From Propioniciclava sinopodophylli (GTDB taxonomy: Bacteria; Actinomycetota; Actinomycetes; Propionibacteriales; Propionibacteriaceae), in the NCBI RefSeq assembly GCF_004324755.1, contig NZ_SDMQ01000001.1:248001-312000 (forward strand): a stretch of DNA of 64,000 nucleotides, written 5' to 3'. The notes under the pieces are model-generated. The model was not told the origin of the DNA. It worked only from the letters and a program-made list of their open reading frames with translations, and did not search any database. Positions 1 through 64,000 of this stretch are shown here, one piece after another. Made by a program: the position numbers and the translations under genes. Numbering within the stretch: the stretch's first letter is position 1; each line of letters opens with the position of its first letter.

Positions 1-1036
1 GCGCGAGCAGGTAGGCGGCCCAGCCCAACGCACCGAACGCGCCGACGATGACGGCTCCGCGCGGGCCGAGCCCGCTGACCACGCCGAGGGCCACCGTGAA
101 GGCGCCGGCGGCGACGATCTGCACCACCGGGTGGGGAGGTGTGACCGCCTCGGGCGCCAGGTAGGCGGGGGCGCCGATCCGGACGGCGAGCCAGAGGACG
201 CCGGCCACGCCGAGGATCAGCCCGCCCGTGCGCATCAGCAACTCGACGACGCGGGCGCCGGCGGTGATGAAGTAGCCGTCGAGGGCGTCCTGCGCGGCGG
301 CGACGACGCCCATGCCGGCCAGCATCGACACCATTCCGGAGGCGACGACGAGCGCAGGCGACAGCGTCCAGAGCTCGTCGACGCCGAAGCGGCGCAGGTA
401 CATGAGCATCACGGCCAGCGCGGTCGGGATCGCACCGGCGGCCACCTGCGTGAAGAAGTAGGAGCCCCGCCGCACCTGCTGCCCCACCGTCACCATCGCG
501 ATGAGAACGGTGGCGAGCCCCGCGACCAGCATGTCCAGGGCCACACCGCCGAGCAGCGCGCAGATGCTCGCGCCCTGGGCGAACGCGGCGCCGAAGCGCA
601 CCCAGCGGCGGTACTCCATGCCCGAGAGCTCGCGCTCCTTGAGCTGCCGGGAAGCCTCCGCCGGTTCGAGCTCAGCGGCGCAGACGCGGTCCACGATCCC
701 GACGAGGTGGCCCAGCCGGGCGTAATCCCGGGCCAGCGCGGGCACCGTCCGCACCATCGTCACCGGCGCCGAGCCGCCGATGTCTGGCGCGCTGACCATG
801 ATCGAGGTGTAGGTGACGTCGACGTGCAGGGGCACCTCCAGCGCGATGCCGAGGCGCAGGATCATTTGGGTCGCCTCCGCCGCGGACGCCCCCGCCACCA
901 GGGCGGCCGCCCCGACGCGGGTGGCCAGCGCCACGATCGGGACCCGCGCCTCGCGGGGATGCGCGGCTTCAGGGTACGTCCGCCGCTGCCGGCGCCGGCG
1001 GATCAGGCGCTCCAGCCCGTCGGAGCGCTCGAACAA
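1..1036 (-). CDS. ThrE-like threonine/serine exporter family protein (partial, C-terminus off the left edge)
   Basis: This is probably an inner-membrane exporter of small amino acids. The translated minus strand has a cytosolic N-terminal part with the motif ALVAGASAAEAT typical of the ThrE/DUF1212 domain. It then has long hydrophobic stretches (for example GGVALDMLVAGLATVLIAMV) separated by short charged loops, as in the ThrE transmembrane half. The start is uncertain because no ATG or GTG lies in frame near the upstream gene's stop. TTG at 1036 with a GAGGG about 13 bases upstream is the best candidate, 26 bp after the stop of the upstream oxidoreductase gene. The two genes may be co-transcribed. 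Family assignment is firm; the substrate is inferred from the family. Confidence 0.72.
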   Translation of the reverse strand, partial: MFERSDGLERLIRRRRQRRTYPEAAHPREARVPIVALATRVGAAALVAGASAAEATQMILRLGIALEVPLHVDVTYTSIMVSAPDIGGSAPVTMVRTVPALARDYARLGHLVGIVDRVCAAELEPAEASRQLKERELSGMEYRRWVRFGAAFAQGASICALLGGVALDMLVAGLATVLIAMVTVGQQVRRGSYFFTQVAAGAIPTALAVMLMYLRRFGVDELWTLSPALVVASGMVSMLAGMGVVAAAQDALDGYFITAGARVVELLMRTGGLILGVAGVLWLAVRIGAPAYLAPEAVTPPHPVVQIVAAGAFTVALGVVSGLGPRGAVIVGAFGALGWAAYLLA

Positions 1037-1062
1037 CCGCGGGGCGCGGCCCTCGAAACCCC

Positions 1063-2028
1063 TCAGGGCTGCAACACCACCTTGCCCAGCACGTCGCCGG
1101 CCGTGAGCGCGGCCACGGCGTCCGGCAGGGCGTCGAAGCCGACCACACGGTCGATCCGGGGCCGGACGCCCGCGCGCTCCATGAGCGCCATGACGCCCGC
1201 GAGCTCCTCCTTGTTGCCCATGGTCGAGCCGATGACCCGCAACTGCAGGAAGAAGACGCGGTTGAGGTCCGCGGGCGGGTTGGCGCCGGACGTCGCGCCG
1301 CACACCACGACGGTGCCGCCGGGGCGCAGCGACTTCAGCGAGTGCGCCCAGGTCGCCTCACCCACGGTCTCCACGACGAGGTCCACCCGCTCGGGCAGGC
1401 GCGCGCCCGGCTCGAAGGCCTCGTCGGCACCGAGCGAGCGGGCGAAGTCGCGCTTGGCCTCGGTCCGGGCGGTGGCCCACACCCGATGGCCGAGCGCCTT
1501 GGCGAGCTGGATGGCCGCCGAGGCGACCCCTCCCGAGGCGCCCTGGACCAGGACCGTGCCCGGCTTCCACAGCCCGGCGTCGCGCGTGAGCATCCGGAAC
1601 GCGGTGAGGTAGGCGGTCGGGACGCACGCGGCTTCCTCGAAGGTGAGGGCAGCCGGCTTGTCGACCACGTTGCGCTCGGGCACGACCACCCACTCCGCGA
1701 GGGTGCCCTGGTGCACCTCGGAGAGCAGCGACCGCTTGGGGTCGAGCGTCTCGTCCCCCGCCCAGCCGTCCGAGGAGATGACCGGGTGGACGACGACCTC
1801 ACGCCCCTCGTCCGTGGTGCCCGCGGCGTCCGTGCCGAGGATCATCGGCATGCGCTCGGGCGGCAGGCCCACCCCGCGCAGCGACCACACGTCGTGGTGG
1901 TTCAGCGAGGCGGCCCGCACCCGGACGCGTACCCACCCCTGCCGCACCTCGGGGTCTGGTCGCTCCCCCACGACCAGGGCGGCCAGCGGATCGGCCGGGT
2001 TGGCAACTTCTACGTATGCAGCGCGCAT
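1063..2028 (-). CDS. Zinc-independent MDR-family NADPH:quinone oxidoreductase-like protein
   Basis: A 321-residue medium-chain dehydrogenase/reductase. The N-terminal GroES-like domain carries SLNHHDVW and MILGTDAAGT. The Rossmann domain carries the glycine-rich VLVQGASGGVASAAIQLAK segment that binds NAD(P)H, and the end GDVLGKVVLQP is typical of quinone-reductase/acryloyl-CoA-reductase-like members. The cysteine set of zinc alcohol dehydrogenases is not seen, so a hydride transfer to a quinone or enone is more likely than alcohol oxidation. The substrate cannot be told from sequence. It reads leftward, away from the remnant at 2051, and is followed closely by the ThrE-like gene. Confidence 0.85.
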   Translation of the reverse strand: MRAAYVEVANPADPLAALVVGERPDPEVRQGWVRVRVRAASLNHHDVWSLRGVGLPPERMPMILGTDAAGTTDEGREVVVHPVISSDGWAGDETLDPKRSLLSEVHQGTLAEWVVVPERNVVDKPAALTFEEAACVPTAYLTAFRMLTRDAGLWKPGTVLVQGASGGVASAAIQLAKALGHRVWATARTEAKRDFARSLGADEAFEPGARLPERVDLVVETVGEATWAHSLKSLRPGGTVVVCGATSGANPPADLNRVFFLQLRVIGSTMGNKEELAGVMALMERAGVRPRIDRVVGFDALPDAVAALTAGDVLGKVVLQP

Positions 2029-2050
2029 GGCCCCAGACTAGGCTGGCGCG

Positions 2051-2190
2051 GTGCCCACCGCCACGATCGACGACGTGCGCCGGGCACGGCGCATCCTGCT
2101 GCACGGCGTGGCGGGCTCGGGGAAGTCGACCGCGGCGCTCGCCCTGGGCGCCCGACTGGGCGCCTGCTGGCCGCCCTCTAGCGTGGGGCG
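2051..2190 (+). pseudogene. Truncated P-loop NTPase remnant (adenylate-kinase-like head)
   Basis: GTG at 2051 opens a frame reading PTATIDDVRRARRILLHGVA followed by GSGKSTAALALG, a clear Walker A motif near the N-terminus of a small kinase-like or topology-modulation-like P-loop protein. After about 38 residues the match ends and the frame runs into the 3' end of the convergent HAD gene at 2196. No Walker B or lid follows. I read this as the 5' stump of a gene whose remainder was deleted. A real 68-residue protein is possible but unlikely. Confidence 0.5.
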
Positions 2191-2195
2191 CCGGC

Positions 2196-3020
2196 TCAGA
2201 GCCCGAGCAGGCGCTCGATCACGACGGCCACGCCGTCCGCCTCGTGGTGGAGGGTGACCTCGTCGGCCGCCTCCTTGGCCCCGGCGACCGCGTTGCCCAT
2301 CGCCACGCCCAGACCTGCCCAGCGGAGCATCTCGACGTCGTTGAGGTTGTCGCCGAAGGTGACCACGTCGGCGGGGTCGATGCCCCGGTCGGCGGCGAAG
2401 CGGGCCAGGGCGGACGCCTTGGAGACCCCCGCGCGCCCGACCTCCAGGAACGGGGCGCCGGACGTCGTCGGGTGCGTGCCCGGCACGGCCAGGCCCCGGG
2501 CCACCTCGAGCATCTGCTCGGGGGCCACCGTCGGGTCAGGGTGCTTCACCACCAGCTTGAGCGAGGGCTCGGCGAGCACGTCGTCGAGGTCGGCGAAGCG
2601 GTGCGACACGGGCCACAGGGCGTTCTCCGCGCCCGGGTCCTGCTCGCCGACGTAGCCGTGCTGGGCGACGTACTCGTTGCCCGCCGAGCGCACCGAGACG
2701 ACCCGCGCCTCGGGGAACTCCGCCAGCATCGCGTGGGCGAGGGTGCGTTGGGCGTCGACGTCGAGGAGTTCCTCGAACAGGACGTGCCGGTTGGCGAGGT
2801 CGACCGCGACGGCCCCGTTGGAACCGACGACGAAGCCCTCCAGCGGTGATCCCGCGACGATCGCGCCGATCGAGTAGGGCTGGCGCCCGGAGATGGCGAG
2901 CACGTCGATGCCCGCCTGCCTGGCCGCGGCGAACGCGACGCGGTTGCGGGGGCTGATGGTGCGGTGGTCGGAGCGGACGAGCGTGCCGTCCACGTCGGTC
3001 GCGATCAGGCGGACGCCCAC
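2196..3020 (-). CDS. Cof-type HAD-IIB family phosphatase
   Basis: A 274-residue haloacid-dehalogenase-fold hydrolase of the Cof/YbjI type, which usually dephosphorylates sugar phosphates or small phosphometabolites in the cytoplasm. Motif I is IATDVDGTLV at the N-terminus (nucleophile Asp in DxD). The C-terminal motif III/IV block is VTFGDNLNDVEML, and the lysine before it lies in GVSKASALARF. The large cap between the motifs fits class IIB. It starts one base before the recR stop codon at 3022, so it is almost certainly co-transcribed with recR and ybaB. The physiological substrate is unknown. Confidence 0.85.
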   Translation of the reverse strand: MGVRLIATDVDGTLVRSDHRTISPRNRVAFAAARQAGIDVLAISGRQPYSIGAIVAGSPLEGFVVGSNGAVAVDLANRHVLFEELLDVDAQRTLAHAMLAEFPEARVVSVRSAGNEYVAQHGYVGEQDPGAENALWPVSHRFADLDDVLAEPSLKLVVKHPDPTVAPEQMLEVARGLAVPGTHPTTSGAPFLEVGRAGVSKASALARFAADRGIDPADVVTFGDNLNDVEMLRWAGLGVAMGNAVAGAKEAADEVTLHHEADGVAVVIERLLGL

Positions 3021-3021
3021 G

Positions 3022-3621
3022 TCACACCCCGACCTGGCGGCGGCCGGCGAACGCGCGCCCGAGGGTGACCTCGTCGGCGAACTCCAGATCGCCGCCGACC
3101 GGCAGGCCGGACGCCAGCCGCGAGACCGTGATGCCGGTGGGCGCCAGCAGCCGGGTCAGGTACGTGGCGGTGGCCTCGCCCTCGACGTTCGGGTCGGTGG
3201 CGAGGATGACCTCGGCGACGACCGGGCCCGACAGGCGGCGCAGCAGCTCGGCGACGTGCAGGTCCTCGGGGCCGACGTGGTCGATGGGGCTGATCGCGCC
3301 CCCGAGCACGTGGTACAGCCCGCGGAACTCGCGCGTGCGCTCGATCGCGGCGACATCCTTGGACTCCTCCACGACGCAGATCGTCGACTGGTCGCGGCGC
3401 GGGTCGCGGCAGATCCGGCAGGTGGTGTCCTCCGACACGTTGAAGCAGAGGTCGCAGAAGCGCACCTTGTCGGCGACCTCGCGGAGGGCGTCCGCGAGGC
3501 GGTCGACCTCCTCGCGGTCGGCGTTCATCAGGTGGAACGCGATGCGCTGGGCGCTCTTGGGGCCCACGCCCGGCAGCCGGCCCAGCTCGTCGATCAGGGC
3601 CTGGATGGGGCCTTCGTACAC
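3022..3621 (-). CDS. recR: Recombination mediator protein RecR
   Basis: A 199-residue protein of normal length for RecR, which acts with RecF/RecO to load RecA at single-strand gaps. Visible parts in order: an N-terminal helix-hairpin-helix ([20 protein letters not shown]), a four-cysteine zinc element (CDLC and CRIC), and a Toprim domain starting around [10 protein letters not shown] with the acidic [13 protein letters not shown] motif. The C-terminal [19 protein letters not shown] is also diagnostic. It follows ybaB by 11 bp, the classical ybaB-recR arrangement, and is transcribed leftward with the Cof-type phosphatase. Confidence 0.97.
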
Positions 3622-3632
3622 GTCGCCTGCGC

Positions 3633-3953
3633 CTAGAAGGGCAGGCCGGGGATCTGCGGCATCGCGGCGGCGGCGAGCGCCTGCACCTGGTTGTTGGCGT
3701 CGCGGACGGCCAGCACCACCAGGTCGCCGAGGGTCTCGACGTCGTCGGGGTCGACCGCCTTCGGGTCGATGCGCACCGCGGTGAGTTCACCGGCGCCCGT
3801 CATCGTCACGGTGACGAGGTCACCGCCCGCCGTGCCGGTGACCGTCCGCGCCGCCAGCTCTGACTGCGCGCTCTGCATCTGCTCCTGCATGGCCTGGGCC
3901 TGCGCCAGCAGCGCGTTCATGTCGAACCCGCCCTCGGTGCCGAACATCGACAT
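3633..3953 (-). CDS. ybaB: YbaB/EbfC family nucleoid-associated protein
   Basis: A 106-residue DNA-binding protein of the YbaB/EbfC family, which forms tweezers-shaped dimers and associates with the nucleoid. ATG at 3953 is chosen because a GAGGAGGTCACC ribosome binding site lies just upstream and the protein then begins [20 protein letters not shown], as family members do. An in-frame extension to 4481 would run through the divergent lipoprotein gene and is rejected. The conserved core [20 protein letters not shown] is present. It is immediately upstream of recR. Confidence 0.93.
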
Positions 3954-4046
3954 CGGTGACCTCCTCACGTCGCCCCCATCGTAGGTGATCCGAGGGGTGA
4001 CCCCTGAGGGCGGTCCGGCGACTACGCTGGCGACAAGGAGGACGCC

Positions 4047-4556
4047 ATGCACCGACCACGCACGTCCCGATCCCTGTCCGCCGCGCTCGCAGCGGGCGTT
4101 CTCATGGGCGCGCTGCTCACTGGTTGCGCCACGACCCCGGGAGAACCCGTGACCAGCCCCAGCGAACGCCCCCCGTTGGCGTCCCCCACCAAGCCCCTCC
4201 CCGAGCGCACGACCCCCGGCCCGATCTCGCCGCCGGTGTCCACCCCGGCCACGCCCGTGCCGGAGGAGATCGTGACGCGACCCGAGGTGCAGGCCGCGGT
4301 GCAGGCCGAGGCTGAGCGCCTGGGCGTGGACCCGGTCAACGTGACGGTCGTCGCCTACGAGTCGATCACCTGGAACGACGGCAGCCTCGGCTGCCCCGAG
4401 CCGGGGAAGATGTACACCCAGGCGCTCGTGCCGGGGCACCGGCTCGTCCTCAGCGTCGCGGGCAACCAGGCCAGCTACCACGCCGGCAACGCGGGCACAT
4501 TCAGCTACTGCCCGAACCCGATCCTGCCGGCGTCCGGCTCCTCGCCGAACGCCTGA
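4047..4556 (+). CDS. Secreted lipoprotein of unknown function
   Basis: A 169-residue protein with a lipoprotein signal peptide: basic [10 protein letters not shown], a hydrophobic stretch, then the lipobox LLTGC (Cys about residue 27). A Pro/Ser/Thr-rich spacer follows (to about residue 70), then a compact domain with [20 protein letters not shown] and a second cysteine near YCPNP, which may form a disulphide. The ribosome binding site is AGGAGG six bases before ATG. It is divergent from ybaB across a 93-bp intergenic region and convergent with dnaX, interrupting the usual dnaX-ybaB adjacency. I do not recognise a function. Confidence 0.85.
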
Positions 4557-4560
4557 GCCC

Positions 4561-4597
4561 GCGGATCACGCCGGGCCGAAGGCCCCGGGCGATCCGC
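4561..4597. terminator. Bidirectional terminator-like hairpin between the lipoprotein gene and dnaX
   Basis: GCGGATC and GATCCGC flank an inner stem GGGCC-GAA-GGCCC, giving a strong imperfect palindrome exactly in the 55-bp gap between two convergent genes. There is no clear T-tract on either side, which is common in GC-rich actinobacteria. The terminator role is inferred. Confidence 0.6.
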
Positions 4598-4611
4598 CAG
4601 CCCGGCGCTCA

Positions 4612-6963
4612 CTACCCGGGCTCCTCCTCGCCGAGGAACTCCGCACCGAGGTGTCGGGTGAGCAGTTCGTCGACGTTCGTGACGCCGTCGAGGTCGATGT
4701 CGTCGAGCGACTCCTCCGCCTCCTCGCCCTCGTCCACCGGACCCACCTGGGTCGCCTGGATGTTCGCGCGCGCCTGCTCGGCGCCCCGGGCCGCGAGCGC
4801 AGCGGCCGCGGCGTCCGGTCCCTGGGTGCTTGGCGGCGGCTCGGGATTGCTGGGCGCGGGCGCGGTGTCGAAGGCCGGGCTCGGCGGGGGCGGCGGCTCG
4901 TCGCCGGCGACGGTCTGGATGGTGGCCGCCACGCCCAGCACCTCCAGCACCGCCTCGCGGACGACCTGGTCGCTGCCACCGCGGGAGAAGCTCTCGCGGG
5001 CGCCCGGGTTGTTGAACGCCAGCGTCAGGACGCCACCGCTGAAGTCGTGCACCACCGCGTTCTCGCGGACCGTGATCCACGTGACGCGTCGGCGGCCCTT
5101 GATCTTCTCCAGCACGTCGGGCCACTGGTTGCGGATCTGGGCGGTGGTGAGCACCGCCGGGTCGCCCCCGGACGCCGCGGGTGCGGCCGGGGTGGCCGGC
5201 AGGGCGGACGCCGCGGGCACCTGTTCCCGGCGCGGCTGCTCGGCAGGCGGCTGGGGACGGCGCTCCTGCTGCGGCTCGGGGCGCCGGGCCGGTGCGGACT
5301 CCGGCCACGGAGCGGCCCACGGATCGCCCGTCGGTGCTGGCGCCGGGCGGCCCTGCGGCGCGGCCGGGGCCGCCTCCTGCGGGCGCGGGGCGGGGCCGGG
5401 CTGCGGGCTCGGCGCCGGGCGCTGGGGCGCCGGGACCTCGGCGGGGCCGTCCGCCCGTTCGGGACGCGGGGCGTGCGAGTCGGCACCGGCCGCCATCTGG
5501 AGCCTGCGCTCCAGTCGGTCGAGGCGGGCGTGGACGCCGCGCTCGTCGACGTCGGCGCCCGGCAACAGCACGCGCGCGCACATGAGTTCGAGGTGGAGGC
5601 GCGGGGCCGTGGTGCCGCGCATGTCGGTCAGGCCCTTGGCGATGACCTCGGCGGCCCGCGTGAGCTCGCCGCGGCCCATGCCGTTGGCCTGCGTGGTGAG
5701 GCGTTCGCCCTGGTCGGCGGCCACGTCGACGAGGCCGGTGGCGAGGGCGTCCGGCACGGCGGAGACGACGATGAGGTCGCGGAGGCGGCGGAGCAGGTCC
5801 TCGGCGAAGCGGCGCGGGTCCTGGCCGACCTCGATCACCTTGTCCACGCACGCGAACACCCCGTGGGCGTCACCGGCGGCGAAGGCGTCCATGATCTCGT
5901 CGAGCAGGCTGTCGGGGGTGTAGCCCAGCAGCGCGGTGGCCTGGGCGTAGCTGACGCCGCCCTCGGCGGCGCCGCCGAGCAGCTGGTCGAGCACCGACAG
6001 CGAGTCACGCACCGAGCCGGCGCCGGCCCGGACCACCAGCGGCAGCACCGTCTGGTCGACCGTGACGCCCTCGGCCTCGCAGAGCTCCGCGAGGTAGGCG
6101 CTCAGCGTGCGCGGCGGCACGAGCCGGAAGGGGTAGTGGTGCGTGCGCGACCGGATCGTGCCGATCACCTTCTCGGGCTCGGTCGTGGCAAAGATGAACT
6201 TCACGTGGGGCGGCGGCTCCTCCACGACCTTCAGCAGCGCGTTGAAGCCCTGCGGGGTCACCATGTGGGCCTCGTCGATGATGTAGATCTTGTAGCGGCT
6301 GTGCACCGGGGCGAAGAACGCCCGTTCGCGCAGGTCGCGCGCCTCGTCGACGCCGCCGTGGGAGGCCGCGTCGATCTCGATCACGTCGATGCTGCCGGTG
6401 CCACCGCGCGCCAGGTCGCGGCAGGAGCGGCACGTGCCGCACGGGGTCGGCGTCGGGCCCTGCTCGCAGTTGAGGCAGCGGGCCAGGATGCGCGCCGACG
6501 TGGTCTTGCCGCAGCCGCGCGGGCCGCTGAACAGGTAGGCGTGGTTGACCCGGTTGTTGGTGAGCGCGCGCTGCAGCGGCTCGGTCACGTGCTCCTGGCC
6601 GATGACCTGGTCGAAGGTGTCCGGCCGGTAGCGGCGGTACAGGGCCAGGGGGGCGTCGCGGCGCGCGGGCGCGGTCGGCGCAGGGGCTGCGGGCGGGGGC
6701 GCGAGCCCCGTCGGTCGGGCGGGCTCAGGGGCGGACGCCTCGGGCCCGGCCTCGTCGGTCGGCTCGTCCTCCTCCGGGTCGACGGGGATCTCGTCCATCT
6801 CGTCGAGTTCGATCTCCATCTCGGGGTCGTCAACCGGGGTGGGTTCGCTGGGCAGGATGAGCTCGTCCGGCTCGGTGCCGAACAGGTCGGGACCGTCCTG
6901 GGCGTAGGCGTCCACGGCCTCGTCGGCGACCACACCCTCGTCGTCGTCGAACAGACCACCCAT
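4612..6963 (-). CDS. dnaX: DNA polymerase III subunit gamma/tau
   Basis: The clamp-loader ATPase of the replisome. ATG at 6963 has GGAG about nine bases upstream and gives 783 residues. Residues 1 to about 106 form an unusual acidic, then Pro/Ala-rich extension before the usual beginning ALYRRYRPDTFDQVIGQEHV. The AAA+ domain follows with Walker A GPRGCGKTT (about 147-155), a cysteine-rich zinc element (CLNC, CGTC, C181) and YIIDEAHM as Walker B. The middle is a long Pro/Ala-rich linker, then the tau-type C-terminal region. It lies just downstream of ffs. No alternative ATG or GTG close to ALYRRYRP is seen, so the extension appears to be translated. Confidence 0.95.
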   Translation of the reverse strand: MGGLFDDDEGVVADEAVDAYAQDGPDLFGTEPDELILPSEPTPVDDPEMEIELDEMDEIPVDPEEDEPTDEAGPEASAPEPARPTGLAPPPAAPAPTAPARRDAPLALYRRYRPDTFDQVIGQEHVTEPLQRALTNNRVNHAYLFSGPRGCGKTTSARILARCLNCEQGPTPTPCGTCRSCRDLARGGTGSIDVIEIDAASHGGVDEARDLRERAFFAPVHSRYKIYIIDEAHMVTPQGFNALLKVVEEPPPHVKFIFATTEPEKVIGTIRSRTHHYPFRLVPPRTLSAYLAELCEAEGVTVDQTVLPLVVRAGAGSVRDSLSVLDQLLGGAAEGGVSYAQATALLGYTPDSLLDEIMDAFAAGDAHGVFACVDKVIEVGQDPRRFAEDLLRRLRDLIVVSAVPDALATGLVDVAADQGERLTTQANGMGRGELTRAAEVIAKGLTDMRGTTAPRLHLELMCARVLLPGADVDERGVHARLDRLERRLQMAAGADSHAPRPERADGPAEVPAPQRPAPSPQPGPAPRPQEAAPAAPQGRPAPAPTGDPWAAPWPESAPARRPEPQQERRPQPPAEQPRREQVPAASALPATPAAPAASGGDPAVLTTAQIRNQWPDVLEKIKGRRRVTWITVRENAVVHDFSGGVLTLAFNNPGARESFSRGGSDQVVREAVLEVLGVAATIQTVAGDEPPPPPSPAFDTAPAPSNPEPPPSTQGPDAAAAALAARGAEQARANIQATQVGPVDEGEEAEESLDDIDLDGVTNVDELLTRHLGAEFLGEEEPG

Positions 6964-7028
6964 CGCGTCTCCTGCCACGCTCCGCACCCTACTGGGTCGC
7001 GCCGACACCGCCGCGCCGGGACGCAGAA

Positions 7029-7116
7029 GGGCCCCCGCGCACCTGACAGAGCTCACTGACCCTTGCTGCCTTCCGGCCCTGGGGGAGTTGGGCGAGGTAC
7101 CACCGCGCGGGGACCC
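7029..7116 (-). ncRNA. ffs: 4.5S signal recognition particle RNA (small type)
   Basis: On the minus strand the conserved apical domain reads CCAGGGCCGGAAGGCAGCA followed by AGGGTCAG, the Ffh-binding loop and bulges of bacterial SRP RNA. The two ends pair: GGGTCCCCGCGC (7105-7116) with GCGCGGGGGCCC (7029-7040), giving the closing stem of a compact hairpin RNA of about 88 nt. It sits directly upstream of dnaX, a typical position in actinobacteria. The exact 3' end is uncertain by a few bases. Confidence 0.93.
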
Positions 7117-7123
7117 GACGCCC

Positions 7124-7129
7124 ATCATA
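7124..7129 (-). promoter_or_regulatory. Probable -10 box of ffs
   Basis: The minus strand reads TATGAT seven bases before the first paired base of the SRP RNA, a good sigma-A -10 hexamer at the right distance. A convincing -35 is not obvious. Confidence 0.55.
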
Positions 7130-7169
7130 ACCGATGCCGCGGGCCACCCTCCGCGCACGGCCGACGGGG

Positions 7170-8012
7170 TCAGCCGGCTTCCGGCGGGGAGATCGTGAAA
7201 CGCGACGTGGCCAGCACGGGGAGCCTCCCGCGGGCGTCCTCAAGACCGGCGGTGTCGATGTCGACCACCAGCAGTTCCGGGGAGGCCCCGCCCTCGGCGA
7301 GCACCTCCCCCAAGGGGCTGACCACGACGCTGTGGCCAACCCCCGTCGGGGAGCCGGGCCTGACCTCCACACCGACGGTGGCGGGGTCGGCCTGGCCGGG
7401 GGCGACGATGAAGCAGGTGGTGTCCAGGGCGCGGGCGACGCAGAGCGCCCGCCACTGCTCGGCCTTGCCGGGGCCGTTCGCCCAGGACGCCGGCACGAGC
7501 ACGACCTCGGCGCCGGCGTGGGCCAGGTGCTTGAACAGCTCGGGGAAGCGCACGTCGTAGCAGGTGGCCAGACCGAAGCGGACGCCGCCGAGGGTGACGA
7601 GGGTCGGGGCGTCCCCCGGCTCGACGTGGCGGGACTCGACGAAGCCCCACGCGTCGAACGGGTGGATCTTGTCGTAGGTCGCGACCAGCTCCCCGGTCGC
7701 GTCAACGACGACGAGGGTGTTGCGGGCGCGGCGACGGTCGGGTTCGTCGGGGCGGGGGCCGCCGGGGGTGAACATGCCGGCCACGATCGCGATGCCGAGC
7801 CCGTGCGCCAACTGACGGACGCCGTGCACCCACGGCCCGTCCAGCGGCTCGGCCACGTCGGCGGAGCGGGTCGCGAAACTGGCCATCATCGCCTCGGGGA
7901 AGACCACGAGCTCGGCGCCGACGTCCAGCGCCCGGGTGGCGTGGGCGCGCACGAGGCCGAGGTTCGCGGTGGGGTCGGTGCCCGCGACGACCTGGGCCAG
8001 GGCGATGCGCAT
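7170..8012 (-). CDS. Carbon-nitrogen hydrolase (nitrilase superfamily amidase)
   Basis: A cytosolic amidase of 280 residues. The start is set at ATG 8012 (MRIALAQVVAGTD), the normal N-terminus of the family; the upstream in-frame extension has no family similarity. The Glu-Lys-Cys catalytic triad is visible: Glu in VFPEAMMA, Lys in ATYDKIHPFD, and Cys in GLATCYDVRFPEL. The order FPEA, YDKIHPFD, CYDVRFPEL and VPASW resembles the Nit1/NitFhit and omega-amidase-like branch, so deaminated glutathione or an alpha-keto-acid amide is a reasonable guess at the substrate but not shown by the sequence. Confidence 0.88.
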   Translation of the reverse strand: MRIALAQVVAGTDPTANLGLVRAHATRALDVGAELVVFPEAMMASFATRSADVAEPLDGPWVHGVRQLAHGLGIAIVAGMFTPGGPRPDEPDRRRARNTLVVVDATGELVATYDKIHPFDAWGFVESRHVEPGDAPTLVTLGGVRFGLATCYDVRFPELFKHLAHAGAEVVLVPASWANGPGKAEQWRALCVARALDTTCFIVAPGQADPATVGVEVRPGSPTGVGHSVVVSPLGEVLAEGGASPELLVVDIDTAGLEDARGRLPVLATSRFTISPPEAG

Positions 8013-8061
8013 GCCCCCATTCGACGGTGTCGACGGGTGCCGCGTCAATGCCGACACCCGA

Positions 8062-8091
8062 TTGGGCGGACGCTGCGGCATCGGTTAGCAT
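8062..8091 (+). promoter_or_regulatory. Probable promoter of tRNA-Ser
   Basis: TTGGGC (8062-8067) and TAGCAT (8086-8091) are separated by 18 bp and end 7 bp before the tRNA 5' end. Confidence 0.45.
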
Positions 8092-8098
8092 GTCCGAC

Positions 8099-8186
8099 GG
8101 AGGATTCGCCTAGAGGCCTATGGCGCTCGGTTGGAAACCGGGTTGGGTTCACGCCCTCACGAGTTCGAATCTCGTATCCTCCGCCA
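8099..8186 (+). tRNA. tRNA-Ser (anticodon GGA)
   Basis: The acceptor stem GGAGGAT (8099-8105) pairs with ATCCTCC (8176-8182), followed by G and an encoded CCA. The anticodon arm is CGGTTGGAAACCG with anticodon GGA reading UCC/UCU. The T arm contains GAGTTCGAATCTC, and a long variable arm typical of tRNA-Ser lies between. Its 3' side borders the accessory island, so it is a plausible integration site. Confidence 0.95.
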
Positions 8187-8190
8187 CATC

Positions 8191-8225
8191 GATTCCCGCT
8201 CTGACTAGGGCGGGAATCTTCTTTT
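8191..8225 (+). terminator. Rho-independent terminator after tRNA-Ser
   Basis: GATTCCCGC (8191-8199) and GCGGGAATC (8210-8218) form a 9-bp stem with a 10-base loop, followed by TTCTTTT. It lies 5 bp after the tRNA 3' end. Confidence 0.8.
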
Positions 8226-8427
8226 CGGGATCTATGGTGCTCTGCTTCACGATTCGTGCCCCCGAGCGTGCCCCGAGTTTTCGTGACCTGTTCTCGCCCG
8301 AGCACTTGAGCGCCCCGGACGCGGCCGTCGTGGATCCGCGTGACGTGGGGTCGCGCCAGCTCGCAGACGCAGGCATGAAGCGCCGCGCACCATGAGGTGC
8401 GCGGCGCCGGTGAGGACGATCAGTGGT

Positions 8428-8649
8428 TTACCAGGGGCGCTGATTGCGCGCACGGGCCCGTCGTTGAGTGAGGTCATCGCCCGTGGGGATGGGTCGGAAC
8501 AGCCGGTCGAGATCCTCGACGCGGACTCGGATGAGCCTCACGCCGAACCGTGACGCCCGGAGCTTCCCTGAGGCGATGCGGCGCCGCAGGGTGTCGACAC
8601 TCACGCCGTGCACCGCGGCCGCCTGCTGCAATGACAGCCATTCGGGCAC
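8428..8649 (-). CDS. Excisionase-like helix-turn-helix protein
   Basis: A 73-residue protein starting at GTG 8649. It reads PEWLSLQQAAAVHGVSVDTL then RRRIASGKLRASR and a strand ending VRVEDLDRLF, the usual plan of the MerR-like winged helix in excisionase/AlpA family proteins (HTH_17). Such proteins act in excision or regulation of integrated elements. It is the first gene after the tRNA and points back towards it. No intact integrase is found nearby, so it may be orphaned. Confidence 0.75.
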   Translation of the reverse strand: MPEWLSLQQAAAVHGVSVDTLRRRIASGKLRASRFGVRLIRVRVEDLDRLFRPIPTGDDLTQRRARARNQRPW

Positions 8650-8657
8650 GTGTTGAC

Positions 8658-8942
8658 CCCAGTTGGTCGAGTCTGCACAAGCTGACCGTCGGGGACGGGT
8701 ACGAGTACCTGACCCGGCAGGTGGCTGCGATGGACTCCATCGAGAAGGGCCACACCGGGCTGGCGTCCTACTACGCGCAGAAGGGCGAGACCCCCGACGT
8801 GTGGGTCGGCTCCGGGATGGCCGGCATCGAGGGCCTGGACGCCGGTGACCCGCTGACCGCCGAGCAGATGCGGCTCCTGTTTGGCTCCGGCCACCATTCC
8901 CTCGCCAGTCAGCGCGGCGAGGCGCTGTCGGGGCCCAGCCCG
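8658..8942 (+). pseudogene. N-terminal fragment of a TrwC/TraI-type (MobF) conjugative relaxase
   Basis: The frame reading LHKLTVGDGYEYLTRQVAA and then KGHTGLASYYAQKGETP, GSGMAGIEGL and LTAEQMRLLFGSGHHS matches the first 90 or so residues of actinobacterial MobF relaxases, including the start of the TrwC relaxase domain. The usual N-terminal MLTIxKL is altered and the frame stops matching at about 8940, before the helicase domains. It abuts the HAD gene at 9011, whose start codon overlaps the end of the open frame. This is debris of a conjugative plasmid or ICE. Confidence 0.75.
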
Positions 8943-9010
8943 GCGGTCGTCTTCGCGGTCGCCCTCAAGGGCGGCGCGGAATCGTCGCATCGGGCCGGTA
9001 CGTTGAGCCT

Positions 9011-9883
9011 ATGACGCGGGATCTGAAGCGGGTATTGGTCACTGACCTGGACAACACCTTGTGGGACTGGTTCTCCGCGTGGAACGCGTCCTTCTCGGCG
9101 ATGCTGGAGGCGCTCGAAGAGGATTCTGGGGTGCCGCGCAGCGTCCTCGAGAGCGAAATCCGAATCCTCCATCAGAAGTACGCCACAACCGAGTACTCGA
9201 ACCTGCTAAGCGAAGTGCCATCCCTACTTGATGCTGCCGGCGGGGTGGAACCGTGGAGAGCGTTCCCCCGCGCCGTTGAAGCCCTTCGCCGAGAGCGACG
9301 TGAACGGACTCGGCCCTACCAGGGCGTCCTCGAGTCGCTCAGCGCGCTGAAGTCCGCGGGGATCAGCGTCATCGCCTACACCGAGTCCTTGGCCTACTGG
9401 ACCATGTGGCGGATTAAGCGCACCGGCCTAGACGGCATCATCGACGTCCTCTACTCGGCGCCCGACCACGATCTTCCGAAGGGTAAGAGCTTCGAGAGGA
9501 TGCGCAGTCAACCAGAGGAGGCGTACGCACTCGAACGGACAGAACACCAACACGTACCCAGAGGCATTCTGAAACCCAACGCTCAGGTGCTGCTCACCAT
9601 CCTCGACTCCGCCGGCTTCAAGCCGCAGGAAGCCGTCTACATCGGGGACAGCCTCATGAAGGACGTCGCGATGGCGCAAGAGGCGCACGTCACTGATGTC
9701 CACGCCCTCTACGGCGAAGTGCAACAGCACCCGGGCTACGACCTGCTGAGGCGCGTTACCCACTGGACCGACGAGGACGTCGAGCGGGAACGAAGATACG
9801 TTGGCGTCGCGCGACCGATCACGGCGACCCACACCTGCCGAAGCGAGTTCGCCGAGGTCCTGCCCATTCTCGGGCTGGCCTAG
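9011..9883 (+). CDS. HAD-superfamily hydrolase, first gene of a two-gene accessory cassette
   Basis: A 290-residue protein. Motif I is VLVTDLDNTLWDW (DxD at 12/14), and the motif IV-like VYIGDSLMKDVAMAQ lies near residue 220. A helical cap with YATTEYSNLL sits between. It therefore has the residues for phospho-aspartate chemistry, but the substrate is unknown. The next gene, a membrane protein, starts 9 bp after its stop, so the two are probably translated together. The upstream relaxase debris and downstream IS110 remnant mark it as island cargo. A role in defence is only a guess from location. Confidence 0.7.
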   Translation: MTRDLKRVLVTDLDNTLWDWFSAWNASFSAMLEALEEDSGVPRSVLESEIRILHQKYATTEYSNLLSEVPSLLDAAGGVEPWRAFPRAVEALRRERRERTRPYQGVLESLSALKSAGISVIAYTESLAYWTMWRIKRTGLDGIIDVLYSAPDHDLPKGKSFERMRSQPEEAYALERTEHQHVPRGILKPNAQVLLTILDSAGFKPQEAVYIGDSLMKDVAMAQEAHVTDVHALYGEVQQHPGYDLLRRVTHWTDEDVERERRYVGVARPITATHTCRSEFAEVLPILGLA

Positions 9884-9892
9884 GCTCACCTC

Positions 9893-10579
9893 ATGGCCGA
9901 CAAGAAGCGTCTGCGTCCCGGACGGCGCTGCCGACCCACCCCCGACCCCGTGTGCCTGAGCCCCAACGAGGCGCTGGGGCACTACGTCTCGCTGTGGAAG
10001 ACGTCAGTGGAGGTTCAGCAGCACTTCAACGACATCGAGTGGCGCATCCGAGGGCTCGCCCTCACGGTCGCCACCTTCGCACTTGGGGCCGCAGGAGTTG
10101 CAGCCAAGGACGGTTCGACCCTCGGCCCGATCAGCCTCGGCAGCGCCGTCCTGGTGCTCGGATTGATCCTCTGGTACGCCTTCTATTTCGTAGATCGCCT
10201 GTGGTACCACCCCCTGCTGAAGGCAGCCGTCTCGGAAGGTGAGGAGTTCGAGAAGGCCATCGCGCAGTACCTCCCCGAGGCACACATGACCGCAGGCATC
10301 ACCCAGCGGAGCCCGCAGAGAGTCGGGCGACTTATCGCGTTCCTGGCTGGCCGCACCGGCACCGAGCGGGTCGCCGGGGCCGCGGTGATGCACTCCGACC
10401 ACAAGCTCCGGTGGTTCTATCGCGTCGGCGCGTTCACCTTCATCATCGGAGCCGTCGCACTGCAGGTTGGCGCCCTGCTGGCAGATCACACCGAAGTACT
10501 CGCGCCGACACGTAGCACAGTGTCCACCACGGTGGCTCCCACGACGACAGCAGCCCCCTCCCCGCACGCAACCCCTTGA
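9893..10579 (+). CDS. Membrane protein of unknown function, partner of the HAD gene
   Basis: A 228-residue protein with a basic N-terminus and a soluble segment containing VEVQQHFNDIEWRIRGLAL. A two-helix hydrophobic hairpin follows (LALTVATFALGAAGV and AVLVLGLILWYAFYFV), then about 80 polar residues with EEFEKAIAQYLPEA. A third hydrophobic segment is FTFIIGAVALQVGALL, followed by a Thr/Ala/Pro-rich tail. The topology resembles small two- or three-TM effectors, but I recognise no named family. It is tightly coupled to the HAD gene (9-bp gap). Confidence 0.7.
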   Translation: MADKKRLRPGRRCRPTPDPVCLSPNEALGHYVSLWKTSVEVQQHFNDIEWRIRGLALTVATFALGAAGVAAKDGSTLGPISLGSAVLVLGLILWYAFYFVDRLWYHPLLKAAVSEGEEFEKAIAQYLPEAHMTAGITQRSPQRVGRLIAFLAGRTGTERVAGAAVMHSDHKLRWFYRVGAFTFIIGAVALQVGALLADHTEVLAPTRSTVSTTVAPTTTAAPSPHATP

Positions 10580-10642
10580 TGCCGGAAAGCGTCGCGGCCC
10601 ACGACCGGGCAGACGTTGCACGGGGTGTCCCTATGTTCTGTG

Positions 10643-11690
10643 TCAAGCGGCCGGCGCTGATCCGACGGGTGGCCTCTGGTAGTGGCTTCGTGCCTTGAGC
10701 ATGGCGTGGAGTACGTCGCAGCGGCGGCGCGCGAGGCAGATGAGTGCAGCGTTGTGCTTCTTGCCCTGGGCCCGCTTGCGGTCGTAGTAGGCGCGGCTGA
10801 CGGGGTCGGCTCGTAGGGCGGCGAACGCGGAAAGGAACAGTGCCCGCTTGAGGTGCTTGTTGCCGCTGCGGGCGGGGAACTCTCCGCGGATCGAGGTGCC
10901 CGAGCGGCGAGTCACCGGCGCGAGTCCGGCGTAGGCAGCGAGGTGGCCGGCGGTGCGGAACGCGCTGCCGTCGCCGACGTCGAGGAGGATGCGGGCTGCG
11001 GTCCTGACCCCGACGCCGGGCCTGGAGGTCAGGACCTCGGCAAGAGGGTGTGCATCGAGGACCTGTTCGACCTGGGTGGCGATCTCGGCCCGCTGATCCA
11101 GCACGGCGGCCAGGCTGGCCGCGAGTTTGGGCAGGACAGTGTCGGCCGCAGCGGTCCCGGGAACGGTCACTGTTTGTTCACCAAGGGCCTTCACGATGGC
11201 GTCGACGGGCTCGGTTGCCGCCGCGGGTTGGCCTTGGTCGCGGTCCGCAGCAGCCGGGTCTTCCCGGCGGTGGCCATGCCTTGGGGGCCGCCGTGGGTCT
11301 TGATCAGGGCGAGGACCTGTTTGGTGGCCAATCTTGGTCCGAGTACGCGTTCCAGGGCAGGGTGAACTTGGGTGAGCAGCCCGCGGATTCGGTTCGACAG
11401 GCGGGTCGCTTCACCGGCGAGGTCGTCGTCGAACCCGACCAGTACCTTCAGCTCGGCCAGCGTCTCCTCGCCGGCGTCGACTCTGCGCAGGGTGTGTGGC
11501 AGCGTTCGGGCGGCGTCGGCGATCACATAGGCGTCGCGGGCGCCGGTCTTCCCGGTGCCCGGGTGGAGGTCGGCGATCCGGCGCATCGCGAGGCCGGGCA
11601 GGTAAGCGACCTCGATGCCCATCGATCGGGCGACCGCGATCGGCAACGCGCCGATCGTGCAGTCCGGGGGTTGCGACGTGCACTACGTCG
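10643..11690 (-). mobile_element. IS110-family element remnant with frameshifted, 5'-truncated transposase
   Basis: Minus-strand segments encode the two halves of one IS110/IS116-type transposase. The upstream piece (from about 11690 to 11191) covers the end of the DEDD domain (for example KTGARDAYVIADAARTLP). The downstream piece (11194-10643) covers the Transposase_20 domain (RPGVGVRTAARILLDVGD, GLAPVTRRSGTSIRGE with the catalytic serine region, SGNKHLKRALFLSAFAAL). The two frames meet at NPRRQPSPSTPS, where one missing G in CGGCGGCAACC explains the shift. The first part of the DEDD domain is absent. IS110 elements lack inverted repeats, so the ends cannot be fixed. Confidence 0.8.
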
Positions 11691-11743
11691 AGCTGGTCCT
11701 GTGTCTTTGAGGTCCCGCCAGGGCCCGGAAAAGGGACAGCGCC

Positions 11744-11937
11744 ATGACCACTCGGACCTACGAGTCGTTGCCCACGGCAGCCGCCAGGATCGGGGTCAGC
11801 GTGAAGACCATCCGCCGCCGGATCGCAGAGGGCGTATTCCCGTCGTACGCTCCGGCCGCAGCCTCAACCTGGATCCGAAGGCCGTCGAGCCCTGCTCCGT
11901 CGCTACCCACAGCGCACGGCGTCATAGTTCAAGTTAA
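11744..11937 (+). pseudogene. Frameshifted excisionase-like helix-turn-helix gene
   Basis: The start is MTTRTYESLPTAAARIGVSV then KTIRRRIAEGVFP, a winged HTH like those of excisionases. Directly after GVFP the expected continuation VVRSGRSLNLDPKAVE is found in the next reading frame. One C missing in TTCCCGTCGTACGC accounts for the shift. The ATG has the good upstream site GGGACAGCGCC at moderate distance. This is a decayed regulator or recombination directionality factor. Confidence 0.6.
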
Positions 11938-12312
11938 AGGCACTTCGTTCCGTCCCGACGCGCTTCCCAAGCAGGGCCTGGCACCCGAAGGTCAACACCT
12001 CGCTCTTATGCCCAGTTGCTCAAGTTGCCTCACACTTGCGAGCTCACCCAGCGCTCCTGGCAAGAGGGTGCATGCACCAACCTGAGACCTACGAATGACC
12101 GGCCCTCTGTCGAGCACGTTCATCGCCTTCCCGCCTTACGATGTCAATTGAGGGCCAGGTGCCACGTGCCAGATTCGGGCGCATCAGCTGACGCGACGGG
12201 CGAGGACTGGGCAGGTGGGAGGGTAGGACACGCCCGGGACACCCGGCCAGTGAGCTGCATTGCAGTAGGATTGGCGTCATTTCCCCAGGCGACGACGAAC
12301 CGGAGGACGTCA
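11938..12312. other. Intergenic region upstream of the SIR2-kinase gene
   Basis: I see no supported gene in these 375 bp. The region should hold the promoter of the SIR2-kinase gene, but no clear -35/-10 pair stands out. It ends with CCGGAGGACGTCA, the ribosome binding site of that gene. Confidence 0.4.
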
Positions 12313-12634
12313 GTGGACCTGTTAGACCAAGTACTTTCATCAGGAAGCTACAGGGGCCTTCAAACCACGCTTGCTCTTCAGTCGACACCGGTGGTCGCCG
12401 TCGTCGGGGCCGGGCTCAGCCAATCAGCCGGGATTCCTGGTTGGGCTGACTTGCGCACGCAACTTGCTACTGCTCTTCTCGACCGGGCGACTCTGGCGGG
12501 TGAAGACGATGCGGTCCGCATCCGGCGCACGGTGGACCGGCTCGTGACACAACCGGACCCCTGGTTAGCGTTCGAGGGCTTTAGGGAAGAGCTCGGCGTC
12601 GCGGACTACAGGGCAACACTGCGCGACGCTCTAG
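12313..12634 (+). pseudogene. SIR2-protein kinase fusion gene, 5' part (split by IS1182-type insertion)
   Basis: GTG at 12313 follows GGAGG with six bases between. This part encodes residues 1-107 of a fusion that would be 784 residues if the insertion at 12635-14469 and one CTAG copy were removed. It contains the NAD-binding head of a SIR2 domain, VVAVVGAGLSQSAGIPGWAD (about 27-46). The reading frame continues exactly across the excised element: CTA (Leu107) then GCG GCC AGC (Ala-Ala-Ser). As it stands, the frame ends three codons into the IS. Base composition is lower in GC than the flanking core, which fits transfer. Role inferred: an NAD-degrading defence effector. Confidence 0.85.
12631..12634. 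repeat. Target-site duplication CTAG, left copy
   Basis: CTAG directly flanks the IS1182-type element; the matching copy is at 14470-14473. Removing the element and one copy restores the SIR2-kinase reading frame. Confidence 0.85.
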
Positions 12635-14469
12635 GAGCCTGCTGAACAAGGCGTCTATCTGACGGCGGGTTGGACGTGGGTGGCGGGTGGGACGCCGCCG
12701 CGGCTGTCGAGCCGCGAGTGTGAGTCAGCGCAGTTGAGTGCGACAGCGGGGTCGTCGCGCTTGTCTGAGGGTCGTGGTGGACCCGTGTGGTTGGTGTTCA
12801 AGCTCGTTCCGGGGCTGGTCAGGCGATCGCCCAGCCGGTGTTGCCGAAGCTGAGGCCGAGGTTCAGGAGGCGGCGGAGGTTGATCGCCGCGACTCGTTGG
12901 TGGAGCCAGTTGTCGTTCTTCGTGACGCCTCGGTAGGGCACTTTGCGGTTGCCTCGGGCCAGCCACGCGATCGTGCGTTCGACCATGGGCCGGTACCGGC
13001 GGTAGGTGGCTTGGAAGCCCTCGCCGGCGGCCCGTTGGCGGTGTGCGCGTTGCAGCAGGTCGTGGGGGTGCAGCTGGATGGTGCGGCCTTTCGCGGCGGT
13101 CGTGCATCGCTGCCTGAACGGGCAGGCCCGGCAGGCGATGCCGAACACCGCCTTGCGGGTCTTGGTGATGGTCTTCGTTACTCCTGCTGGGCAGGTCAGG
13201 GTGCCGGCGGCAGGGTCGTGGGTGAAGTCGTCGATGGTGAACCCGTCCTCGACGGCCGGCCGGATCGGCCAGGGTTTGACCAGCGGCACCCACCTCTTGG
13301 CCTCAAGGACGGCGAGCATGTCGCCGGTGGCGTAGGCCGAATCGCCCAGCACCTCGACCGGGCTGTCGATGGTCGGATCAGCCACCACCAGCCTGGCACC
13401 GACGGTGGCGTCGCTGTTGTCCGGCCCGGCGGCCTTGGTCAACTCGACCATGGTCGCGAGGCCGGTGTCGGGCTCGATCACCACGTGGGCCTTGAACCCG
13501 TCCTGGCGGCGCTCCACGGTCTTGTGCGCATGCCGCGCATCAGGGTCGACCGTTGAGATGACCCGGTCCGGGGCGACCCGGCGGGCGATCCGCCACCGGC
13601 CATCCGTGCCGACGGAACCCTCGGCTGGTTCAACATCCTGACCGGCCACCAAGGCGAGCAACGCGACCGCCTCGGCCGGCTTGCCGCCAGCAGCCGTGAT
13701 CGCTTCGGCGTCCAGGCCGGCGAGCAGGGCGAGCGCGTCGTTGACCAGCGCCGTGACCAGTTCGTCGCGGGCCTGGCGGTCGTCCCACGCGATCCGCGGC
13801 TTGCCGGTGCTGTCGTACCCCTGGCCGGTCAGCGCGGCCAGCCGGGTGCAGCGCTGCTCGATTACCTGCTGGGCGCCGGGCACCTCCCGGCCCACCCGGC
13901 GCACCTGCGCGATCAGCTGGGTGACCGTGTCCTGCCTTGCCACCGCGTCATCCAGGATCGTCGAGTCCAGGGCACGCCGCGTCCGGCCCTTCACCGCACC
14001 CGTGGCGTCAATCACGTCCCGGACCACCTCGAAGATCCGCTGCGGCCGCTCCGACGCTGCCAGCCGAGCCCGCCACACCATCAACGACGACGCATCAAAC
14101 GCCTTCTTGTCGACCGGGTAGCCACACGCCGCTTTCCACCGCAGGTCGAACGTGAGCGCTTCGACGGCTTCCCGATCGGACAAACCGTTCAACGCCTGCA
14201 GCACGATCACCGAGGCGATCACCTCGCCCGGGATCGATGGCCGGCCCCGCCCCGACGGGAACAGGTCGGCGAACAACGCGTCCGGGAACAGGCGGTGCCG
14301 GTGCTCGGCCAAGAACCGGAACACGCTGCCAGCCGGCAACAAATGCCCCGCCAGCGACTCCACGTCCAACACATCCCGCTGCGGACTCGACTCACCCTGC
14401 ACAACCCAACAATTCCAGCCAGCTGCCGGTCAGTCCCGTGGGCACGCGGACAGATTGTTCAGCAGGCTC
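12635..14469 (-). mobile_element. IS1182-family insertion sequence, apparently intact (1835 bp)
   Basis: The ends are perfect 15-bp inverted repeats: GAGCCTGCTGAACAA at 12635-12649 and TTGTTCAGCAGGCTC at 14455-14469, flanked by the 4-bp duplication CTAG. Inside is one full-length transposase on the minus strand. The element sits inside the SIR2 domain of the SIR2-kinase gene, in the opposite orientation. Clean ends, an intact transposase and an uneroded duplication suggest a recent insertion. Confidence 0.93.
12819..14402 (-). CDS. IS1182-family transposase
   Basis: A 527-residue DDE transposase. The N-terminal DUF772-type domain contains FADLFPSGRGRPSIPGEVIA. Catalytic acidic residues are placed at RALDSTILDD, VEVLGDSAYATGDM and MVERTIAWLARGNRKV. 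A CxxC-type region CRACPFRQRCTT precedes the last block, as in other IS1182 members. It uses ATG at 14402 inside the element, 53 bp from its left-reading end. No frameshift is seen, so it may be active. Confidence 0.92.
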   Translation of the reverse strand: MQGESSPQRDVLDVESLAGHLLPAGSVFRFLAEHRHRLFPDALFADLFPSGRGRPSIPGEVIASVIVLQALNGLSDREAVEALTFDLRWKAACGYPVDKKAFDASSLMVWRARLAASERPQRIFEVVRDVIDATGAVKGRTRRALDSTILDDAVARQDTVTQLIAQVRRVGREVPGAQQVIEQRCTRLAALTGQGYDSTGKPRIAWDDRQARDELVTALVNDALALLAGLDAEAITAAGGKPAEAVALLALVAGQDVEPAEGSVGTDGRWRIARRVAPDRVISTVDPDARHAHKTVERRQDGFKAHVVIEPDTGLATMVELTKAAGPDNSDATVGARLVVADPTIDSPVEVLGDSAYATGDMLAVLEAKRWVPLVKPWPIRPAVEDGFTIDDFTHDPAAGTLTCPAGVTKTITKTRKAVFGIACRACPFRQRCTTAAKGRTIQLHPHDLLQRAHRQRAAGEGFQATYRRYRPMVERTIAWLARGNRKVPYRGVTKNDNWLHQRVAAINLRRLLNLGLSFGNTGWAIA

Positions 14470-14473
14470 CTAG
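14470..14473. repeat. Target-site duplication CTAG, right copy
   Basis: Second copy of the CTAG duplication bordering the IS1182-type element. Confidence 0.85.
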
Positions 14474-16506
14474 CGGCCAGCGACACGGCTCAACCCCCGG
14501 AGGCATATCAACTCCTTTGGAGGCTCCCCATACGCGGAATCCTCTCGCTCAATCTTGACTCGTTCGTCAAACGATCTCACTCACTCGTTCATCCTGGCGA
14601 TGAACTCAAGAGCTTCTTAGGTAGGGATGCTGCCCGACTGTCCCGCTTTGTTCACTCACCACATCACTTCTTATACCAGCTGCACGGCACGAATGATGAC
14701 TACTCCTCATGGGTTTTTACCAAGACCGACCTGGATAGCTTGTACGAGATATCTGGGTACGCAGAGTTCTTGGAGTTGGTTTTTAACACTTGCACGGTTC
14801 TGTACCTTGGAATCTCTGCACACGATCTAGCGATCGGGTCCCCTCTACTGCGCCTGCGAGACCGGGGTAATGATGGGCCGACCCACTACTGGGTGACCGA
14901 TCGGGACGACGCCGACTCTCGGAAATGGGCCGCCTCGTGTGGTGTGAGACTAGTAAACTACCCATCGGGTCGACACAGCTATGTCCTCGAACTCCTCGAT
15001 AGACTAGGCGCTGCTGTAGCGCCAGAGATCGAGGCTGAGCCGGTACTTATCGCGAGCCCGAATCCGCCCACCGAGTTGCCTCAAATTGGCACCCTGCTTT
15101 CGCTCCCCCTCGACGAACTCCGCCTCATCCTGAACGCGCACGCCTGCCACCTCCTGGCACAGGAAGGCGGAATCGAACTGTTCGAAGAATTCCTCGACGA
15201 GTATGAGGAGGCTATCGATCGAGCTTGGTTTATGCCGAGGAAGGTTGAAGGGACGACGCTGTTCGGCTACACGCTCCAGGACAGTAACCTTGCTGGCGCG
15301 TTTGGCCGCGTGTTCCCGGCAATTGGTCCCGACGGGAACCTGTGTGCGCTCAAGCTTCTCCGTCGAGAAATTCGAACCAATCTGCCGCTTCTGCGCTCGT
15401 ACCGGCGAGGCGTCCGTGCCATGCAGGTTCTGGCGGAGAGGGGGGTCCGCGGCATGGTTGCATACCAGCAAGCGAGCGAAATTCCGGCGTTCGTCACGAT
15501 GGAGTGGATTGACGGTCCGAATCTCGCGGTTGCCAAGTCTGCGCGCCTCCTACAAGATTGGGACGGGATCCTTTGGATCACAGTTGAGTTGTGTTCGATC
15601 ATCCGTCGCGCTCACGCGCTTCCGGAACGGGTCCTCCATCGAGACCTGAGGCCAGCTAACGTCATGCTGCGTAATGGCTGGAGTTCCCGTGCAGACTGGG
15701 AACTGCTTGTGCTCGACTTCGATCTGTCTACCTACAAGGGTGCGGAGGAAAAATCTGTCCTGGCGGAACGGAGCGTTCTCGGTTATCTGGCTCCTGAGCA
15801 GGTAGACCCGCGATCGCGTTTTTCCTCTCGTAGCAGCTTGGTGGACTCATTTGGGATAGGTATGACCCTCTATTTCCTCTGCGGCGGCGAAGAGCCGAAG
15901 GCGAATTTTGAGCAGAGCGCTCAGTTCGAGAGGAGCGTCCGGTCCGCAACGCGAAGCGTCGACGAACCGTTCTGGCGATCAGTTCCGCGCCGAATCGAAC
16001 GCTTGATCCTGTCCGCAACTCGCGAACAGCAAAGCCAGCGGCCGGACGTCTCGCAGCTCCTCCACGAGGTCCAGCGTTTGAAGTCGTGCATCGACGACCC
16101 GGATGGAGTGATGGAAGCAGATCTCCTCTGCGAGGAACTGTGCGCACGAAGTGAGGTGTTGCATGACAAGTATGAATGGCAGGAGGAGCTAGATTGCGCG
16201 ACCCGCGAGACCGCGCAGGGGATGTCAATCAAGCTATCCGGACCCCTCGAAGGCGATGATCTAAATCTCGCGATTAGCTGGACGGCAAGGGGCACTGAAG
16301 TGTATGGCGCCTTACGCTCTATTCCGGACCGCGTTGATCGTGCTGCCTCGATCCTACGAAAGGCTGGTTGGCAGGCTTCAGCTGCGGGCCGCCCTCAGGG
16401 GACGCTGCGCCTAGAAGCTCACATCGCTATCGACAGCGTCGCCGCGAAGCTTGATGATCTAGGCAAGAGCTTGGACCAGGCGGTTAGTGTGATGACGCTT
16501 CATTGA
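14474..16506 (+). pseudogene. SIR2-protein kinase fusion gene, 3' part (rest of SIR2 domain plus Ser/Thr kinase)
   Basis: Encodes residues 108-784 of the restored protein. The rest of the SIR2 fold shows ILSLNLDSFVKRS (about 130-142), the catalytic-His segment FLYQLHGTNDDYSSW (His178) and VLYLGISAHDLA. From about residue 365 a protein kinase follows: a degenerate glycine loop (NLAGAFGRVF), Lys401 in CALKLL, hinge VTMEWIDGPNL, HRDLRPANVML (HRD 496-498, Asn503), LDFDLS (DFD in place of DFG, Asp522) and LGYLAPEQ. A mixed C-terminal region (about 640-784) has no recognised domain. All key catalytic residues remain, so this is a broken but otherwise healthy gene. An internal start could still express the kinase alone. 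Confidence 0.85.
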
Positions 16507-16686
16507 GTGTTGCTCGCGCAGCAGTCCCCCCCCATATCGCCCTTCGCATCATTGTATTGCTTGGAGTGCCTCCTGGTGACGGGTGGTGGTCGCTACGGTG
16601 GTCGTGGGAGAAGGCTCCGGGTCTCGCCGCTATCCGGCTGAGCGTGATGGCTCGTGAAACCTGACTTAGGCCACTTTCGGGGAATT

Positions 16687-16703
16687 TGACCTGAGTTGGG
16701 TCA
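16687..16703 (+). repeat. Inverted repeat, left copy (TGACCTGAGTTGGGTCA)
   Basis: Its reverse complement recurs at 18981-18996 just after the IS1634-type transposase; with flanking bases 19 of 21 positions match. The pair may be the ends of the IS1634-type element or of a larger unit. Confidence 0.6.
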
Positions 16704-16716
16704 CCGTTCGGCCTGA

Positions 16717-16882
16717 CCTGACTTGCACACCTCAGGTCAACTTTGTGGATTCGCTGGCTCATCGCGCCTTATCAAAGCGATTTGGCCGCCCCCTTCGGGC
16801 CTGACTTGCACACCTCAGGTCAACTTTGTGGATTCGCTGGCTCATCGCGCCTTATCAAAGCGATTTGGCCGCCCCCTTCGGG
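16717..16882 (+). repeat. Two tandem copies of an 83-bp repeat
   Basis: 16717-16799 and 16800-16882 are identical by eye, starting CCTGACTTGCACACCTCAGG and ending CGCCCCCTTCGGG. Each copy contains CTCAGGTCAA, related to the inverted repeat at 16687. It may be a duplicated transposon end. Confidence 0.85.
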
Positions 16883-17335
16883 GCACTAATGCGAGGCTGG
16901 AGTTGGCCGCTGAACGCCGTCAGAGCCGGGCAGATGATGACCGCTTCGAAGCCGTGGCCCTCATCAACCTGAGCCGTGACGACCGTTCACGACGCCTTGG
17001 AGCGCCGGGTGTCGGCCACCACACGCTGCCAGCAGCCCCCAGGGCGGACTTCAGAGACACGTTGAGACCCTGACGAGGGCCCTGCTGGAGTCGCACCTGG
17101 CAAGTTCCGGCCTCTTGGGCCTCAACGACACCGAGGCCAACCTGCGCATGAAGCCCGCTGACGTGGCCTGGCCCCTGCGTGAGCGGAACTCGCTGGAGAT
17201 ATCGACCCGCGTGGAGGGCACTAAACATGTGCAAGTCGGGTTCGGCGATTCTTGCATCGGTAGGGGCCGTGACTTGCGGTGATGCCGTGGCTTGGTGCTT
17301 CGTTTAGGCACTAAGCGGGACTCTAGGATCGGGGC

Positions 17336-18974
17336 ATGGCGTGGATTCGGCGGGTGCGGACGGCCTCGGGGGCGACCGCGGTGCAGATCGCTGAGTCGGT
17401 GGGTGGTCGACGTCGCATCGTGCGGCACGTGGGGTCGGCGCACGATGAAGCCGAGCTTGGGCTGCTGATGGCCCAGGCCAGCAAGCTGCTCCAGGACGAT
17501 GCCCAGGGGCAGTTGGATCTGGGGCTGTCGCTGCCAGTTCCTTGGGCCGCGATGGTGCCGGCCCCGGCCGAGACGCTGTTCGGGGAGCAGGTCAAGGGCC
17601 CGGCGCGGCGCCCGGTGGTGGCCGCGCCTCGCGTGCTGCGAACGTCCTCGGCGTTGCTGTATGAGGCGTTGGCCGGGGTGTACACCGACCTGGGTTTCGA
17701 CATCCTGGATGGACGATGAGGTGTTCCGCGACCTGGTCATCGCGCGGGTGGTGGAGCCGACCAGCCTGCTGGACGTGGACCGGGTGCTGGCAGACCTGGG
17801 TCGGACCGCGGCCAGCCTGTCGACGCGCAAGCGCACGTTGGGCCGATGCCAGGACGGGGCCTACCGCGACCAGGTCGCCAAACTGTGCTTCGAGCAGGCC
17901 CGGGCCAGCGGGGATGTGTCGTTGTGCCTGTACGACGTGACCACGCTGCACTTCGAAGCCGCTGAGGAAGATGCCCTGCGCAAGGTCGGCTACTCCAAGG
18001 AACGCCGGGTCGACCCGCAGATCATCGTCGGTCTGCTGGTCGACCGGCACGGTTTCCCGTTGGAGATCGGGTGCTGGGAGGGCAACAAGGCCGAGACGCA
18101 CACGATCGTGCCGATCATCGAGGCCTTCGCCGCCCGGCACGAGATCGAGGACTTGGTCGTGGTCGCTGACGCCGGGATGCTGTCGGCTGCCAATTTGAAG
18201 GCCCTGGATCAGGCCGGGCACACCTTCATTCTCGGGTCCAAGACCACCAAGGCCCCGATCGACCTGGCCTCCCACTTCCGCTGGCACGGGGACGTGTTCA
18301 CCGACGGCCAGGTCATCGACACCCTGACCCCCAAGGTCGGCAAGAACACCGACAACGACACCGCCAAGCGTCGCGAGCCGGTCTGGGACCCCGAGCAGCA
18401 CCGCAACTCGTGGCGGGCGGTGTGGTCCTACGCGGCCAAGCGGTTCGCCCGGGACAACAAGACCCTCACCGCCCAGGAGAACCGGGCCCGGGCAGCGATC
18501 GAGGGGGACAATCCAGCCCGGACGCCCAGGTTCGTCAAGACACAGACCGACGGACTGGTCCTGGACGAAGCCGCGCTGGCCCGAGCCCGGCGGTTGGCAG
18601 GACTCAAAGGCCTGGTCACCAACATCCCGGCCACGGTGCTGCCCGCTGCCGAGGTGATCAGCTCCTATGCCGACCTGTGGCACGTGGAGCACTCCTTCAG
18701 GATGTCCAAGAGTGACCTGAGGGCCCGCCCACTGTTCGCCAGACGACGCGACTCCATCGAGGCGCACCTGACCATCGTGTTCACCGCCCTAGCCATCGGC
18801 CGCACCGTCCAGGACCGGACCGGCCTGTCGCTACGTCGAGTCCTGCGCCTACTCCGTCCGCTGCGTTCAGCGACGATCCAGGCCAACGGCGCTATCCAGA
18901 CCCTGCCACCAGCCCTCGGCGACGACGAGCAGACCGTCCTTGACGACCTCAAACAAGCCAGCTCAAGGCACTAA
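17336..18974 (+). mobile_element. IS1634-family transposase gene, frameshifted
   Basis: ATG at 17336 starts MAWIRRVRTASGATAVQIAE, the usual beginning of IS1634-type (IS4-like) transposases. The frame breaks at GFDILDGR. The remainder is in another frame from DDEVFRDLVIARVVEPTSLL to the stop at 18974. A direct TGGATGGA repeat at the junction suggests a 4-bp duplication. Catalytic residues are all present after the shift: Asp in LCLYDVTTLHFEA, Asp in VVVADAGMLSAANL and Glu in LWHVEHSFRMSKSDL. It should be inactive unless ribosomes shift frame at this site. Possible ends are the repeats at 16687 and 18981. Confidence 0.85.
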
Positions 18975-18980
18975 GCCGCT

Positions 18981-18996
18981 TGACCCAACTCAGGTC
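18981..18996 (-). repeat. Inverted repeat, right copy
   Basis: TGACCCAACTCAGGTC, the reverse complement of the copy at 16687-16703, 6 bp after the transposase stop codon. Confidence 0.6.
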
Positions 18997-19058
18997 GGAT
19001 TACCGCTCAGGCGGAACCGAACGACGTCAGGTGACCAGCAGCAGCACGGGTTCCGGCG

Positions 19059-19703
19059 ATGACAAGCAACGACCCTATTCTCACCGCAGCCCTTACCCTC
19101 GTCGGTGCGCTGATCGGCGTGGCCATCAGGTGGCGGCTCTCCACGCTCGCCTACCGTCAAGGCGATGAAGCGGACCAACCCCCTCCCGGGCCTCGATGGT
19201 GGATCCCCCTCGCGGTCGCGGCGCCCAGCGGACTCCTTGCCTGGAGTCTTGGCGTTGACCGGTGGCCGCTGCTGCTGCCCACGCTCCCCATTGCTTGGTT
19301 CGGGCCGTGGTTGTCGGCGATCGACCTCGACGTTCGCCGACTCCCGAACCGGCTGCTCGCCGCCCACGCCGCTTTCATCGTTGCGGGGGTGGGCGCCGCC
19401 TCCGTCATCACCAACGACTCCGCGATCGCGATCCAAGCCGCCCTGAGCGGTGTGGTCGCCTTCGTCGTGTTCTGGGTTCTCGACCGCGCCCGCCCCGGCG
19501 GCTTCGGCTGGGGCGACGGCAAGTACGTCCCGATCCTTGGAGCCGCGACCGCCGCCGTCAGCCCCACCGTCGAGTGGTGGGCGTTCCTGATCGCCTGCGT
19601 GGCAGCCGTCGTGGCCGCACCATTCCGACGCCAGCGAACCTCCTTCGCATTCGGACCGTGGCTGGTCGGCGGTGCTCTGCTGGCCCTCGCTTTGCTCGGC
19701 TGA
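19059..19703 (+). CDS. Prepilin peptidase (A24-type) family membrane protein
   Basis: A 214-residue, multi-pass membrane protein. Two aspartates expected for an A24 aspartic protease are visible: Asp89 in SAIDLDVRRLPNRLL (the xDxxxxxLPN signature) and Asp153 in GGFGWGDGKYVP (a GxGD-like motif). The N-terminal cysteine-rich methylase domain of longer PilD enzymes is missing, as in many actinobacterial forms. No pilin or pilus assembly genes lie nearby, so its substrate is unclear. It is followed 49 bp later by a restriction-type nuclease gene on the same strand. Confidence 0.75.
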   Translation: MTSNDPILTAALTLVGALIGVAIRWRLSTLAYRQGDEADQPPPGPRWWIPLAVAAPSGLLAWSLGVDRWPLLLPTLPIAWFGPWLSAIDLDVRRLPNRLLAAHAAFIVAGVGAASVITNDSAIAIQAALSGVVAFVVFWVLDRARPGGFGWGDGKYVPILGAATAAVSPTVEWWAFLIACVAAVVAAPFRRQRTSFAFGPWLVGGALLALALLG

Positions 19704-19752
19704 GCCGCACACGACCTCACTTGGCGCGAGATGCCCTGGCAGGATGGGCCGC

Positions 19753-21078
19753 ATGCCCGAGGAGATGGTCCCGTTCGCCGCTCTCGCGACCGCGGACCTG
19801 GTGCTTGACCGGGTCTACGCCGGCGGCACGCGCGGCCACGCGGGCGATGATGCCATCGGAAGGCTGTTGCCGGTCGGCAACCAGGGAGGCTTCAGGTTCA
19901 ACGGCAGTGTGGCCAGTCGGACCGTCAAACTCGTGGTGCTCTACACCTCCGGCGCCGAGGTCGACTGGCCCGACCACATCGATCCGACGACGGGCGACTT
20001 CACCTACTACGGCGACAACCGCAAGCCCGGCAAGGACCTTCACGACACGCCCCGAAGCGGCAACGAACTCCTCCGGCAGATGTTCGCGGCATCACGAGCC
20101 GACGCGATCGAACGCCAGGAGGTACCGCCGGTCTTCCTGTTCGAGCGCGTCAGCGGACGCGACGTCAGGTTCCGGGGGCTGCTGGCGCCGGGTTCACCTC
20201 GCCTGACCAGCGATGAGGAACTGGTCGCCATCTGGCGCACCACCCGCCAGTTGAGGTTCCAGAACTACCGCTCGCACTTCACGGTCCTGAAGACACCCCG
20301 GATCTCCCGCGCGTGGATCGACGAGATCCTCGCGGGCGATCCCCTCGGACCTGCCTGTCCCCCGGAGTGGCGGGTCTGGGTCAAGGGCAGGATCTACCGG
20401 GCCCTGGAAGCGCCGCGGAACGTGTCCGTCCGCAGCAAGGAGGAGCAGCTTCCGAAGCCGGATGACCTGTGGATCGTGCGGGCCGTGCACCAACACTTCG
20501 CCGCGGACCCCGTGCAATTCGAGAACTTCGCGGCCGCGATGTGGGTGCAGTCCGACCCGCACGTGGCCTCGATCGAGGTCACCCGACCCAGTCGGGACGG
20601 TGGACGCGACGCCGTCGGCGAGTACCGCCTGGGTCCGGACCTGGATCCGATCCGGCTTCAGTTCGCGCTCGAAGCCAAGTGTTACGCCCCGGACGGCGGA
20701 GGCGTGGGGGTCCGCATGGTGAGCCGGCTGATCTCCCGCATCAAGCACCGCGAGTTCGGCGTCTTCGTGACCACCGCCTTCATCGCCCAGCAGGCCTATC
20801 AGGAGGTGCGCGAGGACAAGCACCCGGTGGTCTTCCTGACCGGACGGGACATCGCAGCCCTCCTCAAACGCATGGGCATGACCGACCCCCAGGCACTGAA
20901 CACCTACCTCGCGCTTACGTTCCCGGTGAGCACGAGCACCCGCGCGCGCGCCGATCTGGTGACCCCCGACGCCGACATCGTGCTCGGCTCCCCGGAGGAA
21001 CTGCCACTGGAGGGACCACAGTCACCGGCTATCAGCCCGCTCCCGGGTCGGACCCCTGCGAGGTTCCGGCGAGCCTAG
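19753..21078 (+). CDS. AspBHI/Mrr-like modification-dependent restriction endonuclease
   Basis: A 441-residue protein. The N-terminal domain (about 1-150) has VYAGGTRGHAGDDAIGRLL and VGNQGGFRFNG, resembling the AspBHI N-terminal SRA-like module that reads 5-methylcytosine or 5-hydroxymethylcytosine. The C-terminal domain is an Mrr-type nuclease: FENFAAAMW, then Asp286 in GGRDAVG and Glu307-x-Lys309 in ALEAKCY, the PD-(D/E)xK core. VRMVSRLISRIKHREFGVFV follows, as in Mrr domains. ATG at 19753 is preferred over the in-frame ATG at 19744. No methyltransferase is adjacent, which fits a stand-alone type IV/IIM enzyme. It ends 4 bp into the convergent DUF4913-type gene. Confidence 0.8.
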   Translation: MPEEMVPFAALATADLVLDRVYAGGTRGHAGDDAIGRLLPVGNQGGFRFNGSVASRTVKLVVLYTSGAEVDWPDHIDPTTGDFTYYGDNRKPGKDLHDTPRSGNELLRQMFAASRADAIERQEVPPVFLFERVSGRDVRFRGLLAPGSPRLTSDEELVAIWRTTRQLRFQNYRSHFTVLKTPRISRAWIDEILAGDPLGPACPPEWRVWVKGRIYRALEAPRNVSVRSKEEQLPKPDDLWIVRAVHQHFAADPVQFENFAAAMWVQSDPHVASIEVTRPSRDGGRDAVGEYRLGPDLDPIRLQFALEAKCYAPDGGGVGVRMVSRLISRIKHREFGVFVTTAFIAQQAYQEVREDKHPVVFLTGRDIAALLKRMGMTDPQALNTYLALTFPVSTSTRARADLVTPDADIVLGSPEELPLEGPQSPAISPLPGRTPARFRRA

Positions 21079-21722
21079 AAGACCTCACCCGTGTCGGGAT
21101 CGATCAGGCCGCCGCCGTCCAGGAGGGTGAGTTGCCCGCGGGCGGGCTTGAGGTCCTCGTCGTAGGTGAGTGCGAGGAGGTCCGACTCGAACGCTCGGAG
21201 CCGCTGGGCGGAGGCCGCTTCGCTCGTGTGCCGGGTGTAGCGGCTCCGGGCGGGCCAGGGTTGGTGGTCGTCGTCGCAGGACTGCTTGAGGCGTTGCCGC
21301 ATCCGGTCGACGAAGCCGGGCAGGACGTAGCGGTGCCAGTTCTCCAGGACGTCGGAGTTCGGCGCCTGACCGGCCTTGCGGCGCTGATCCGCGACCACCG
21401 CCAGTTCGTGGACCAGGTGCGGGTGCAGCGGCCAGCACTCGGGGATGCACCCGCCTCCGGAGGCCTCCCACACGTACTCGGAGTTGATCCATTCGGCCAC
21501 CTCGTCCAGCCACAGCCACAGCTCCCACCGCAAGCCGCGTTCCAAGCAGGTCGCTGGATCCCACGGACGCGGCAGGTTGGCCGGATTGCCCAGCTTCTTC
21601 TTGCGCTCCTCGCTACCGTTCTGGGCCTCCCACAGGTTCTGGTAGGCCTTCTGGACCCGGCTGCCCGGCGCCGGGAATCCCAGCGCCAGAGGCCCGGCCA
21701 AGCTCGTCGGGTCACCAGCCAT
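21075..21722 (-). CDS. DUF4913-type protein of actinobacterial conjugative elements
   Basis: About 215 residues from ATG 21722, which overlaps the TraG-tail stop at 21712. An upstream ATG at 21776 is possible. The core LWLWLDEVAEWINSEYVW, CWPLHPHLVHELAVVADQRR and NWHRYVLPGFVDRMRQRL follows the aromatic-rich pattern of DUF4913 proteins found next to TraG/coupling-protein genes in actinobacterial plasmids and ICEs. The function is unknown. Its context here (TraG tail directly upstream) supports the assignment. Confidence 0.65.
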   Translation of the reverse strand: MAGDPTSLAGPLALGFPAPGSRVQKAYQNLWEAQNGSEERKKKLGNPANLPRPWDPATCLERGLRWELWLWLDEVAEWINSEYVWEASGGGCIPECWPLHPHLVHELAVVADQRRKAGQAPNSDVLENWHRYVLPGFVDRMRQRLKQSCDDDHQPWPARSRYTRHTSEAASAQRLRAFESDLLALTYDEDLKPARGQLTLLDGGGLIDPDTGEVF

Positions 21723-21960
21723 GACGCTGCGCTTCCACCAGCGCTGCGGCGGTGCGGGTCTCGACATCCACGACACCCTGACGGTTCGCGGCGAGCTGCT
21801 CCCGGAGCGCGCGCTGTTGCGCGAGAAGCCGTTGGCCGTCGCGTCCTTCGATGCACCGGTGCAGCCGGGCGATGATCGGACGGGCGTTCTCCGCGATCAC
21901 GAGCGCCTGCTTGTCGGGCAGTTGCCGGAGTTCCTCCGGGCGCAGGATCGGACGCCAACG
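21712..21960 (-). pseudogene. C-terminal tail of a TraG-like conjugative coupling protein
   Basis: The frame reads RRWRPILRPEELRQLPDKQA, LVIAENARPIIARLHRC and ends QRHGW. This RPEELRQLP-xx-ALVI-x-ENAPP pattern belongs to the C-terminus of actinobacterial TraG/TraD-type ATPases. The rest of the gene, including its Walker motifs, is missing: the upstream sequence belongs to another gene in another frame. A deletion has joined them. Confidence 0.65.
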
Positions 21961-22201
21961 GCGAGCAGCACTCCACCACCCGCGCCGGTGCCCCGGATGC
22001 GGTGGCCAGCGCGAGCGCCACCGCGGACGCACCCACTCCGCCGGCACAGCCCACGACGGCGACCACCCGCTCACCTGGCGCCGGCGTCCAGACGGTCGCA
22101 GCTCCGGGGGCCGCGGGCATAGACCGGGGCCCGTGGGCGAACTCGCCCCCCTCGATCGCGCGCCACGCCTCTCGAAGCTCTGCCACACTGTGCGCGGTCA
22201 C
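21961..22201 (-). pseudogene. N-terminal head of a MinD/ParA-like ATPase of a conjugative element
   Basis: GTG at 22201 overlaps the preceding small gene's stop (GTGA). The protein starts TAHSVAELREAWRAIEGGEF and reaches VVAVVGCAGGVGASAVALAL, a deviant Walker A of the ParA/MinD type. Similarity stops after ARVVECCSPLA, where the sequence passes into the TraG tail in another frame. Together the two pieces record one deletion. Confidence 0.6.
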
Positions 22202-22413
22202 GACGGGTCACCGCCCCGAGGCCTCCGATCCAGCAGCCCGGACAAGAGCATGGCCGGGGGCACCTTGGCCAGTTCACGTCTCGCCTTCTGCACATCCCGG
22301 AGCCTGCGCAGACAGCCGTCCAGGTCGTCCAGGGTCTCCGGCTCCATGGCCGCGATCTTCAACAGGGCGGCCACTTCGGCCGGAGTGCTGGTCATCGGCA
22401 TCACCTCCGCCAT
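22198..22413 (-). CDS. Small protein of a conjugative-element operon, unknown function
   Basis: A 71-residue, helix-prone protein (MTSTPAEVAALLKIAAMEPE, then CLRRLRDVQKARRELAKVPP). Either of two ATGs six codons apart could be the start. It lies between the HTH protein at 22447 and the MinD-like head, with a GTGA overlap to the latter. No family recognised. Confidence 0.55.
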   Translation of the reverse strand: MAEVMPMTSTPAEVAALLKIAAMEPETLDDLDGCLRRLRDVQKARRELAKVPPAMLLSGLLDRRPRGGDPS

Positions 22414-22446
22414 CCCTAACGGGCCGCGCCCGTCACCGGTGGACAG

Positions 22447-23238
22447 TCAGCCGACGGCGCTCAGGTACTCGCCGGCGGCTTCGCTGAGGGCCGCCACGCA
22501 GCGAGCAGTGCGACGACGCACGGTGCGGGCGCACACGCCCCACTCCTCCGCCACGACGGCGCTGAGCTGTCGGCTCGACAGGCCGGCAACTCCGCCCTCG
22601 CGGGCATGGCCCTCGGCCTGAACGGTCTTCGCGGCTTCGATGAGACTGACCAGCGGCTCGCGATCCTCGTGGGTGATGACGTCCTCGGCGCAAGCCCAGG
22701 CGAGCAACTCGGCCAACTCGGCTGCCGGGTCCTCGTCTTCGACGAGCCGATCGTCAGCCGGGTCGACGGGGCCCAGCGAGACGGTCGAGAGCCGGTGGGG
22801 CATGTGGTGCGTGGGAGCCCCGCAGTCCAGTAGCACCCCTTCACGCAGCTGACCGGCGACCTTCGCCGCCACCCAGTGCGGACGCCGCCACGGCAGCCCG
22901 CGGACCTCCACCCACAACTGCGCGGCCAGCACCTCGTCCACCCGATCGTCGGCCAGCCCCAATCGGCGGCGGACGCGCAGGGCGGTCGGGAGGAGGAGCC
23001 ACGCCAGTACCAGCGCTGCGTCGCGGTCGTCGGCGCCGTCGAAGGCGGCCAGCCGGGCCAGGCCGAGCAGGACGTCGTTGGCGACCGCAGGATCGGCGGC
23101 TCGCCTCCAGGCGTCCAGCCGACACGGGTCGTTGACGAACCCCAACCGGGGCTCGAAGGCGACCCATTCTGCCCAGTGTTCCTTGACGACGGACGCCATC
23201 CGCTCGTCCTGCAAACCCAACATCTCGGTGATGTTCAT
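22447..23238 (-). CDS. Helix-turn-helix protein of a conjugative element
   Basis: A 263-residue protein. ATG at 23238 has GGAAGG ten bases upstream, and a longer in-frame extension has no supporting site. Most of the chain is helical and Leu/Ala/Trp-rich (PTALRVRRRLGLADDRVDEV). The C-terminus contains a sigma-like or resolvase-like HTH, GLSSRQLSAVVAEEWGVCAR followed by TVRRRTARCVAAL. It leads the minus-strand group of conjugation-related pieces and could be its regulator. The specific role is unknown. Confidence 0.6.
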   Translation of the reverse strand: MNITEMLGLQDERMASVVKEHWAEWVAFEPRLGFVNDPCRLDAWRRAADPAVANDVLLGLARLAAFDGADDRDAALVLAWLLLPTALRVRRRLGLADDRVDEVLAAQLWVEVRGLPWRRPHWVAAKVAGQLREGVLLDCGAPTHHMPHRLSTVSLGPVDPADDRLVEDEDPAAELAELLAWACAEDVITHEDREPLVSLIEAAKTVQAEGHAREGGVAGLSSRQLSAVVAEEWGVCARTVRRRTARCVAALSEAAGEYLSAVG

Positions 23239-23514
23239 GGCCGTGGTCCTTCCGCGTCGGTATGCAGGAAGATCACCAATCGGACGTTGTTCCTTTCGTA
23301 GTCCACAGGGCTTCGCGGCATCGAACCGCGACCCACGACGCGGCCAACACCAACCAAAGCGCCTAGTCGACCCCGTGTTGCCCCGCGTAGCCCCTGACAC
23401 GCCCGGCCTGAGGCTGGAGATGCGCTAGCGCGTGAGAAGTGGGCCTGGCCCTTTACGGAAGCAACCACGCGGCCACACCGGCCACGTGCGGAAAGGTTCA
23501 GCGATAATCAGCGG

Positions 23515-24915
23515 GTGAAGAACGTGATCGGGCCCGGCGGCGTGCGGTATCCGGTCACGCCAGACATCGAGCGGTTCCTGCGCTCGATGGACCGTGATGC
23601 GCTGCAGTCGCTGGTACTCGAGATGGCGGGGTACAGCCCCGAAGCCATGCGATCGCTGCAGCTGCGCGCCACACCCGAGGGCGAACCGACCGCCTCCGAA
23701 CTCCTGACGGCCGTCGACGCAGCGCTGGCCGGAGTCGACCTCGACTACCACGACCCCTTCTACGAAGACGTCGACGACGGCGTCCAAGGGATCGAGGAGG
23801 CCGTCGACGAACTGGAGCGGCACCTCGACGGCGGCGCCCACCCCGTGGTGGTACGAGTGCTCCAGCACCTACTCACCCGGCTCGGCGACCTGGCCCGGGA
23901 CGCCGACAACGCGGACGCCCTGTTCGAGGTGGCCGAACGAGCGTCGGCACTGTTCGGCCGCGCGGCCGAAGGGCACCCCGACCCGGTCACCCTCGCCCGC
24001 TGGGTGGTCGACTTCCGGGTCGAGTACGGCGGCTGGCCATCGCTCGCGCTGGACGCCGTGGCCCACGCGTTCGACGAGCCCGCCTGGGACGCCTACCGCA
24101 CTAGTGTCGCGACCTTCGGCGGCGGTGGACCGGCAGCCGACCCCTACCGCAGCGAGATCGACCACATGCTGCTGGAACTGGCCGACCACGACGGCGACGT
24201 TGACCGGGCCGTCGCCCTGCTGTCCGGAGGGGACCACCCGTACTACCGGGAGATCCTCCAGCGGCTGCGTGACGCCGGACGGCCGGCTGACGTCCTCGCG
24301 TGGCTGGACCGAGCAGTCACCCAAGGCTGCGTGGATGTCGCCTGGCGGGCGGGACCCGCCATCGTGCCCGTCGAGGACGCCGTCGACGCCTACCTGGAGG
24401 GTGGGCGTCCGGAGGCCGCCCTCGCGATCGCGCGGACGTTGTTCGACCGCGACCTCACCGTGGACGCCTTCCGGTTGCTGAGCCAGGTGGCGGAACGGTG
24501 CGGGCGCCAGGACGAACAACGCACCTGGGCATTCGAGCAGGCCACCCAGCGGGCGCGCCGAAGCGGCGGCGCCCACCTCGTCCGGCTCCACCTCGCCGAC
24601 GGGAACTCCACCCACGCGTGGGAGGCCGCGGACACCTTCGGCGCCGGCCACGCGTGGCGCGAACTCGTCGACGCCTCCGAAGACGCCTTCCCACTCCGGG
24701 CAGCCCGCCTATGCCTGGCTCAGGTGCTGGAGTCCCTCACCACACCGGACTCCAAGCGGTACCCGGCCATCGTCGATCTCCTCGTCAAGGCACGCGCCCT
24801 CTACGACACGGCAGGCCACCGAGCCGAGGCGGACGCTGAGATCATCCGCTTGCGCGAGGTCTATCGCCGCCGTCCCGCCCTGATGTCGGCCATGAACCGG
24901 GCCGGACTTTCCTAG
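23515..24915 (+). CDS. Helical-repeat protein resembling the C-terminal half of SWIM zinc-finger proteins
   Basis: A 466-residue acidic protein starting at GTG 23515; the ribosome binding site is weak. It begins VRYPVTPDIERFLRSMDRDA and continues as antiparallel helical hairpins (for example DDGVQGIEEAVDELERHLDG, RVLQHLLTRLGDLARDADNA) to the end. The layout resembles the TPR-like part downstream of SWIM domains in actinobacterial proteins, but no CxCxnCxH finger is present here. It may be a shortened homologue. The gene stands alone between conjugative debris on both sides. Function unknown. Confidence 0.6.
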   Translation: MKNVIGPGGVRYPVTPDIERFLRSMDRDALQSLVLEMAGYSPEAMRSLQLRATPEGEPTASELLTAVDAALAGVDLDYHDPFYEDVDDGVQGIEEAVDELERHLDGGAHPVVVRVLQHLLTRLGDLARDADNADALFEVAERASALFGRAAEGHPDPVTLARWVVDFRVEYGGWPSLALDAVAHAFDEPAWDAYRTSVATFGGGGPAADPYRSEIDHMLLELADHDGDVDRAVALLSGGDHPYYREILQRLRDAGRPADVLAWLDRAVTQGCVDVAWRAGPAIVPVEDAVDAYLEGGRPEAALAIARTLFDRDLTVDAFRLLSQVAERCGRQDEQRTWAFEQATQRARRSGGAHLVRLHLADGNSTHAWEAADTFGAGHAWRELVDASEDAFPLRAARLCLAQVLESLTTPDSKRYPAIVDLLVKARALYDTAGHRAEADAEIIRLREVYRRRPALMSAMNRAGLS

Positions 24916-25104
24916 GCACCACCCCGAAGGACGATGTGCGCGAGCAGGATCAGCCGCCAAGCCGCCTCTGGAGTACAGGGCGACTTGACCGTGCCTGTAA
25001 AGGGGCGGTGTTTGTGCGACTGGCCCGGTGAACTCTCTCTCCCGGGCTTACGGGGGGCTGACATTCGACGTTCTGCCCGAGGTGGTGGCGACGATTCCGC
25101 CTTA

Positions 25105-25450
25105 GGTTAGTCACTGGGACGGTGTCGTCGAGCACCCATGCGAGCGGGTCGGCGTAGAAGCTACCCCCGGAGAGTTCGTCGATGCCGATCTGCGCGCCCG
25201 TGGGAGGCAGTGGCGGGTTCGCGATGAACGGCCACCGCGCAGCGGCCTGGTCGCTGGTCATCCGGTACTGGACGACCGGCGTGCGAGCTGGGTTCCACCC
25301 GCGACCGGGACGCCGCCGGCCGTGGCGCGGCGACGCGCGGAACAGGTACGGCTCCTTGCCGGGACGTTCGGGTTCGGGTTTGGTGGGTAGGTCGTGGCCA
25401 AAATCGGCGAGCAATTGGGCGGTGGATCGCCCTCGGGGCGGCGTCCTCAT
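25105..25450 (-). pseudogene. N-terminal fragment of a VirB4/TraC-like conjugative ATPase
   Basis: The frame starts MRTPPRGRSTAQLLADFG and contains QAAARWPFIANPPLPPTGAQ, IGIDELSGGSFYADPLAWVL and DDTVPVTN. This is the segment that precedes the GKPGRGKS Walker A in actinobacterial type IV secretion ATPases. The match ends abruptly after PVTN, before the P-loop. Its ATG overlaps the stop of the upstream fragment (ATGA), as in the intact gene pair of related elements. Confidence 0.65.
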
Positions 25451-25562
25451 TCGTCGGCCTTCCTGGTGAGCCCGAGGCCCAGGGGCAGGGTGGCGGCGGC
25501 GAAGCCGGCGTCCTGGGCGAGGTCGAGGCGCAGGGGTGCGAAGCCGGCGCGCCGGATGGACG
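25447..25562 (-). pseudogene. C-terminal fragment of an SCO6880-like type IV secretion protein
   Basis: Ends DASIRRAGFAPLRLDLAQDA then GFAAATLPLGLGLTRKADE, the typical tail of SCO6880-family proteins that precede the VirB4-like ATPase gene in actinobacterial conjugative elements. Upstream sequence beyond about 25565 belongs to an unrelated plus-strand gene piece, so only the last 38 or so residues survive. Confidence 0.55.
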
Positions 25563-25582
25563 CGTCGAGGCGGCGGCCGCAG

Positions 25583-25791
25583 GTGGTCGACGCGCTCCTG
25601 CGCCTGGCCGACGCCGACGTCGCGACCAAGAAGGGCATCTCGGGGACGATGCTCAAGACTGCCTACTCCGGCGCCAAGAAGGCCAGTGCGGGCAGCGTGC
25701 GCAAGGGCATCGACCGGTTGCTACCGGGGATCGCCCGGGCCCTGGACCCGCACTTCGAGGCCAAAGGTGACCTCGCCTTCGGCACCTTGGC
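25583..25791 (+). pseudogene. Internal fragment of a DUF6918-type gene
   Basis: The frame VVDALLRLADADVATKKGIS, TMLKTAYSGAKKASAGSV and RKGIDRLLPGIARALDPHFE matches the helical DUF6918 family of actinobacteria, which are normally chromosomal genes of about 130-150 residues. Both ends are cut, at about 25580 (junction to conjugative debris) and 25791. Function unknown in the family. Confidence 0.55.
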
Positions 25792-25803
25792 TAGGGTTGA
25801 TGT

Positions 25804-26448
25804 ATGCACTTTCCCTTCGGTGGCATCTCGACTGAATCGCTTGAGGCTGCGGGCTACACGGTCACGCTCCGAGACCGCCCCGAGGGCACAGCCGGTTATG
25901 AAGACGTCCAGTCCCGCTGGCCGATCCTGAAGTTGCCCCACGTCCGTGGCGACCTGCCCGCGACTGTGAAGCATCCCGACGACGCGCTGGACGTCGTCAG
26001 CGTGGACTGGAGGGGTGTGGCCATCGGCAACGCGGGCGAGACTCTGCTGGTCCTCGTCGAGGGCGTCACCGGGACCATCGACGCCAGTGCAGCTGACCTC
26101 TCCAGGATCGTCCCCGGCAGCGTCGCGGCTCTCCGTACTGACCAGGGGGACCGCGATCCGGATGGCTTCCGGGTGCGCTTCGTCGCCCCATCCATGGAGG
26201 CTTATGCCCGCTGCCACGTCCGCGCCCAGATGCTCACGCTGCAGTGGTGGACCTATGCCATCGATGGCGACGTGACGCCCCAGATCGAGATCGAGTCGGC
26301 CGTGCGAGCATTCGAGAGTGAGGTGGCGCAGATCGCCGGAGAGACCGACTTCTGGCCCGATCTCGTCGCAGACCTGGAAGACATCGGTCCGACGACGATG
26401 GTGATCTGGGACATGGTCGTTGGGCGAGCGGCGCTTCCCGAACGTTGA
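25804..26448 (+). CDS. Hypothetical protein
   Basis: A 214-residue soluble acidic protein starting MHFPFGGISTESLEAAGYTV and ending GRAALPER. It alternates strands and turns (for example VVSVDWRGVAIGNAGETLLV) and has a Trp-rich patch LTLQWWTYAID. No domain or catalytic motif is recognised. It is followed directly, in the same frame, by the AbiEi-like remnant. The upstream DUF6918 fragment ends 12 bp before its start, so it may have been placed here by a rearrangement. Confidence 0.6.
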   Translation: MHFPFGGISTESLEAAGYTVTLRDRPEGTAGYEDVQSRWPILKLPHVRGDLPATVKHPDDALDVVSVDWRGVAIGNAGETLLVLVEGVTGTIDASAADLSRIVPGSVAALRTDQGDRDPDGFRVRFVAPSMEAYARCHVRAQMLTLQWWTYAIDGDVTPQIEIESAVRAFESEVAQIAGETDFWPDLVADLEDIGPTTMVIWDMVVGRAALPER

Positions 26449-26493
26449 GAGCACCTGTCCTCAGGCGTCAACCCGCACGGGAGTGCTCAGCGC

Positions 26494-27054
26494 ACGAACC
26501 CCTCGAGCGTCGCGCCCAAGCCCGGCAAGGACGCCAACAAGACACGGCTGCACCGCGGCGCCCGCGACGGCCGCTACGAGCGTATCGCCCGCGGCATCTA
26601 TCGAACCGCCGACGCCGAACCGGCAGACCTCGACATGATCGAGGCGGCCACCCGCCGGCCCGATGCGACGATCTGCCTCATCTCGGCGCTCGCCCACCAC
26701 GAACTCACCGACGAGATCCCAAGCAGCCTCGACATAGCCATCCCCCGAGGGTCATGGATTCCGGCCACCGAGGGCGCGATCACCTGGCACCTGTTCGACA
26801 AGGCCACCTTCGACCTCGGCCGTGACGAGATCGACATCCCCGGCACCGATGCCCTCCAGATCGGCCTGTACAGCCCGGAGCGGTGCATCGCCGACGCCTA
26901 CCGACTCCGCGGGAAGCTCGGCTACGAGATCGCCACGCAGGCGTTGCGCACCTGGCTGAACCGGGGCGGCATGCCCTCCGACCTGATGAGGATCGCCAAC
27001 CAGCTCCCCAGGGTCAAGGCCCCCCTCCTTCAAGCGCTCACCGCGCTGACCTGA
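26494..27054 (+). pseudogene. AbiEi-type antitoxin/transcriptional regulator, N-terminus damaged
   Basis: The frame HRGARDGRYERIARGIYRTA, ATICLISALAHHELTDEIPS, IGLYSPERCIADAYRLRGKL and GYEIATQALRTWL matches type IV toxin-antitoxin AbiEi proteins. The first helices of the winged-helix domain are replaced by sequence without an ATG, GTG or TTG between the preceding stop (26448) and the domain. ATG at 26635 would omit the winged helix. Probably a truncated, non-functional antitoxin. The toxin gene follows. Confidence 0.65.
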
Positions 27055-27067
27055 GCGAGACTGCCCC

Positions 27068-27500
27068 ATGACCCACGCCGCTGCCGCCTCCGCGGGCCAC
27101 TCCGACCAGGTACCAGGACGGGCCGGCAGGTCTTCAACGAACTGCAGCGTCGCGCCCGCGCGCAAGCCCGGCAGGACGGCGAGTCTGCATCCACCGAGGA
27201 GTACCTGACCCGGCACACGCTGGAGTCGTTCCTCCACCGGTTGACGGTCACCGGGCACGCCCGCGGCTTCGTCCTCAAAGGCGGCCTGCTCCTGGGTGCC
27301 TACGACGTCCGCCGGCCCACCAAGGACGTCGACAGCAACGCGGTCCGCGCCTGCGTCAGCGACGAGTGGCTCACCCAGGTCGCCCGGGACGTGGCCGGCG
27401 CCGACGGGGACGACGGCGTGGCGTTCGACCTGAGCCCCCGAGTCGCCCGCGGGGCAGCCGCCACACCCCGTCCCGCCGTCCGGTGTCGTGGGCGACGCCG
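27068..27500 (+). pseudogene. AbiEii-type nucleotidyltransferase toxin, frameshifted and truncated
   Basis: ATG at 27068 begins MTHAAAASAGHSDQ, then the homologous frame changes. RQVFNELQRRARAQARQDGE, HTLESFLHRL and FVLKGGLLLGAYDVRRPTKD, then VDSNA, give the AbiEii KGG...DxD nucleotidyltransferase core. The chain loses similarity after DDGVAFDLSPRV and lacks the C-terminal half. With the damaged antitoxin this is a decayed AbiE pair, normally an abortive-infection toxin-antitoxin system. Confidence 0.65.
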
Positions 27501-27609
27501 ATCGGCTCGCCTGACCAGCTCGCTCAAGCTGAGGCCGAGTGACTCCGCACCGTTGTCCGCGGCGTGACGGACTGCCCTCGCAGCCGGGGCCCTGAGCTCA
27601 GTGATTCGG

Positions 27610-27745
27610 ATGGCGAGGATGCGCTCGTACGGGGAGTCCACTCATCGCGCTCGATCAGCCGGCGCTCGCGGTCGATCCACCCCCAGGCGTCGCCCTTGGT
27701 CTCGAAGGTTTGCGGTGCGGTGAACGGGTGGGGGTTCGCCGTTCG
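27610..27745 (-). pseudogene. Fragment of a phage/ICE tyrosine integrase N-terminal domain
   Basis: The minus-strand frame HPFTAPQTFETKGDAWGWID, RERRLIERDEWTP is the arm-binding N-terminal pattern of actinobacterial tyrosine integrases. Only about 40 residues survive and no catalytic domain is found. It lies at the opposite end of the island from tRNA-Ser, just before the core operon at 27857. Confidence 0.5.
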
Positions 27746-27856
27746 TGATGACATCGTGACAGCCGCCGGGTGGGGACCTGCGCACCGGCTGTTCCCCCTG
27801 CGCCAGCAGTTGGGCTAGTTTGACCGTCGACGAACCCCCTGTTTCGAGGACCACCC

Positions 27857-28531
27857 ATGCTCAGCCAGTTCACCTTGCTCGATGGCGACCTCGTCTCCGT
27901 CGACGCCCCGGACGTGACCCTCTCACCGCCCGTGGTGATCGGCGTGCTGTACGCCGACAGCACCGAGATCGAGGTCAACGCCGGCACCCAGGAGGCCGCC
28001 GACCTCTTCCTCGGGATCACCGGCACGGAGCTCACCAGCCAGCTGACCCTGCGCGGCGGCCGCACGCTGCACGTCGGTCCGCTCGGCGGGGACCGCGCGA
28101 ACGGGTGGGGCTACGTCGTGGAGATCGGCGACGACCGCGTGTTCGGCCCGACGCCGCCGTCGGTGACCGTCGAGCGCCTCGCCGCCGTGCTGGCCGACAC
28201 GTCGCCCGCCCGCAACGGCCGGGGCGTCGTCCTGCAGCCGAACGGGTCGGCCACGTGGTCCCCGTTCCGCACCCAGGGCGCCTCCCAGATGGGCACGCGC
28301 CCCGACGGCACCAAGCTCATGCTGGACATCCGCCGCGCCGTGCCCGGGCAGAAGCGCAGCAGCAAGGGGCTGCAGGTCCGCGGCGGCTCGCTCACCAAGC
28401 AGAATCAGCACGGCCGCGACTACGTCATCCTGGAGAACCCGGACTTCGTGATCTACGGCCTGCCCATCCCCGAGATCGAGCTCAACGACCTGGCCGGCAC
28501 CGTCGCCGAGGTGCTGGTCGAACGCCGATGA
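27857..28531 (+). CDS. Hypothetical protein, first gene of a Mau-like operon
   Basis: A 224-residue soluble protein starting MLSQFTLLDGDLVSVDAPDV, with a Gly/Thr-rich strand-forming middle (GGDRANGWGYVVEIGDDRVF) and a C-terminal DYVILENPDFVIYGLPIPEI. No family recognised. Its stop overlaps the start of the MauE-like gene (ATGA), so it belongs to the same transcript. It is the first clearly core-like gene after the island. Confidence 0.7.
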   Translation: MLSQFTLLDGDLVSVDAPDVTLSPPVVIGVLYADSTEIEVNAGTQEAADLFLGITGTELTSQLTLRGGRTLHVGPLGGDRANGWGYVVEIGDDRVFGPTPPSVTVERLAAVLADTSPARNGRGVVLQPNGSATWSPFRTQGASQMGTRPDGTKLMLDIRRAVPGQKRSSKGLQVRGGSLTKQNQHGRDYVILENPDFVIYGLPIPEIELNDLAGTVAEVLVERR

Positions 28532-29091
28532 CCCCCGCCCTGCTCGCCGCCTGCGCCCTGGTGCTGCTCGCCTCGGCGGGTGCCCACCTGCGGCGTCCCC
28601 GCGCGCTGGCGTCCGGCATGGCGGCCCACGGTGTCCTGCCCGCCGGGGTGCGGACGCCGCTGGCCTGGCTCGTGATGACGACCGAGGCCGTCCTCGGCGT
28701 GGTCGGCCTGGTGGCCGCGCTCGTCGGGCCGCGCTGGCTGGCGGCGCTGGCCGGCGCGGCGATGGCCGTGCTGTTCGGGCTGATGGCCGCCTACGTGCAC
28801 GTCGCCCACCGGCGGAGCGCGGGCGCGGTCCCGTGCGCCTGTGGCATCGGCGAGGCCCCGCTGGGCCCGTGGGTGACCCTGCGCGCCGCGCTGCTGGCCG
28901 GCCTCGCTGCCGTCGCCGGGGGTGTCGCGGCGTTCAGTTCCGGCGCTTGGGGCTTCGCCGGACGCCCCTGGGACGAGTTGGTCGTCCTCGCCTGCGCCGC
29001 CGTGACGCTCGCCGTGTCCACCGCCCTGCTGCCGGTCGCCCGCACCACCCCGACCGGCCTCACGCTCGTGACCCGGGGAGGCGTCCGATGA
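28528..29091 (+). CDS. MauE-like membrane protein (disulphide/quinone-linked family)
   Basis: A 187-residue protein with about four transmembrane helices (ALLAACALVLLASAGAHL; PLAWLVMTTEAVLGVVGLVA; ALAGAAMAVLFGLMAAYVHV; and a later pair). A CAC motif (VPCACGIGEAPLG) sits in the loop after helix 3, as in MauE/DoxX-like proteins involved in periplasmic disulphide chemistry. ATG 28528 overlaps the previous stop. It is followed by a MauD-like thioredoxin with another ATGA overlap, the usual MauE-MauD order. Confidence 0.78.
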   Translation: MTPALLAACALVLLASAGAHLRRPRALASGMAAHGVLPAGVRTPLAWLVMTTEAVLGVVGLVAALVGPRWLAALAGAAMAVLFGLMAAYVHVAHRRSAGAVPCACGIGEAPLGPWVTLRAALLAGLAAVAGGVAAFSSGAWGFAGRPWDELVVLACAAVTLAVSTALLPVARTTPTGLTLVTRGGVR

Positions 29092-29609
29092 GCTTCACCA
29101 CCGCCGCGTTGATCGTGTCCTGGCTCGCGATCGTCCTGCTCGCCTTCGGCTACGCCGGCCTGCTCGCCCAGGTGGGCGAGCTCCGCCGCGCCGTCGGCGA
29201 CGGCTCGGGGCAGGCCTCCCAACGGCCGGGCGGCCCCGTGGCCGGCCTCGCGCTGCCGGCGTCCGGCGCCCTCGGCCGGATCCGCCCGGCGGGCGGCGGC
29301 GTGATCGCCTTCGTCTCCCCCGGTTGCCCCGCGTGCTCGGACGTGCTCGCCGACCTGGCGTCCGGCCCGTCCGTCGGTTCGGTCACGGTCGTCTCCACCG
29401 GGGACTGCGCCGAGGTGCCGGACGCCCTGGGCGCGACCTGCCTGGCCGACTCCGGCGACCTCCTGCGCAAGCTGCAGGTGCCCGCCACCCCGTACCTCCT
29501 CGCGGTGGACGCCGCGGGGACCATCATCGATTCCCTCCTTCCGATCGATCCCCACGAACTCGAGCACTGGCTGAACCACCACGCCGTGCAGAAGGGTGCA
29601 CTGCCATGA
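29088..29609 (+). CDS. MauD-like membrane-anchored thioredoxin
   Basis: A 173-residue protein with one N-terminal transmembrane anchor (LIVSWLAIVLLAFGYAGLL) and an extracytoplasmic thioredoxin domain. The redox motif is SPGCPACSDV (CxxC), and the cis-proline is in VPATPYLLAVD. MauD proteins are needed to form disulphides in the methylamine dehydrogenase light chain. Here the candidate client is the next gene, whose start overlaps this stop. Confidence 0.82.
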   Translation: MSFTTAALIVSWLAIVLLAFGYAGLLAQVGELRRAVGDGSGQASQRPGGPVAGLALPASGALGRIRPAGGGVIAFVSPGCPACSDVLADLASGPSVGSVTVVSTGDCAEVPDALGATCLADSGDLLRKLQVPATPYLLAVDAAGTIIDSLLPIDPHELEHWLNHHAVQKGALP

Positions 29610-30118
29610 CCGTGCGTTTCGACGACCTGCCCGAGGCTGACGACAAGCACCTGCGGGCGCGCCTGCAGAACTCGCCGAGCCGGCGCGGGCTGTTCCGCGC
29701 CGCGGCCCTCGGCGGCGTCGGCGTCGCCTTCGGGGCGTTCGCCCTCGTCAACCGGAGCGCCGACCAGGCCGAGGCCGCCTACTGGCAGGACTACCTGAGC
29801 ACCTCGACCGGCCCGTGCGAGACCTACGCCAAGGACCACACCGAGCAGGGTTTGAAGTGCGGCCCCTCGGCGATGTGCACCGACCTGTCGTGCTGCTGGC
29901 GCTACAAGAGCACCCCCAGCAACGTCCGCGGTTGGCACAAGCAGACCCCGCGCAGCACCGGCACGTACTACCTGTTCCGTCCGGACGCCTGCTGGGGCGG
30001 CACGTACGACAGCTGGCGCTGGAGGTTCAGCGACGGCAAGACCTACCGCTGCTCCGACGGCTGGACGTGCAACAACGGCTCCTGCGTCCGCACGATCTGT
30101 CCTTGGGCCGTCACCTGA
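29606..30118 (+). CDS. Methylamine dehydrogenase light chain-like cysteine-rich protein, Tat signal
   Basis: A 170-residue exported protein. Residues about 24-55 form a twin-arginine signal (SPSRRGLFRAAALGGVGV). The mature part has ten cysteines (for example TDLSCCWRYK, CNNGSCVRTICPW) and many tryptophans, resembling the MauA family, whose two tryptophans form the TTQ cofactor. The heavy chain (MauB) and the maturase MauG are absent from the window. The overlaps with MauD-like and small membrane genes suggest one functional unit. True amine dehydrogenase activity is uncertain. Confidence 0.72.
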   Translation: MTVRFDDLPEADDKHLRARLQNSPSRRGLFRAAALGGVGVAFGAFALVNRSADQAEAAYWQDYLSTSTGPCETYAKDHTEQGLKCGPSAMCTDLSCCWRYKSTPSNVRGWHKQTPRSTGTYYLFRPDACWGGTYDSWRWRFSDGKTYRCSDGWTCNNGSCVRTICPWAVT

Positions 30119-30327
30119 TGTCCTCGCCCACCTCGACCCCCACCTGGCGCGGAGCGACGCTGCGCCAGTGGGCGGCCGACCCCCTGTGGTTGCTGTGGGC
30201 CGTCGGCGCCCTCGCGCTGGTCGCCGTGGGGCTCGGGTTCGCGGTGGGCTCGCCGACCTGGCTGCCGGTCCTGCTGCTGGCTCTTGCCGCCGCGTCCGCC
30301 GGGTTGGCGCTGTCCGGCTCCACTTGA
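30118..30327 (+). CDS. Small two-helix membrane protein
   Basis: A 69-residue protein whose ATG overlaps the previous stop (TGATG). It has two hydrophobic segments (LWLLWAVGALALVAVGLGFA and WLPVLLLALAAASAGLAL). Function unknown. Its position at the end of the Mau-like operon suggests a membrane partner of that system. Confidence 0.65.
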   Translation: MSSPTSTPTWRGATLRQWAADPLWLLWAVGALALVAVGLGFAVGSPTWLPVLLLALAAASAGLALSGST

Positions 30328-30351
30328 GGCCTGAACAGCGCGTGGGCGCTG

Positions 30352-30909
30352 TTGGCTTCGGTTCGAGGCCAATCCTCCCCCCTTCCCCTGTGGGTGGCGT
30401 TCGCGGTCGGCACAACCCTCGGTGGTGCCGTCACCGGCCTCGGCCTGGCCGTGGCGTCCGGGCTCGCGTCGGTCCTGCCCCTGCCGGTGCGCGCGATGGC
30501 CGCGGTCGCGGTCACCCTGGGACTGCTGCTGCTCGACCTCACCCAGGCCAAGCTGCGCCTCCCTCAGCGCGAGACGCTCATCCCCCAGGAGGTGTTCGCG
30601 CAGGGCATGGCCCGCGGCATCGCCTGGTTCGGCTTCGAGTACGGCACAGGCGTGCGCACGCTGATCCCCAGCGCGGCGTCCTACATCACCGCGTGGGCGC
30701 TCGTGATGTTCCACCTGCCGTGGTGGCAGACGCTGCTGGTCGCCACCGTGTTCGGGTTCTCGCGGTCGTGGGCGGTCGGCCTGGCGATGGCGCTCAGCAA
30801 GGGCGCCTGGTCGGTGTTCCTGGGCCGGCACAGCCGCCTGCTCGAGCGCCTCGGCAGCGTCGTGGCGGCGACCCTCGTCCTCGCCGCGGTCGCGTTCGGC
30901 CTCAGATGA
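30352..30909 (+). CDS. Integral membrane protein following the Mau-like operon
   Basis: About 185 residues with five or so hydrophobic helices (GTTLGGAVTGLGLAVASGLA; MAAVAVTLGLLLLDL; ASYITAWALVMFHLPWW). The start is uncertain: TTG 30352 or GTG 30394. The frame is the same as that of the preceding small protein, separated only by its TGA and 24 bp containing a hairpin (AACAGCGC/GGCGCTGTT). Possibly co-operates with the MauE/MauD-like proteins. No catalytic motif seen. Confidence 0.62.
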   Translation: MASVRGQSSPLPLWVAFAVGTTLGGAVTGLGLAVASGLASVLPLPVRAMAAVAVTLGLLLLDLTQAKLRLPQRETLIPQEVFAQGMARGIAWFGFEYGTGVRTLIPSAASYITAWALVMFHLPWWQTLLVATVFGFSRSWAVGLAMALSKGAWSVFLGRHSRLLERLGSVVAATLVLAAVAFGLR

Positions 30910-31040
30910 GCTGGGAGGTGTCGACCCTGGCGTCCGTCGCGGCGACCAGGTCGTCGACGCCCACGCCCGGGGCGAGCTCGCGCAGCACGTAGTGAGTTCC
31001 CGCGCAGTCGAGGACGCCGAGGTTGGTGATGACGCGCTTC
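30902..31040 (-). pseudogene. C-terminal remnant of a 3-oxoacid CoA-transferase B subunit
   Basis: The minus-strand frame KRVITNLGVLDCAGTHYVLR then ELAPGVGVDDLVAATDARV is the characteristic C-terminus of the beta subunit of 3-oxoacid/3-oxoadipate CoA-transferases. Upstream sequence (beyond about 31040) has no similarity and there is no start. It marks a deletion at the border of the polysaccharide locus. Confidence 0.6.
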
Positions 31041-31193
31041 CTCGAACCTCCCTGGTGACCCGCCCAGCGTCGCACGCAGACCTTGACATGTCCAAGACTT
31101 GATCGCCGGTGATTGATAATCTCATCCGACCCAATCGCCATCGATCGCGGCCCAGCCCTGACCGAGCGGCTCGGGCTGGCGCTACCATCAGGC

Positions 31194-32561
31194 ATGGAGC
31201 AGTCGGTGAGGGCGACGCGGCAGGCCGCCCGCCCGCATGTGCTGATCATCGTGCAGAACCTGCCCGTCCCCTTCGACCGTCGCGTCTGGCTCGAGTGCCG
31301 GGAGCTGGTGTCGCACGGCTACGAGGTCAGCGTCATCTGCCCCGCGGGCCCCGGTGACCCGGTGCGCCAGGTGATTGATGGCGTGCATCTCTACAAGTAC
31401 GCACCGCCACCGCAGGCCGAGGGGCTGCCGGGGTACGCGCTCGAGTTCGTCTACTGCTGGCTGCGCACCGCGATCCTGAGTATCGCCGTCCGTGCGCGTC
31501 GGCCCTTCACCATCCTGCAGGCCTGCAACCCACCCGACACGTACTGGCTGCTCGCACGGCTGTGGCGACCCGCCGGCGTCCGTTTCATCTTCGACCACCA
31601 CGACCTCAACCCGGAGCTGTACCTGTCCAGGTTCGGGCAGCCCACCGGCGCGAAGGGGAAGGCGCTGTACCGCGGCCTGCTGTGGCTGGAGCGCATGACC
31701 TTCCGTGCGGCGGACCGCGTGATCTCCACCAACGAGTCGTACCGGCGTATCGCCATCGAGCGCGGTGGGCTGGCACCACACCTGGTGACGGTCGTGCGGA
31801 GCGGCCCCGACACCCACGCCATGCGCCCCCTGCGCGTCGAGGCGACGGGCGACAAGCCCCACGAGCTGGTCTACCTCGGCATCATGGGCCCACAGGACGG
31901 GGTCGACCAGTTGCTCCTCGTGATGGACGAGCTGCGCCGCCGCGGACGCCGTGACGTGCAGGCGACACTTATGGGGTTCGGCGACTGCCTCGAGGACCTG
32001 CGCAGGCAGTGCACCGACATGGGGCTCGACCCGTGGGTGACCTTCACCGGACGCGTCGACCGTGACGAGATCGCCACCCGGCTCAGCGCCGCGGACATCG
32101 GCCTGGGCCCCGACCTGAAGACGCCGCTGAATGACCTCTCCACGATGAACAAGACCATGGAGTACATGGCCTACGGCCTCCCGTCGGTCGCCTTCGACCT
32201 GGTCGAGACGCGCGTGTCAGGCAGCGATGCAGTCCTGTACGTGCCCAGTGGGGACATCATCGCCTTCGCGGACGCCGTCGAGCGGCTCCTCGACGACCCC
32301 GACCTGCGGGTCGAGTTGGGGCTGCGCGCGCGCCACCGCGTGGCTTCCGAGCTGGACTGGCGCCCCCAGGCACGGGCCTACATCGGCGTGTACGACGAGC
32401 TGGTCGGCGGCTCCGGGACAGGAGGCGCTGACGACACCCCGTTCACCGAGCCACCCGCCGGGGTCGACAAGGCCGGACGTCCCTACGTCGACCTGCGCGA
32501 CGACGCCGAGGTCCGCCACTTCATCGCGTCACGCGGGCGGGGTGCCCTACGGGGCGAGTGA
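31194..32561 (+). CDS. Family 4-type glycosyltransferase
   Basis: A 455-residue cytoplasmic GT-B glycosyltransferase. ATG at 31194 is preferred to an upstream TTG at 31113 because the domain begins directly with HVLIIVQNLPVPFDRRVWLE. The C-terminal nucleotide-sugar half shows FTGRVDRDEIATRLSAADIG and NKTMEYMAYGLPSVAFDL, with the conserved glutamates of GT4 enzymes. It probably adds a sugar to the lipid-linked repeat unit; the sugar is not predictable. A 4-bp overlap region leads to the next gene. Confidence 0.85.
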   Translation: MEQSVRATRQAARPHVLIIVQNLPVPFDRRVWLECRELVSHGYEVSVICPAGPGDPVRQVIDGVHLYKYAPPPQAEGLPGYALEFVYCWLRTAILSIAVRARRPFTILQACNPPDTYWLLARLWRPAGVRFIFDHHDLNPELYLSRFGQPTGAKGKALYRGLLWLERMTFRAADRVISTNESYRRIAIERGGLAPHLVTVVRSGPDTHAMRPLRVEATGDKPHELVYLGIMGPQDGVDQLLLVMDELRRRGRRDVQATLMGFGDCLEDLRRQCTDMGLDPWVTFTGRVDRDEIATRLSAADIGLGPDLKTPLNDLSTMNKTMEYMAYGLPSVAFDLVETRVSGSDAVLYVPSGDIIAFADAVERLLDDPDLRVELGLRARHRVASELDWRPQARAYIGVYDELVGGSGTGGADDTPFTEPPAGVDKAGRPYVDLRDDAEVRHFIASRGRGALRGE

Positions 32562-32593
32562 GAACGGCCAACCCGGAGAAGAGGGAGATTCCC

Positions 32594-34102
32594 ATGGCAC
32601 CGCTGGGAGCACCACGAGCAGACCGCGCGGAGTACAGGCGGCAGTTCATCCTCGGCCCGCACTCCCCTGACCTTCTGCACGGCTGGAGCCGCCACCGGGT
32701 GGGCACGGATCTCGTGTTGTCGGTCCATCCCGATCTTGCGTGCATGCGTGCGGACGAGCGATGCCGCAGCCTCATCCTCCTGGGCCATGTACTGGACCCC
32801 GCACACCCTTCGCGGGACGACCGGACGGTCGTGATGGACGTCTTGGGGAAGTCACCAACCCTGTCCAGCGTGCTGAAGTCCTTCGATGACCTCACCGGAC
32901 GCTGGGCGGCCCTCTACTTCGACGACGACGAGGCGGTGGTGTTCCACGATGCGGCCGGGCTGCGCCAGGTTCACTACGGGCGCGACGGAGCCGGGGCGCT
33001 GTGGTGCGGATCGCGACCGGAGCTGATCGCCCGCTTGGGGGGGAACAGGCTGGACCTGGAGCACCTGGACGAACTGCGCAGCATCGGGGTCTTTCGCGCG
33101 GGGGCCACGGGCTTCTGGCCAGGGAGCGGATCTGCCTTCATCGGGGTCCAACGGCTCCTTCCGAACCACTGCCTCGACCTCACCGTCGGCCAGGCGCGCC
33201 GCTACTGGCCCGTCGCGCCCATCGCGGCGGTGGACCAGGACACGGCGATGGCCCGGTCGGGCGGCTCCCTGAGAGGGGCGTTCTCCGCCGCCACCGCGCG
33301 GTTCCCCCTCGCCATGGCCCTGACGGCGGGACAGGACTCGCGCTTGCTGCTCGCCGCTGCCCGTGACTACGTCGGGCAGATGACCTACTACACCCTCAAG
33401 AAGACCGGCGCGACGCGCCTGACACCCGACATCGCCATCCCCCGACGGATGACGAAGGAACTCGGGCTGTCTCACCGAGTGATACCCGTCCAACCCCTGT
33501 CGACGCACCCGCTCGCACGCTCCATCGCCGCATCCTTCACGCCGTTCCACCAGCAGACGGCCGACCAGGCAGCCGCGCTGGCCCAGACACCTCCCCGCCC
33601 CGGCGGGCAGTGGGTGACCGTTAACGGGAACGTCTGCGAGATCGCACGGCTTCCCTGGATCGTGCGCCAGGACATGACGACCGAGGGGCTGGCGGAGGCG
33701 GTGCACATGCGCGACAGCGCCTTCGCTGTCGCGCAACTCGGTCAGTGGTTCGAGGACGCCGGACCGGCGATCGAGGTGTCCGGAATCCATCCCTGGGCGC
33801 TCTTCTACTGGGAACAGAGACTGAGCGCTTGGCTGGGAGCCGTGCGGTCCGAGTTCGACATCGTGGAGGAGGCGGTGAGCCCCTTCAACTCGCGCAGCCT
33901 GATCGAGTGCTTCCTGGGCGTTGACCCCTCGCTGCGGCAGCCCGACGACTGGCGGTTCTTCCGAGACCTGACCGGGCAGCTGTGGCCGCGGCTCCTGGAC
34001 TACCCCATCAATCCGAAGAACCGGTTCACCCACCTGGAGGCCCGCTTCCGCAAGCACTGGAAGTCGGCGCTCTACGCCCGTGCTGCCCGGCACACGTCCT
34101 AG
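32594..34102 (+). CDS. Asparagine-synthetase-like protein without the glutaminase cysteine
   Basis: 502 residues from ATG 32594 (GAGGGAG upstream; an in-frame GTG at 32558 is less likely). The N-terminal part resembles the class II glutamine amidotransferase fold (RWAALYFDDDEAVVFHDAAG) but lacks an N-terminal Cys2. The ATP-pyrophosphatase motif is AMALTAGQDSRLLLAAARD, a variant of SGGxDS. Such proteins are frequent in exopolysaccharide loci and may form an amide or other bond on a sugar or lipid intermediate. Its stop TAG is nested in CTAG with the stop of the convergent ABC transporter gene. Confidence 0.75.
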   Translation: MAPLGAPRADRAEYRRQFILGPHSPDLLHGWSRHRVGTDLVLSVHPDLACMRADERCRSLILLGHVLDPAHPSRDDRTVVMDVLGKSPTLSSVLKSFDDLTGRWAALYFDDDEAVVFHDAAGLRQVHYGRDGAGALWCGSRPELIARLGGNRLDLEHLDELRSIGVFRAGATGFWPGSGSAFIGVQRLLPNHCLDLTVGQARRYWPVAPIAAVDQDTAMARSGGSLRGAFSAATARFPLAMALTAGQDSRLLLAAARDYVGQMTYYTLKKTGATRLTPDIAIPRRMTKELGLSHRVIPVQPLSTHPLARSIAASFTPFHQQTADQAAALAQTPPRPGGQWVTVNGNVCEIARLPWIVRQDMTTEGLAEAVHMRDSAFAVAQLGQWFEDAGPAIEVSGIHPWALFYWEQRLSAWLGAVRSEFDIVEEAVSPFNSRSLIECFLGVDPSLRQPDDWRFFRDLTGQLWPRLLDYPINPKNRFTHLEARFRKHWKSALYARAARHTS

Positions 34103-35916
34103 TCGCGGTCCTGCGCGCGCTGCGTGATTTCGTTCACCTGACGGAAGAAGTCACTCTGCTCGAGCAGGTCCGCGCGCGACCCGATGGCCGAGATCCGCCC
34201 GTCCACCACCACCATGATCCGGTCGCACAGCGACAGGGTGGACAGGCGGTGCGCGACCAGCACGAGGATCATGTCGGGCTTCGCCGCCCCCAGGGACGCC
34301 TGGACCAGTTCTTCCGACCGGACGTCGAGCGCGCTGGTGGGTTCATCGAGGATGAGGACGCGCGGACGACCGGCCAGTGCGCGCGCCAGGCAGAGCCGCT
34401 GACGCTGCCCCCCGGACACCGCACTCGCGCGTTGCCCGACCACCGTGTCGTAACCCTGCGGCCACGAGACGATCTCGTCGTGGACGTGGGCCAGTCGGGC
34501 GGCTGCCACGATGTCACCGTCATCCAACCACTCGCGGTGGAAACGGATGTTGTCCCGCACCGTGCCCCAGATCAGTTGGGAGTGCTGGGGCAGGTACGCG
34601 ACCTGCTCCCGCCACGGCTCTCGCCGGACCCGTCGGACGTCGCGGCCATCGACGCGCACGGCCCCCGCCGTCGGTTCGCGCAGGCGAAGAAGCAGTTGCA
34701 CGATCGAGGACTTCCCCGCGCCGGACGGACCGACGATCCCGATCGCCTCCCCGCGGGAGACCTCGAAGGTGATGTCGCGCAGCACGTCACGTCCGGGACG
34801 GTAGGCGAAGCTCACCCGGTCCATGCCGAGCGTGGTGATCGACCCGAGGTCCTCCGTGCCGTCCTGGTACGGATGGGTTCGGTACAGCGTCAGGGCGTCC
34901 GCGACCTGGTCCATGAACGGGGCGCGCTCGTCGAGGCTGGCCAGCGCCGCCTGCATCTGCTGGGCATACGTGAAGGAGCGGATGAGGAGCAGGACGACGG
35001 CCGCGAGCGCCGCGAGCCGGGCAGTACCCGAGACCGAGATGGCCGCCAGCGCCAACACCAACATCAGGAGGGCAGCGCTCTGGTAGAGACCGGGGACCGC
35101 AGCGGCGAGGAAACGCGTGCGTTCGTGCGGTCGCCGAACTTCTTCGACCCTGCGGTGGAACCCGGCCCGGTAGCTGTCGGTGGCGCCGAAAGCCTCGACC
35201 TCCTCTGCGGACGCCACGATCTCCTGCACGGCCTCCGTGAACTCGACCACTTCACGGCTGAGCACCTGGGCCTGCCGTCGCAGCCCCCTCGACAGCGGTC
35301 GCAGGGCGATGTAGAGGACCACGGAGGTGACCACCAGACTCGCGGCGCCGACCACGCTCTGGAGGAAGGCTGCGACGACCATGGTCGTGAACATCACGGC
35401 CGCAGTCATGCCGGCCGCCACGTTGATCACGGCTTGCGCGCTCTCGCGGACGGCGACGTTCATCAGGGTCTGGAAGCGCCCCTCCCGCTCGTCGGCCTTC
35501 ACCGACCAGGAACTGCCGGTGAAGGAGCTGAAGAGCTGAGAGCGGAGCCTGGCCAGCACCTGGGCACTCATCCGCGCCGGCAGATGCGCGAGCCACAGGT
35601 GCAGCCCCGCCCGAGCGAGCGCCAACCCGGCCGCGATCCCGAACGCCAGGGGCCGCGACGCGTCCCCGGCCCAGGGCCCGAGCCCGACGCTGATGGTGTC
35701 GGCCCCCTCCGACAGGGCGGCAGCGATCGTGGCGATGAGAGCGAGCAGCGCAGCCTCCACGAGCCCCGCGATGACGGCCAGCGCGATCAGCACCGCGATC
35801 TGCTTCCGCGCACCTCCGAAGAACGGGCTGAGCCGGCCCCACGCTCGGCGCATCGCCGTGACGGCCGCGATCGGCCCGCGGCGACCTGCCCGGCCGCCAG
35901 GGCGGATGTCACTCAC
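34099..35916 (-). CDS. ABC-type exporter (fused permease and ATPase)
   Basis: A 605-residue half-transporter. Residues about 30-310 hold six transmembrane helices (for example QIAVLIALAVIAGLVEAALL). The ATPase follows with Walker A GPSGAGKSSIVQLLL, signature AVSGGQRQRLCLARAL, Walker B RVLILDEPTSALD and an H-loop in VAHRLSTL. Homodimers of this type move lipids, lipid-linked sugars or peptides outward. The position between glycosyltransferase genes points to a lipid-linked saccharide substrate. It overlaps the start of the GT2 gene by 4 bp. Confidence 0.9.
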   Translation of the reverse strand: MSDIRPGGRAGRRGPIAAVTAMRRAWGRLSPFFGGARKQIAVLIALAVIAGLVEAALLALIATIAAALSEGADTISVGLGPWAGDASRPLAFGIAAGLALARAGLHLWLAHLPARMSAQVLARLRSQLFSSFTGSSWSVKADEREGRFQTLMNVAVRESAQAVINVAAGMTAAVMFTTMVVAAFLQSVVGAASLVVTSVVLYIALRPLSRGLRRQAQVLSREVVEFTEAVQEIVASAEEVEAFGATDSYRAGFHRRVEEVRRPHERTRFLAAAVPGLYQSAALLMLVLALAAISVSGTARLAALAAVVLLLIRSFTYAQQMQAALASLDERAPFMDQVADALTLYRTHPYQDGTEDLGSITTLGMDRVSFAYRPGRDVLRDITFEVSRGEAIGIVGPSGAGKSSIVQLLLRLREPTAGAVRVDGRDVRRVRREPWREQVAYLPQHSQLIWGTVRDNIRFHREWLDDGDIVAAARLAHVHDEIVSWPQGYDTVVGQRASAVSGGQRQRLCLARALAGRPRVLILDEPTSALDVRSEELVQASLGAAKPDMILVLVAHRLSTLSLCDRIMVVVDGRISAIGSRADLLEQSDFFRQVNEITQRAQDRD

Positions 35917-36740
35917 GACCGGCTACTCTCGTCGCGCAGCCACACGGTCCGGCCCTGCGCCGCATGGAGACGCCCCCGGGCCTTCGCCCAGACCGCCGTC
36001 GCCACGAACACAGCGGACGCCCACAGCCGCCTGGGGTCCTGGGTCACCAGGCGGAGCAGCGAGGCTCCCGACCCAGCCACCCTCCTCCGGCCAGCCGCCA
36101 CTGCCCGCTCTTGAACAGTCCTGTTGCCGTGCATCGCACGGACCCGTCGGCGCAGCAGGTCCGCATAGGTCTTCGGCGGCCAGATAGTGACGAAGGCGTC
36201 CGACACGACGCGGCGTTCCTCCGGCGAGAAGCTGAGGGCCACGTGCAGGTCGTCCGACATCACCTCGGCCCAGTCGGCGATCCGCTGGTGCCCGACCTCG
36301 TCGACGGCGATGACCCCTCGCCCGAACAACTCGTCACGCACCGCGTCAAGGTCCTGCCAGACTGAGTAGAACAGGCGCACGGAGCGGGCCACCCCTGTCA
36401 TGTCGAACCGTCGGGTCGGGCCTACAGCGTGGACACCCGGCTGCGTGAGAGCCGCGCACAAGGCCTGGATGTCGGCCGCACCGATCACGACGTCCCCGTC
36501 CACGTAGATGCGAGGGAACGCGGAAACCGCCCGGTCTCCGAGGGCGAGCGCGTGGATCTTGGAGGGGACCGGCGTCTCCAGCACGAGGACCCCGCGTTCC
36601 CGGGCGACCGCAGCGGTGCGGTCGGTGCACCCGTTGGCGACCACCACGATCTCGGCGTCCGGGGCCCCGGGTGCGAGCGCATCGAGCAGCCGCCCTATTC
36701 CCCGCTCCTCGTTGTGCGCCGGGATGATGATCGCGCTCAT
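35913..36740 (-). CDS. Family 2 glycosyltransferase
   Basis: 275 residues. The GT-A fold begins MSAIIIPAHNEERGIGRLLD, the nucleotide-binding part has VVVANGCTDRTA, and the metal-binding DxD-type motif is in RIYVDGDVVIG. A C-terminal hydrophobic helix (WASAVFVATAVWAKARG) may anchor it. Expected role: addition of a sugar during polysaccharide assembly. ATG 36740. It is coupled to the ABC exporter by an ATGA overlap and preceded by the phosphotransferase gene with a 36-bp gap. Confidence 0.85.
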   Translation of the reverse strand: MSAIIIPAHNEERGIGRLLDALAPGAPDAEIVVVANGCTDRTAAVARERGVLVLETPVPSKIHALALGDRAVSAFPRIYVDGDVVIGAADIQALCAALTQPGVHAVGPTRRFDMTGVARSVRLFYSVWQDLDAVRDELFGRGVIAVDEVGHQRIADWAEVMSDDLHVALSFSPEERRVVSDAFVTIWPPKTYADLLRRRVRAMHGNRTVQERAVAAGRRRVAGSGASLLRLVTQDPRRLWASAVFVATAVWAKARGRLHAAQGRTVWLRDESSRS

Positions 36741-36776
36741 GGGTGCAGCCTCCCGGTCTCGGATGGTGAAGGCATC

Positions 36777-37838
36777 TCAGGCCCGTCCCAGCTCCACCAA
36801 GGAAGCGTGCAGGTGCACACACCACGAGGACAGGAGGTCGATGTCGCGGACGTCACCGCGCAGGTAGGTGTTGATCGAATTGAGGAGGGACTGGGTGCAC
36901 TTCAGCCTCATGCCCAGGTGGAGCGCAGTTCGGTCGATGGGGCGACCCGCAACCTCCTCGTAGGCTCCGACGAACGCGTCGACGTGTTCCGCCCGGGTAC
37001 CGGCGAGGACCACGGCGGCCGCCCCGACTTCCTGGCTCCAGGGGGCCGGGATGGCGTTGTCGAAGTCGAGCAGGCCGGCCACGCGCAACTCGTCGTCGAA
37101 CACCAGGTTTTCCCAGTTGATGTCGTTGTGGATCAGCCCGACGTCAGCGGTCGTCAGGCCTCGCCCCAGGGACCGCCCGGCGAGCCACCTCACCGAATCA
37201 GCCACCTCCGGCAGCACGTCGATGATCCAGCGGTCGAAGTCGGACTTGTGGCGCTTGAGTCGCAACGAGTGCCAGTGCGAGAGCCCGGTCCGACGCGGGC
37301 GTCGGAGCGCCCTCAGCGCGTGTGCCGGACCCTGGAGGCGCCCCGCCGCTTCGACGGCGGAGACACCGCCTGCGCTGGGCTCGAGCCCCGCGCTGATGCG
37401 GTGGAGCGTGCCCAACATGGCCCCGAAGGAGACGACCAGCCCGGGATCCTGCGCCAGGGCCGCGTCCCGGTCGGCGATCTCCAACTGCTGCCCGCTGACC
37501 CAGGCGTGGAGGGAGTACCGGGCAGGGCCGTCCGGGAACAACGTCTCGCCCTCGAGCGAGCGCCGCAGCGGAGCTGTGGGGAAGCCCTCCGTGGCAAGAC
37601 GTTCCTCCAAGCGGTGGGACGCCTCGAGCCGCCCGATCTCCGCGGCGGATGTGTGGCGCTTGAGGACCCACGCCTCTCCCCCCGCCCTCACGCGCAGGCT
37701 GTTACCGGTCGTCCGGTACCCGCCCAGGGGTTCGATCGACACCGCGCTGGCGTCCTCGAGGCCGAACCCCGCCAGCGCGCGGCGAGCCGCCACTGCCGGT
37801 GACTCGCCCACCGAGGCCTGCACGCGGGTCGCCCTCAC
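36777..37838 (-). CDS. Aminoglycoside phosphotransferase-fold kinase
   Basis: 353 residues from GTG 37838, which overlaps the stop of the preceding gene (GTGA). The N-lobe has Lys in AWVLKRHTSAAEIGRLE. The catalytic loop is VGLIHNDINWENLVFDDEL (HxDxxxxN) and the metal-binding motif is LLDFDNAIPAPW. It resembles APH/choline-kinase-like enzymes, so phosphorylation of a sugar or amino alcohol for polymer decoration is plausible. Antibiotic resistance is less likely in this context. Confidence 0.8.
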   Translation of the reverse strand: MRATRVQASVGESPAVAARRALAGFGLEDASAVSIEPLGGYRTTGNSLRVRAGGEAWVLKRHTSAAEIGRLEASHRLEERLATEGFPTAPLRRSLEGETLFPDGPARYSLHAWVSGQQLEIADRDAALAQDPGLVVSFGAMLGTLHRISAGLEPSAGGVSAVEAAGRLQGPAHALRALRRPRRTGLSHWHSLRLKRHKSDFDRWIIDVLPEVADSVRWLAGRSLGRGLTTADVGLIHNDINWENLVFDDELRVAGLLDFDNAIPAPWSQEVGAAAVVLAGTRAEHVDAFVGAYEEVAGRPIDRTALHLGMRLKCTQSLLNSINTYLRGDVRDIDLLSSWCVHLHASLVELGRA

Positions 37839-39016
37839 GATGGCGGCCGGACCACGAGGCGGAGGATCCGGTCGTCCCCGGCCTTCGGCCTGCCGCGTCC
37901 GTCCGTGTTCGACGTCATCACCCACAGCGAACCGTCCGGCGCCGGCACCACGTCCCGAAGGCGCCCGATCCCCAGCCGGTGTGGACGGGGCTCGCCCACC
38001 TCGCCCCCGGGGCCGAGGGGAATGAACCACAGCGTCTCGCCGCGCAGCGCCGCCATCCAGACACCGTCGTCGGTGACGGTGATGCCCGAGGGCGACGCCT
38101 CGTCGGTGGGCCAGGTCACCAGCGGGTCGATGAACCCGGAGCGCCCCGCCCACCCCTCGATGTCCGGCCAGCCGTAGTTCCCGCCCGGCTCGATGAGGTT
38201 CAGCTCGTCGAACTCGTTGGTCCCGAACTCGGAGGCGTACATCCGCCCGTCGGACGCCCAGCCGATGCCCTGGACGTTGCGGTGCCCGTAGCTCCACACG
38301 GCGTTGCCGAACGGGTTCCCCGGCGCCGGGTCCCCCGTGGGCGTCAAGCGGAGAATCTTCCCCGCCAAGCTGTCCGTGTCCTGCGCTCGGTCCTGTTGGC
38401 GGGCGTCCCCGGTGGTCACGTAGAGGTAGCCGTCCGGACCGAACGCCAGCCGGCCCCCGTTGTGGTTCTGGTGCGAGGGGATACCGTCGATGATCACCGT
38501 CGGATCGACCAGGTCGTCGCCGTCGAGGTTGTAGCGCACCACCCGGTTGTCGCGGTCCGTCGTCAGGTACAGGTAGATGCCGTGGTCCGGGCCGATGGCG
38601 ATGCCCAGGAGTCCGTCCTCGCTCTCGTGGTGAACCGCCGGCACCGCACCGCCGGGGCCGTCGGCGCTGAGGCGCGTCTGCCCGCGGTCGTCGACGCGCA
38701 GCACCTCAGCCGAGTCGCGCAGGGTCACCAGGGCCGAACCGTCGGGGAGGAACGCGACGCCCCAGGGGGTCTGCAGCCCGGTCGCGACGCTGGCCGTCTC
38801 GAGGATGCCTCCCGGCGTGCCGCGATCACTCGGGGTGGTCGTCGGTTCGGGTGTCGTGGAAAGGGACGGCGCGGGGGCCCGTGGCTCGGTCATCGACGGC
38901 CGTGGGGCAGGTCCGCTGACACGCTCCGGCTCCGGCGCTCCGCACGCCGTCAGGACGACAGCCGCGCCGACGGCCAGTGAGGTCCACCTGACCCGGCGCC
39001 TCCAGGGATACGTCAT
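37835..39016 (-). CDS. PQQ-type glucose/sorbosone dehydrogenase-like lipoprotein
   Basis: 393 residues. ATG 39016 has GGAGG upstream and gives MTYPWRRRVRWTSLAVGAAV with the lipobox VLTAC. After a Pro/Thr-rich spacer the beta-propeller domain contains TPWGVAFLPDGSALV, GLLGIAIGPDHGIYLY, NHNGGRLAFGPDGYLYVTTG and NYGWPDIEG, hallmarks of soluble aldose sugar dehydrogenases. It should sit on the outer face of the membrane. Whether it uses PQQ or is only a structural relative is unknown. Member of the minus-strand block with the APH-like kinase. Confidence 0.88.
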   Translation of the reverse strand: MTYPWRRRVRWTSLAVGAAVVLTACGAPEPERVSGPAPRPSMTEPRAPAPSLSTTPEPTTTPSDRGTPGGILETASVATGLQTPWGVAFLPDGSALVTLRDSAEVLRVDDRGQTRLSADGPGGAVPAVHHESEDGLLGIAIGPDHGIYLYLTTDRDNRVVRYNLDGDDLVDPTVIIDGIPSHQNHNGGRLAFGPDGYLYVTTGDARQQDRAQDTDSLAGKILRLTPTGDPAPGNPFGNAVWSYGHRNVQGIGWASDGRMYASEFGTNEFDELNLIEPGGNYGWPDIEGWAGRSGFIDPLVTWPTDEASPSGITVTDDGVWMAALRGETLWFIPLGPGGEVGEPRPHRLGIGRLRDVVPAPDGSLWVMTSNTDGRGRPKAGDDRILRLVVRPPS

Positions 39017-39095
39017 CGCCACCTCCGAGCAGGCTCTGCCCATGGCACCACCTCCGGGCGGACATGTCAACGGCCGTGCAGGGCCGCCGCCGACC

Positions 39096-39818
39096 TCAGG
39101 CAGGTGCCGGCGGCTCGCAGGCATCGATGAACGCCTGGACGTCGTGTGATGCGAGCAGGGGCAGGTGCTCCATGATCTGCTCGACCGGCCAGTCCCACCA
39201 TCTGATCCGCAGTAGCGCCTCGATCTGCTCCGGCGGGAATCGGAACCCCAGGACCCGAGCAGGGTTGCCCGCCACGATGGCGTAGGGCGGCACGCTCCGG
39301 CGGACCACGCTCCCGGCGCCCACCACCGCGCCGTCGCCCACCTCCACGCCGGACATGATCAACGACTGGTGCCCGATCCAGACATCGTTGCCGATCAGGA
39401 CGTCGCCCTTGGATGTCGACGTCTCCAGGCCCGGATCGCTGAAGACCTCCCGGAACGGCTCATACGCGGGGAAGCGGTAGGTCGACACGAAGTCGGCCCG
39501 ATGCTCGCCGCCCAACAGCACGTGGCATCCGTAGGCCAACGAACAGAACTGCCCCATGCTGAAGCGTGCCCCCGGGGACCGGTTGGACACGGTGACGTGG
39601 CCCCAGGAGAAGCGTCCGATGTCGTACTGGCGCAGGTCGGGCCTCGCATCCAGTCTGGTGCCGGGCGGGAGGGTCACCTCACGTGCGGGATCGAGCCTTT
39701 CCGCGGCTCGCCGCAGCTTGGCGGTTGCCTTCCGCACCCACACCGCGGGACCTCGCGTCCCGTTCAGGAAGGGTGCTCGGTCGGGGGAGGCTCGGAGGTA
39801 GCCAGCCATACGGACCAT
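39096..39818 (-). CDS. Left-handed beta-helix acetyltransferase (CatB/LbH type)
   Basis: About 240 residues from ATG 39818 (GGGGG upstream); an in-frame ATG at 39863 is also possible. Hexapeptide repeats are clear in KGDVLIGNDVWIGHQSLIMS and VEVGDGAVVGAGSVVRRSVP, followed by the typical AIVAGNPARVLGFRF. The catalytic-His segment lies near GGEHRADFVSTYRF. Expected to O- or N-acetylate a sugar of the polymer using acetyl-CoA. Confidence 0.85.
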   Translation of the reverse strand: MVRMAGYLRASPDRAPFLNGTRGPAVWVRKATAKLRRAAERLDPAREVTLPPGTRLDARPDLRQYDIGRFSWGHVTVSNRSPGARFSMGQFCSLAYGCHVLLGGEHRADFVSTYRFPAYEPFREVFSDPGLETSTSKGDVLIGNDVWIGHQSLIMSGVEVGDGAVVGAGSVVRRSVPPYAIVAGNPARVLGFRFPPEQIEALLRIRWWDWPVEQIMEHLPLLASHDVQAFIDACEPPAPA

Positions 39819-40056
39819 GAGCGAAACCCCCTGCCGTCGGAGCCTCCCCAAGTGCTGGGGCATGTTCCCACATTAGCCCACCGGCGGGGCCAGCCCCGGG
39901 CCTGAAGGCAGCCATCCGCCCCGGGTTGCCACCTCCCACACGCAGGATTCTGAGAAACTCACAGGATAAGTTAAGGTATTTGGGTCCGTCTCCCGGGCGC
40001 CCGGCCCTCCGTCGAGTTCGCCCACACCTCACCAACTAGAACGAGGGAGTACCCCC

Positions 40057-41514
40057 ATGGCTGACATCTTCGTCCGCCCTCATGCCCCACGGGGCACCAT
40101 CACGAGACGTTGGCTGGCGATTCCCGCATCGCTGCTTCTCTGCGCCGGCCTGATGACCGGCTTCGCCTCATCCGCCCAGGCTGCCGCCCCCGGCGTTCCT
40201 GATCAGATCGCCCTCACCCCCTCGGGGTCTATCACCGTCACCGAGCCCGGTACGGTCATCGACGGCCGCGACGTCCGAGGAGTCATCGCGGTCCAGGCCG
40301 ATGACGTGACGATTCGCAACACCCGCGTCACCTACGGCGGGAGTTCGCACTCGATCCGCATCTTCGACGGTGCGGAGGGGACGAGGATCGAGAACACGAC
40401 CGTCGCCTGCACCGGCGACCGGACCAACGGCATCGTGTTCGGCAACTACACCGCCGACTCGGTCGCGGTCAACGGTTGCCGGAACGACTTCATGTTCTCC
40501 GAGAGGCGCCCCGCCACCGTCACCAACAGCTCCATCGACGGTGAATCCTTCTCGACGACGTCCGCGCCGACCCCGACGCCGACCCCCACGCCGACGCCCA
40601 CCCCCACGCCGACGCCGACCCCCACGCCGACGCCCACCCCCACGCCGACGCCGACCCCCACGCCGACGCCCACCCCCACGCCGACGCCGACGCCGACCCC
40701 CACGCCGACGACACCTCCTGTCACGGGCTACGGCGAGTGGCCGACGCCTGACACCACCGGTCCGCGCTACCCCGCGGTCACCGAGACCGGGTCCCTGTCC
40801 AGCACCGCCGACGGTCAGGTCATCGAGCGCACCACCGTGACCGGACGGCTCACCGTGCGACACGACAACGTGACGGTGCGCGACGTCACCGTCCGGGGCA
40901 CCGGCACCTACATGGTTCAGGTGCTGGCCAAGGAGGACGGCTCCTGCCCGGCCAACGTCCTGTTCGAGTACGTCGAGGTGGACGGGGCCATGGCGGCCGA
41001 GGACGACATCCCGTTGTACTCCCCCGACTGTGGCTACACCTTCGATCGTGGGCATGTCCACAACGTCGGGCGCTCCTCGCGGGTGCGGAACGACACCACG
41101 ATCAGCAACTCCTACATCTACTCCGACCGGACCGGTGACTCCCGCGCCCATCGTGGGGGCGTGGCCAACAACGGCGGCTCCAACAACGCGCTGATCAACA
41201 ACGTGATCAAGTGCAGCGGGGTGGGCTGCTCGGCCGCGCTGCCGATGTACGGCGATTTCGCCCCCGTCGAGGACTACCTCATCCAGCACAACCTGCTGTC
41301 GACCACCGGCGGCTACTGCGCCTACGGTGGCAGCCTGCCGGGGAAGCCCTACCCGAACGGGTCGAACATCCGCTTCATCGACAACCACTTCTCGACGGAG
41401 TTCTTCGACACCTGCGGCAAGTACGGTACCGTCGCCGGCTTCGCCAACAACGTCCGGGGCAACGAGTTCACCGGCAACGTGTGGCACGAGACCGGGCTGC
41501 GGCTCACGCGCTGA
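40057..41514 (+). CDS. Secreted two-domain beta-helix protein with a Pro-Thr linker
   Basis: 485 residues with a Sec signal peptide (to about residue 43, ending SSAQAAAPG). Domain 1 (about 45-168) has beta-helix-like turns (VTIRNTRVTYGG, TRIENTTVACTG). Residues 171-218 are 24 Pro-Thr pairs. Domain 2 (226-485) repeats the pattern (VTVRDVTVRGTG, TTISNSYIYSD, SNIRFIDNHFSTEFF). Right-handed beta-helices like this often bind or cleave polysaccharide, but no catalytic triad is evident. Domain 2 is nearly identical at DNA level to the next gene. GAGGGAG precedes ATG. Confidence 0.85.
   Translation: MADIFVRPHAPRGTITRRWLAIPASLLLCAGLMTGFASSAQAAAPGVPDQIALTPSGSITVTEPGTVIDGRDVRGVIAVQADDVTIRNTRVTYGGSSHSIRIFDGAEGTRIENTTVACTGDRTNGIVFGNYTADSVAVNGCRNDFMFSERRPATVTNSSIDGESFSTTSAPTPTPTPTPTPTPTPTPTPTPTPTPTPTPTPTPTPTPTPTPTPTPTPTTPPVTGYGEWPTPDTTGPRYPAVTETGSLSSTADGQVIERTTVTGRLTVRHDNVTVRDVTVRGTGTYMVQVLAKEDGSCPANVLFEYVEVDGAMAAEDDIPLYSPDCGYTFDRGHVHNVGRSSRVRNDTTISNSYIYSDRTGDSRAHRGGVANNGGSNNALINNVIKCSGVGCSAALPMYGDFAPVEDYLIQHNLLSTTGGYCAYGGSLPGKPYPNGSNIRFIDNHFSTEFFDTCGKYGTVAGFANNVRGNEFTGNVWHETGLRLTR
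40567..40710 (+). repeat. (Pro-Thr)24 coding microsatellite
   Basis: 144 bp of alternating CCG/CCC and ACG/ACC codons arranged in 6- and 12-bp units. Length changes by whole units would keep the reading frame and alter linker length in the secreted protein. Confidence 0.9.
40732..41514 (+). repeat. 783-bp direct repeat, copy 1
   Basis: Matches 41796-42578 with eight differences by eye, all within the last 204 bases. The first 579 bases are identical. Confidence 0.9.
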
Positions 41515-41538
41515 CCTGACCCCTGCAGCGCCAGCCCT

Positions 41539-41572
41539 GGTGGGCCACGACCAGACCTGGTCGTGGCCCACC
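41539..41572 (+). terminator. Terminator-like perfect hairpin after the first beta-helix gene
   Basis: GGTGGGCCACGACCAG pairs with CTGGTCGTGGCCCACC over 16 bp with a two-base spacer. No T-tract follows. It lies 25 bp after the stop codon. Confidence 0.65.
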
Positions 41573-41645
41573 TGAGCATCGCCTTGCCCCGGCCGGACTC
41601 TTCGCGGATGATGGCTTACACAGCTCTTCCGGGAGGCTCCCCACG

Positions 41646-42578
41646 ATGAACGCCGGACACCGAGGTTCGCGCTGCCGCTCTCCTTCGAGGTCGCCGGGCG
41701 GCACGAGCCGGTGGCTGATTGCAGCCGCCACGCTCCTCCTCGCCCTGACCGGTTGTGTGGCCCGCGGCGAGGAGACGCCTCCGCCTGCGAGGTATGGCGA
41801 GTGGCCGACGCCTGACACCACCGGTCCGCGCTACCCCGCGGTCACCGAGACCGGGTCCCTGTCCAGCACCGCCGACGGTCAGGTCATCGAGCGCACCACC
41901 GTGACCGGACGGCTCACCGTGCGACACGACAACGTGACGGTGCGCGACGTCACCGTCCGGGGCACCGGCACCTACATGGTTCAGGTGCTGGCCAAGGAGG
42001 ACGGCTCCTGCCCGGCCAACGTCCTGTTCGAGTACGTCGAGGTGGACGGGGCCATGGCGGCCGAGGACGACATCCCGTTGTACTCCCCCGACTGTGGCTA
42101 CACCTTCGATCGTGGGCATGTCCACAACGTCGGGCGCTCCTCGCGGGTGCGGAACGACACCACGATCAGCAACTCCTACATCTACTCCGACCGGACCGGT
42201 GACTCCCGCGCCCATCGTGGGGGCGTGGCCAACAACGGCGGCTCCAACAACGCGCTGATCAACAACGTGATCAAGTGCAGCGGGGTGGGCTGCTCGGCCG
42301 CGCTGCCGATGTACGGCGATTTCGCCCCCGTCGAGGACTACCTCATCCAGCACAACCTGCTGTCGACCACCGGCAGCTACTGCGCCTACGGTGGCAGCCT
42401 GCCGGGGAAGCCCTACCCGAACGGGTCGAACATCCGCTTCATCGACAACCACTTCTCCACGGAGTTCTTCGACACGTGCGGCAAGTCCGGCGCCGTCGCC
42501 GGCTTCGCCAACAACGTCCGGGGCAACGAGTTCACCGGCAACGTGTGGCACGAGACCGGGCTGCCGCTCACCCGCTGA
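41646..42578 (+). CDS. Beta-helix lipoprotein, paralogue of the C-terminal domain of the preceding protein
   Basis: 310 residues. A lipoprotein signal (GGTSRWLIAAATLLLALTGC) precedes a short linker and one beta-helix domain that equals domain 2 of the upstream protein apart from a few residues near the C-terminus. It is thus the membrane-anchored counterpart of the freely secreted two-domain protein. Six or so cysteines are conserved in both copies. Function is probably linked to handling the polysaccharide outside the cell. Confidence 0.85.
   Translation: MNAGHRGSRCRSPSRSPGGTSRWLIAAATLLLALTGCVARGEETPPPARYGEWPTPDTTGPRYPAVTETGSLSSTADGQVIERTTVTGRLTVRHDNVTVRDVTVRGTGTYMVQVLAKEDGSCPANVLFEYVEVDGAMAAEDDIPLYSPDCGYTFDRGHVHNVGRSSRVRNDTTISNSYIYSDRTGDSRAHRGGVANNGGSNNALINNVIKCSGVGCSAALPMYGDFAPVEDYLIQHNLLSTTGSYCAYGGSLPGKPYPNGSNIRFIDNHFSTEFFDTCGKSGAVAGFANNVRGNEFTGNVWHETGLPLTR
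41796..42578 (+). repeat. 783-bp direct repeat, copy 2
   Basis: Second copy of the repeat at 40732-41514, offset 1064 bp. Confidence 0.9.
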
Positions 42579-42667
42579 TGTTCCCTGCGGCGGGCGTCCG
42601 CCTTGTCGCCGCACGCGTCCGCCACGATGATGGGCCTTGCCACGACTCAGCGAGGAAGTGATCGGCC

Positions 42668-44590
42668 ATGTCCCATGAGATCCTGCTCATCGCCGGCCCG
42701 GGGGACGACCTGGCTCGTGCGTGGCGGCTCCGCATGCTCGAGCACGCGTGCCCCAGCGTCCCGGGGCACCGTTCCCATGTGGTGCTCGAATCCGCGACGG
42801 CCGCGGCCGCGCTGGTGGACACCTCGCCCGCCGGAGGATCTTTCGCCTCGGCCCAGCCGTGCGTCGGTGGGGGGAGCGTGACGGTCGCCACGACCCTGCG
42901 TGGTCTGGACGTCCCGGAGCAGCGGCACGCCGCGGACGGCGCCGAGGCCGGCCATGTCACGGCCGCACTGCACCCCGACGGTTCGGTTCACGTCGCGAAC
43001 GACGGCCTGGGTTCTGTTCCCACGTTCTGGGGCGTCAGCGACGGGACTCTCCTGCTGTCCACCCACCTCGCCTCGTTGGTGAGCCTCGGCATGGCTGCCC
43101 AGGCGGATGCCCAGGGCCTGCTCGAGTACCTGACCATGCTGCACCCCCTCGGCGACCGCACACTCCTGAGTGGAGCCTCCCTGCTCCCCGGCGGCACGTC
43201 GCTGTCCTGGCGGACGGGCCACGTCGACCGCACCAGGAAGATGCTGTTCCAGCCGTCGGACGAGACGCTGTCCGACGACGACGCGCTGGCCGCGTTCGCC
43301 GAGACCTGGTCGGCGGTGATGGCCGACGTGTTGGCGACAAGCGAGAGGACGAGCATCGCCCTCAGCGGCGGTCTGGACAGCAGGGCGATCGCCGAGGCGG
43401 CCGTCCAGTTGGGACACAGCCCACTCACGTACACCTACGGCGGTGTCGGGACCTCGGAGGGGCGTGCCGCCTCCCGGGTCGCCCGATCCCTGGGGCTCCC
43501 CCACCTGGCTATCCCGGTCAGCGACGACCGACTGCTCGCGCAGGCGCGCTCCTCGCTGGACCTGCTCGATGGAGCCCACAGCGCCAGCGAGATGTACGAG
43601 CTGTGGTTCTCCGACCTGCTGCGGAGTTGTGGCGACCTCGTCGTCAACGGACTGAATGGTGACCTCCTGATGGGGAGCGACAAGGCCACCGGCCTGCAGG
43701 ATCCGGAGGCCGTGAGGTCGGTCGTCTGGAAGCGGTACGCGGGTGAGGTTGCGGCCATGGCTCCTTTCCTCGCCGCGGGACACCGGGGAGATGCCGAACC
43801 GGCCGTTCGCCGGTCGCTGTCCGACTCGCTCGGCGAGTGGGATCTCGCGGCCCGTTCGGACATGGTCCTCTTCTGGAGGATGGACAACCGTCAGCAGCGC
43901 TGGGGCACGATGCTGACCAGCGCCCTCCGGCGCATCGGAGTGCGCTCCGAGCTTCCCTTCATGGACGCCCGCCTCCTGGCCCTGACGGCTCGCCTGACCC
44001 CGGACCAGAGGCGCCACGGCGCGTGGTACCTGCGTGTGCACCGGGAGGTGTTCCCTCGTTCGGCGAAGGTGCCGCGCAGTTCCGATGGGAACGCACCGCG
44101 TGCGCTCGACCACGTCTACTGGGCTGCTGACACCCCCTACCTCGCGCAACTGGGGAAGCTCACCCTCCGGCACCCTGTCTCAGGAGTCAGGCGAGGCCTC
44201 GGCCTGGCGGCGCAGGTCGCCCTCCCGCACCTTCGCGCCCACAGCCCCCTGAGCGGGCCGGCCGACCGACTCGACGCCCGCCGCACCGTGTTCCCCGCCG
44301 ACCTCTGGCTGAGGACACGCGCTCCCTACTCGCAGCGCCTCCGCGAGCTGCTGGAGGCGGGACGTGGGGCGACGCCCCTGCTCGACGACGAGGCGATCGA
44401 CCGGGCCGTCGAAGGGTTGCGCAGGGGAACTCCCACAGCTCCCGCGCTGACGCTCGGCAAGGTCGCCTCGGCGCAACTCTGGTTGCATGACTACCAGCGG
44501 CGGGAAGCCGCAAGACGCTCGGCCGAGACCGCCCCACCCGCTTCCAGCATCAACCTTGCCGCGGGTGAGGCCCCACCAGCAGCGCCTTGA
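42668..44590 (+). CDS. Asparagine-synthetase-like protein without Cys2
   Basis: 640 residues, ATG 42668. The N-terminal half resembles the amidotransferase fold (HVTAALHPDGSVHVANDGLG, VPTFWGVSDGTLLLS) but the protein starts MSHEILLIAG and lacks the catalytic Cys2. The synthetase half has TSIALSGGLDSRAIAEAAV with the SGGxDS pyrophosphate loop, then LVVNGLNGDLLMG. It may use free ammonia or a different nucleophile, as in lactam-forming relatives. It is one of three such proteins in this locus and lies downstream of the beta-helix genes. Confidence 0.8.
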   Translation: MSHEILLIAGPGDDLARAWRLRMLEHACPSVPGHRSHVVLESATAAAALVDTSPAGGSFASAQPCVGGGSVTVATTLRGLDVPEQRHAADGAEAGHVTAALHPDGSVHVANDGLGSVPTFWGVSDGTLLLSTHLASLVSLGMAAQADAQGLLEYLTMLHPLGDRTLLSGASLLPGGTSLSWRTGHVDRTRKMLFQPSDETLSDDDALAAFAETWSAVMADVLATSERTSIALSGGLDSRAIAEAAVQLGHSPLTYTYGGVGTSEGRAASRVARSLGLPHLAIPVSDDRLLAQARSSLDLLDGAHSASEMYELWFSDLLRSCGDLVVNGLNGDLLMGSDKATGLQDPEAVRSVVWKRYAGEVAAMAPFLAAGHRGDAEPAVRRSLSDSLGEWDLAARSDMVLFWRMDNRQQRWGTMLTSALRRIGVRSELPFMDARLLALTARLTPDQRRHGAWYLRVHREVFPRSAKVPRSSDGNAPRALDHVYWAADTPYLAQLGKLTLRHPVSGVRRGLGLAAQVALPHLRAHSPLSGPADRLDARRTVFPADLWLRTRAPYSQRLRELLEAGRGATPLLDDEAIDRAVEGLRRGTPTAPALTLGKVASAQLWLHDYQRREAARRSAETAPPASSINLAAGEAPPAAP

Positions 44591-45500
44591 CGGCGGCTCG
44601 GTGCGTGGGCCGGCCCATCGCAGCGCGCACGACCTCGTTGAAGAAGACAACGAGCCAGTAGAACGCACCGAGCACGCGCCCGTGCCGCTTGCGATACAGC
44701 CGCGTCCGGTTGACGGCCACCAGGCTCCACAGCCAGGGCGACTGCTCCATCTGTCCGCCCGGGTGCTCGACCTCTGCGCCGGCGACGAAGCGTAACCCCA
44801 ACCCGGCGTCCCGCACACGCAGGGCGTAGTCGGTCTCCTCGGAGTACAGGAAGAAGGACTCGTCCCACGCCCCGGCTCGCCGGACCGCCTCCGTGGTGAT
44901 GAACAGGGCGGCGCCGGTGGCCCAGTCGGCCGTCGCCCCGTCCACGTAGTGGCCGGGGTCACGGATCTGGTCCCCCAGCGCCGGGAACCGGGCAGCTCGA
45001 TGCCCGCCCAGGACGGCCTCCCCCAGTGCCCGGAGGATGGTGGGCTCCCGCCGGAGCGAGAACTTGAGGCGGCCGGCCGAGTCGACCACCCGCGGCACGG
45101 CGATCCCCAGTGAGGGGTCCCGTGCCGCAGCGTCGGCCAGGAGGCGGACGCTTCCCACCGAGGGGATCGCATCGGGATTCAGCACGTAGACGCCACGTCG
45201 GGAGTGGGTGCCCTCGAGAGCGAGGTTGATGCCCGCGGCGTAGCCGAGGTTCCGCCCCGGTTCCCGCAGGACCACCCACGGTGCGAGGGTGCGGATGAGT
45301 TCGGGGGTGCCATCGCTTGACGCGTTGTCCACACAGACCACCAGGCAACTCCCCACGCCGGCGAGCGCGGGGCCCAGCGCCGCCAGGAAGGGCGCGATGG
45401 TGTCGGCACTGTTGTACGTCACGACCGCCGTGACCACGTCCGCTTCCGTGGCGCCCGGGGCCACCAGACCCGGCGGTTCCGGCAGCGCCCGGGTCACCAT
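44550..45500 (-). CDS. Family 2 glycosyltransferase (rhamnosyltransferase-like)
   Basis: About 316 residues from ATG 45500, overlapping the stop of the preceding gene by 7 bp. Motifs: TAVVTYNSADTIAPFLAAL, VCVDNASSDGTPELI, GYAAGINLAL, VYVLNPDAIPS and WDESFFLYSEETDYALR, the order seen in WbbL/RfbF-like enzymes. A C-terminal hydrophobic helix is present. Probably extends the repeat unit using a dTDP- or UDP-sugar. The 3' end overlaps the convergent asparagine-synthetase-like gene by 41 bp. Confidence 0.86.
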   Translation of the reverse strand: MVTRALPEPPGLVAPGATEADVVTAVVTYNSADTIAPFLAALGPALAGVGSCLVVCVDNASSDGTPELIRTLAPWVVLREPGRNLGYAAGINLALEGTHSRRGVYVLNPDAIPSVGSVRLLADAAARDPSLGIAVPRVVDSAGRLKFSLRREPTILRALGEAVLGGHRAARFPALGDQIRDPGHYVDGATADWATGAALFITTEAVRRAGAWDESFFLYSEETDYALRVRDAGLGLRFVAGAEVEHPGGQMEQSPWLWSLVAVNRTRLYRKRHGRVLGAFYWLVVFFNEVVRAAMGRPTHRAAVKALLVGPHPRQG

Positions 45501-46339
45501 CGGGCCGGGCGCCCCGTCAGCGCCCGGAGCCGGCGCCGGGCGTTGGCAAGGCGGCGACGCCATCCTTGATAGTCCCTGGGATCGAGGGAGGCCGTCTGCA
45601 GGACGAGCGCGCTCTGTTCCAACTGCGCGACCCAGTCCGCCACCGTGGTCACGCCGTTGGCCTTCGCCGACAGGGGCATGCGATCGAGGAGGTCAGCGTC
45701 GGTCCGGATGAGAGAGTGAGGGGAACGCGGGTCGTCCAGGTGATCCTCGGGAACGAAGGGGTAGTGGTAGCCGTTCACCCAACCGCCCCGTGCGGCGCGG
45801 ATGCAGTACCCGGTGAAGGACTCGTCGGGGCCGAGGTGTCCTAGCTCCTCGACGACCTGCCTCTTCATCAGGTAGCCGCTGCCCTGGACCCACAGGTTCA
45901 TCATGAGCTGGTGCCCACCCGCGAAGGACCTGATCTTCTTCCGCGCAAGTTCCTGACGGAAGTCCTGGGGGGGGTGGCGCCAGCTGCAGACGACCCCGAA
46001 CGTGGGGTTGGCCTCGTGAGCCGCGACGAACGTGTCCAGCCAGCCCGGTGTGACCATGCAGTCGTCGTCCACCTTGGACAGGTACCGGGCGTCGGATTCA
46101 CGCCACAGCCACGTCGTGGGTTCCCGAAGCTTGACGTTCTCGGGGCTGTGGTGGAACCGGTGCACCCGCGGGTCTTCGGTGTAGGGCCGCAGGGCCGCCA
46201 GGGTCGCCTCGTCGTTGCCGTTCTGCCACAGCCAGACACGGTCGTCCGGCCCGAGCGTGTCCAGGAGCCTGGGCAGGGTGAGGTGCAGGTAGCCGGCGCT
46301 GCGATGGGTGATCATCAGGATGTCGGCGCGGGCGTTCAT
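45494..46339 (-). CDS. GT-A fold glycosyltransferase
   Basis: 281 residues from ATG 46339, overlapping the stop of the pyruvyl transferase gene (ATGA). It begins MNARADILMITHRSAGYLHL, with RYLSKVDDDCMVTPGWLDTF as the metal-binding acidic motif and HEANPTFGVVCSWRHPPQDF after it. Member of a three-gene minus-strand block. Sugar specificity unknown. Confidence 0.82.
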   Translation of the reverse strand: MNARADILMITHRSAGYLHLTLPRLLDTLGPDDRVWLWQNGNDEATLAALRPYTEDPRVHRFHHSPENVKLREPTTWLWRESDARYLSKVDDDCMVTPGWLDTFVAAHEANPTFGVVCSWRHPPQDFRQELARKKIRSFAGGHQLMMNLWVQGSGYLMKRQVVEELGHLGPDESFTGYCIRAARGGWVNGYHYPFVPEDHLDDPRSPHSLIRTDADLLDRMPLSAKANGVTTVADWVAQLEQSALVLQTASLDPRDYQGWRRRLANARRRLRALTGRPARW

Positions 46340-47628
46340 CGCCGGACCCCCCGGCGTCCGGGAGCCGGGGGCCAGTCGGACACCTCCCCGACCATGTCGA
46401 CCAACTGCCGCCGGGCGAGTTCGGTGACGACCGCCACCTTCTCCTGCAGCTCGTCCCGGGTCCGGTCGCGGGCGGCGAAGGATTCCATCATCAGGCGCAC
46501 CGCCTCCTCCCCGGACACCGCGCGGGCATCCGCCACGTGGGACGACATCCCGCACGTGGCGAAGACCCCCTCGGTCTTGCCGCTGTAGGCGTAACCGAAC
46601 GTGGGAACCCCCGAGGAGAGGCCCGCGATGGTGGCGTGCATCCGACTGCCCACGAACCAGTCCGTCTGCGCGATGCACCACTTCAGCTGGCTCGCGTGCA
46701 ACTCGCCGGGAACGACAAGGACACGGCCGCGCTCCCGTTCGTCCAGCTGCGAGAGCAGGGCCTCGATCGCGGCCCGGTCGCTCTCGCCACCACCCCCCGG
46801 CACGTGCACGTGCGGAACGAGGGCCACCCGGACCCCCTCCTCACGAACCAGGCGCCGGACCACCTCGACCATCGTGGCGAGGTAGTCATCGTGGACGCCG
46901 AACCGGTCGCGCAGGCCCGGTGACAGGAGGAGCCCGCTGACGTTGACACCGACCAGAGCTTCCCCTGCTCCCCGGTCGAGGAGCGCCCGGACACCCTCGT
47001 CCGGTGCCGTGGCACCCAGCGCGAACGCCACGTCCACGCCTTGCCGCAGGCGTCCCCGGTCGACATCGGGCCCGGCCAGGGCGAGCAATCGCTCGTGACT
47101 GTCCGGATCGCGCGCATAAGCCAGGGCGGCGCGGCGCACGATGTTCGCGGCGACCGCCTTGCCCTGACGCGTCAGGAACGGTCCGATGGTCTGGGGAAGC
47201 AGCACCAGCGGCCTGCGCGCGTGCAGGGCCGCGTGCTTGGGCGCGCAGATGGTGCGCAGTCGTGTCGGCCCGTAGGTGTCTGTGAAGCTGTCCCCGCCAC
47301 TGATGTCGAGGACGGCGTGTGCTCGAAGGAGACGCGTGGCCACCGGGTTGCGCCCCCCGCCCGCCGCGAGGGACCAACGCACCCGTGCCCAGCTCTCGGG
47401 TCGGTACCAGCGCCGTGAACGGCGGACGCCGACGAGGTCGGCCCGCACACCCTCCAGCCCGAGCGCGCGATCGGGACGTACTCCCCAGCCGTCGTCCAGG
47501 ACCGTCACGTGGCTGTCGGGTGCGGCCTCATGGATGCCTTGCACAACCGACAGGCCCAGCGCCTCCACCCCGCGGTTCCCGTTGTCAATCGCGGCACCAG
47601 CCAGTACCAGACGGAGACGAGGCCTCAT
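46336..47628 (-). CDS. Polysaccharide pyruvyl transferase family protein
   Basis: 430 residues. The fold and motifs match the CsaB/WcaK family: LVLAGAAIDNGNRGVEALGL, HAVLDISGGDSFTDTYGPTR, LVLLPQTIGPFL, SRMHATIAGLSSGVPTFGYA. These enzymes transfer pyruvate from phosphoenolpyruvate to a sugar to form a ketal, giving the polymer negative charge. The FrhB-like gene at 50026 is a frequent companion in polysaccharide loci. First gene of its block. Confidence 0.88.
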   Translation of the reverse strand: MRPRLRLVLAGAAIDNGNRGVEALGLSVVQGIHEAAPDSHVTVLDDGWGVRPDRALGLEGVRADLVGVRRSRRWYRPESWARVRWSLAAGGGRNPVATRLLRAHAVLDISGGDSFTDTYGPTRLRTICAPKHAALHARRPLVLLPQTIGPFLTRQGKAVAANIVRRAALAYARDPDSHERLLALAGPDVDRGRLRQGVDVAFALGATAPDEGVRALLDRGAGEALVGVNVSGLLLSPGLRDRFGVHDDYLATMVEVVRRLVREEGVRVALVPHVHVPGGGGESDRAAIEALLSQLDERERGRVLVVPGELHASQLKWCIAQTDWFVGSRMHATIAGLSSGVPTFGYAYSGKTEGVFATCGMSSHVADARAVSGEEAVRLMMESFAARDRTRDELQEKVAVVTELARRQLVDMVGEVSDWPPAPGRRGVRR

Positions 47629-47744
47629 GGGCGCAGCATAGGGGACGGTTTCCCCAACGTCACGGGCCCATGGTGGACACCCGGCGTATGCTGGGAACGA
47701 CCGGTGTCCCCGGAAACGTGGTGCACGCGAGCGGAAGGAGTCGC

Positions 47745-48509
47745 ATGGACGCCTGGGGGATCACACTCGCCGTACTTCGCCGCTGGTTCGTGGTCTTGCC
47801 CGTCCTCCTGGTCACGGCGGCAGGCGTCTACCTCGTCGGGCCGGGGGTCGCACCCGAGTATGTCGTCCGGGCCACGTGGATGCTCGTCCCGGGTTCCACC
47901 CCTGTGGAGAGCCGCGTCGACGGGCCGAACCCCTACGGGAACATCAGCGGCGCCGCGGGCGCCGTGGAGGTCGTCCTCTCCAGCCCGCAGACACGTCAGC
48001 AACTCGGCGACAGCGGCCTGATCGCGACGTACCAGATCACCGCGGAGTCACGCGCGACGATCATCCACATGACGCTGCGAGCAACGTCTGCCGAGGTGGG
48101 GATCAGGACGGGCGAGGCGCTGCACGACCTCGCCGTGGAGGAGCTGTCGTCCCGCCAGTCCGGTGCTGGAGTCCGGCCCGAGGTGCAGTACGGACTGGTG
48201 AGCCTCTCCCAGCCGGCCGTCATCGAGGTCGTCACGGACGACCGGACCCAGGTGCGGGCGCTCGTGGCCGCAGGCGGCCTCGTGGCCGCCGTGGTGCTGG
48301 CCGCCCTGGTGGACGGTGTCATCCTCAAGCTGCGGGGGCGGCGCGCGGCGCGCCCGGCCGGGCTGGACGACGGCCCGGAGCCGGGCTCCACGGCCGCACC
48401 GCCGGAGACCGGCCCCACGGGCAGGGAGACGGAGGTTCCGGATGGGGATCCGGACGACGCCGAGCCGTACGGCGACCCGGCCTCCCGGAACGGCACCAGT
48501 TCCCCGTGA
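47745..48509 (+). CDS. Wzz-like chain-length/polysaccharide co-polymerase protein
   Basis: 254 residues with two transmembrane helices: RWFVVLPVLLVTAAGVYLVG near the N-terminus and LVAAGGLVAAVVLAALVDGV at about 175-195. An extracytoplasmic domain lies between. The tail is acidic and disordered and lacks a tyrosine-kinase domain. This is the Wzz topology, which sets polymer length. AGGAGTCGC precedes ATG 47745. The stop overlaps the GTG of the polymerase gene (GTGA). Confidence 0.8.
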   Translation: MDAWGITLAVLRRWFVVLPVLLVTAAGVYLVGPGVAPEYVVRATWMLVPGSTPVESRVDGPNPYGNISGAAGAVEVVLSSPQTRQQLGDSGLIATYQITAESRATIIHMTLRATSAEVGIRTGEALHDLAVEELSSRQSGAGVRPEVQYGLVSLSQPAVIEVVTDDRTQVRALVAAGGLVAAVVLAALVDGVILKLRGRRAARPAGLDDGPEPGSTAAPPETGPTGRETEVPDGDPDDAEPYGDPASRNGTSSP

Positions 48510-50053
48510 CCGGGACGACGCAGCGCGTTGGGGGGAGCGCCGCCTCGACCTCCCTGCCGCTGCCCCGAAGAGCCCACCCACCGCGTCGCCGGTGGTGGCT
48601 GCCCGTTGGTCCTGGCTCCTGGCGTCCCCAGTTCAGCACACTGCTGTGCCTGCTGGTGCTCCTGCAGTTCGTGATCCCCAGCCGGATGGTCATCAGCGGC
48701 CTGGGCGCCGTGGGCCGTCCTGCGGTGTTGGTCGGGGTCCTGCTCCTGCTCCTCTGGTTCCTGGGCTTCCTGAGGCCGCCGGGCCTGCCCTCGCACCCGC
48801 AGCCCGTCCGCTGGATCCTGGGGGCGTACATGGCCGTCCAGTACATCGGTTATGCCGTGGGGGTGGATCGGGCGCTTCCCGAGGTCGAGGCCAACGCGGC
48901 TGATCGCTGGATGATCCTCAACCTGGCCATGGTGGGGGCCGCGCTCGCCGCGTCCGACGGCCTCCGCACGCGAAAGGACCTCGACCGCCTCCTGAAGGTC
49001 CTCGTCGGGGCAGCAGCGGTGATGGCGCTGGTCGGGACGCTCCAGTTCTTCGGGGTGATCGACCTGACCCGGTACATCCGCATTCCCGGCCTCAGCCTGA
49101 ACGCGAACCTGATCTCCGTCGGTGAGCGAGGCTCCGGCGGTGGTGTCCCGAGAGTCGCCGGCACCGCCAATCACTACATCGAATTCGGGGTGGTGCTCGC
49201 CCTCGTCCTGCCGCTGGCCCTCCACTACGCACTCACGGCGGCACGAGGCTGGCGGCGCGTCTACCCCTGGTCGGCCGTGGCGCTGATCGCGGGGAGTGTG
49301 CCTTTCGCGATCTCCCGGTCCGGCACGCTCACGTTGCTGGTCGCCGTCGGCATCCTGGCCGTCGTCTGGCCCTGGCGCATGCGCTACAACGCCCTGGCGG
49401 TGGCGGCGGTCTCCCTGATCGCCTTCCGGGCGGTGAACCCGGGGGTACTGGGCACCATCAGGGCCCTGTTCGCCAGTGCCGAACACGATCCGAGCGTCCA
49501 GAACCGCCTGTCCGACATCGGTTACGTCATGGAGTTGTGGGCGATGCGTCCCTGGTGGGGACGTGGCGCCGGCACCTACGTGACCACCATCGGCTCCTAC
49601 ACGTCGGAGCCGTACCTCCTGCTCGACAACCAGTTGTTCATGACCCTGGTCACCGGGGGGATCGCGGGGCTGGTCGCCCTCGTCCTGCTTTTCGCCGGGC
49701 CCTACCTGATGGCACGCAGCCTCCGGCTCCGGGGATCGGACCAGGAGACACGACACCTCGGTCAGGCACTGGCCGCCATCATGCCTGCCGCCTTCCTGGC
49801 CACCGCGACCTTCGACTCGTTCTCGTTCGCCACCTTCGTGACCGTCGTGTTCGTGGCCGTCGGCGCCATCGGCGCCCTGTGGCGTCTGGAGGCCATGTCA
49901 CCCGCCAGGCCCCTCCAGGCTGCTGCACCCGGCGACACGCTCGTCACCACCCCTCTGGGGGCGGGATGGGCGGCGCGTGCGTTCGAGACGGCCACGGCCC
50001 TGATCGCCGCCCGTTGGGCTCGGGCTCAGTGCCGCGGCTCCGGCCGGAAGTAG
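48506..50053 (+). CDS. Wzy/O-antigen ligase-type polymerase
   Basis: 515 residues from GTG 48506. About eleven hydrophobic segments (for example LLCLLVLLQFVIPSRM, VLVGVLLLLLWFLGFL, VALIAGSVPFAISRSGTLTL) and a large outer loop containing MRPWWGRGAGTYVTTIGSYT, the signature of the Wzy_C/O-antigen ligase family. It would join lipid-linked repeat units outside the membrane. Translationally coupled to the Wzz-like gene; its 3' end overlaps the convergent FrhB-like gene by 28 bp. Confidence 0.85.
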   Translation: MTGTTQRVGGSAASTSLPLPRRAHPPRRRWWLPVGPGSWRPQFSTLLCLLVLLQFVIPSRMVISGLGAVGRPAVLVGVLLLLLWFLGFLRPPGLPSHPQPVRWILGAYMAVQYIGYAVGVDRALPEVEANAADRWMILNLAMVGAALAASDGLRTRKDLDRLLKVLVGAAAVMALVGTLQFFGVIDLTRYIRIPGLSLNANLISVGERGSGGGVPRVAGTANHYIEFGVVLALVLPLALHYALTAARGWRRVYPWSAVALIAGSVPFAISRSGTLTLLVAVGILAVVWPWRMRYNALAVAAVSLIAFRAVNPGVLGTIRALFASAEHDPSVQNRLSDIGYVMELWAMRPWWGRGAGTYVTTIGSYTSEPYLLLDNQLFMTLVTGGIAGLVALVLLFAGPYLMARSLRLRGSDQETRHLGQALAAIMPAAFLATATFDSFSFATFVTVVFVAVGAIGALWRLEAMSPARPLQAAAPGDTLVTTPLGAGWAARAFETATALIAARWARAQCRGSGRK

Positions 50054-51261
50054 CCCCTGGTCCACACCCGCTTGACCATGCCCGCGAACTCCCTCAGGAA
50101 CGTGGCGGGCCCCTCCTGCCGGGCGGCGGCCACCAAGTGGAACCCCCGGAACCGGGGCGTCAGCCGCCCGAACGCACGCAGGCCCAGTAGGCGCGCCAAC
50201 ACGAGGCGACGACGCCGGACCAAGCCCTGCCCCCGGACGACGCTCGCCGCGTCACTCGTCGTCGCGGTCAGGTAGCCGTTCCTGATCGCACCGTCCACCA
50301 CCCGGCGCCCGCGCTCCGTGCGCGCCAGGATGACGGAGATGCCGTCGGTCCCCTCGTCCTTGCGATGCCACGCGTCACCGCCGGTCACGTCGGCCAGTTC
50401 CCCCAACCCGTCGGGGCACAGCTGGCAGCGGAGCTGGCGCTGTCGCGACGCCAGGGAGCTCCATGACTCCTCATAGCTGAGGGAGGCCTGGCGTCCCCGC
50501 TTGTCGCTTACGAGGAACCGCCCCGGCCAGCCCGCGCCCCGGTACGTGATGGCCTCGATCTGGTCGGGCGCGTCGAACCCGAGGGAGGCCACCAGGTTCA
50601 AGGTGGCCGAGGTGGACGGTGTCCCGGCGCAGAAGAAGCTCAGGACGAGGCCGAGGTTCCGGTCGAGCGCGGGGCGCACCGCCCGCAGTTTCGCGACCGC
50701 CGCGGCGTCGCAGGGCTTGCCGATGAAGACGCAGGGACGGTCGCTCGCCTCGATGATCTCCAAAGCCTCGACCGGCGACGAGGGGGCGTACCGCGACCCC
50801 GCGTGGGCGATCAGGCCGTCCATCCCGGTGCTGGTGGTGGTGCGGTTGGACCACGGCAGGGTGGGGTCCACACCCGTGTGCACCACGAGCGCCATGCCGA
50901 GACGCTCCACCGCGTACGCGGCCAGCGCGGAGACGGCCCCGCCGGACGAAGCCGCCCTGCGCACGTCAGGGTCGGTCGCCCAGCCCTCCCAGATGGCGAC
51001 CGTGGGACCCACGACGAGTTCGGCCGCGTCCCGGGGGCGCGGCAGGGAGGCCGCCGGCGCCTCGATGGCGATGCCGGGGCACGCTGCGACCATGGCGTCC
51101 TTGACCGTGCCGGGGAGGTCCTCCCCCCAGGAGGGCCTCCGGCCCACGCTGGCCACGTCGATCATGGTGACCCCGTGCGCAGCGCCGACGAACGCGCAGG
51201 CGCCGCAGCCCGAGCACATCCGTCCACGGATGATGCGGTCCAGCTCGTGTGTTTTCTGCAC
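50026..51261 (-). CDS. FrhB-like (coenzyme F420 hydrogenase beta subunit family) iron-sulphur protein
   Basis: 411 residues from GTG 51261, six bases after GGAGG. The N-terminal RGRMCSGCGACAFVG and later QLRCQLCPDGLGELADVTGG supply cluster-binding cysteines. ASSGGAVSALAAYAVER and RPCVFIGKPCDAAAVAKLR match the FrhB family fold that binds FAD and a 4Fe-4S centre. Homologues occur in polysaccharide loci beside pyruvyl transferases; their reaction there is unproven. Possible reductive step on a sugar nucleotide. Confidence 0.83.
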   Translation of the reverse strand: MQKTHELDRIIRGRMCSGCGACAFVGAAHGVTMIDVASVGRRPSWGEDLPGTVKDAMVAACPGIAIEAPAASLPRPRDAAELVVGPTVAIWEGWATDPDVRRAASSGGAVSALAAYAVERLGMALVVHTGVDPTLPWSNRTTTSTGMDGLIAHAGSRYAPSSPVEALEIIEASDRPCVFIGKPCDAAAVAKLRAVRPALDRNLGLVLSFFCAGTPSTSATLNLVASLGFDAPDQIEAITYRGAGWPGRFLVSDKRGRQASLSYEESWSSLASRQRQLRCQLCPDGLGELADVTGGDAWHRKDEGTDGISVILARTERGRRVVDGAIRNGYLTATTSDAASVVRGQGLVRRRRLVLARLLGLRAFGRLTPRFRGFHLVAAARQEGPATFLREFAGMVKRVWTRGYFRPEPRH

Positions 51262-51301
51262 AGTCGTCCTCCGGGGGGTCGGCTCGTGGAGCGATGGCTG
51301 T

Positions 51302-52306
51302 TCAGTCGAGGTCGTCGCTGATCTCGGGCACGGCTGCGCCCAGCACGGGCGGCAGGTGCAGGTACTGGGTGGTCGAGCGCTTCTGGTCGATGTCCCGGTA
51401 GACGCGGTAGACCTGCCCGGTCGTCAGGCCCGCCGCCTCGGCAACCTGCTCGACCGGGACGTCGTTGTTCTTGCCGTACAGGCACAGGTCCATCCGCTCG
51501 TGCGGGAGCGAGAAGTAGAACTCCTCCTGCGACTGGGGCAGCGAGTAGGTGTCGGTGGTGGACGGCCGTGCCCGGACGTCCGCGGGCACGCCGAGGTGCT
51601 CGGCGAGCTGGTACACCTGCGACTTGTACAGGTGCGCGATCGGCTTGACGTCCGCCGCCCCGTCGCCGAGCTTCACGAAGAAGCCCTGGTCGTACTCGAG
51701 CCGGTTCGGCGTCCCGGTCGCCACGTAGTTGAGGCGGTCGGCGTGGTGGTACTCCAGCATCTTCCGGACCCGCTGTTTGAAGTTGGTGGCCGCCACGATC
51801 CCGAGGTAGGCCTCCGTGGTCAGCCGATGCTTCGTCGTGGTGCCGTCCGGGGCCTCCACGACGACGGAATACAGCCGGAAGGCCTCGGAGTCCACGACGC
51901 TGGGAAGCACGATCTTGGAGCGGTACCCCGGCCCGTAGTCGGGGACCACGAGCCGGATCGCGTCGTCGCGCCGCCGGTAGCAGCCGGCCGCGTCCAGGAT
52001 CGAGGAGATCTCCTCGAGCGCCGAATCGATGCCAAGCGCGTCCGACACCTGGCGGCTGAAGCCGAGGGTGTCGTCGGAAGACTCCTTCTCGGGCATGTGC
52101 AGGCCGAACACCCGGTCGGGCCCGAAAGCCCGGACGCAGAGCGCCGCCACGACGCTGGAGTCGATCCCGCCCGACAGCGCCACCACCGCGCCGCGCCGCC
52201 GGGTGCGGGCGAGGTAGTGCGTCAGGACGGCCGAGATCCGCGTCACCTCCTGCTCGGCATCGATGCGCAGTGTGGCGGCGCCGAAGCGGTTGTCCTCGGT
52301 GGTCAT
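51302..52306 (-). CDS. nadE: NAD synthetase-like ATP pyrophosphatase (ammonia-dependent form)
   Basis: 334 residues from ATG 52306. The pyrophosphate loop is AVVALSGGIDSSVVAALCVR. LNYVATGTPNRLEYDQGFFV with KLGDGAADVKPIAHLYKSQV is the diagnostic NadE stretch. No glutaminase domain is present. Its start overlaps the asnB stop (ATGA). Because it sits in a carrier-protein cluster, it may act on a pathway intermediate with ammonia rather than serve housekeeping NAD synthesis; both remain possible. Confidence 0.82.
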   Translation of the reverse strand: MTTEDNRFGAATLRIDAEQEVTRISAVLTHYLARTRRRGAVVALSGGIDSSVVAALCVRAFGPDRVFGLHMPEKESSDDTLGFSRQVSDALGIDSALEEISSILDAAGCYRRRDDAIRLVVPDYGPGYRSKIVLPSVVDSEAFRLYSVVVEAPDGTTTKHRLTTEAYLGIVAATNFKQRVRKMLEYHHADRLNYVATGTPNRLEYDQGFFVKLGDGAADVKPIAHLYKSQVYQLAEHLGVPADVRARPSTTDTYSLPQSQEEFYFSLPHERMDLCLYGKNNDVPVEQVAEAAGLTTGQVYRVYRDIDQKRSTTQYLHLPPVLGAAVPEISDDLD

Positions 52307-54291
52307 GGCTGTCCTTCCACGGTCAGGTCGATGGCGGTCAGAGGGGTCGCGGGCGCGGCGTCGTCGCCGCCGTCCCCGACCACGAACTGGTGGTGCAGCA
52401 GTTGCGTGGACAGGACGGCCAGCACGCGCATGTTGTCGGTGTTGCCCAGGCCGCTCCCCCCGCTGCGGCGCGCCTTGGTGAGCAGGCCCTGCACGAGGCG
52501 GGGCTCGAACACGCCCGCGGCCGCGAGGGCGTCCGTCCCTGTAACGTCGCCCACCCAGTCGGGGGCGCCCGGCGCGCAGAAGCTGGCGGCGTCCGGCGCG
52601 CGGTAGGGCTGCTTCGGTCGGCGGACGATCTCCGGAGGCAGCAGGTCGGCGAAGGCCCGCTTGAGCAGGTACTTCTCCTCCAGGCCCGAGAGCTTGTGCC
52701 GGGCCGGCAGGGCGTCGGCGTACGCGACGACGTCCCGGTCCAGGAACGGGAAGCGTCCCTCGATCGAGTTGGCCATCAGCATCCTGTCGCCCTGGGAGGA
52801 GAGGATGTAGCCGGGGAGGAGGGTCGTCATCTCCAGCCATTGGGCGCGGGCGAGCGAGTCCCAGCCCGCACTGTGGGCAGGCAAACGGGCTAGCAGGTCC
52901 AGCGGGGCTCCGCTCTCCGCGCACCGCGCGCGCATGTCGGCGGTGAGCAACCCCTTCAGGGCAGCGGTGGACGTCCAGCGTGGCCGGTGTGAGAGCGCGG
53001 GGTCGTCCGCAGCGAGGTGCATCCCGAAGAAGCCGCGCGCGAAGGCGGGCGCCTGGCCGGGGGCACGCGCCATCCACGGGTACAGCAACTCGGCCGCTCG
53101 TCCGCGCACGTCGGAGGACGGGTCGCGCGTCCAGAACTCCCGGACCCGAGCCTCGCGATAGAGGTCGTACCCGCCGAGGACCTCGTCGGCCCCCTCCCCG
53201 GTCACCACCACCTTGTAGCCACTGGCGCGCACGAGGCGCGACAGCAGGAACAGCGGTGCCGGGGCGGCCCGGAGCAGGGGCGCCTCTGCGTGCCGGACGA
53301 CCTCGGGGAACACCTCGGCGACGTCCTGCGGGCCGACGACCACCTCGTGGTGGCGCGTGCCCAGACGCCGGGCCATGAGCTGTTGGTAGTCGCCCTCGTC
53401 GAACTCGTCATCCGCGAAGCGCAGGGAGAACGTGTCGAGCGGGGCGTCGGTGTGGCGGGCCACCACGGCGGCGGTCACCGACGAGTCGATGCCTCCCGAC
53501 AGGTAGGCCCCGACCGGGACGTCGCTGCGCGTGAAGCGCAGCCGGCTCGCCTCGACGATCCGGTCGCGCAAGGTTTCGGCGTTGGCGCGGGCGTCCTGCC
53601 CGGGTTCCTCACCGCGCGGGGGGAAGTCGATCGACCAGTAGGGGTGGCTGCGGAAGCCGTTCGCATCCAGGTAGGCGACGTACCCCGGCTCGAGCTGCCG
53701 GACGCCGGCGAAAGGGGTCCGTGGGGCGACGGGGGACCAGTAGGTGAACGTCTCGTCCAGCCCGGCGGGATCGAGGGTTCGCGGCACCGACGGGTCGGCG
53801 AACAGGGCCTTGACCTCGGACGCGAACATCAGCCCCCCTCCGGTGTGGGCGTAGTAGAGCGGGCGGACGCCGAGGCGGTCCCGGGAGAGCACCAACTGGC
53901 GGCGGGTCCGGTCCCAGAGAGCGAAGGCCCATTGCCCGTTGAACCGGTCCAGCGCCTCTTCCCCCCACTCCTCCCACGCGTGGACGATGACCTCGGTGTC
54001 GCTGGCCGTCCGAAACGCGTGGCCGCGCGACCGGAGTTCGTTCCCCAGTTCGACGTAGTTGAAGATCTCCCCGTTGAAGACGATCCACAGGCTGCCATCC
54101 TCGTTGGACAGCGGCTGGGCGCCCCCGGCGGTGTCGATGATGGCCAGCCGGGCGTGACCCAGACCCACGCCCTCGTCGCGGAGGTAACCGCTGCCGTCGG
54201 GTCCGCGGTGCCGGAGGCGTCCCACCATGCGGAGCAACAGGGCTGCATCGGGCGGGGGCCCGGGTGTCGCGACCCCGCAGATGCCGCACAT
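52303..54291 (-). CDS. asnB: Asparagine synthetase (glutamine-hydrolysing)
   Basis: 662 residues, the full two-domain enzyme. The glutaminase domain starts MCGICGVATPG (catalytic Cys2) with RLRHRGPDGSGY and VFNGEIFNYVEL. The synthetase domain has VGAYLSGGIDSSVTAAVV and VVVTGEGADEVLGGYDLY. In such gene clusters AsnB homologues often amidate carrier-bound or small acids rather than aspartate. It shares overlaps with nadE downstream and the ACP-like gene upstream. Confidence 0.9.
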   Translation of the reverse strand: MCGICGVATPGPPPDAALLLRMVGRLRHRGPDGSGYLRDEGVGLGHARLAIIDTAGGAQPLSNEDGSLWIVFNGEIFNYVELGNELRSRGHAFRTASDTEVIVHAWEEWGEEALDRFNGQWAFALWDRTRRQLVLSRDRLGVRPLYYAHTGGGLMFASEVKALFADPSVPRTLDPAGLDETFTYWSPVAPRTPFAGVRQLEPGYVAYLDANGFRSHPYWSIDFPPRGEEPGQDARANAETLRDRIVEASRLRFTRSDVPVGAYLSGGIDSSVTAAVVARHTDAPLDTFSLRFADDEFDEGDYQQLMARRLGTRHHEVVVGPQDVAEVFPEVVRHAEAPLLRAAPAPLFLLSRLVRASGYKVVVTGEGADEVLGGYDLYREARVREFWTRDPSSDVRGRAAELLYPWMARAPGQAPAFARGFFGMHLAADDPALSHRPRWTSTAALKGLLTADMRARCAESGAPLDLLARLPAHSAGWDSLARAQWLEMTTLLPGYILSSQGDRMLMANSIEGRFPFLDRDVVAYADALPARHKLSGLEEKYLLKRAFADLLPPEIVRRPKQPYRAPDAASFCAPGAPDWVGDVTGTDALAAAGVFEPRLVQGLLTKARRSGGSGLGNTDNMRVLAVLSTQLLHHQFVVGDGGDDAAPATPLTAIDLTVEGQP

Positions 54292-54521
54292 CAGGCGAGG
54301 TGGCGCGTCACGAGGTTTCGGACGGCGTTGCGTCCGGCCAGGTGCGCCGGGTCGATCTCGGCGTCGGAAAGTGTCACCCCGAAGGCGTCCTCGACGAAGA
54401 TGGCCGTGGCGATGGCGTCCAGGACGGGGTCGCCGGACGGCGTCCGAAGCGCGTAGAACTCGTCGAGGACGGCGTCGACCCGGTGCGGCGCGTGGGGTGC
54501 GTCAGACGGCCGGCTCGGCAT
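54291..54521 (-). CDS. ACP-like protein without the phosphopantetheine serine
   Basis: A 76-residue protein. The region GDPVLDAIATAIFVEDAFGV followed by TLSDAEIDPAHLAGRNAVRN follows the helix pattern of acyl carrier proteins. At the position of the DSL motif it reads GDPVL, so the attachment serine seems missing. Its start overlaps the end of the true carrier protein gene (54502). It could be a structural partner or a docking protein. Assignment rests on a short match. Confidence 0.6.
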   Translation of the reverse strand: MPSRPSDAPHAPHRVDAVLDEFYALRTPSGDPVLDAIATAIFVEDAFGVTLSDAEIDPAHLAGRNAVRNLVTRHLA

Positions 54522-54771
54522 CGGGACTCCGCTCGAGGACGAAGCGCGTCAGGTTGGCGACGGAGCCGAGATTGTCCGGCACGGTCTCCGAGTCCTTCAC
54601 CTCCAGGGCGAAGTCGGACTCAAGGAACTGGATCAACTCCAGGATCCCCGTGGAGTCGACGATCCCGCTCTCCAGCAGGGACTCATCGGGCGCCGGAGCG
54701 CGCGACACATCCCCGAACAGGTAGTTGGACACGATGAAGTCCATGATGCGGGTCTGCACCTGTTCGACCAT
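54502..54771 (-). CDS. Acyl/aminoacyl carrier protein
   Basis: 89 residues from ATG 54771, preceded by GGGGAGG. The phosphopantetheine attachment site is LLESGIVDSTGILELIQFLE (Ser in DST), the classic helix II start. The end LTRFVLERSPDAEPAV is normal for the family. A dedicated AcpS (57300) and an AMP-forming ligase (54877) lie close by, so it probably carries a small acid or amino acid as a thioester. Confidence 0.86.
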   Translation of the reverse strand: MVEQVQTRIMDFIVSNYLFGDVSRAPAPDESLLESGIVDSTGILELIQFLESDFALEVKDSETVPDNLGSVANLTRFVLERSPDAEPAV

Positions 54772-54876
54772 GGGACCTCCCCTAGCAGGTGGGTTATGCG
54801 TGCTGAGGTTAGCGTGCAATCCTTGCCGGGGTAAGGGGATCGAGCCCCCTCGGGGGCAGGCGCCGAGGAGGCTGAC

Positions 54877-56388
54877 GTGACCGGACGGGCGAGCAAAGCC
54901 CCCCGCCAGGGGAGCACCACGGACTTCCTCCTAGCGGCGGGCTCACCGGACGCCCCCGCCGTCGTCGAGGCGAAGCGGGTCGTCACGTACGGGCAGCTGC
55001 GGGCCGACGTGGCCCGGATCCTCGCCGCCCTGAACGCCCGGGGGGTGGCGCCCGGGGCCCGCATCGCCGTCCTGGCCGAGAACTCGGCGTTCTGGGTGGC
55101 CGCCTACCTCGCCGCCCTGCACGGCCACGTCGCAGTGCCGTTCTCCACCAAGCTGCCGGCCGCCGAGGTGACACGGCTCGCCGACTGGGCGGGCTGTGCC
55201 GCCGTACTGATGGACGCCCGGCACGAGCGTGCCTACGGGGACGCCTTCGGGGACCGCCCGCGGGTCACCGACGCGGACCTGGCGGACGCCACCGCACCCG
55301 CGTGGCCCGACGCCGAGGTCGACCTCGATCAGGACGCGGCGCTCATGTTCACGTCCGGGACCACGGCGAGCCCCAAGGCCGTCCGGATCACCCACCGCAA
55401 TCTTTGGGCGAACACCGCGTCCATCATCGAGTACCTGGGTTTGCGTGCCGACGACCGGATGCTGGTCGTGCTGCCCTTCTTCTACTGCTACGGGGCCTCG
55501 CTCCTGCACACGCACCTGCGCGTGGGCGGCAGCCTCGCGGTGTGCAACACCTTCACCTTCCCGGAGACGGCGCTGCAGATGATCGAGCGCGAGCGGTGCA
55601 CCGGGCTGGCCGGGGTGCCCTCGACCTACCAGCTGCTGCTCCGCGCATCGAGCTTCGGGACGCGGCGCCTGCCGTCCCTGCGCCACCTGCAGCAGGCCGG
55701 TGGAAAGCTCCCCCCCGTGCTCATCGAGGAACTGGTGGCTGCCCAGCCGCAGGCGCGGGTGTTCGTCATGTACGGGCAGACCGAGGCGACGGCCCGCCTG
55801 TCCTACCTCCCCCCCAACCTGCTCAGCACCAAGCTGGGCTCGATCGGGCGCGGCATCCCGGGGGTCACCTTGGCGGTGGTCGACGAGCACGGAGACCCGG
55901 TCTCCCCCGGGGTGGCCGGTGAGATTGTCGCGGCCGGTCAGAACATCTCCCCGGGCTACCTGGGTGACGCCGCAGCCACCCGCGAGAAGTTCACCGGAGG
56001 ACGACTGCGCACGGGTGACCTGGCCGTGCTCGACGAGGACGGGTTTATCTTCATCGTCGATCGCCTGGCGGACTTCATCAAGTCGTGGGGCAACCGGGTG
56101 TCCAGCCAAGAGGTCGAGGGGGCGGCCCTGCGCCTCACCGACCTCGTCTCGGCGGCGGCGGTCGGCGTACCCGACCCGGACGCCGGCGAGGCGATCGTGC
56201 TGGTGGCCGTCCGGCGGCGGGGTTCGACCCTCTCGGAGGAGGACATCGCGGCCCACCTCCGCGCCACCCTGGCCAAACACATGGTGCCGCGCTCCATCCG
56301 GCTCGTGGACGCGCTCCCGCTGAACGAGAACGGCAAGCTGGTCAAGGCCCGCGTCCGGGACATGGTCAGGGAGGCGGGCGAGGCGTAG
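54877..56388 (+). CDS. AMP-forming acyl/aminoacyl ligase
   Basis: 503 residues from GTG 54877 (GAGGAG upstream). Adenylation-enzyme core motifs: LMFTSGTTASPKAVRITHRN (A3), VFVMYGQTEATARLSYL (A5), RLRTGDLAVLDEDGFIFIVD (A7), RLADFIKSWGNRVSSQEVEG (A8) and LNENGKLVKARV (A10 Lys). It would activate a carboxylic acid and load the carrier protein at 54502. Divergently transcribed from the ACP genes across 105 bp. The substrate is unknown. Confidence 0.88.
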   Translation: MTGRASKAPRQGSTTDFLLAAGSPDAPAVVEAKRVVTYGQLRADVARILAALNARGVAPGARIAVLAENSAFWVAAYLAALHGHVAVPFSTKLPAAEVTRLADWAGCAAVLMDARHERAYGDAFGDRPRVTDADLADATAPAWPDAEVDLDQDAALMFTSGTTASPKAVRITHRNLWANTASIIEYLGLRADDRMLVVLPFFYCYGASLLHTHLRVGGSLAVCNTFTFPETALQMIERERCTGLAGVPSTYQLLLRASSFGTRRLPSLRHLQQAGGKLPPVLIEELVAAQPQARVFVMYGQTEATARLSYLPPNLLSTKLGSIGRGIPGVTLAVVDEHGDPVSPGVAGEIVAAGQNISPGYLGDAAATREKFTGGRLRTGDLAVLDEDGFIFIVDRLADFIKSWGNRVSSQEVEGAALRLTDLVSAAAVGVPDPDAGEAIVLVAVRRRGSTLSEEDIAAHLRATLAKHMVPRSIRLVDALPLNENGKLVKARVRDMVREAGEA

Positions 56389-56443
56389 ACTCAGCTTCCA
56401 CTGCATGGCGCCGCACCCGGCCCACTCGAGGGGAGGACCCAGC

Positions 56444-57298
56444 ATGTCCAGAGCAGTGCGGGTGGGGCTTTCTGCGCTGGCCCTTGTCCTGGTCGCCAGC
56501 GTCGGCGCCGGGGCGTTGCTGTGGAGCACCTCATTCCCGGGGGAGCCGCTGCGCATCGGTCCGGTCGAGAACCCTCCGGCGACCCGCGACGACCTCGCCA
56601 AGGTTGCGGAGCTGCGGGTGTTCTTCGGGCACCGCTCCGTGGGGAAGAACATCCTCGACGCAGTGCCGGCTGCGTACACCGCCGCCGGCCTGCCGGTCCC
56701 GGCGATGGTGGACATCGGCGAGGCATCCGCCCTGCCCGGCGAAGGCCCGATGATCGCCGACACGCGGATCGGAGAGAACGGGGACCCCCTGGGCAAGCTG
56801 GGCAACTTCGATGCGCGCCTGCGCGCCGGCCTGGCCGACCAGCTGGACGTGGCGGTCCTGAAGTTCTGCTACGAGGACGTCACCGACGACACCGACGTGC
56901 CGGCCCTCTTCGAGCGCTACCGCGTCACCCTGGCGGCGCTCGAGGCCCAGTACCCCGAGGTGACCTTCGTCCACATGACCTCTCCCCTCAGGACAGAGCC
57001 GACCGACCTGAAGTGGCGGGTCAAGGAACTGATCAGGCGGCCCAACGACAATGCGGCCCGCGAGCGGTACAACGCGTTGATGCGTGCCGAGTACGGCGAC
57101 GACCTGCTGCTCGACCTAGCCCTCATCGAGGCGACCGCGCCCGACGGGTCGCTGACCACGGTGCCGCACGCCGGTCGGCAACACCTGGCCCTGGCCCCCG
57201 CGAACGCGAAGGATCCCGGCCACCTGAACGCGACAGGCTCCCTGGCCGTCGCAACCCGTCTACTTGGCCTGCTGGGCCGCCCCGAACCGGTCAGCTGA
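56444..57298 (+). CDS. Secreted or membrane-anchored SGNH-like protein
   Basis: 284 residues from ATG 56444 (GGGGAGG upstream). An N-terminal signal/anchor LSALALVLVASVGAGALLW precedes a domain with RVFFGHRSVGKNILDAVPAA, DVAVLKFCYEDVTDDTD and a late PGHLNATGSLAVATRLL, resembling SGNH hydrolase folds (GxS-type block I replaced by GHRSVG; a final His near the C-terminus). It could remove or transfer acyl groups outside the cell. It lies between the ligase and acpS in one direction. Confidence 0.6.
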   Translation: MSRAVRVGLSALALVLVASVGAGALLWSTSFPGEPLRIGPVENPPATRDDLAKVAELRVFFGHRSVGKNILDAVPAAYTAAGLPVPAMVDIGEASALPGEGPMIADTRIGENGDPLGKLGNFDARLRAGLADQLDVAVLKFCYEDVTDDTDVPALFERYRVTLAALEAQYPEVTFVHMTSPLRTEPTDLKWRVKELIRRPNDNAARERYNALMRAEYGDDLLLDLALIEATAPDGSLTTVPHAGRQHLALAPANAKDPGHLNATGSLAVATRLLGLLGRPEPVS

Positions 57299-57299
57299 G

Positions 57300-57680
57300 A
57301 TGCGTCTGCTGCCGGGTACCGACATTATCGAGATCGAGCGCGTCCACCGCCTCATCGAGGGGGGCGAAGACGCGTTCCTGGCGCGCTGGTTCACCGATGC
57401 GGAGCGCGCCTACTGCTCCGGCAAGGCCCATCCCGCCGCGCACTACGCCGCCCGCCTCGCCGCCAAGGAGGCCGTGGCCAAGGCCGTCCGCTGGCAGTGG
57501 ACCGGGCCTGTGCCCTGGCGCGACATCGAGGTCCTCCACGATGAAGGGGGTGCGCCCCTCGTCCGCCTCACCGGTCAGGTGGCGGATTGGGCAGCGACGC
57601 AGTCGGTCACCGTCGTGGAGATCTCCCTGTCACACAGTCGTCAGCACGCGACCGCCGTGGCGATCGCCACCCAAGGCTGA
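57300..57680 (+). CDS. acpS: Holo-ACP synthase-type 4'-phosphopantetheinyl transferase
   Basis: 126 residues from ATG 57300, one base after the previous stop. The motifs LLPGTDIIEIERV, WFTDAERAYC, ARLAAKEAVAKAVRW and VVEISLSHSRQHATAVAI are those of the AcpS family. Its location in the ligase operon suggests a dedicated enzyme for the carrier protein at 54502. Confidence 0.87.
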   Translation: MRLLPGTDIIEIERVHRLIEGGEDAFLARWFTDAERAYCSGKAHPAAHYAARLAAKEAVAKAVRWQWTGPVPWRDIEVLHDEGGAPLVRLTGQVADWAATQSVTVVEISLSHSRQHATAVAIATQG

Positions 57681-57724
57681 CCCGCTGAAGCCCTCCCGCA
57701 GGACCTCAGCCGCGGATCAGCCTG

Positions 57725-59206
57725 TCACCGCGCTCCGGCCTTCGTGACGACGGCGCGGAACGTCTTCCACAGGATCAGCAGGTCCAACGTGATGGACCAG
57801 TTCTCCACATAACGCAGATCGAGCCGGACGCCGTCCTCCCCGGGCAGGTCCGATCGCCCACTGATCTGCCACAGGCCCGTCAGCCCCGGCGTCACGAGCG
57901 CACGACGTGAGGCCTCGGCCGGCATCTGGGCCACCTCTTCAGCGAGGTGCGGCCGCGGGCCGACCAGCGACATGGAGCCGGCCAACACGTTGAAGAGCTG
58001 GGGCAGTTCGTCGATGGAGTAGTCGCGGATGAACTGCCCCAGGGGGGTCACCCGCGGGTCGTCGCGCAGCTTGAACAGCGCCCCGTGGCCCTCGTTGCGT
58101 GCCATCAGCGCTCCCTTGCGCGCTTCGGCATCCACCACCATGGATCGGAACTTCAACATCTCGAACGGCTTGCCGTCCCTCCCCACGCGCTTTTGACGGA
58201 AGAAGACCTGGCCACCATCCTGCAGCCGGATCGCCAATCCCACTCCCGCCATCAACGGCGCGAGCGCGATCAGCCCCAGTGCGGTCAGGACGACGTCCAA
58301 CGTCCTCTTGACCGCATGGCGCCACCCCGTGAAGCGGGGCTGCTGGAGCACCAACAGGGGCATTCCCACCAGCGGCCTGATGTCGAGGCGGGGGCCCACA
58401 ACCTCGGCGAGTCCGGGCGCGACCAGCATTTCCACCTCCGCCCCCTCTAGCGACCACGCGAGGCGCCTCAGGTAGTCCTCGCGCAGGCATTCGCCACCGG
58501 CCACGGCCACGGCCTCGAATCCGCCCTGGTCCACCACTGCACGCACCTGCTCCAAGTCACCGGCTACCGGGATGTCCAGACCCGCAGGACCTTCACCGCC
58601 CGGCAGGCAGGCCGCCCGGATCTCCATCCCGCAGTGGGGTTCCCGCGCGACCGCCTTCTGCAGGGCGGCCACCGCGTCCGCAGGCCCTACGACCAGCGTC
58701 CGGCGAGACCCAATGCCGCGCTCCTGCAGACGATGCAACATTCGTCGTGAGACGAGACGTGCGCCCACGGACAACACCACGCACAACGGAACGGTGAGCG
58801 CCGTGATCGTCAGCAGGTGTACCTCACCGATCACCGCCGCCGGATACGCGCCGAGGACCACCATGGCGGGCCCGGCGCGCAGCACCGCGCGCAGCTCGCT
58901 CCCACCCAGCCCGATCCGCCGGCGACGGTAGCCACCGGCCGCTCCGACGAGGACAGGCCACATCGCGGCCGCAAGAGCGGCCAGCCGGGAGGGCACCATG
59001 TCGCCTGGCAGGACGAGAGCATCGATGACCGCCGCCAACCCGAACGCTGCCAGCCCCAGGCCCAGGTCGGCGAGCGCCAGCCACGCCACGTAGCTGCGGC
59101 TGACCGAAGCGAATGTCCTCTGCGCCTGCCGCGAGCGAGCGGCTGGCAGCCGCAGCCCCAGGTCCGCTGGCCTCACCGGGCGGACTTCGTTGTTCCATGT
59201 CGTCAC
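57725..59206 (-). CDS. Polyprenyl glycosylphosphotransferase (initiating sugar transferase)
   Basis: 493 residues from GTG 59206, which has GAGGAGG upstream. Four N-terminal transmembrane helices and a nucleotide-binding-like middle (SRRTLVVGPADAVAALQKAV) lead to the C-terminal catalytic domain: HAVKRTLDVVLTALGLIALA, FEMLKFRSMVVDA, ELPQLFNVLAGSMSLVGPRP and WQISGRSDLPGEDGVRLDL. It transfers a sugar-1-phosphate to undecaprenyl phosphate, the first step of repeat-unit synthesis. It marks the right end of the locus and reads leftward into it. Confidence 0.92.
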   Translation of the reverse strand: MTTWNNEVRPVRPADLGLRLPAARSRQAQRTFASVSRSYVAWLALADLGLGLAAFGLAAVIDALVLPGDMVPSRLAALAAAMWPVLVGAAGGYRRRRIGLGGSELRAVLRAGPAMVVLGAYPAAVIGEVHLLTITALTVPLCVVLSVGARLVSRRMLHRLQERGIGSRRTLVVGPADAVAALQKAVAREPHCGMEIRAACLPGGEGPAGLDIPVAGDLEQVRAVVDQGGFEAVAVAGGECLREDYLRRLAWSLEGAEVEMLVAPGLAEVVGPRLDIRPLVGMPLLVLQQPRFTGWRHAVKRTLDVVLTALGLIALAPLMAGVGLAIRLQDGGQVFFRQKRVGRDGKPFEMLKFRSMVVDAEARKGALMARNEGHGALFKLRDDPRVTPLGQFIRDYSIDELPQLFNVLAGSMSLVGPRPHLAEEVAQMPAEASRRALVTPGLTGLWQISGRSDLPGEDGVRLDLRYVENWSITLDLLILWKTFRAVVTKAGAR

Positions 59207-59748
59207 GGATCGACCTCCTCTGTTCGCGCACCGATGGTCATCCCTGGCAGCGATCGGTGCGCGACGGGGGGGTGCCGCCAGTGGGGTCGAGGGGATCACG
59301 AGGCGCAAATCGGCGTGCCAAAGGCTTGCCGTACCGCGATCCCCCGATCATGCGTCCTTCCGGACGATGATATGGATTGTGCTCGGGCTGGAAACATGGG
59401 ACAAGGGGGACCACTCCTCCCCACGGGCTCGGATGGAAACACCTCCCCGGAGCAAACGCAGTGACCCCCGCCACCACCCCCTCGAGGCACGCGTGTGGGT
59501 CTGGTGACCCCCGCCACCACTCCCTCCGCCGACAGCCCCGGGTTTGCCTGCCGACAGCCCCGGGTTTGCCTGCCGACAGCCCCCGGTTTGCCTGCCGACA
59601 GCCCCCGGTTTACCTGCCGACAGCCCCCGGTTTGCCTGCCGACAGCCCCGTTCTGTGCGCAGACACCCCCCAGCTGGGGGCTCTCGGCGCACGAGGCCGG
59701 GGCTGTCGGCGGTCAGCTGCGCTCCTCGCCGCAGTCGAGGCCGGCCGC
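59207..59748. other. Repeat-rich intergenic region upstream of the sugar transferase
   Basis: No gene is supported. It holds two copies of GTGACCCCCGCCACCAC (about 59461 and 59504), a tandem 22-bp repeat array (59528-59649), a hairpin CCCCCAGCTGGGGG nested in GTGCGC/GCGCAC, and an inverted partner of the array at 59697-59712. The promoter of the sugar transferase should lie near 59210-59300, but no hexamers stand out. Confidence 0.6.
59528..59649 (+). repeat. 22-bp tandem repeat array (five full units and a partial)
   Basis: The unit is GCCGACAGCCCCGGGTTTGC plus CT, with one- or two-base variants (CCCCCGG, TTTACC). The reverse complement of its start (CCGGGGCTGTCGGCGG) recurs at 59697-59712, so transcripts could fold into alternative hairpins. 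Confidence 0.85.
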
Positions 59749-59892
59749 CTAGTAGGCGCGTCGGCGCTCACCGCAGTCGGGGTTGACCTCCACGATGCCG
59801 AGGGCCTGCAGGCGCGCGACCATGGCGTCCCCGCGGCTCTTGTCCGCGAGGAAGCGGTGCCACCGGCGCACGCGTCCCTCCGATCCGGCCAT
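59749..59892 (-). CDS. Possible small basic protein (47 residues)
   Basis: ATG 59892 to TAG 59749 encodes MAGSEGRVRRWHRFLADKSR followed by GDAMVARLQALGIVEVNPDC and a short basic end. The helix-turn pattern and single late cysteine look like a real small protein, but the ribosome binding site is weak and I know no family. It is divergent from pxpA and ends before the repeat array. Confidence 0.4.
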   Translation of the reverse strand: MAGSEGRVRRWHRFLADKSRGDAMVARLQALGIVEVNPDCGERRRAY

Positions 59893-59951
59893 GTCCCAGC
59901 GTGCGCCGCGCGGGGCGGCCGGGTCAACGCCCGACGTGGCAGGCTTGACCC

Positions 59952-60596
59952 ATGGCTGCCATCGACCTCAACGCCGACCTCGGTGAGGCGCTGGGCGACG
60001 ACGACGCCATGCTCGGCATCGCCACGAGCGCGCACGACTCCTGCGTGGTGCACGCGGGCGCCCCTCTGACCTCGCCACGGACGGTCGCCACCACAGCCGC
60101 GCGTGGCGTGTCAGTCGGGGCCCATCCCAGTGACGACGACCGCGAGCACTTCGGCCGCCGCTCCCTCGACGTCCCGCCCGACCGGCTCACCGCCGAGGTA
60201 CTCCACCAACTCGGCGCGCTGCAGGCCCACGCGCTGGCGTCCGGCACCCGCGTCGCTTACGTGAAGCCGCACGGCGCCCTGTACAACGTGATCGTGCCCG
60301 ACAAGGCGCAGGCCGCGGTGGTGGCGGCAGTGGCGGTGTTCTCCCCCGGCCTCCCGGTGCTCGGGCTGCCAGGTTCGCTCGTCTTCCGCCTGGCCGCGGA
60401 CGCCGGCCTCCGCCCCGTCGCCGAAGCGTTCGCCGACCGCGCCTCCACCGCCGACGGCACGCTCGCAGCGCGTTCCCAGCCCGGATCAGTGCTCCACGAC
60501 CCGGACGCCGCGGTCGGCCAGGCCCTCTCCATCGCCACCCAGGGCTGGGCGCGCACGGTCGACGCCGGCGTGACCCTCGCCCCCTTCGCGCCATGA
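59952..60596 (+). CDS. pxpA: 5-oxoprolinase subunit A (LamB/YcsF family), short form
   Basis: With PxpB and PxpC it hydrolyses 5-oxoproline to glutamate using ATP. The 214-residue protein starts MAAIDLNADLGEALGDDDAM, and keeps VGAHPSDDDREHFGRR, YVKPHGALYN and EAFADRASTADGTL. Two differences from typical PxpA: the ACGFHAGD motif reads SCVVHAGAP, and the usual C-terminal segment with HGD is absent, so it is about 30 residues short. Its stop overlaps the pxpB start. Confidence 0.85.
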   Translation: MAAIDLNADLGEALGDDDAMLGIATSAHDSCVVHAGAPLTSPRTVATTAARGVSVGAHPSDDDREHFGRRSLDVPPDRLTAEVLHQLGALQAHALASGTRVAYVKPHGALYNVIVPDKAQAAVVAAVAVFSPGLPVLGLPGSLVFRLAADAGLRPVAEAFADRASTADGTLAARSQPGSVLHDPDAAVGQALSIATQGWARTVDAGVTLAPFAP

Positions 60597-61279
60597 CCTG
60601 GCGGCTGCTGCCGGCCGGGGAACGCGGCGTGCTGGCCGAGCTCGACGACCTGGACGCCGTCCTCACCCTCGACGCGACGCTGACCACGCTCGCCGCCGGC
60701 GGGGACCCGCCGTGGCACGCCGTCGAGGACCGCGTCCCCGCGGCCCGCACGCTGCTGCTCACCGTCCGCGACCCGCGCGATCTCGGCGCGGTCACGGACG
60801 CGCTCGGGAACGTCCTAGCAGCCCTCGGTGTGCACTTCGAGGCGGCGATCCGCCCGCTGGGGCGTCCGAAACGCCGCCTCGAACCGCACACTGGGGCGGA
60901 GGTGGTCGAACTCGCCGTCCACTACGACGGCCCTGACCTGGCCGAGGTGGCCCGGCTGTGCGGGCTCAGCGCAGACGAGGTGGTCGCCGCCCACACCGGA
61001 CGCCTCTGGCGCGTGGGGTTCGCCGGGTTCGCCCCCGGCTTCGCGTACCTCGTCGACGGCGACCCCCGCCTGCGCACCCCGCGCCGCACCGAGCCGCGCA
61101 CGGCCGTGCCCGCCGGATCCGTCGGCCTGGCCGGAGCGTTCTCCGGGATCTACCCACGCAGCTCACCCGGCGGCTGGCAGCTGATCGGGCGCACGGACGC
61201 CGCCCTGTTCGACGTCGACCGCGACCCCCCTGCTCTTCTGCGGCCCGGTGCATGGGTCCGCTTCGTGGCCGCGCCGTGA
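60593..61279 (+). CDS. pxpB: 5-oxoprolinase subunit B (KipI family)
   Basis: 228 residues. The cyclophilin-like KipI/AHS1 domain shows VELAVHYDGPDLAEVARLCG, VVAAHTGRLWRVGFAGFAPG and the C-terminal FSGIYPRSSPGGWQLIGRTD. ATG 60593 overlaps the pxpA stop and its stop overlaps the GTG of pxpC, so the three subunits are translationally coupled. Confidence 0.92.
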   Translation: MTWRLLPAGERGVLAELDDLDAVLTLDATLTTLAAGGDPPWHAVEDRVPAARTLLLTVRDPRDLGAVTDALGNVLAALGVHFEAAIRPLGRPKRRLEPHTGAEVVELAVHYDGPDLAEVARLCGLSADEVVAAHTGRLWRVGFAGFAPGFAYLVDGDPRLRTPRRTEPRTAVPAGSVGLAGAFSGIYPRSSPGGWQLIGRTDAALFDVDRDPPALLRPGAWVRFVAAP

Positions 61280-62169
61280 GGACGCTCACCGTCCTGGCCC
61301 CGGGAACGTTCGCCTCCCTGCAGGATGCCGGACGCCCCGGCTGGGCCCACGTCGGCGTGGGCCACTCGGGCGCCGCCGACCGCGGGGCGCACCACCTCGC
61401 CAACCGGCTCGTCGGCAACCCCACGGATTCCGCGACCATCGAGTGCCTCCTCGGCGGCCTGACCGCCCGCGCGGAAGCCGACGTGGTCGTCGCCGTCACC
61501 GGCGCACCCTGCCCCGTCAGGGTCAACGGGCGAGACGCCGACCACCACGCCCCCCTCTACCTCCGTGGCGGGGACGAGTTGAGTCTGGGCCTCCCGGAGG
61601 CGGGGCTGCGGTGCTACGTCGCGGCGTCGGGCGGGTTCGAGGTCGACCCCGTCCTCGGCTCACGCTCGTGGGACTCGCTGGCGGGCCTCGGACCCGCTCC
61701 CCTGCGGGCCGGCGCCGTCCTGCCGCTCGGCGGGGCGGCCGCCGACGGGGCGCGCGTCGACCACGCGCCCGTGCTCCTGCCCACCCTCGAGACGCTGACG
61801 GTCACGGTCACCCCGGGCCCCCGCGAGGACTGGGTGGCGGACGGCCTGGCCGCCCTGGGCGAGCGCACCTGGGTGGTGTCGACGCACTCCGATCGCGTGG
61901 GCGTCCGCCTCGACGGCGTGCCGCTGTTGCGCGCAGCCGCTTTCGCGGACGCCGAACTCCCCAGCGAGGGCGTCGTCCGGGGCGCGGTACAAGTGCCCGC
62001 GGGCGGGCTACCGGTGGTGTTCGGCAGCGATCACCCCGTGACCGGGGGCTACCCGGTCGTGGGGGTCGTCACCGACGCGGACGCAGACCGGCTGGCCCAG
62101 GCACGCCCGGGCCAGCAGGTGCGCTTCCGCGCGGCAGGGATCACTCCGCGTCGAGGTCCTTCTCGATGA
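61276..62169 (+). CDS. pxpC: 5-oxoprolinase subunit C (KipA family)
   Basis: 297 residues from GTG 61276. The AHS2 domain begins TLTVLAPGTFASLQDAGRPG and WAHVGVGHSGAADRGAHHLA, with SHSDRVGVRLDG-type and PVTGGYPVVGVVTDAD motifs near the end (here STHSDRVGVRLDG). Its last 29 bp overlap the end of the convergent HPr gene. Confidence 0.93.
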   Translation: MRTLTVLAPGTFASLQDAGRPGWAHVGVGHSGAADRGAHHLANRLVGNPTDSATIECLLGGLTARAEADVVVAVTGAPCPVRVNGRDADHHAPLYLRGGDELSLGLPEAGLRCYVAASGGFEVDPVLGSRSWDSLAGLGPAPLRAGAVLPLGGAAADGARVDHAPVLLPTLETLTVTVTPGPREDWVADGLAALGERTWVVSTHSDRVGVRLDGVPLLRAAAFADAELPSEGVVRGAVQVPAGGLPVVFGSDHPVTGGYPVVGVVTDADADRLAQARPGQQVRFRAAGITPRRGPSR

Positions 62170-62410
62170 GCGCTGCGATGGCCTCGACGGCTTCGGCGTT
62201 GTCGGAGGTCACGACGACCTCTGCGCCCCTCTCCGCACCCAGGGTCATGATCATGAGGCTGGACGCCGCGTCCACGCCCTCGTCGTCGTCCCCGCCGACC
62301 AGCGACAGGAGGATCTCGTCGTCGTAGGCCTCGGCGGCCTCGGCGATGATCGCGGCGGGGCGGGCGTGGAGGCCGACGGCCGAACCCACGACAACGGTCT
62401 TGCTGGCCAT
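62141..62410 (-). CDS. ptsH: Phosphocarrier protein HPr
   Basis: 89 residues. The phosphorylated histidine lies in VGSAVGLHARPAA, and the regulatory-serine helix is DAASSLMIMTLGA. It passes phosphate from enzyme I to the sugar permease. It follows the fructose permease gene by 37 bp on the same strand, so the pair is probably co-regulated. AGGAG lies a few bases before ATG 62410. Confidence 0.95.
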   Translation of the reverse strand: MASKTVVVGSAVGLHARPAAIIAEAAEAYDDEILLSLVGGDDDEGVDAASSLMIMTLGAERGAEVVVTSDNAEAVEAIAALIEKDLDAE

Positions 62411-62447
62411 GTATTTCTCCTTTTGAATCGGTTGTTGCCGGCAGCCG

Positions 62448-64000
62448 TCAGGCGACGGCTGCCTTGTTCCGGGTACCGATGAACTGCTTCGCGGCGATGA
62501 CGGCGGCCGCGCCGACGATCATGCCAGCGATGATGGCGATGATGAACCCCACGGGGTTGGTGATCGCGAAGGAAACGAAGATTCCGCCGTGCGGGGCGCG
62601 GCTGCCCACCCCCAGCGCCATGACCAGGGCGCCGGTGACGGCACCGCCGGCCATCATGGACGGGATGACGCGCAGCGGGTCGGCCGCGGCGAAGGGGATG
62701 GCCCCTTCGGAGATGAAGGCGGCCCCGAGCAGCCAGGCCGTCCGGCCGTTCTCGATCTCGGGCTCGGTGAACAGGCGCTTGCGGACGGTGGTGGCCAGCG
62801 CCATCGCCAGCGGCGGAACCATGCCCGCGGCCATCACGGCGGCCATGATCTGGAACGAGGCGTCGGTCTGGGCGGACAGGCCGGCCGTGGCGAACAGGTA
62901 CGCCGCCTTGTTGACCGGGCCTCCCAGGTCGACGCACATCATCAGGCCGAGCACGACGCCGAGGAGGATCGCGGAGCCACCCGACATCCCGGTCAGGCCG
63001 TCGTAGAGGGACGTGGTCAGGGCCGCGAGGGGCTTGCCGAGCAGCATGTACATCAGGCCGCCGGTCAACAGCGTCGCGATCAGGGGGATGATCACCACCG
63101 GCATCAGGCCGGCCAACCAGCGCGGGGGCTTGAGCGCGGCGAGCCACATCGCGATGAGGCCGGCGACGAGACCCGTCACCAGGCCGCCGATGAAGCCCGC
63201 GCCGAGGGCGACGGAGATGGCGCCGCCGACGAAACCGGGCGCGATGCCGGGGCGTCCGGCCAGCGCGTAGGCGATGTAGCCCGACAGCGCCGGGACGAGG
63301 AAGCCGAACGCCGCGCCGCCGATCTTGAACATGATCGCGCCCAGCCAGATCAGCAGGCCCGCGTTCGGTCCGAGGGCCAGGGCCATGTCGGCGTTCGAGC
63401 CGTAGGTGGTGCAGGCGTCCGCACCTACGCCGGACGCCCACGCCGGCAGCGCGTCGCAGGTCGGGGCCAGCGCGATGTCGTAGCCGCCCAGGAGGAAGCC
63501 CAGGGCGATCAGCAGGCCGCCCGCGGCGACGAACGGGATCATGTAGGACACGCCCGTCATCAGCGCCTGCTGGATGCGCTTGCCCCACCCGAGCTGGGTA
63601 CCCGACCCCTCGGACGACGCCGCACCCGGGGTGCCGGACACCCGCCGGGCGTTGGGGTTCGCCGAGGCGGCGACCGCCTCCTCGACCATCTTCTTCGGCT
63701 CGTTGATCGCACGCTTCACCCCCGACTCGATCACGGGCAGGCCGGCGAACCGCTCACGATCCTTGACGCCGACGTCGGTGGCGAAGATGACGGCGGCGGC
63801 CTGGGCGATCGTGGCGGCGGGCAGCGGCGTGACGCCGCCGGACCCCTGCGTCTCGATCTGGACGTCGTAACCGAGCTCCTGGCCTGCGGCGACCAGGGAG
63901 TCCGCCGCCATGTAGGTGTGCGCGATGCCGGTCGGGCAAGCGGTGACGCCCACGATCACCGGTCGCGTCACGTCGGCCCCGGACGCCGCGGCCGCGGCAG
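62448..64000 (-). CDS. fruA: Fructose-type PTS permease, IIB and IIC domains (5' end off the right edge)
   Basis: The visible part starts within an Ala-rich segment and then VIVGVTACPTGIAHTYMAAD, the IIB domain with the phosphorylated Cys. A linker and the fructose-type IIC membrane domain follow (IQQALMTGVSYMIPFVAAGG, MCVDLGGPVNKAAYLFATAG, AFISEGAIPFAAADP). The frame stays open to the edge through AAAAASGAD. GTG at 63971 is possible, but this linker suggests that an N-terminal IIA domain precedes it. Imports and phosphorylates fructose with HPr. Confidence 0.92.
   Translation of the reverse strand, partial: AAAAASGADVTRPVIVGVTACPTGIAHTYMAADSLVAAGQELGYDVQIETQGSGGVTPLPAATIAQAAAVIFATDVGVKDRERFAGLPVIESGVKRAINEPKKMVEEAVAASANPNARRVSGTPGAASSEGSGTQLGWGKRIQQALMTGVSYMIPFVAAGGLLIALGFLLGGYDIALAPTCDALPAWASGVGADACTTYGSNADMALALGPNAGLLIWLGAIMFKIGGAAFGFLVPALSGYIAYALAGRPGIAPGFVGGAISVALGAGFIGGLVTGLVAGLIAMWLAALKPPRWLAGLMPVVIIPLIATLLTGGLMYMLLGKPLAALTTSLYDGLTGMSGGSAILLGVVLGLMMCVDLGGPVNKAAYLFATAGLSAQTDASFQIMAAVMAAGMVPPLAMALATTVRKRLFTEPEIENGRTAWLLGAAFISEGAIPFAAADPLRVIPSMMAGGAVTGALVMALGVGSRAPHGGIFVSFAITNPVGFIIAIIAGMIVGAAAVIAAKQFIGTRNKAAVA

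Follow-up and report, generated by a model that had tools for sequence, protein, structure and literature searches.

A close described relative of the locus reported here lies on pSymB of S. meliloti, where asnB, SMb20651 (an ACP), SMb20650 (an AMP-forming ligase) and nadE form an operon. SMb20650 acylates SMb20651 in E. coli, and it is unable to replace the fatty acyl-CoA synthetase FadD (PMC7232532). In vicenistatin biosynthesis, the free-standing ligase VinN loads a small dicarboxylic acid, 3-methylaspartate, on the free-standing ACP VinL, and VinN Arg331 is the proposed binder of the substrate's other carboxylate (PMC7756342). The XrtA/PEP-CTERM polysaccharide genes include a ligase (TIGR03098), an amidotransferase (TIGR03108) and a decarboxylase (TIGR03099). 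The amidotransferase OxyD is homologous to AsnB. With OxyP, OxyD supplies the malonamate starter unit of oxytetracycline, the half-amide of a dicarboxylate (PMC7749508). Lastly, the uronamide synthase WbpS/PGN_1234 is an AsnB-type enzyme of envelope sugar biosynthesis that acts on a sugar, with no carrier protein described (PMC7468200).

We analyzed a 64,000-nucleotide stretch of Propioniciclava sinopodophylli DNA, referred to as the window. It contains the same four families as the S. meliloti operon (identity of 50% for AsnB, 39% for the ACP, 34% for the ligase and 58% for NadE), with all four genes adjacent as in that operon type. Unlike the S. meliloti operon, the window also has an adjoining ACP-like gene (pseudo-ACP), an SGNH gene and an AcpS gene. 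The window resembles VinN-VinL in its free-standing ligase and ACP, whereas it has two amidotransferases and no decarboxylase was found in the locus. As in the XrtA/PEP-CTERM systems, a ligase, an amidotransferase and an ACP occur together in polysaccharide loci, and exosortase-type genes are found in several module loci; neither an exosortase nor a decarboxylase is present in the annotated window locus. Membership in the XrtA-associated families was rejected, as the ligase scored 307 bits against TIGR03098 (cut-off 592) and AsnB scored 451 bits against TIGR03108 (cut-off 817). The NadE-like protein falls outside all three TIGR families. OxyD, in contrast to the module, feeds a polyketide synthase in a system with neither a NadE-like enzyme nor a pseudo-ACP. 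Apart from the S. meliloti study of the ligase and ACP, our search of the open literature found no paper that treats the four genes as a module.

Organization of the locus

The genes of the module and its relevant neighbors are as follows.

39099-39863, minus strand: hexapeptide acyltransferase, a candidate transferase, from a family that also has members next to the ACP gene at several loci elsewhere
48506-50053, plus strand: Wzy-type O-antigen polymerase/ligase (context)
50026-51261, minus strand: FrhB/FdhB-like protein, 40 bp downstream of the NadE-like gene on the same strand
51302-52306, minus strand: NadE-like ATP-dependent amide synthetase, subfamily PRK00876 (family profile, fold and residues)
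52303-54291, minus strand: AsnB-type glutamine-dependent amidotransferase (TIGR01536, 496 bits; N-terminal Cys2 present)
54291-54521, minus strand: pseudo-ACP without the phosphopantetheine serine; its stop codon overlaps the AsnB start
54502-~54771, minus strand: ACP with an intact DST phosphopantetheine motif; start placed after a GGGGAGG site
54877-56388, plus strand: class II AMP-forming acyl-ACP ligase (family searches; pocket residues C204/A274/R307)
56405-57298 (probable start 56444), plus strand: SGNH-fold hydrolase/transferase, predicted to be membrane-anchored and extracytoplasmic (fold; S78, D270 and H273)
57300-57680, plus strand: AcpS-type phosphopantetheinyl transferase (family searches)
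57725-59308, minus strand: polyprenyl-phosphate sugar-1-phosphate transferase, which starts the polysaccharide repeat (context)

A preliminary description of this DNA had grouped seven genes between 51302 and 57680 into two divergent operons. Our analysis agrees in coordinates, strands and families, and sets the operons within a Wzy-type polysaccharide locus. The operons are separated by ~105 bp, and on each strand the genes overlap or nearly touch. The open reading frame listed for the NadE-like protein extends to 53077, while its coding start is the ATG at 52306. All seven genes have dN/dS values below 1 (0.13-0.52) relative to a near-identical relative. Two more AcpS copies are found at other sites in the genome. 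FrhB is absent from the module families that recur across loci and is probably a member of the polysaccharide locus, not of the module core.

Conservation of a four-gene module

In order to measure clustering, we defined a core quartet (NadE-like, AsnB, ACP and AMP-ligase) and compared 53 NadE-like loci whose flanks exceed 5 kb in both directions with 12 ordinary nadE loci. AsnB was found near the NadE-like gene in 46 of the 53 loci, the ACP in 42 and the AMP-ligase in 41, versus 0, 0 and 1 of the 12 ordinary loci, respectively (Fisher p 1e-8 to 1e-5). The complete quartet occurred in 36/53 NadE-like loci and 0/12 ordinary loci. This clustering is far above chance, and the quartet is a real module, distributed across many bacterial phyla. 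Thus the gene set does recur in other genomes, a point that the preliminary description had left to be checked. Distance-matrix correlations among the four proteins (r 0.29-0.65), which are confounded by species relatedness, are consistent with co-inheritance and are not taken as proof of it.

The ligase pocket and its probable substrate

The preliminary description had proposed acid activation followed by loading on the ACP. Three lines of evidence support this: the family of the ligase, the published S. meliloti experiment (PMC7232532), and a nearly invariant, carboxylate-binding arginine. In our alignment, VinN positions 230, 299 and 331 correspond to Cys204, Ala274 and Arg307 of the window ligase, and the arginine equivalent to VinN Arg331 is kept in 65 of 66 ligases of the family. 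The other two positions covary: aspartate at 230 is accompanied by threonine or serine at 299 in 16/16 ligases, while any other residue at 230 is accompanied by alanine in 49/49. The window ligase retains the Arg331 equivalent of the VinN-type aspartate family and lacks the equivalents of Asp230 and Ser/Thr299, a pair that reads Asp230/Ser299 in VinN and Cys/Ala here. The S. meliloti ligase is of the D/T/R class, whereas that of the window is C/A/R. Judged from these aligned residues, the pocket that was to be read for its substrate suggests a dicarboxylate without an amino group. The failure of the S. meliloti homologue to replace FadD and the conserved pocket arginine both disfavor a fatty acyl-CoA synthetase. 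For the ligase family, the arginine and the covarying pair together provide a testable substrate rule.

Carrier proteins and AsnB

The phosphopantetheine serine column of the ACP is invariant (54/54 aligned members). The pseudo-ACP lacks this serine in the window and in all other aligned members and is therefore not a working carrier, so that only one of the two carriers counted in the preliminary description (54502-~54771) keeps the attachment serine.

Cys2 of AsnB is present in 67 of 69 scorable rows. Among 13 genus genomes, AsnB exceeds the family cut-off in just two, both of them module carriers, and no full-length AsnB was found in genus members without the module. Thus AsnB is not a housekeeping protein, and a role as the housekeeping asparagine synthetase was rejected. 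A third, incomplete genus genome (G405) has an AsnB fragment beside a distant NadE-like gene.

A proposed route to an amidated acyl group

We tentatively favor, with slightly less than even confidence, a route in which a small dicarboxylate is loaded on the ACP, amidated by AsnB and/or the NadE-like enzyme and then attached to a polysaccharide amino sugar. AcpS would generate holo-ACP. The AMP-ligase would adenylate one carboxylate of the small dicarboxylic acid, grip the other via Arg307 and load the ACP. The remaining carboxylate would then become a carboxamide through AsnB, using glutamine-derived ammonia, and/or the NadE-like enzyme, using free or AsnB-derived ammonia, with the serine-less pseudo-ACP as the probable partner of AsnB. 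The acyl group, now bearing the amide, would be passed in the cytoplasm to an amino sugar within the polysaccharide repeat. The probable transferase for this step is a hexapeptide acyltransferase in the window, and in other phyla it is probably of the FemAB type. Finally, the membrane-anchored SGNH protein may trim or move acyl groups on the exported polymer. Acylation of the ACP by the ligase has been published for the S. meliloti proteins; the dicarboxylate class, the amidation, the acceptor, the product, and the roles of the pseudo-ACP and the SGNH protein are our inferences. A defined product would explain one class of surface polysaccharide modification, both in actinobacteria and in polysaccharide loci of other phyla.

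Several observations speak against this route. The S. meliloti operon lies outside a polysaccharide locus with no adjoining transferase gene, and in the window genome 12 kb separate the candidate hexapeptide transferase from the module. Additionally, the NadE-like protein keeps most NAD synthetase catalytic residues, and the AsnB homologue PGN_1234 of P. gingivalis amidates a uronic acid sugar, not an acyl-ACP (PMC7468200).

In a more specific form of the proposal, the pseudo-ACP would dock AsnB onto the acyl-ACP, and AsnB and a repurposed PRK00876 NAD synthetase would form a relay making amide acyl groups for surface polysaccharides, a widespread and undescribed pathway. We consider this speculative and rather unlikely; if true, hundreds of proteins labelled NAD synthase are misnamed.

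Alternative explanations

The module product could instead be a diffusible small amide metabolite, such as an osmolyte or signal, with polysaccharide loci as one context of several. The stand-alone S. meliloti operon, found beside sugar uptake, oxidoreductase and min genes, gives this option some weight, as do several loci in which the quartet occurs alone with no further module genes. However, both in the window and in most of its actinobacterial relatives the module is embedded in polysaccharide genes, among them glycosyltransferases, Wzx/Wzy and a sugar-1-phosphate transferase, and exosortase-type, polysaccharide deacetylase or FemAB genes are often nearby in other phyla. The membrane-anchored SGNH gene also recurs next to the module, and we regard a diffusible product as improbable.

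We judge about equally improbable that both amidotransferases act on a sugar, converting a uronic acid to a uronamide, while the ligase and ACP provide an unrelated acyl group. The AsnB homologue WbpS/PGN_1234 produces a linking sugar in its glucuronamide form, and related asparagine synthases (TIGR03108) have been noted in PEP-CTERM loci (PMC7468200); the window AsnB matches that family below its cut-off. Yet the quartet is intact in S. meliloti even without nearby sugar genes, and at 18 other loci the pseudo-ACP gene directly precedes AsnB; both points speak against this reading.

It is quite doubtful that the NadE-like enzyme represents a second, ordinary NAD synthetase that depends on ammonia and is incidental to the module. 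It has the NAD synthetase fold (Z 29.5, rmsd 2.6 over 238 residues) and shares with ordinary NadE the ATP-pyrophosphatase motif and N175, K177, R179, R181, Y186, E204 and K228. However, an insert of ~55 residues (at about residues 108-162) and a family-specific invariant set (Q178, K182, D190, P200-N201, Y205-D206-Q207, T251 and T253-Y254-S255) distinguish it. The subfamily is also rare in Actinomycetota (3/396) and, given enough flank, usually sits beside the other three genes. Another NadE is encoded in the window genome, as in all six carrier genomes tested. The gene here is thus not the sole NAD synthetase, a possibility the preliminary description had raised; it need not supply the cell's NAD, and housekeeping NadE was rejected as the reason for its place. 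The module enzyme is routinely annotated as NAD synthase, and the PRK00876 subfamily is probably a specialized biosynthetic enzyme under that label.

The ligase, ACP and membrane-anchored SGNH protein resemble DltA, DltC and DltD of teichoic acid D-alanylation. A Dlt-like system, passing the acyl group from ligase and ACP through a membrane O-acyltransferase to the SGNH protein outside the cell, is nevertheless very improbable and was rejected. Catalytic domains of OatA and PatB are among the SGNH fold matches, but Dlt has nothing that corresponds to AsnB or the NadE-like enzyme. Acyl_transf_3 hits are absent from the window and lie away from the module, and none of 14 carrier genomes, the window genome included, has an MBOAT by a search that recovers one in B. 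subtilis.

The preliminary suggestion of transfer or hydrolysis outside the cell stands in part; the predicted membrane anchor and conserved Ser, Asp and His favor it, and the SGNH role itself we infer. A sequence search against solved structures gave no match for this protein, which was placed by fold comparison alone (Z 15.0, rmsd 3.1 over 180 residues). It has the fold and the Ser/Asp/His residues of the SGNH superfamily, with S78, D270 and H273 nearly invariant, and in place of the canonical GDS and GxND blocks it reads GHxSVG and KxCYxD.

Layout and maintenance of the module

All seven genes named in the preliminary description are present, in two operons that diverge from a gap of about 105 bp and in which neighboring genes overlap or almost abut. 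The left operon runs ACP, pseudo-ACP, AsnB, NadE-like, with FrhB 40 bp further on, and the right operon runs ligase, SGNH-like, AcpS. Two additional AcpS copies are found elsewhere in the genome. Compared to a relative (G407, a Propionibacterium sp. MAG; contig DUOQ01000294.1, loci L026 and L030), the seven proteins are 85–97% identical and their genes show dN/dS of 0.13–0.52, indicating that all seven are maintained.

The core quartet is conserved as a unit

The NadE-like protein is assigned to subfamily PRK00876 (496 bits against a cut-off of 313), which few Actinomycetota have (3 of 396 genomes). To place it, a NadE-only scan of 84,980 species genomes yielded at least 485 confirmed relatives, and gene families were rebuilt around the best 80 loci and those of the window's relatives. 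Among the 53 of these loci with >5 kb of flank on each side, AsnB occurred in 46, ACP in 42, ligase in 41, and all four genes together in 36, a fraction that may differ among all relatives because the loci are the 80 closest matches of at least 485. At 12 ordinary nadE genes used as a control, we found AsnB and ACP at none, ligase at one, and the full quartet at none (Fisher p at most 1.4e-5). Thus, the clustering in other genomes that the preliminary description had proposed to check holds for the quartet. As named in the records, the loci come from Actinomycetota, Planctomycetota, Verrucomicrobiota, Acidobacteriota, Nitrospirota, Spirochaetota, desulfobacterial and other deltaproteobacterial lineages, myxobacteria and Alphaproteobacteria. 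One contig binned as Spirochaetes (L049; JAKLFE010000006.1) carries the actinobacterial form with pseudo-ACP, SGNH and AcpS and a 70% identical NadE, possibly reflecting mis-binning or recent transfer.

Neither amidotransferase gene is housekeeping. The preliminary description would have been contradicted had the module's nadE been essential and the sole NAD synthetase gene. The window's genome encodes another NadE (G000:C22, 279-aa frame), as does each of the five further carrier genomes that were searched. Of 13 genus genomes, only the two that carry the module have an AsnB exceeding the family cut-off. Cys2 of AsnB is kept in 67 of 69 scorable rows, so glutamine-derived ammonia is expected. 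The NadE-like model (pLDDT 93) best matches NAD synthetases (Z 29.5, rmsd 2.6 over 238 residues); it shares the ATP-site and several other residues with ordinary NadE but differs in having an insert at residues 108–162 and numerous invariant positions that are particular to it.

The ligase and its predicted substrate

When the two are co-expressed in E. coli, the S. meliloti ligase SMb20650 acylates the ACP SMb20651; it cannot take over from the fatty acyl-CoA synthetase FadD (PMC7232532). We aligned this ligase to VinN (PDB 3wv4/3wvn) across the motif MYGxTECKR; chain positions 246, 315 and 347 minus a constant offset of 16 give Asp230, Ser299 and Arg331. Asp230 is proposed to recognize the amino group of 3-methylaspartate, and Ser299 and Arg331 its second carboxylate (PMC7756342). 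Of 66 module ligases, 65 carry the Arg331 equivalent. There is covariation between positions 230 and 299, D occurring with T/S (n=16) and non-D with A (n=49; one outlier left out), with a Fisher p of 1.5e-15 that overstates independence because the sequences are related. The window ligase has C, A and R at 230, 299 and 331. Judged from these residues, its substrate would be a dicarboxylate without the recognized amino group, while D/T/R-class ligases would use an aspartate-like acid.

Both ligase classes, a D-type (TIGR03098-like) and a class II ligase, form a single fusion protein of about 1040 residues in four Nitrospira loci:
L090, 5765-8902
L097
L100
L101

Two Nocardioides loci and one from a deltaproteobacterium (L038 11815-14893, L040, L085) have, close to the module, a separate ligase-decarboxylase(-ACP) set (TIGR03098 + TIGR03099, the combination of XrtA loci).

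The module resembles a VinN-type loading step coupled to putative AsnB-type amidation. The earlier picture stands in outline, now with comparative support; amidation, acceptor and product stay putative. By the tests made, the module falls outside the XrtA TIGR families. The same applies to a Dlt system, and a Dlt-like route is unlikely because no MBOAT gene was found in any of 14 carrier genomes.

ACP, pseudo-ACP and candidate transferases

The main ACP has the DST serine in 54 of 54 aligned members. The 76-residue pseudo-ACP is similar to the C-terminal half of ACP, and alignment found no serine at the attachment position. In 18 loci its relatives immediately precede AsnB, with stop/start overlap in most, and it may act as an AsnB partner.

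The SGNH protein has a predicted helix (16–42) followed by an SGNH fold (model pLDDT 90; fold comparison Z 15.0, rmsd 3.1 over 180 residues), with matches including the catalytic domains of OatA and PatB. S78, D270 and H273 are almost invariant; blocks I (GHxSVG) and III (KxCYxD) are atypical. In several relatives, the ACP gene is adjoined by a hexapeptide acyltransferase of the family seen at window 39099-39863, and loci of other phyla contain deacetylase, FemAB and exosortase-type genes (named from sequence, not each by family library). All of these are candidate transferases.

The surrounding polysaccharide locus

Around the module lie genes for a sugar-1-phosphate transferase, Wzy, glycosyltransferases, an ABC exporter and the following pair:
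46339-47628, polysaccharide pyruvyl transferase
50026-51261, FrhB/FdhB-like protein

A second AsnB-like protein (42668-44590), a weak match whose N-terminus (MSHEILLIAG) has no catalytic Cys, is also found in the relative's L026. Additionally, two adjoining secreted proteins of unassigned family (40057-41514 and 41646-42578) are nearly identical in their C-terminal part (300 nt, 97% identity, copies 1064 nt apart), and a long linker of Thr-Pro repeats, built from 12–18 nt DNA repeats, is present in the first.
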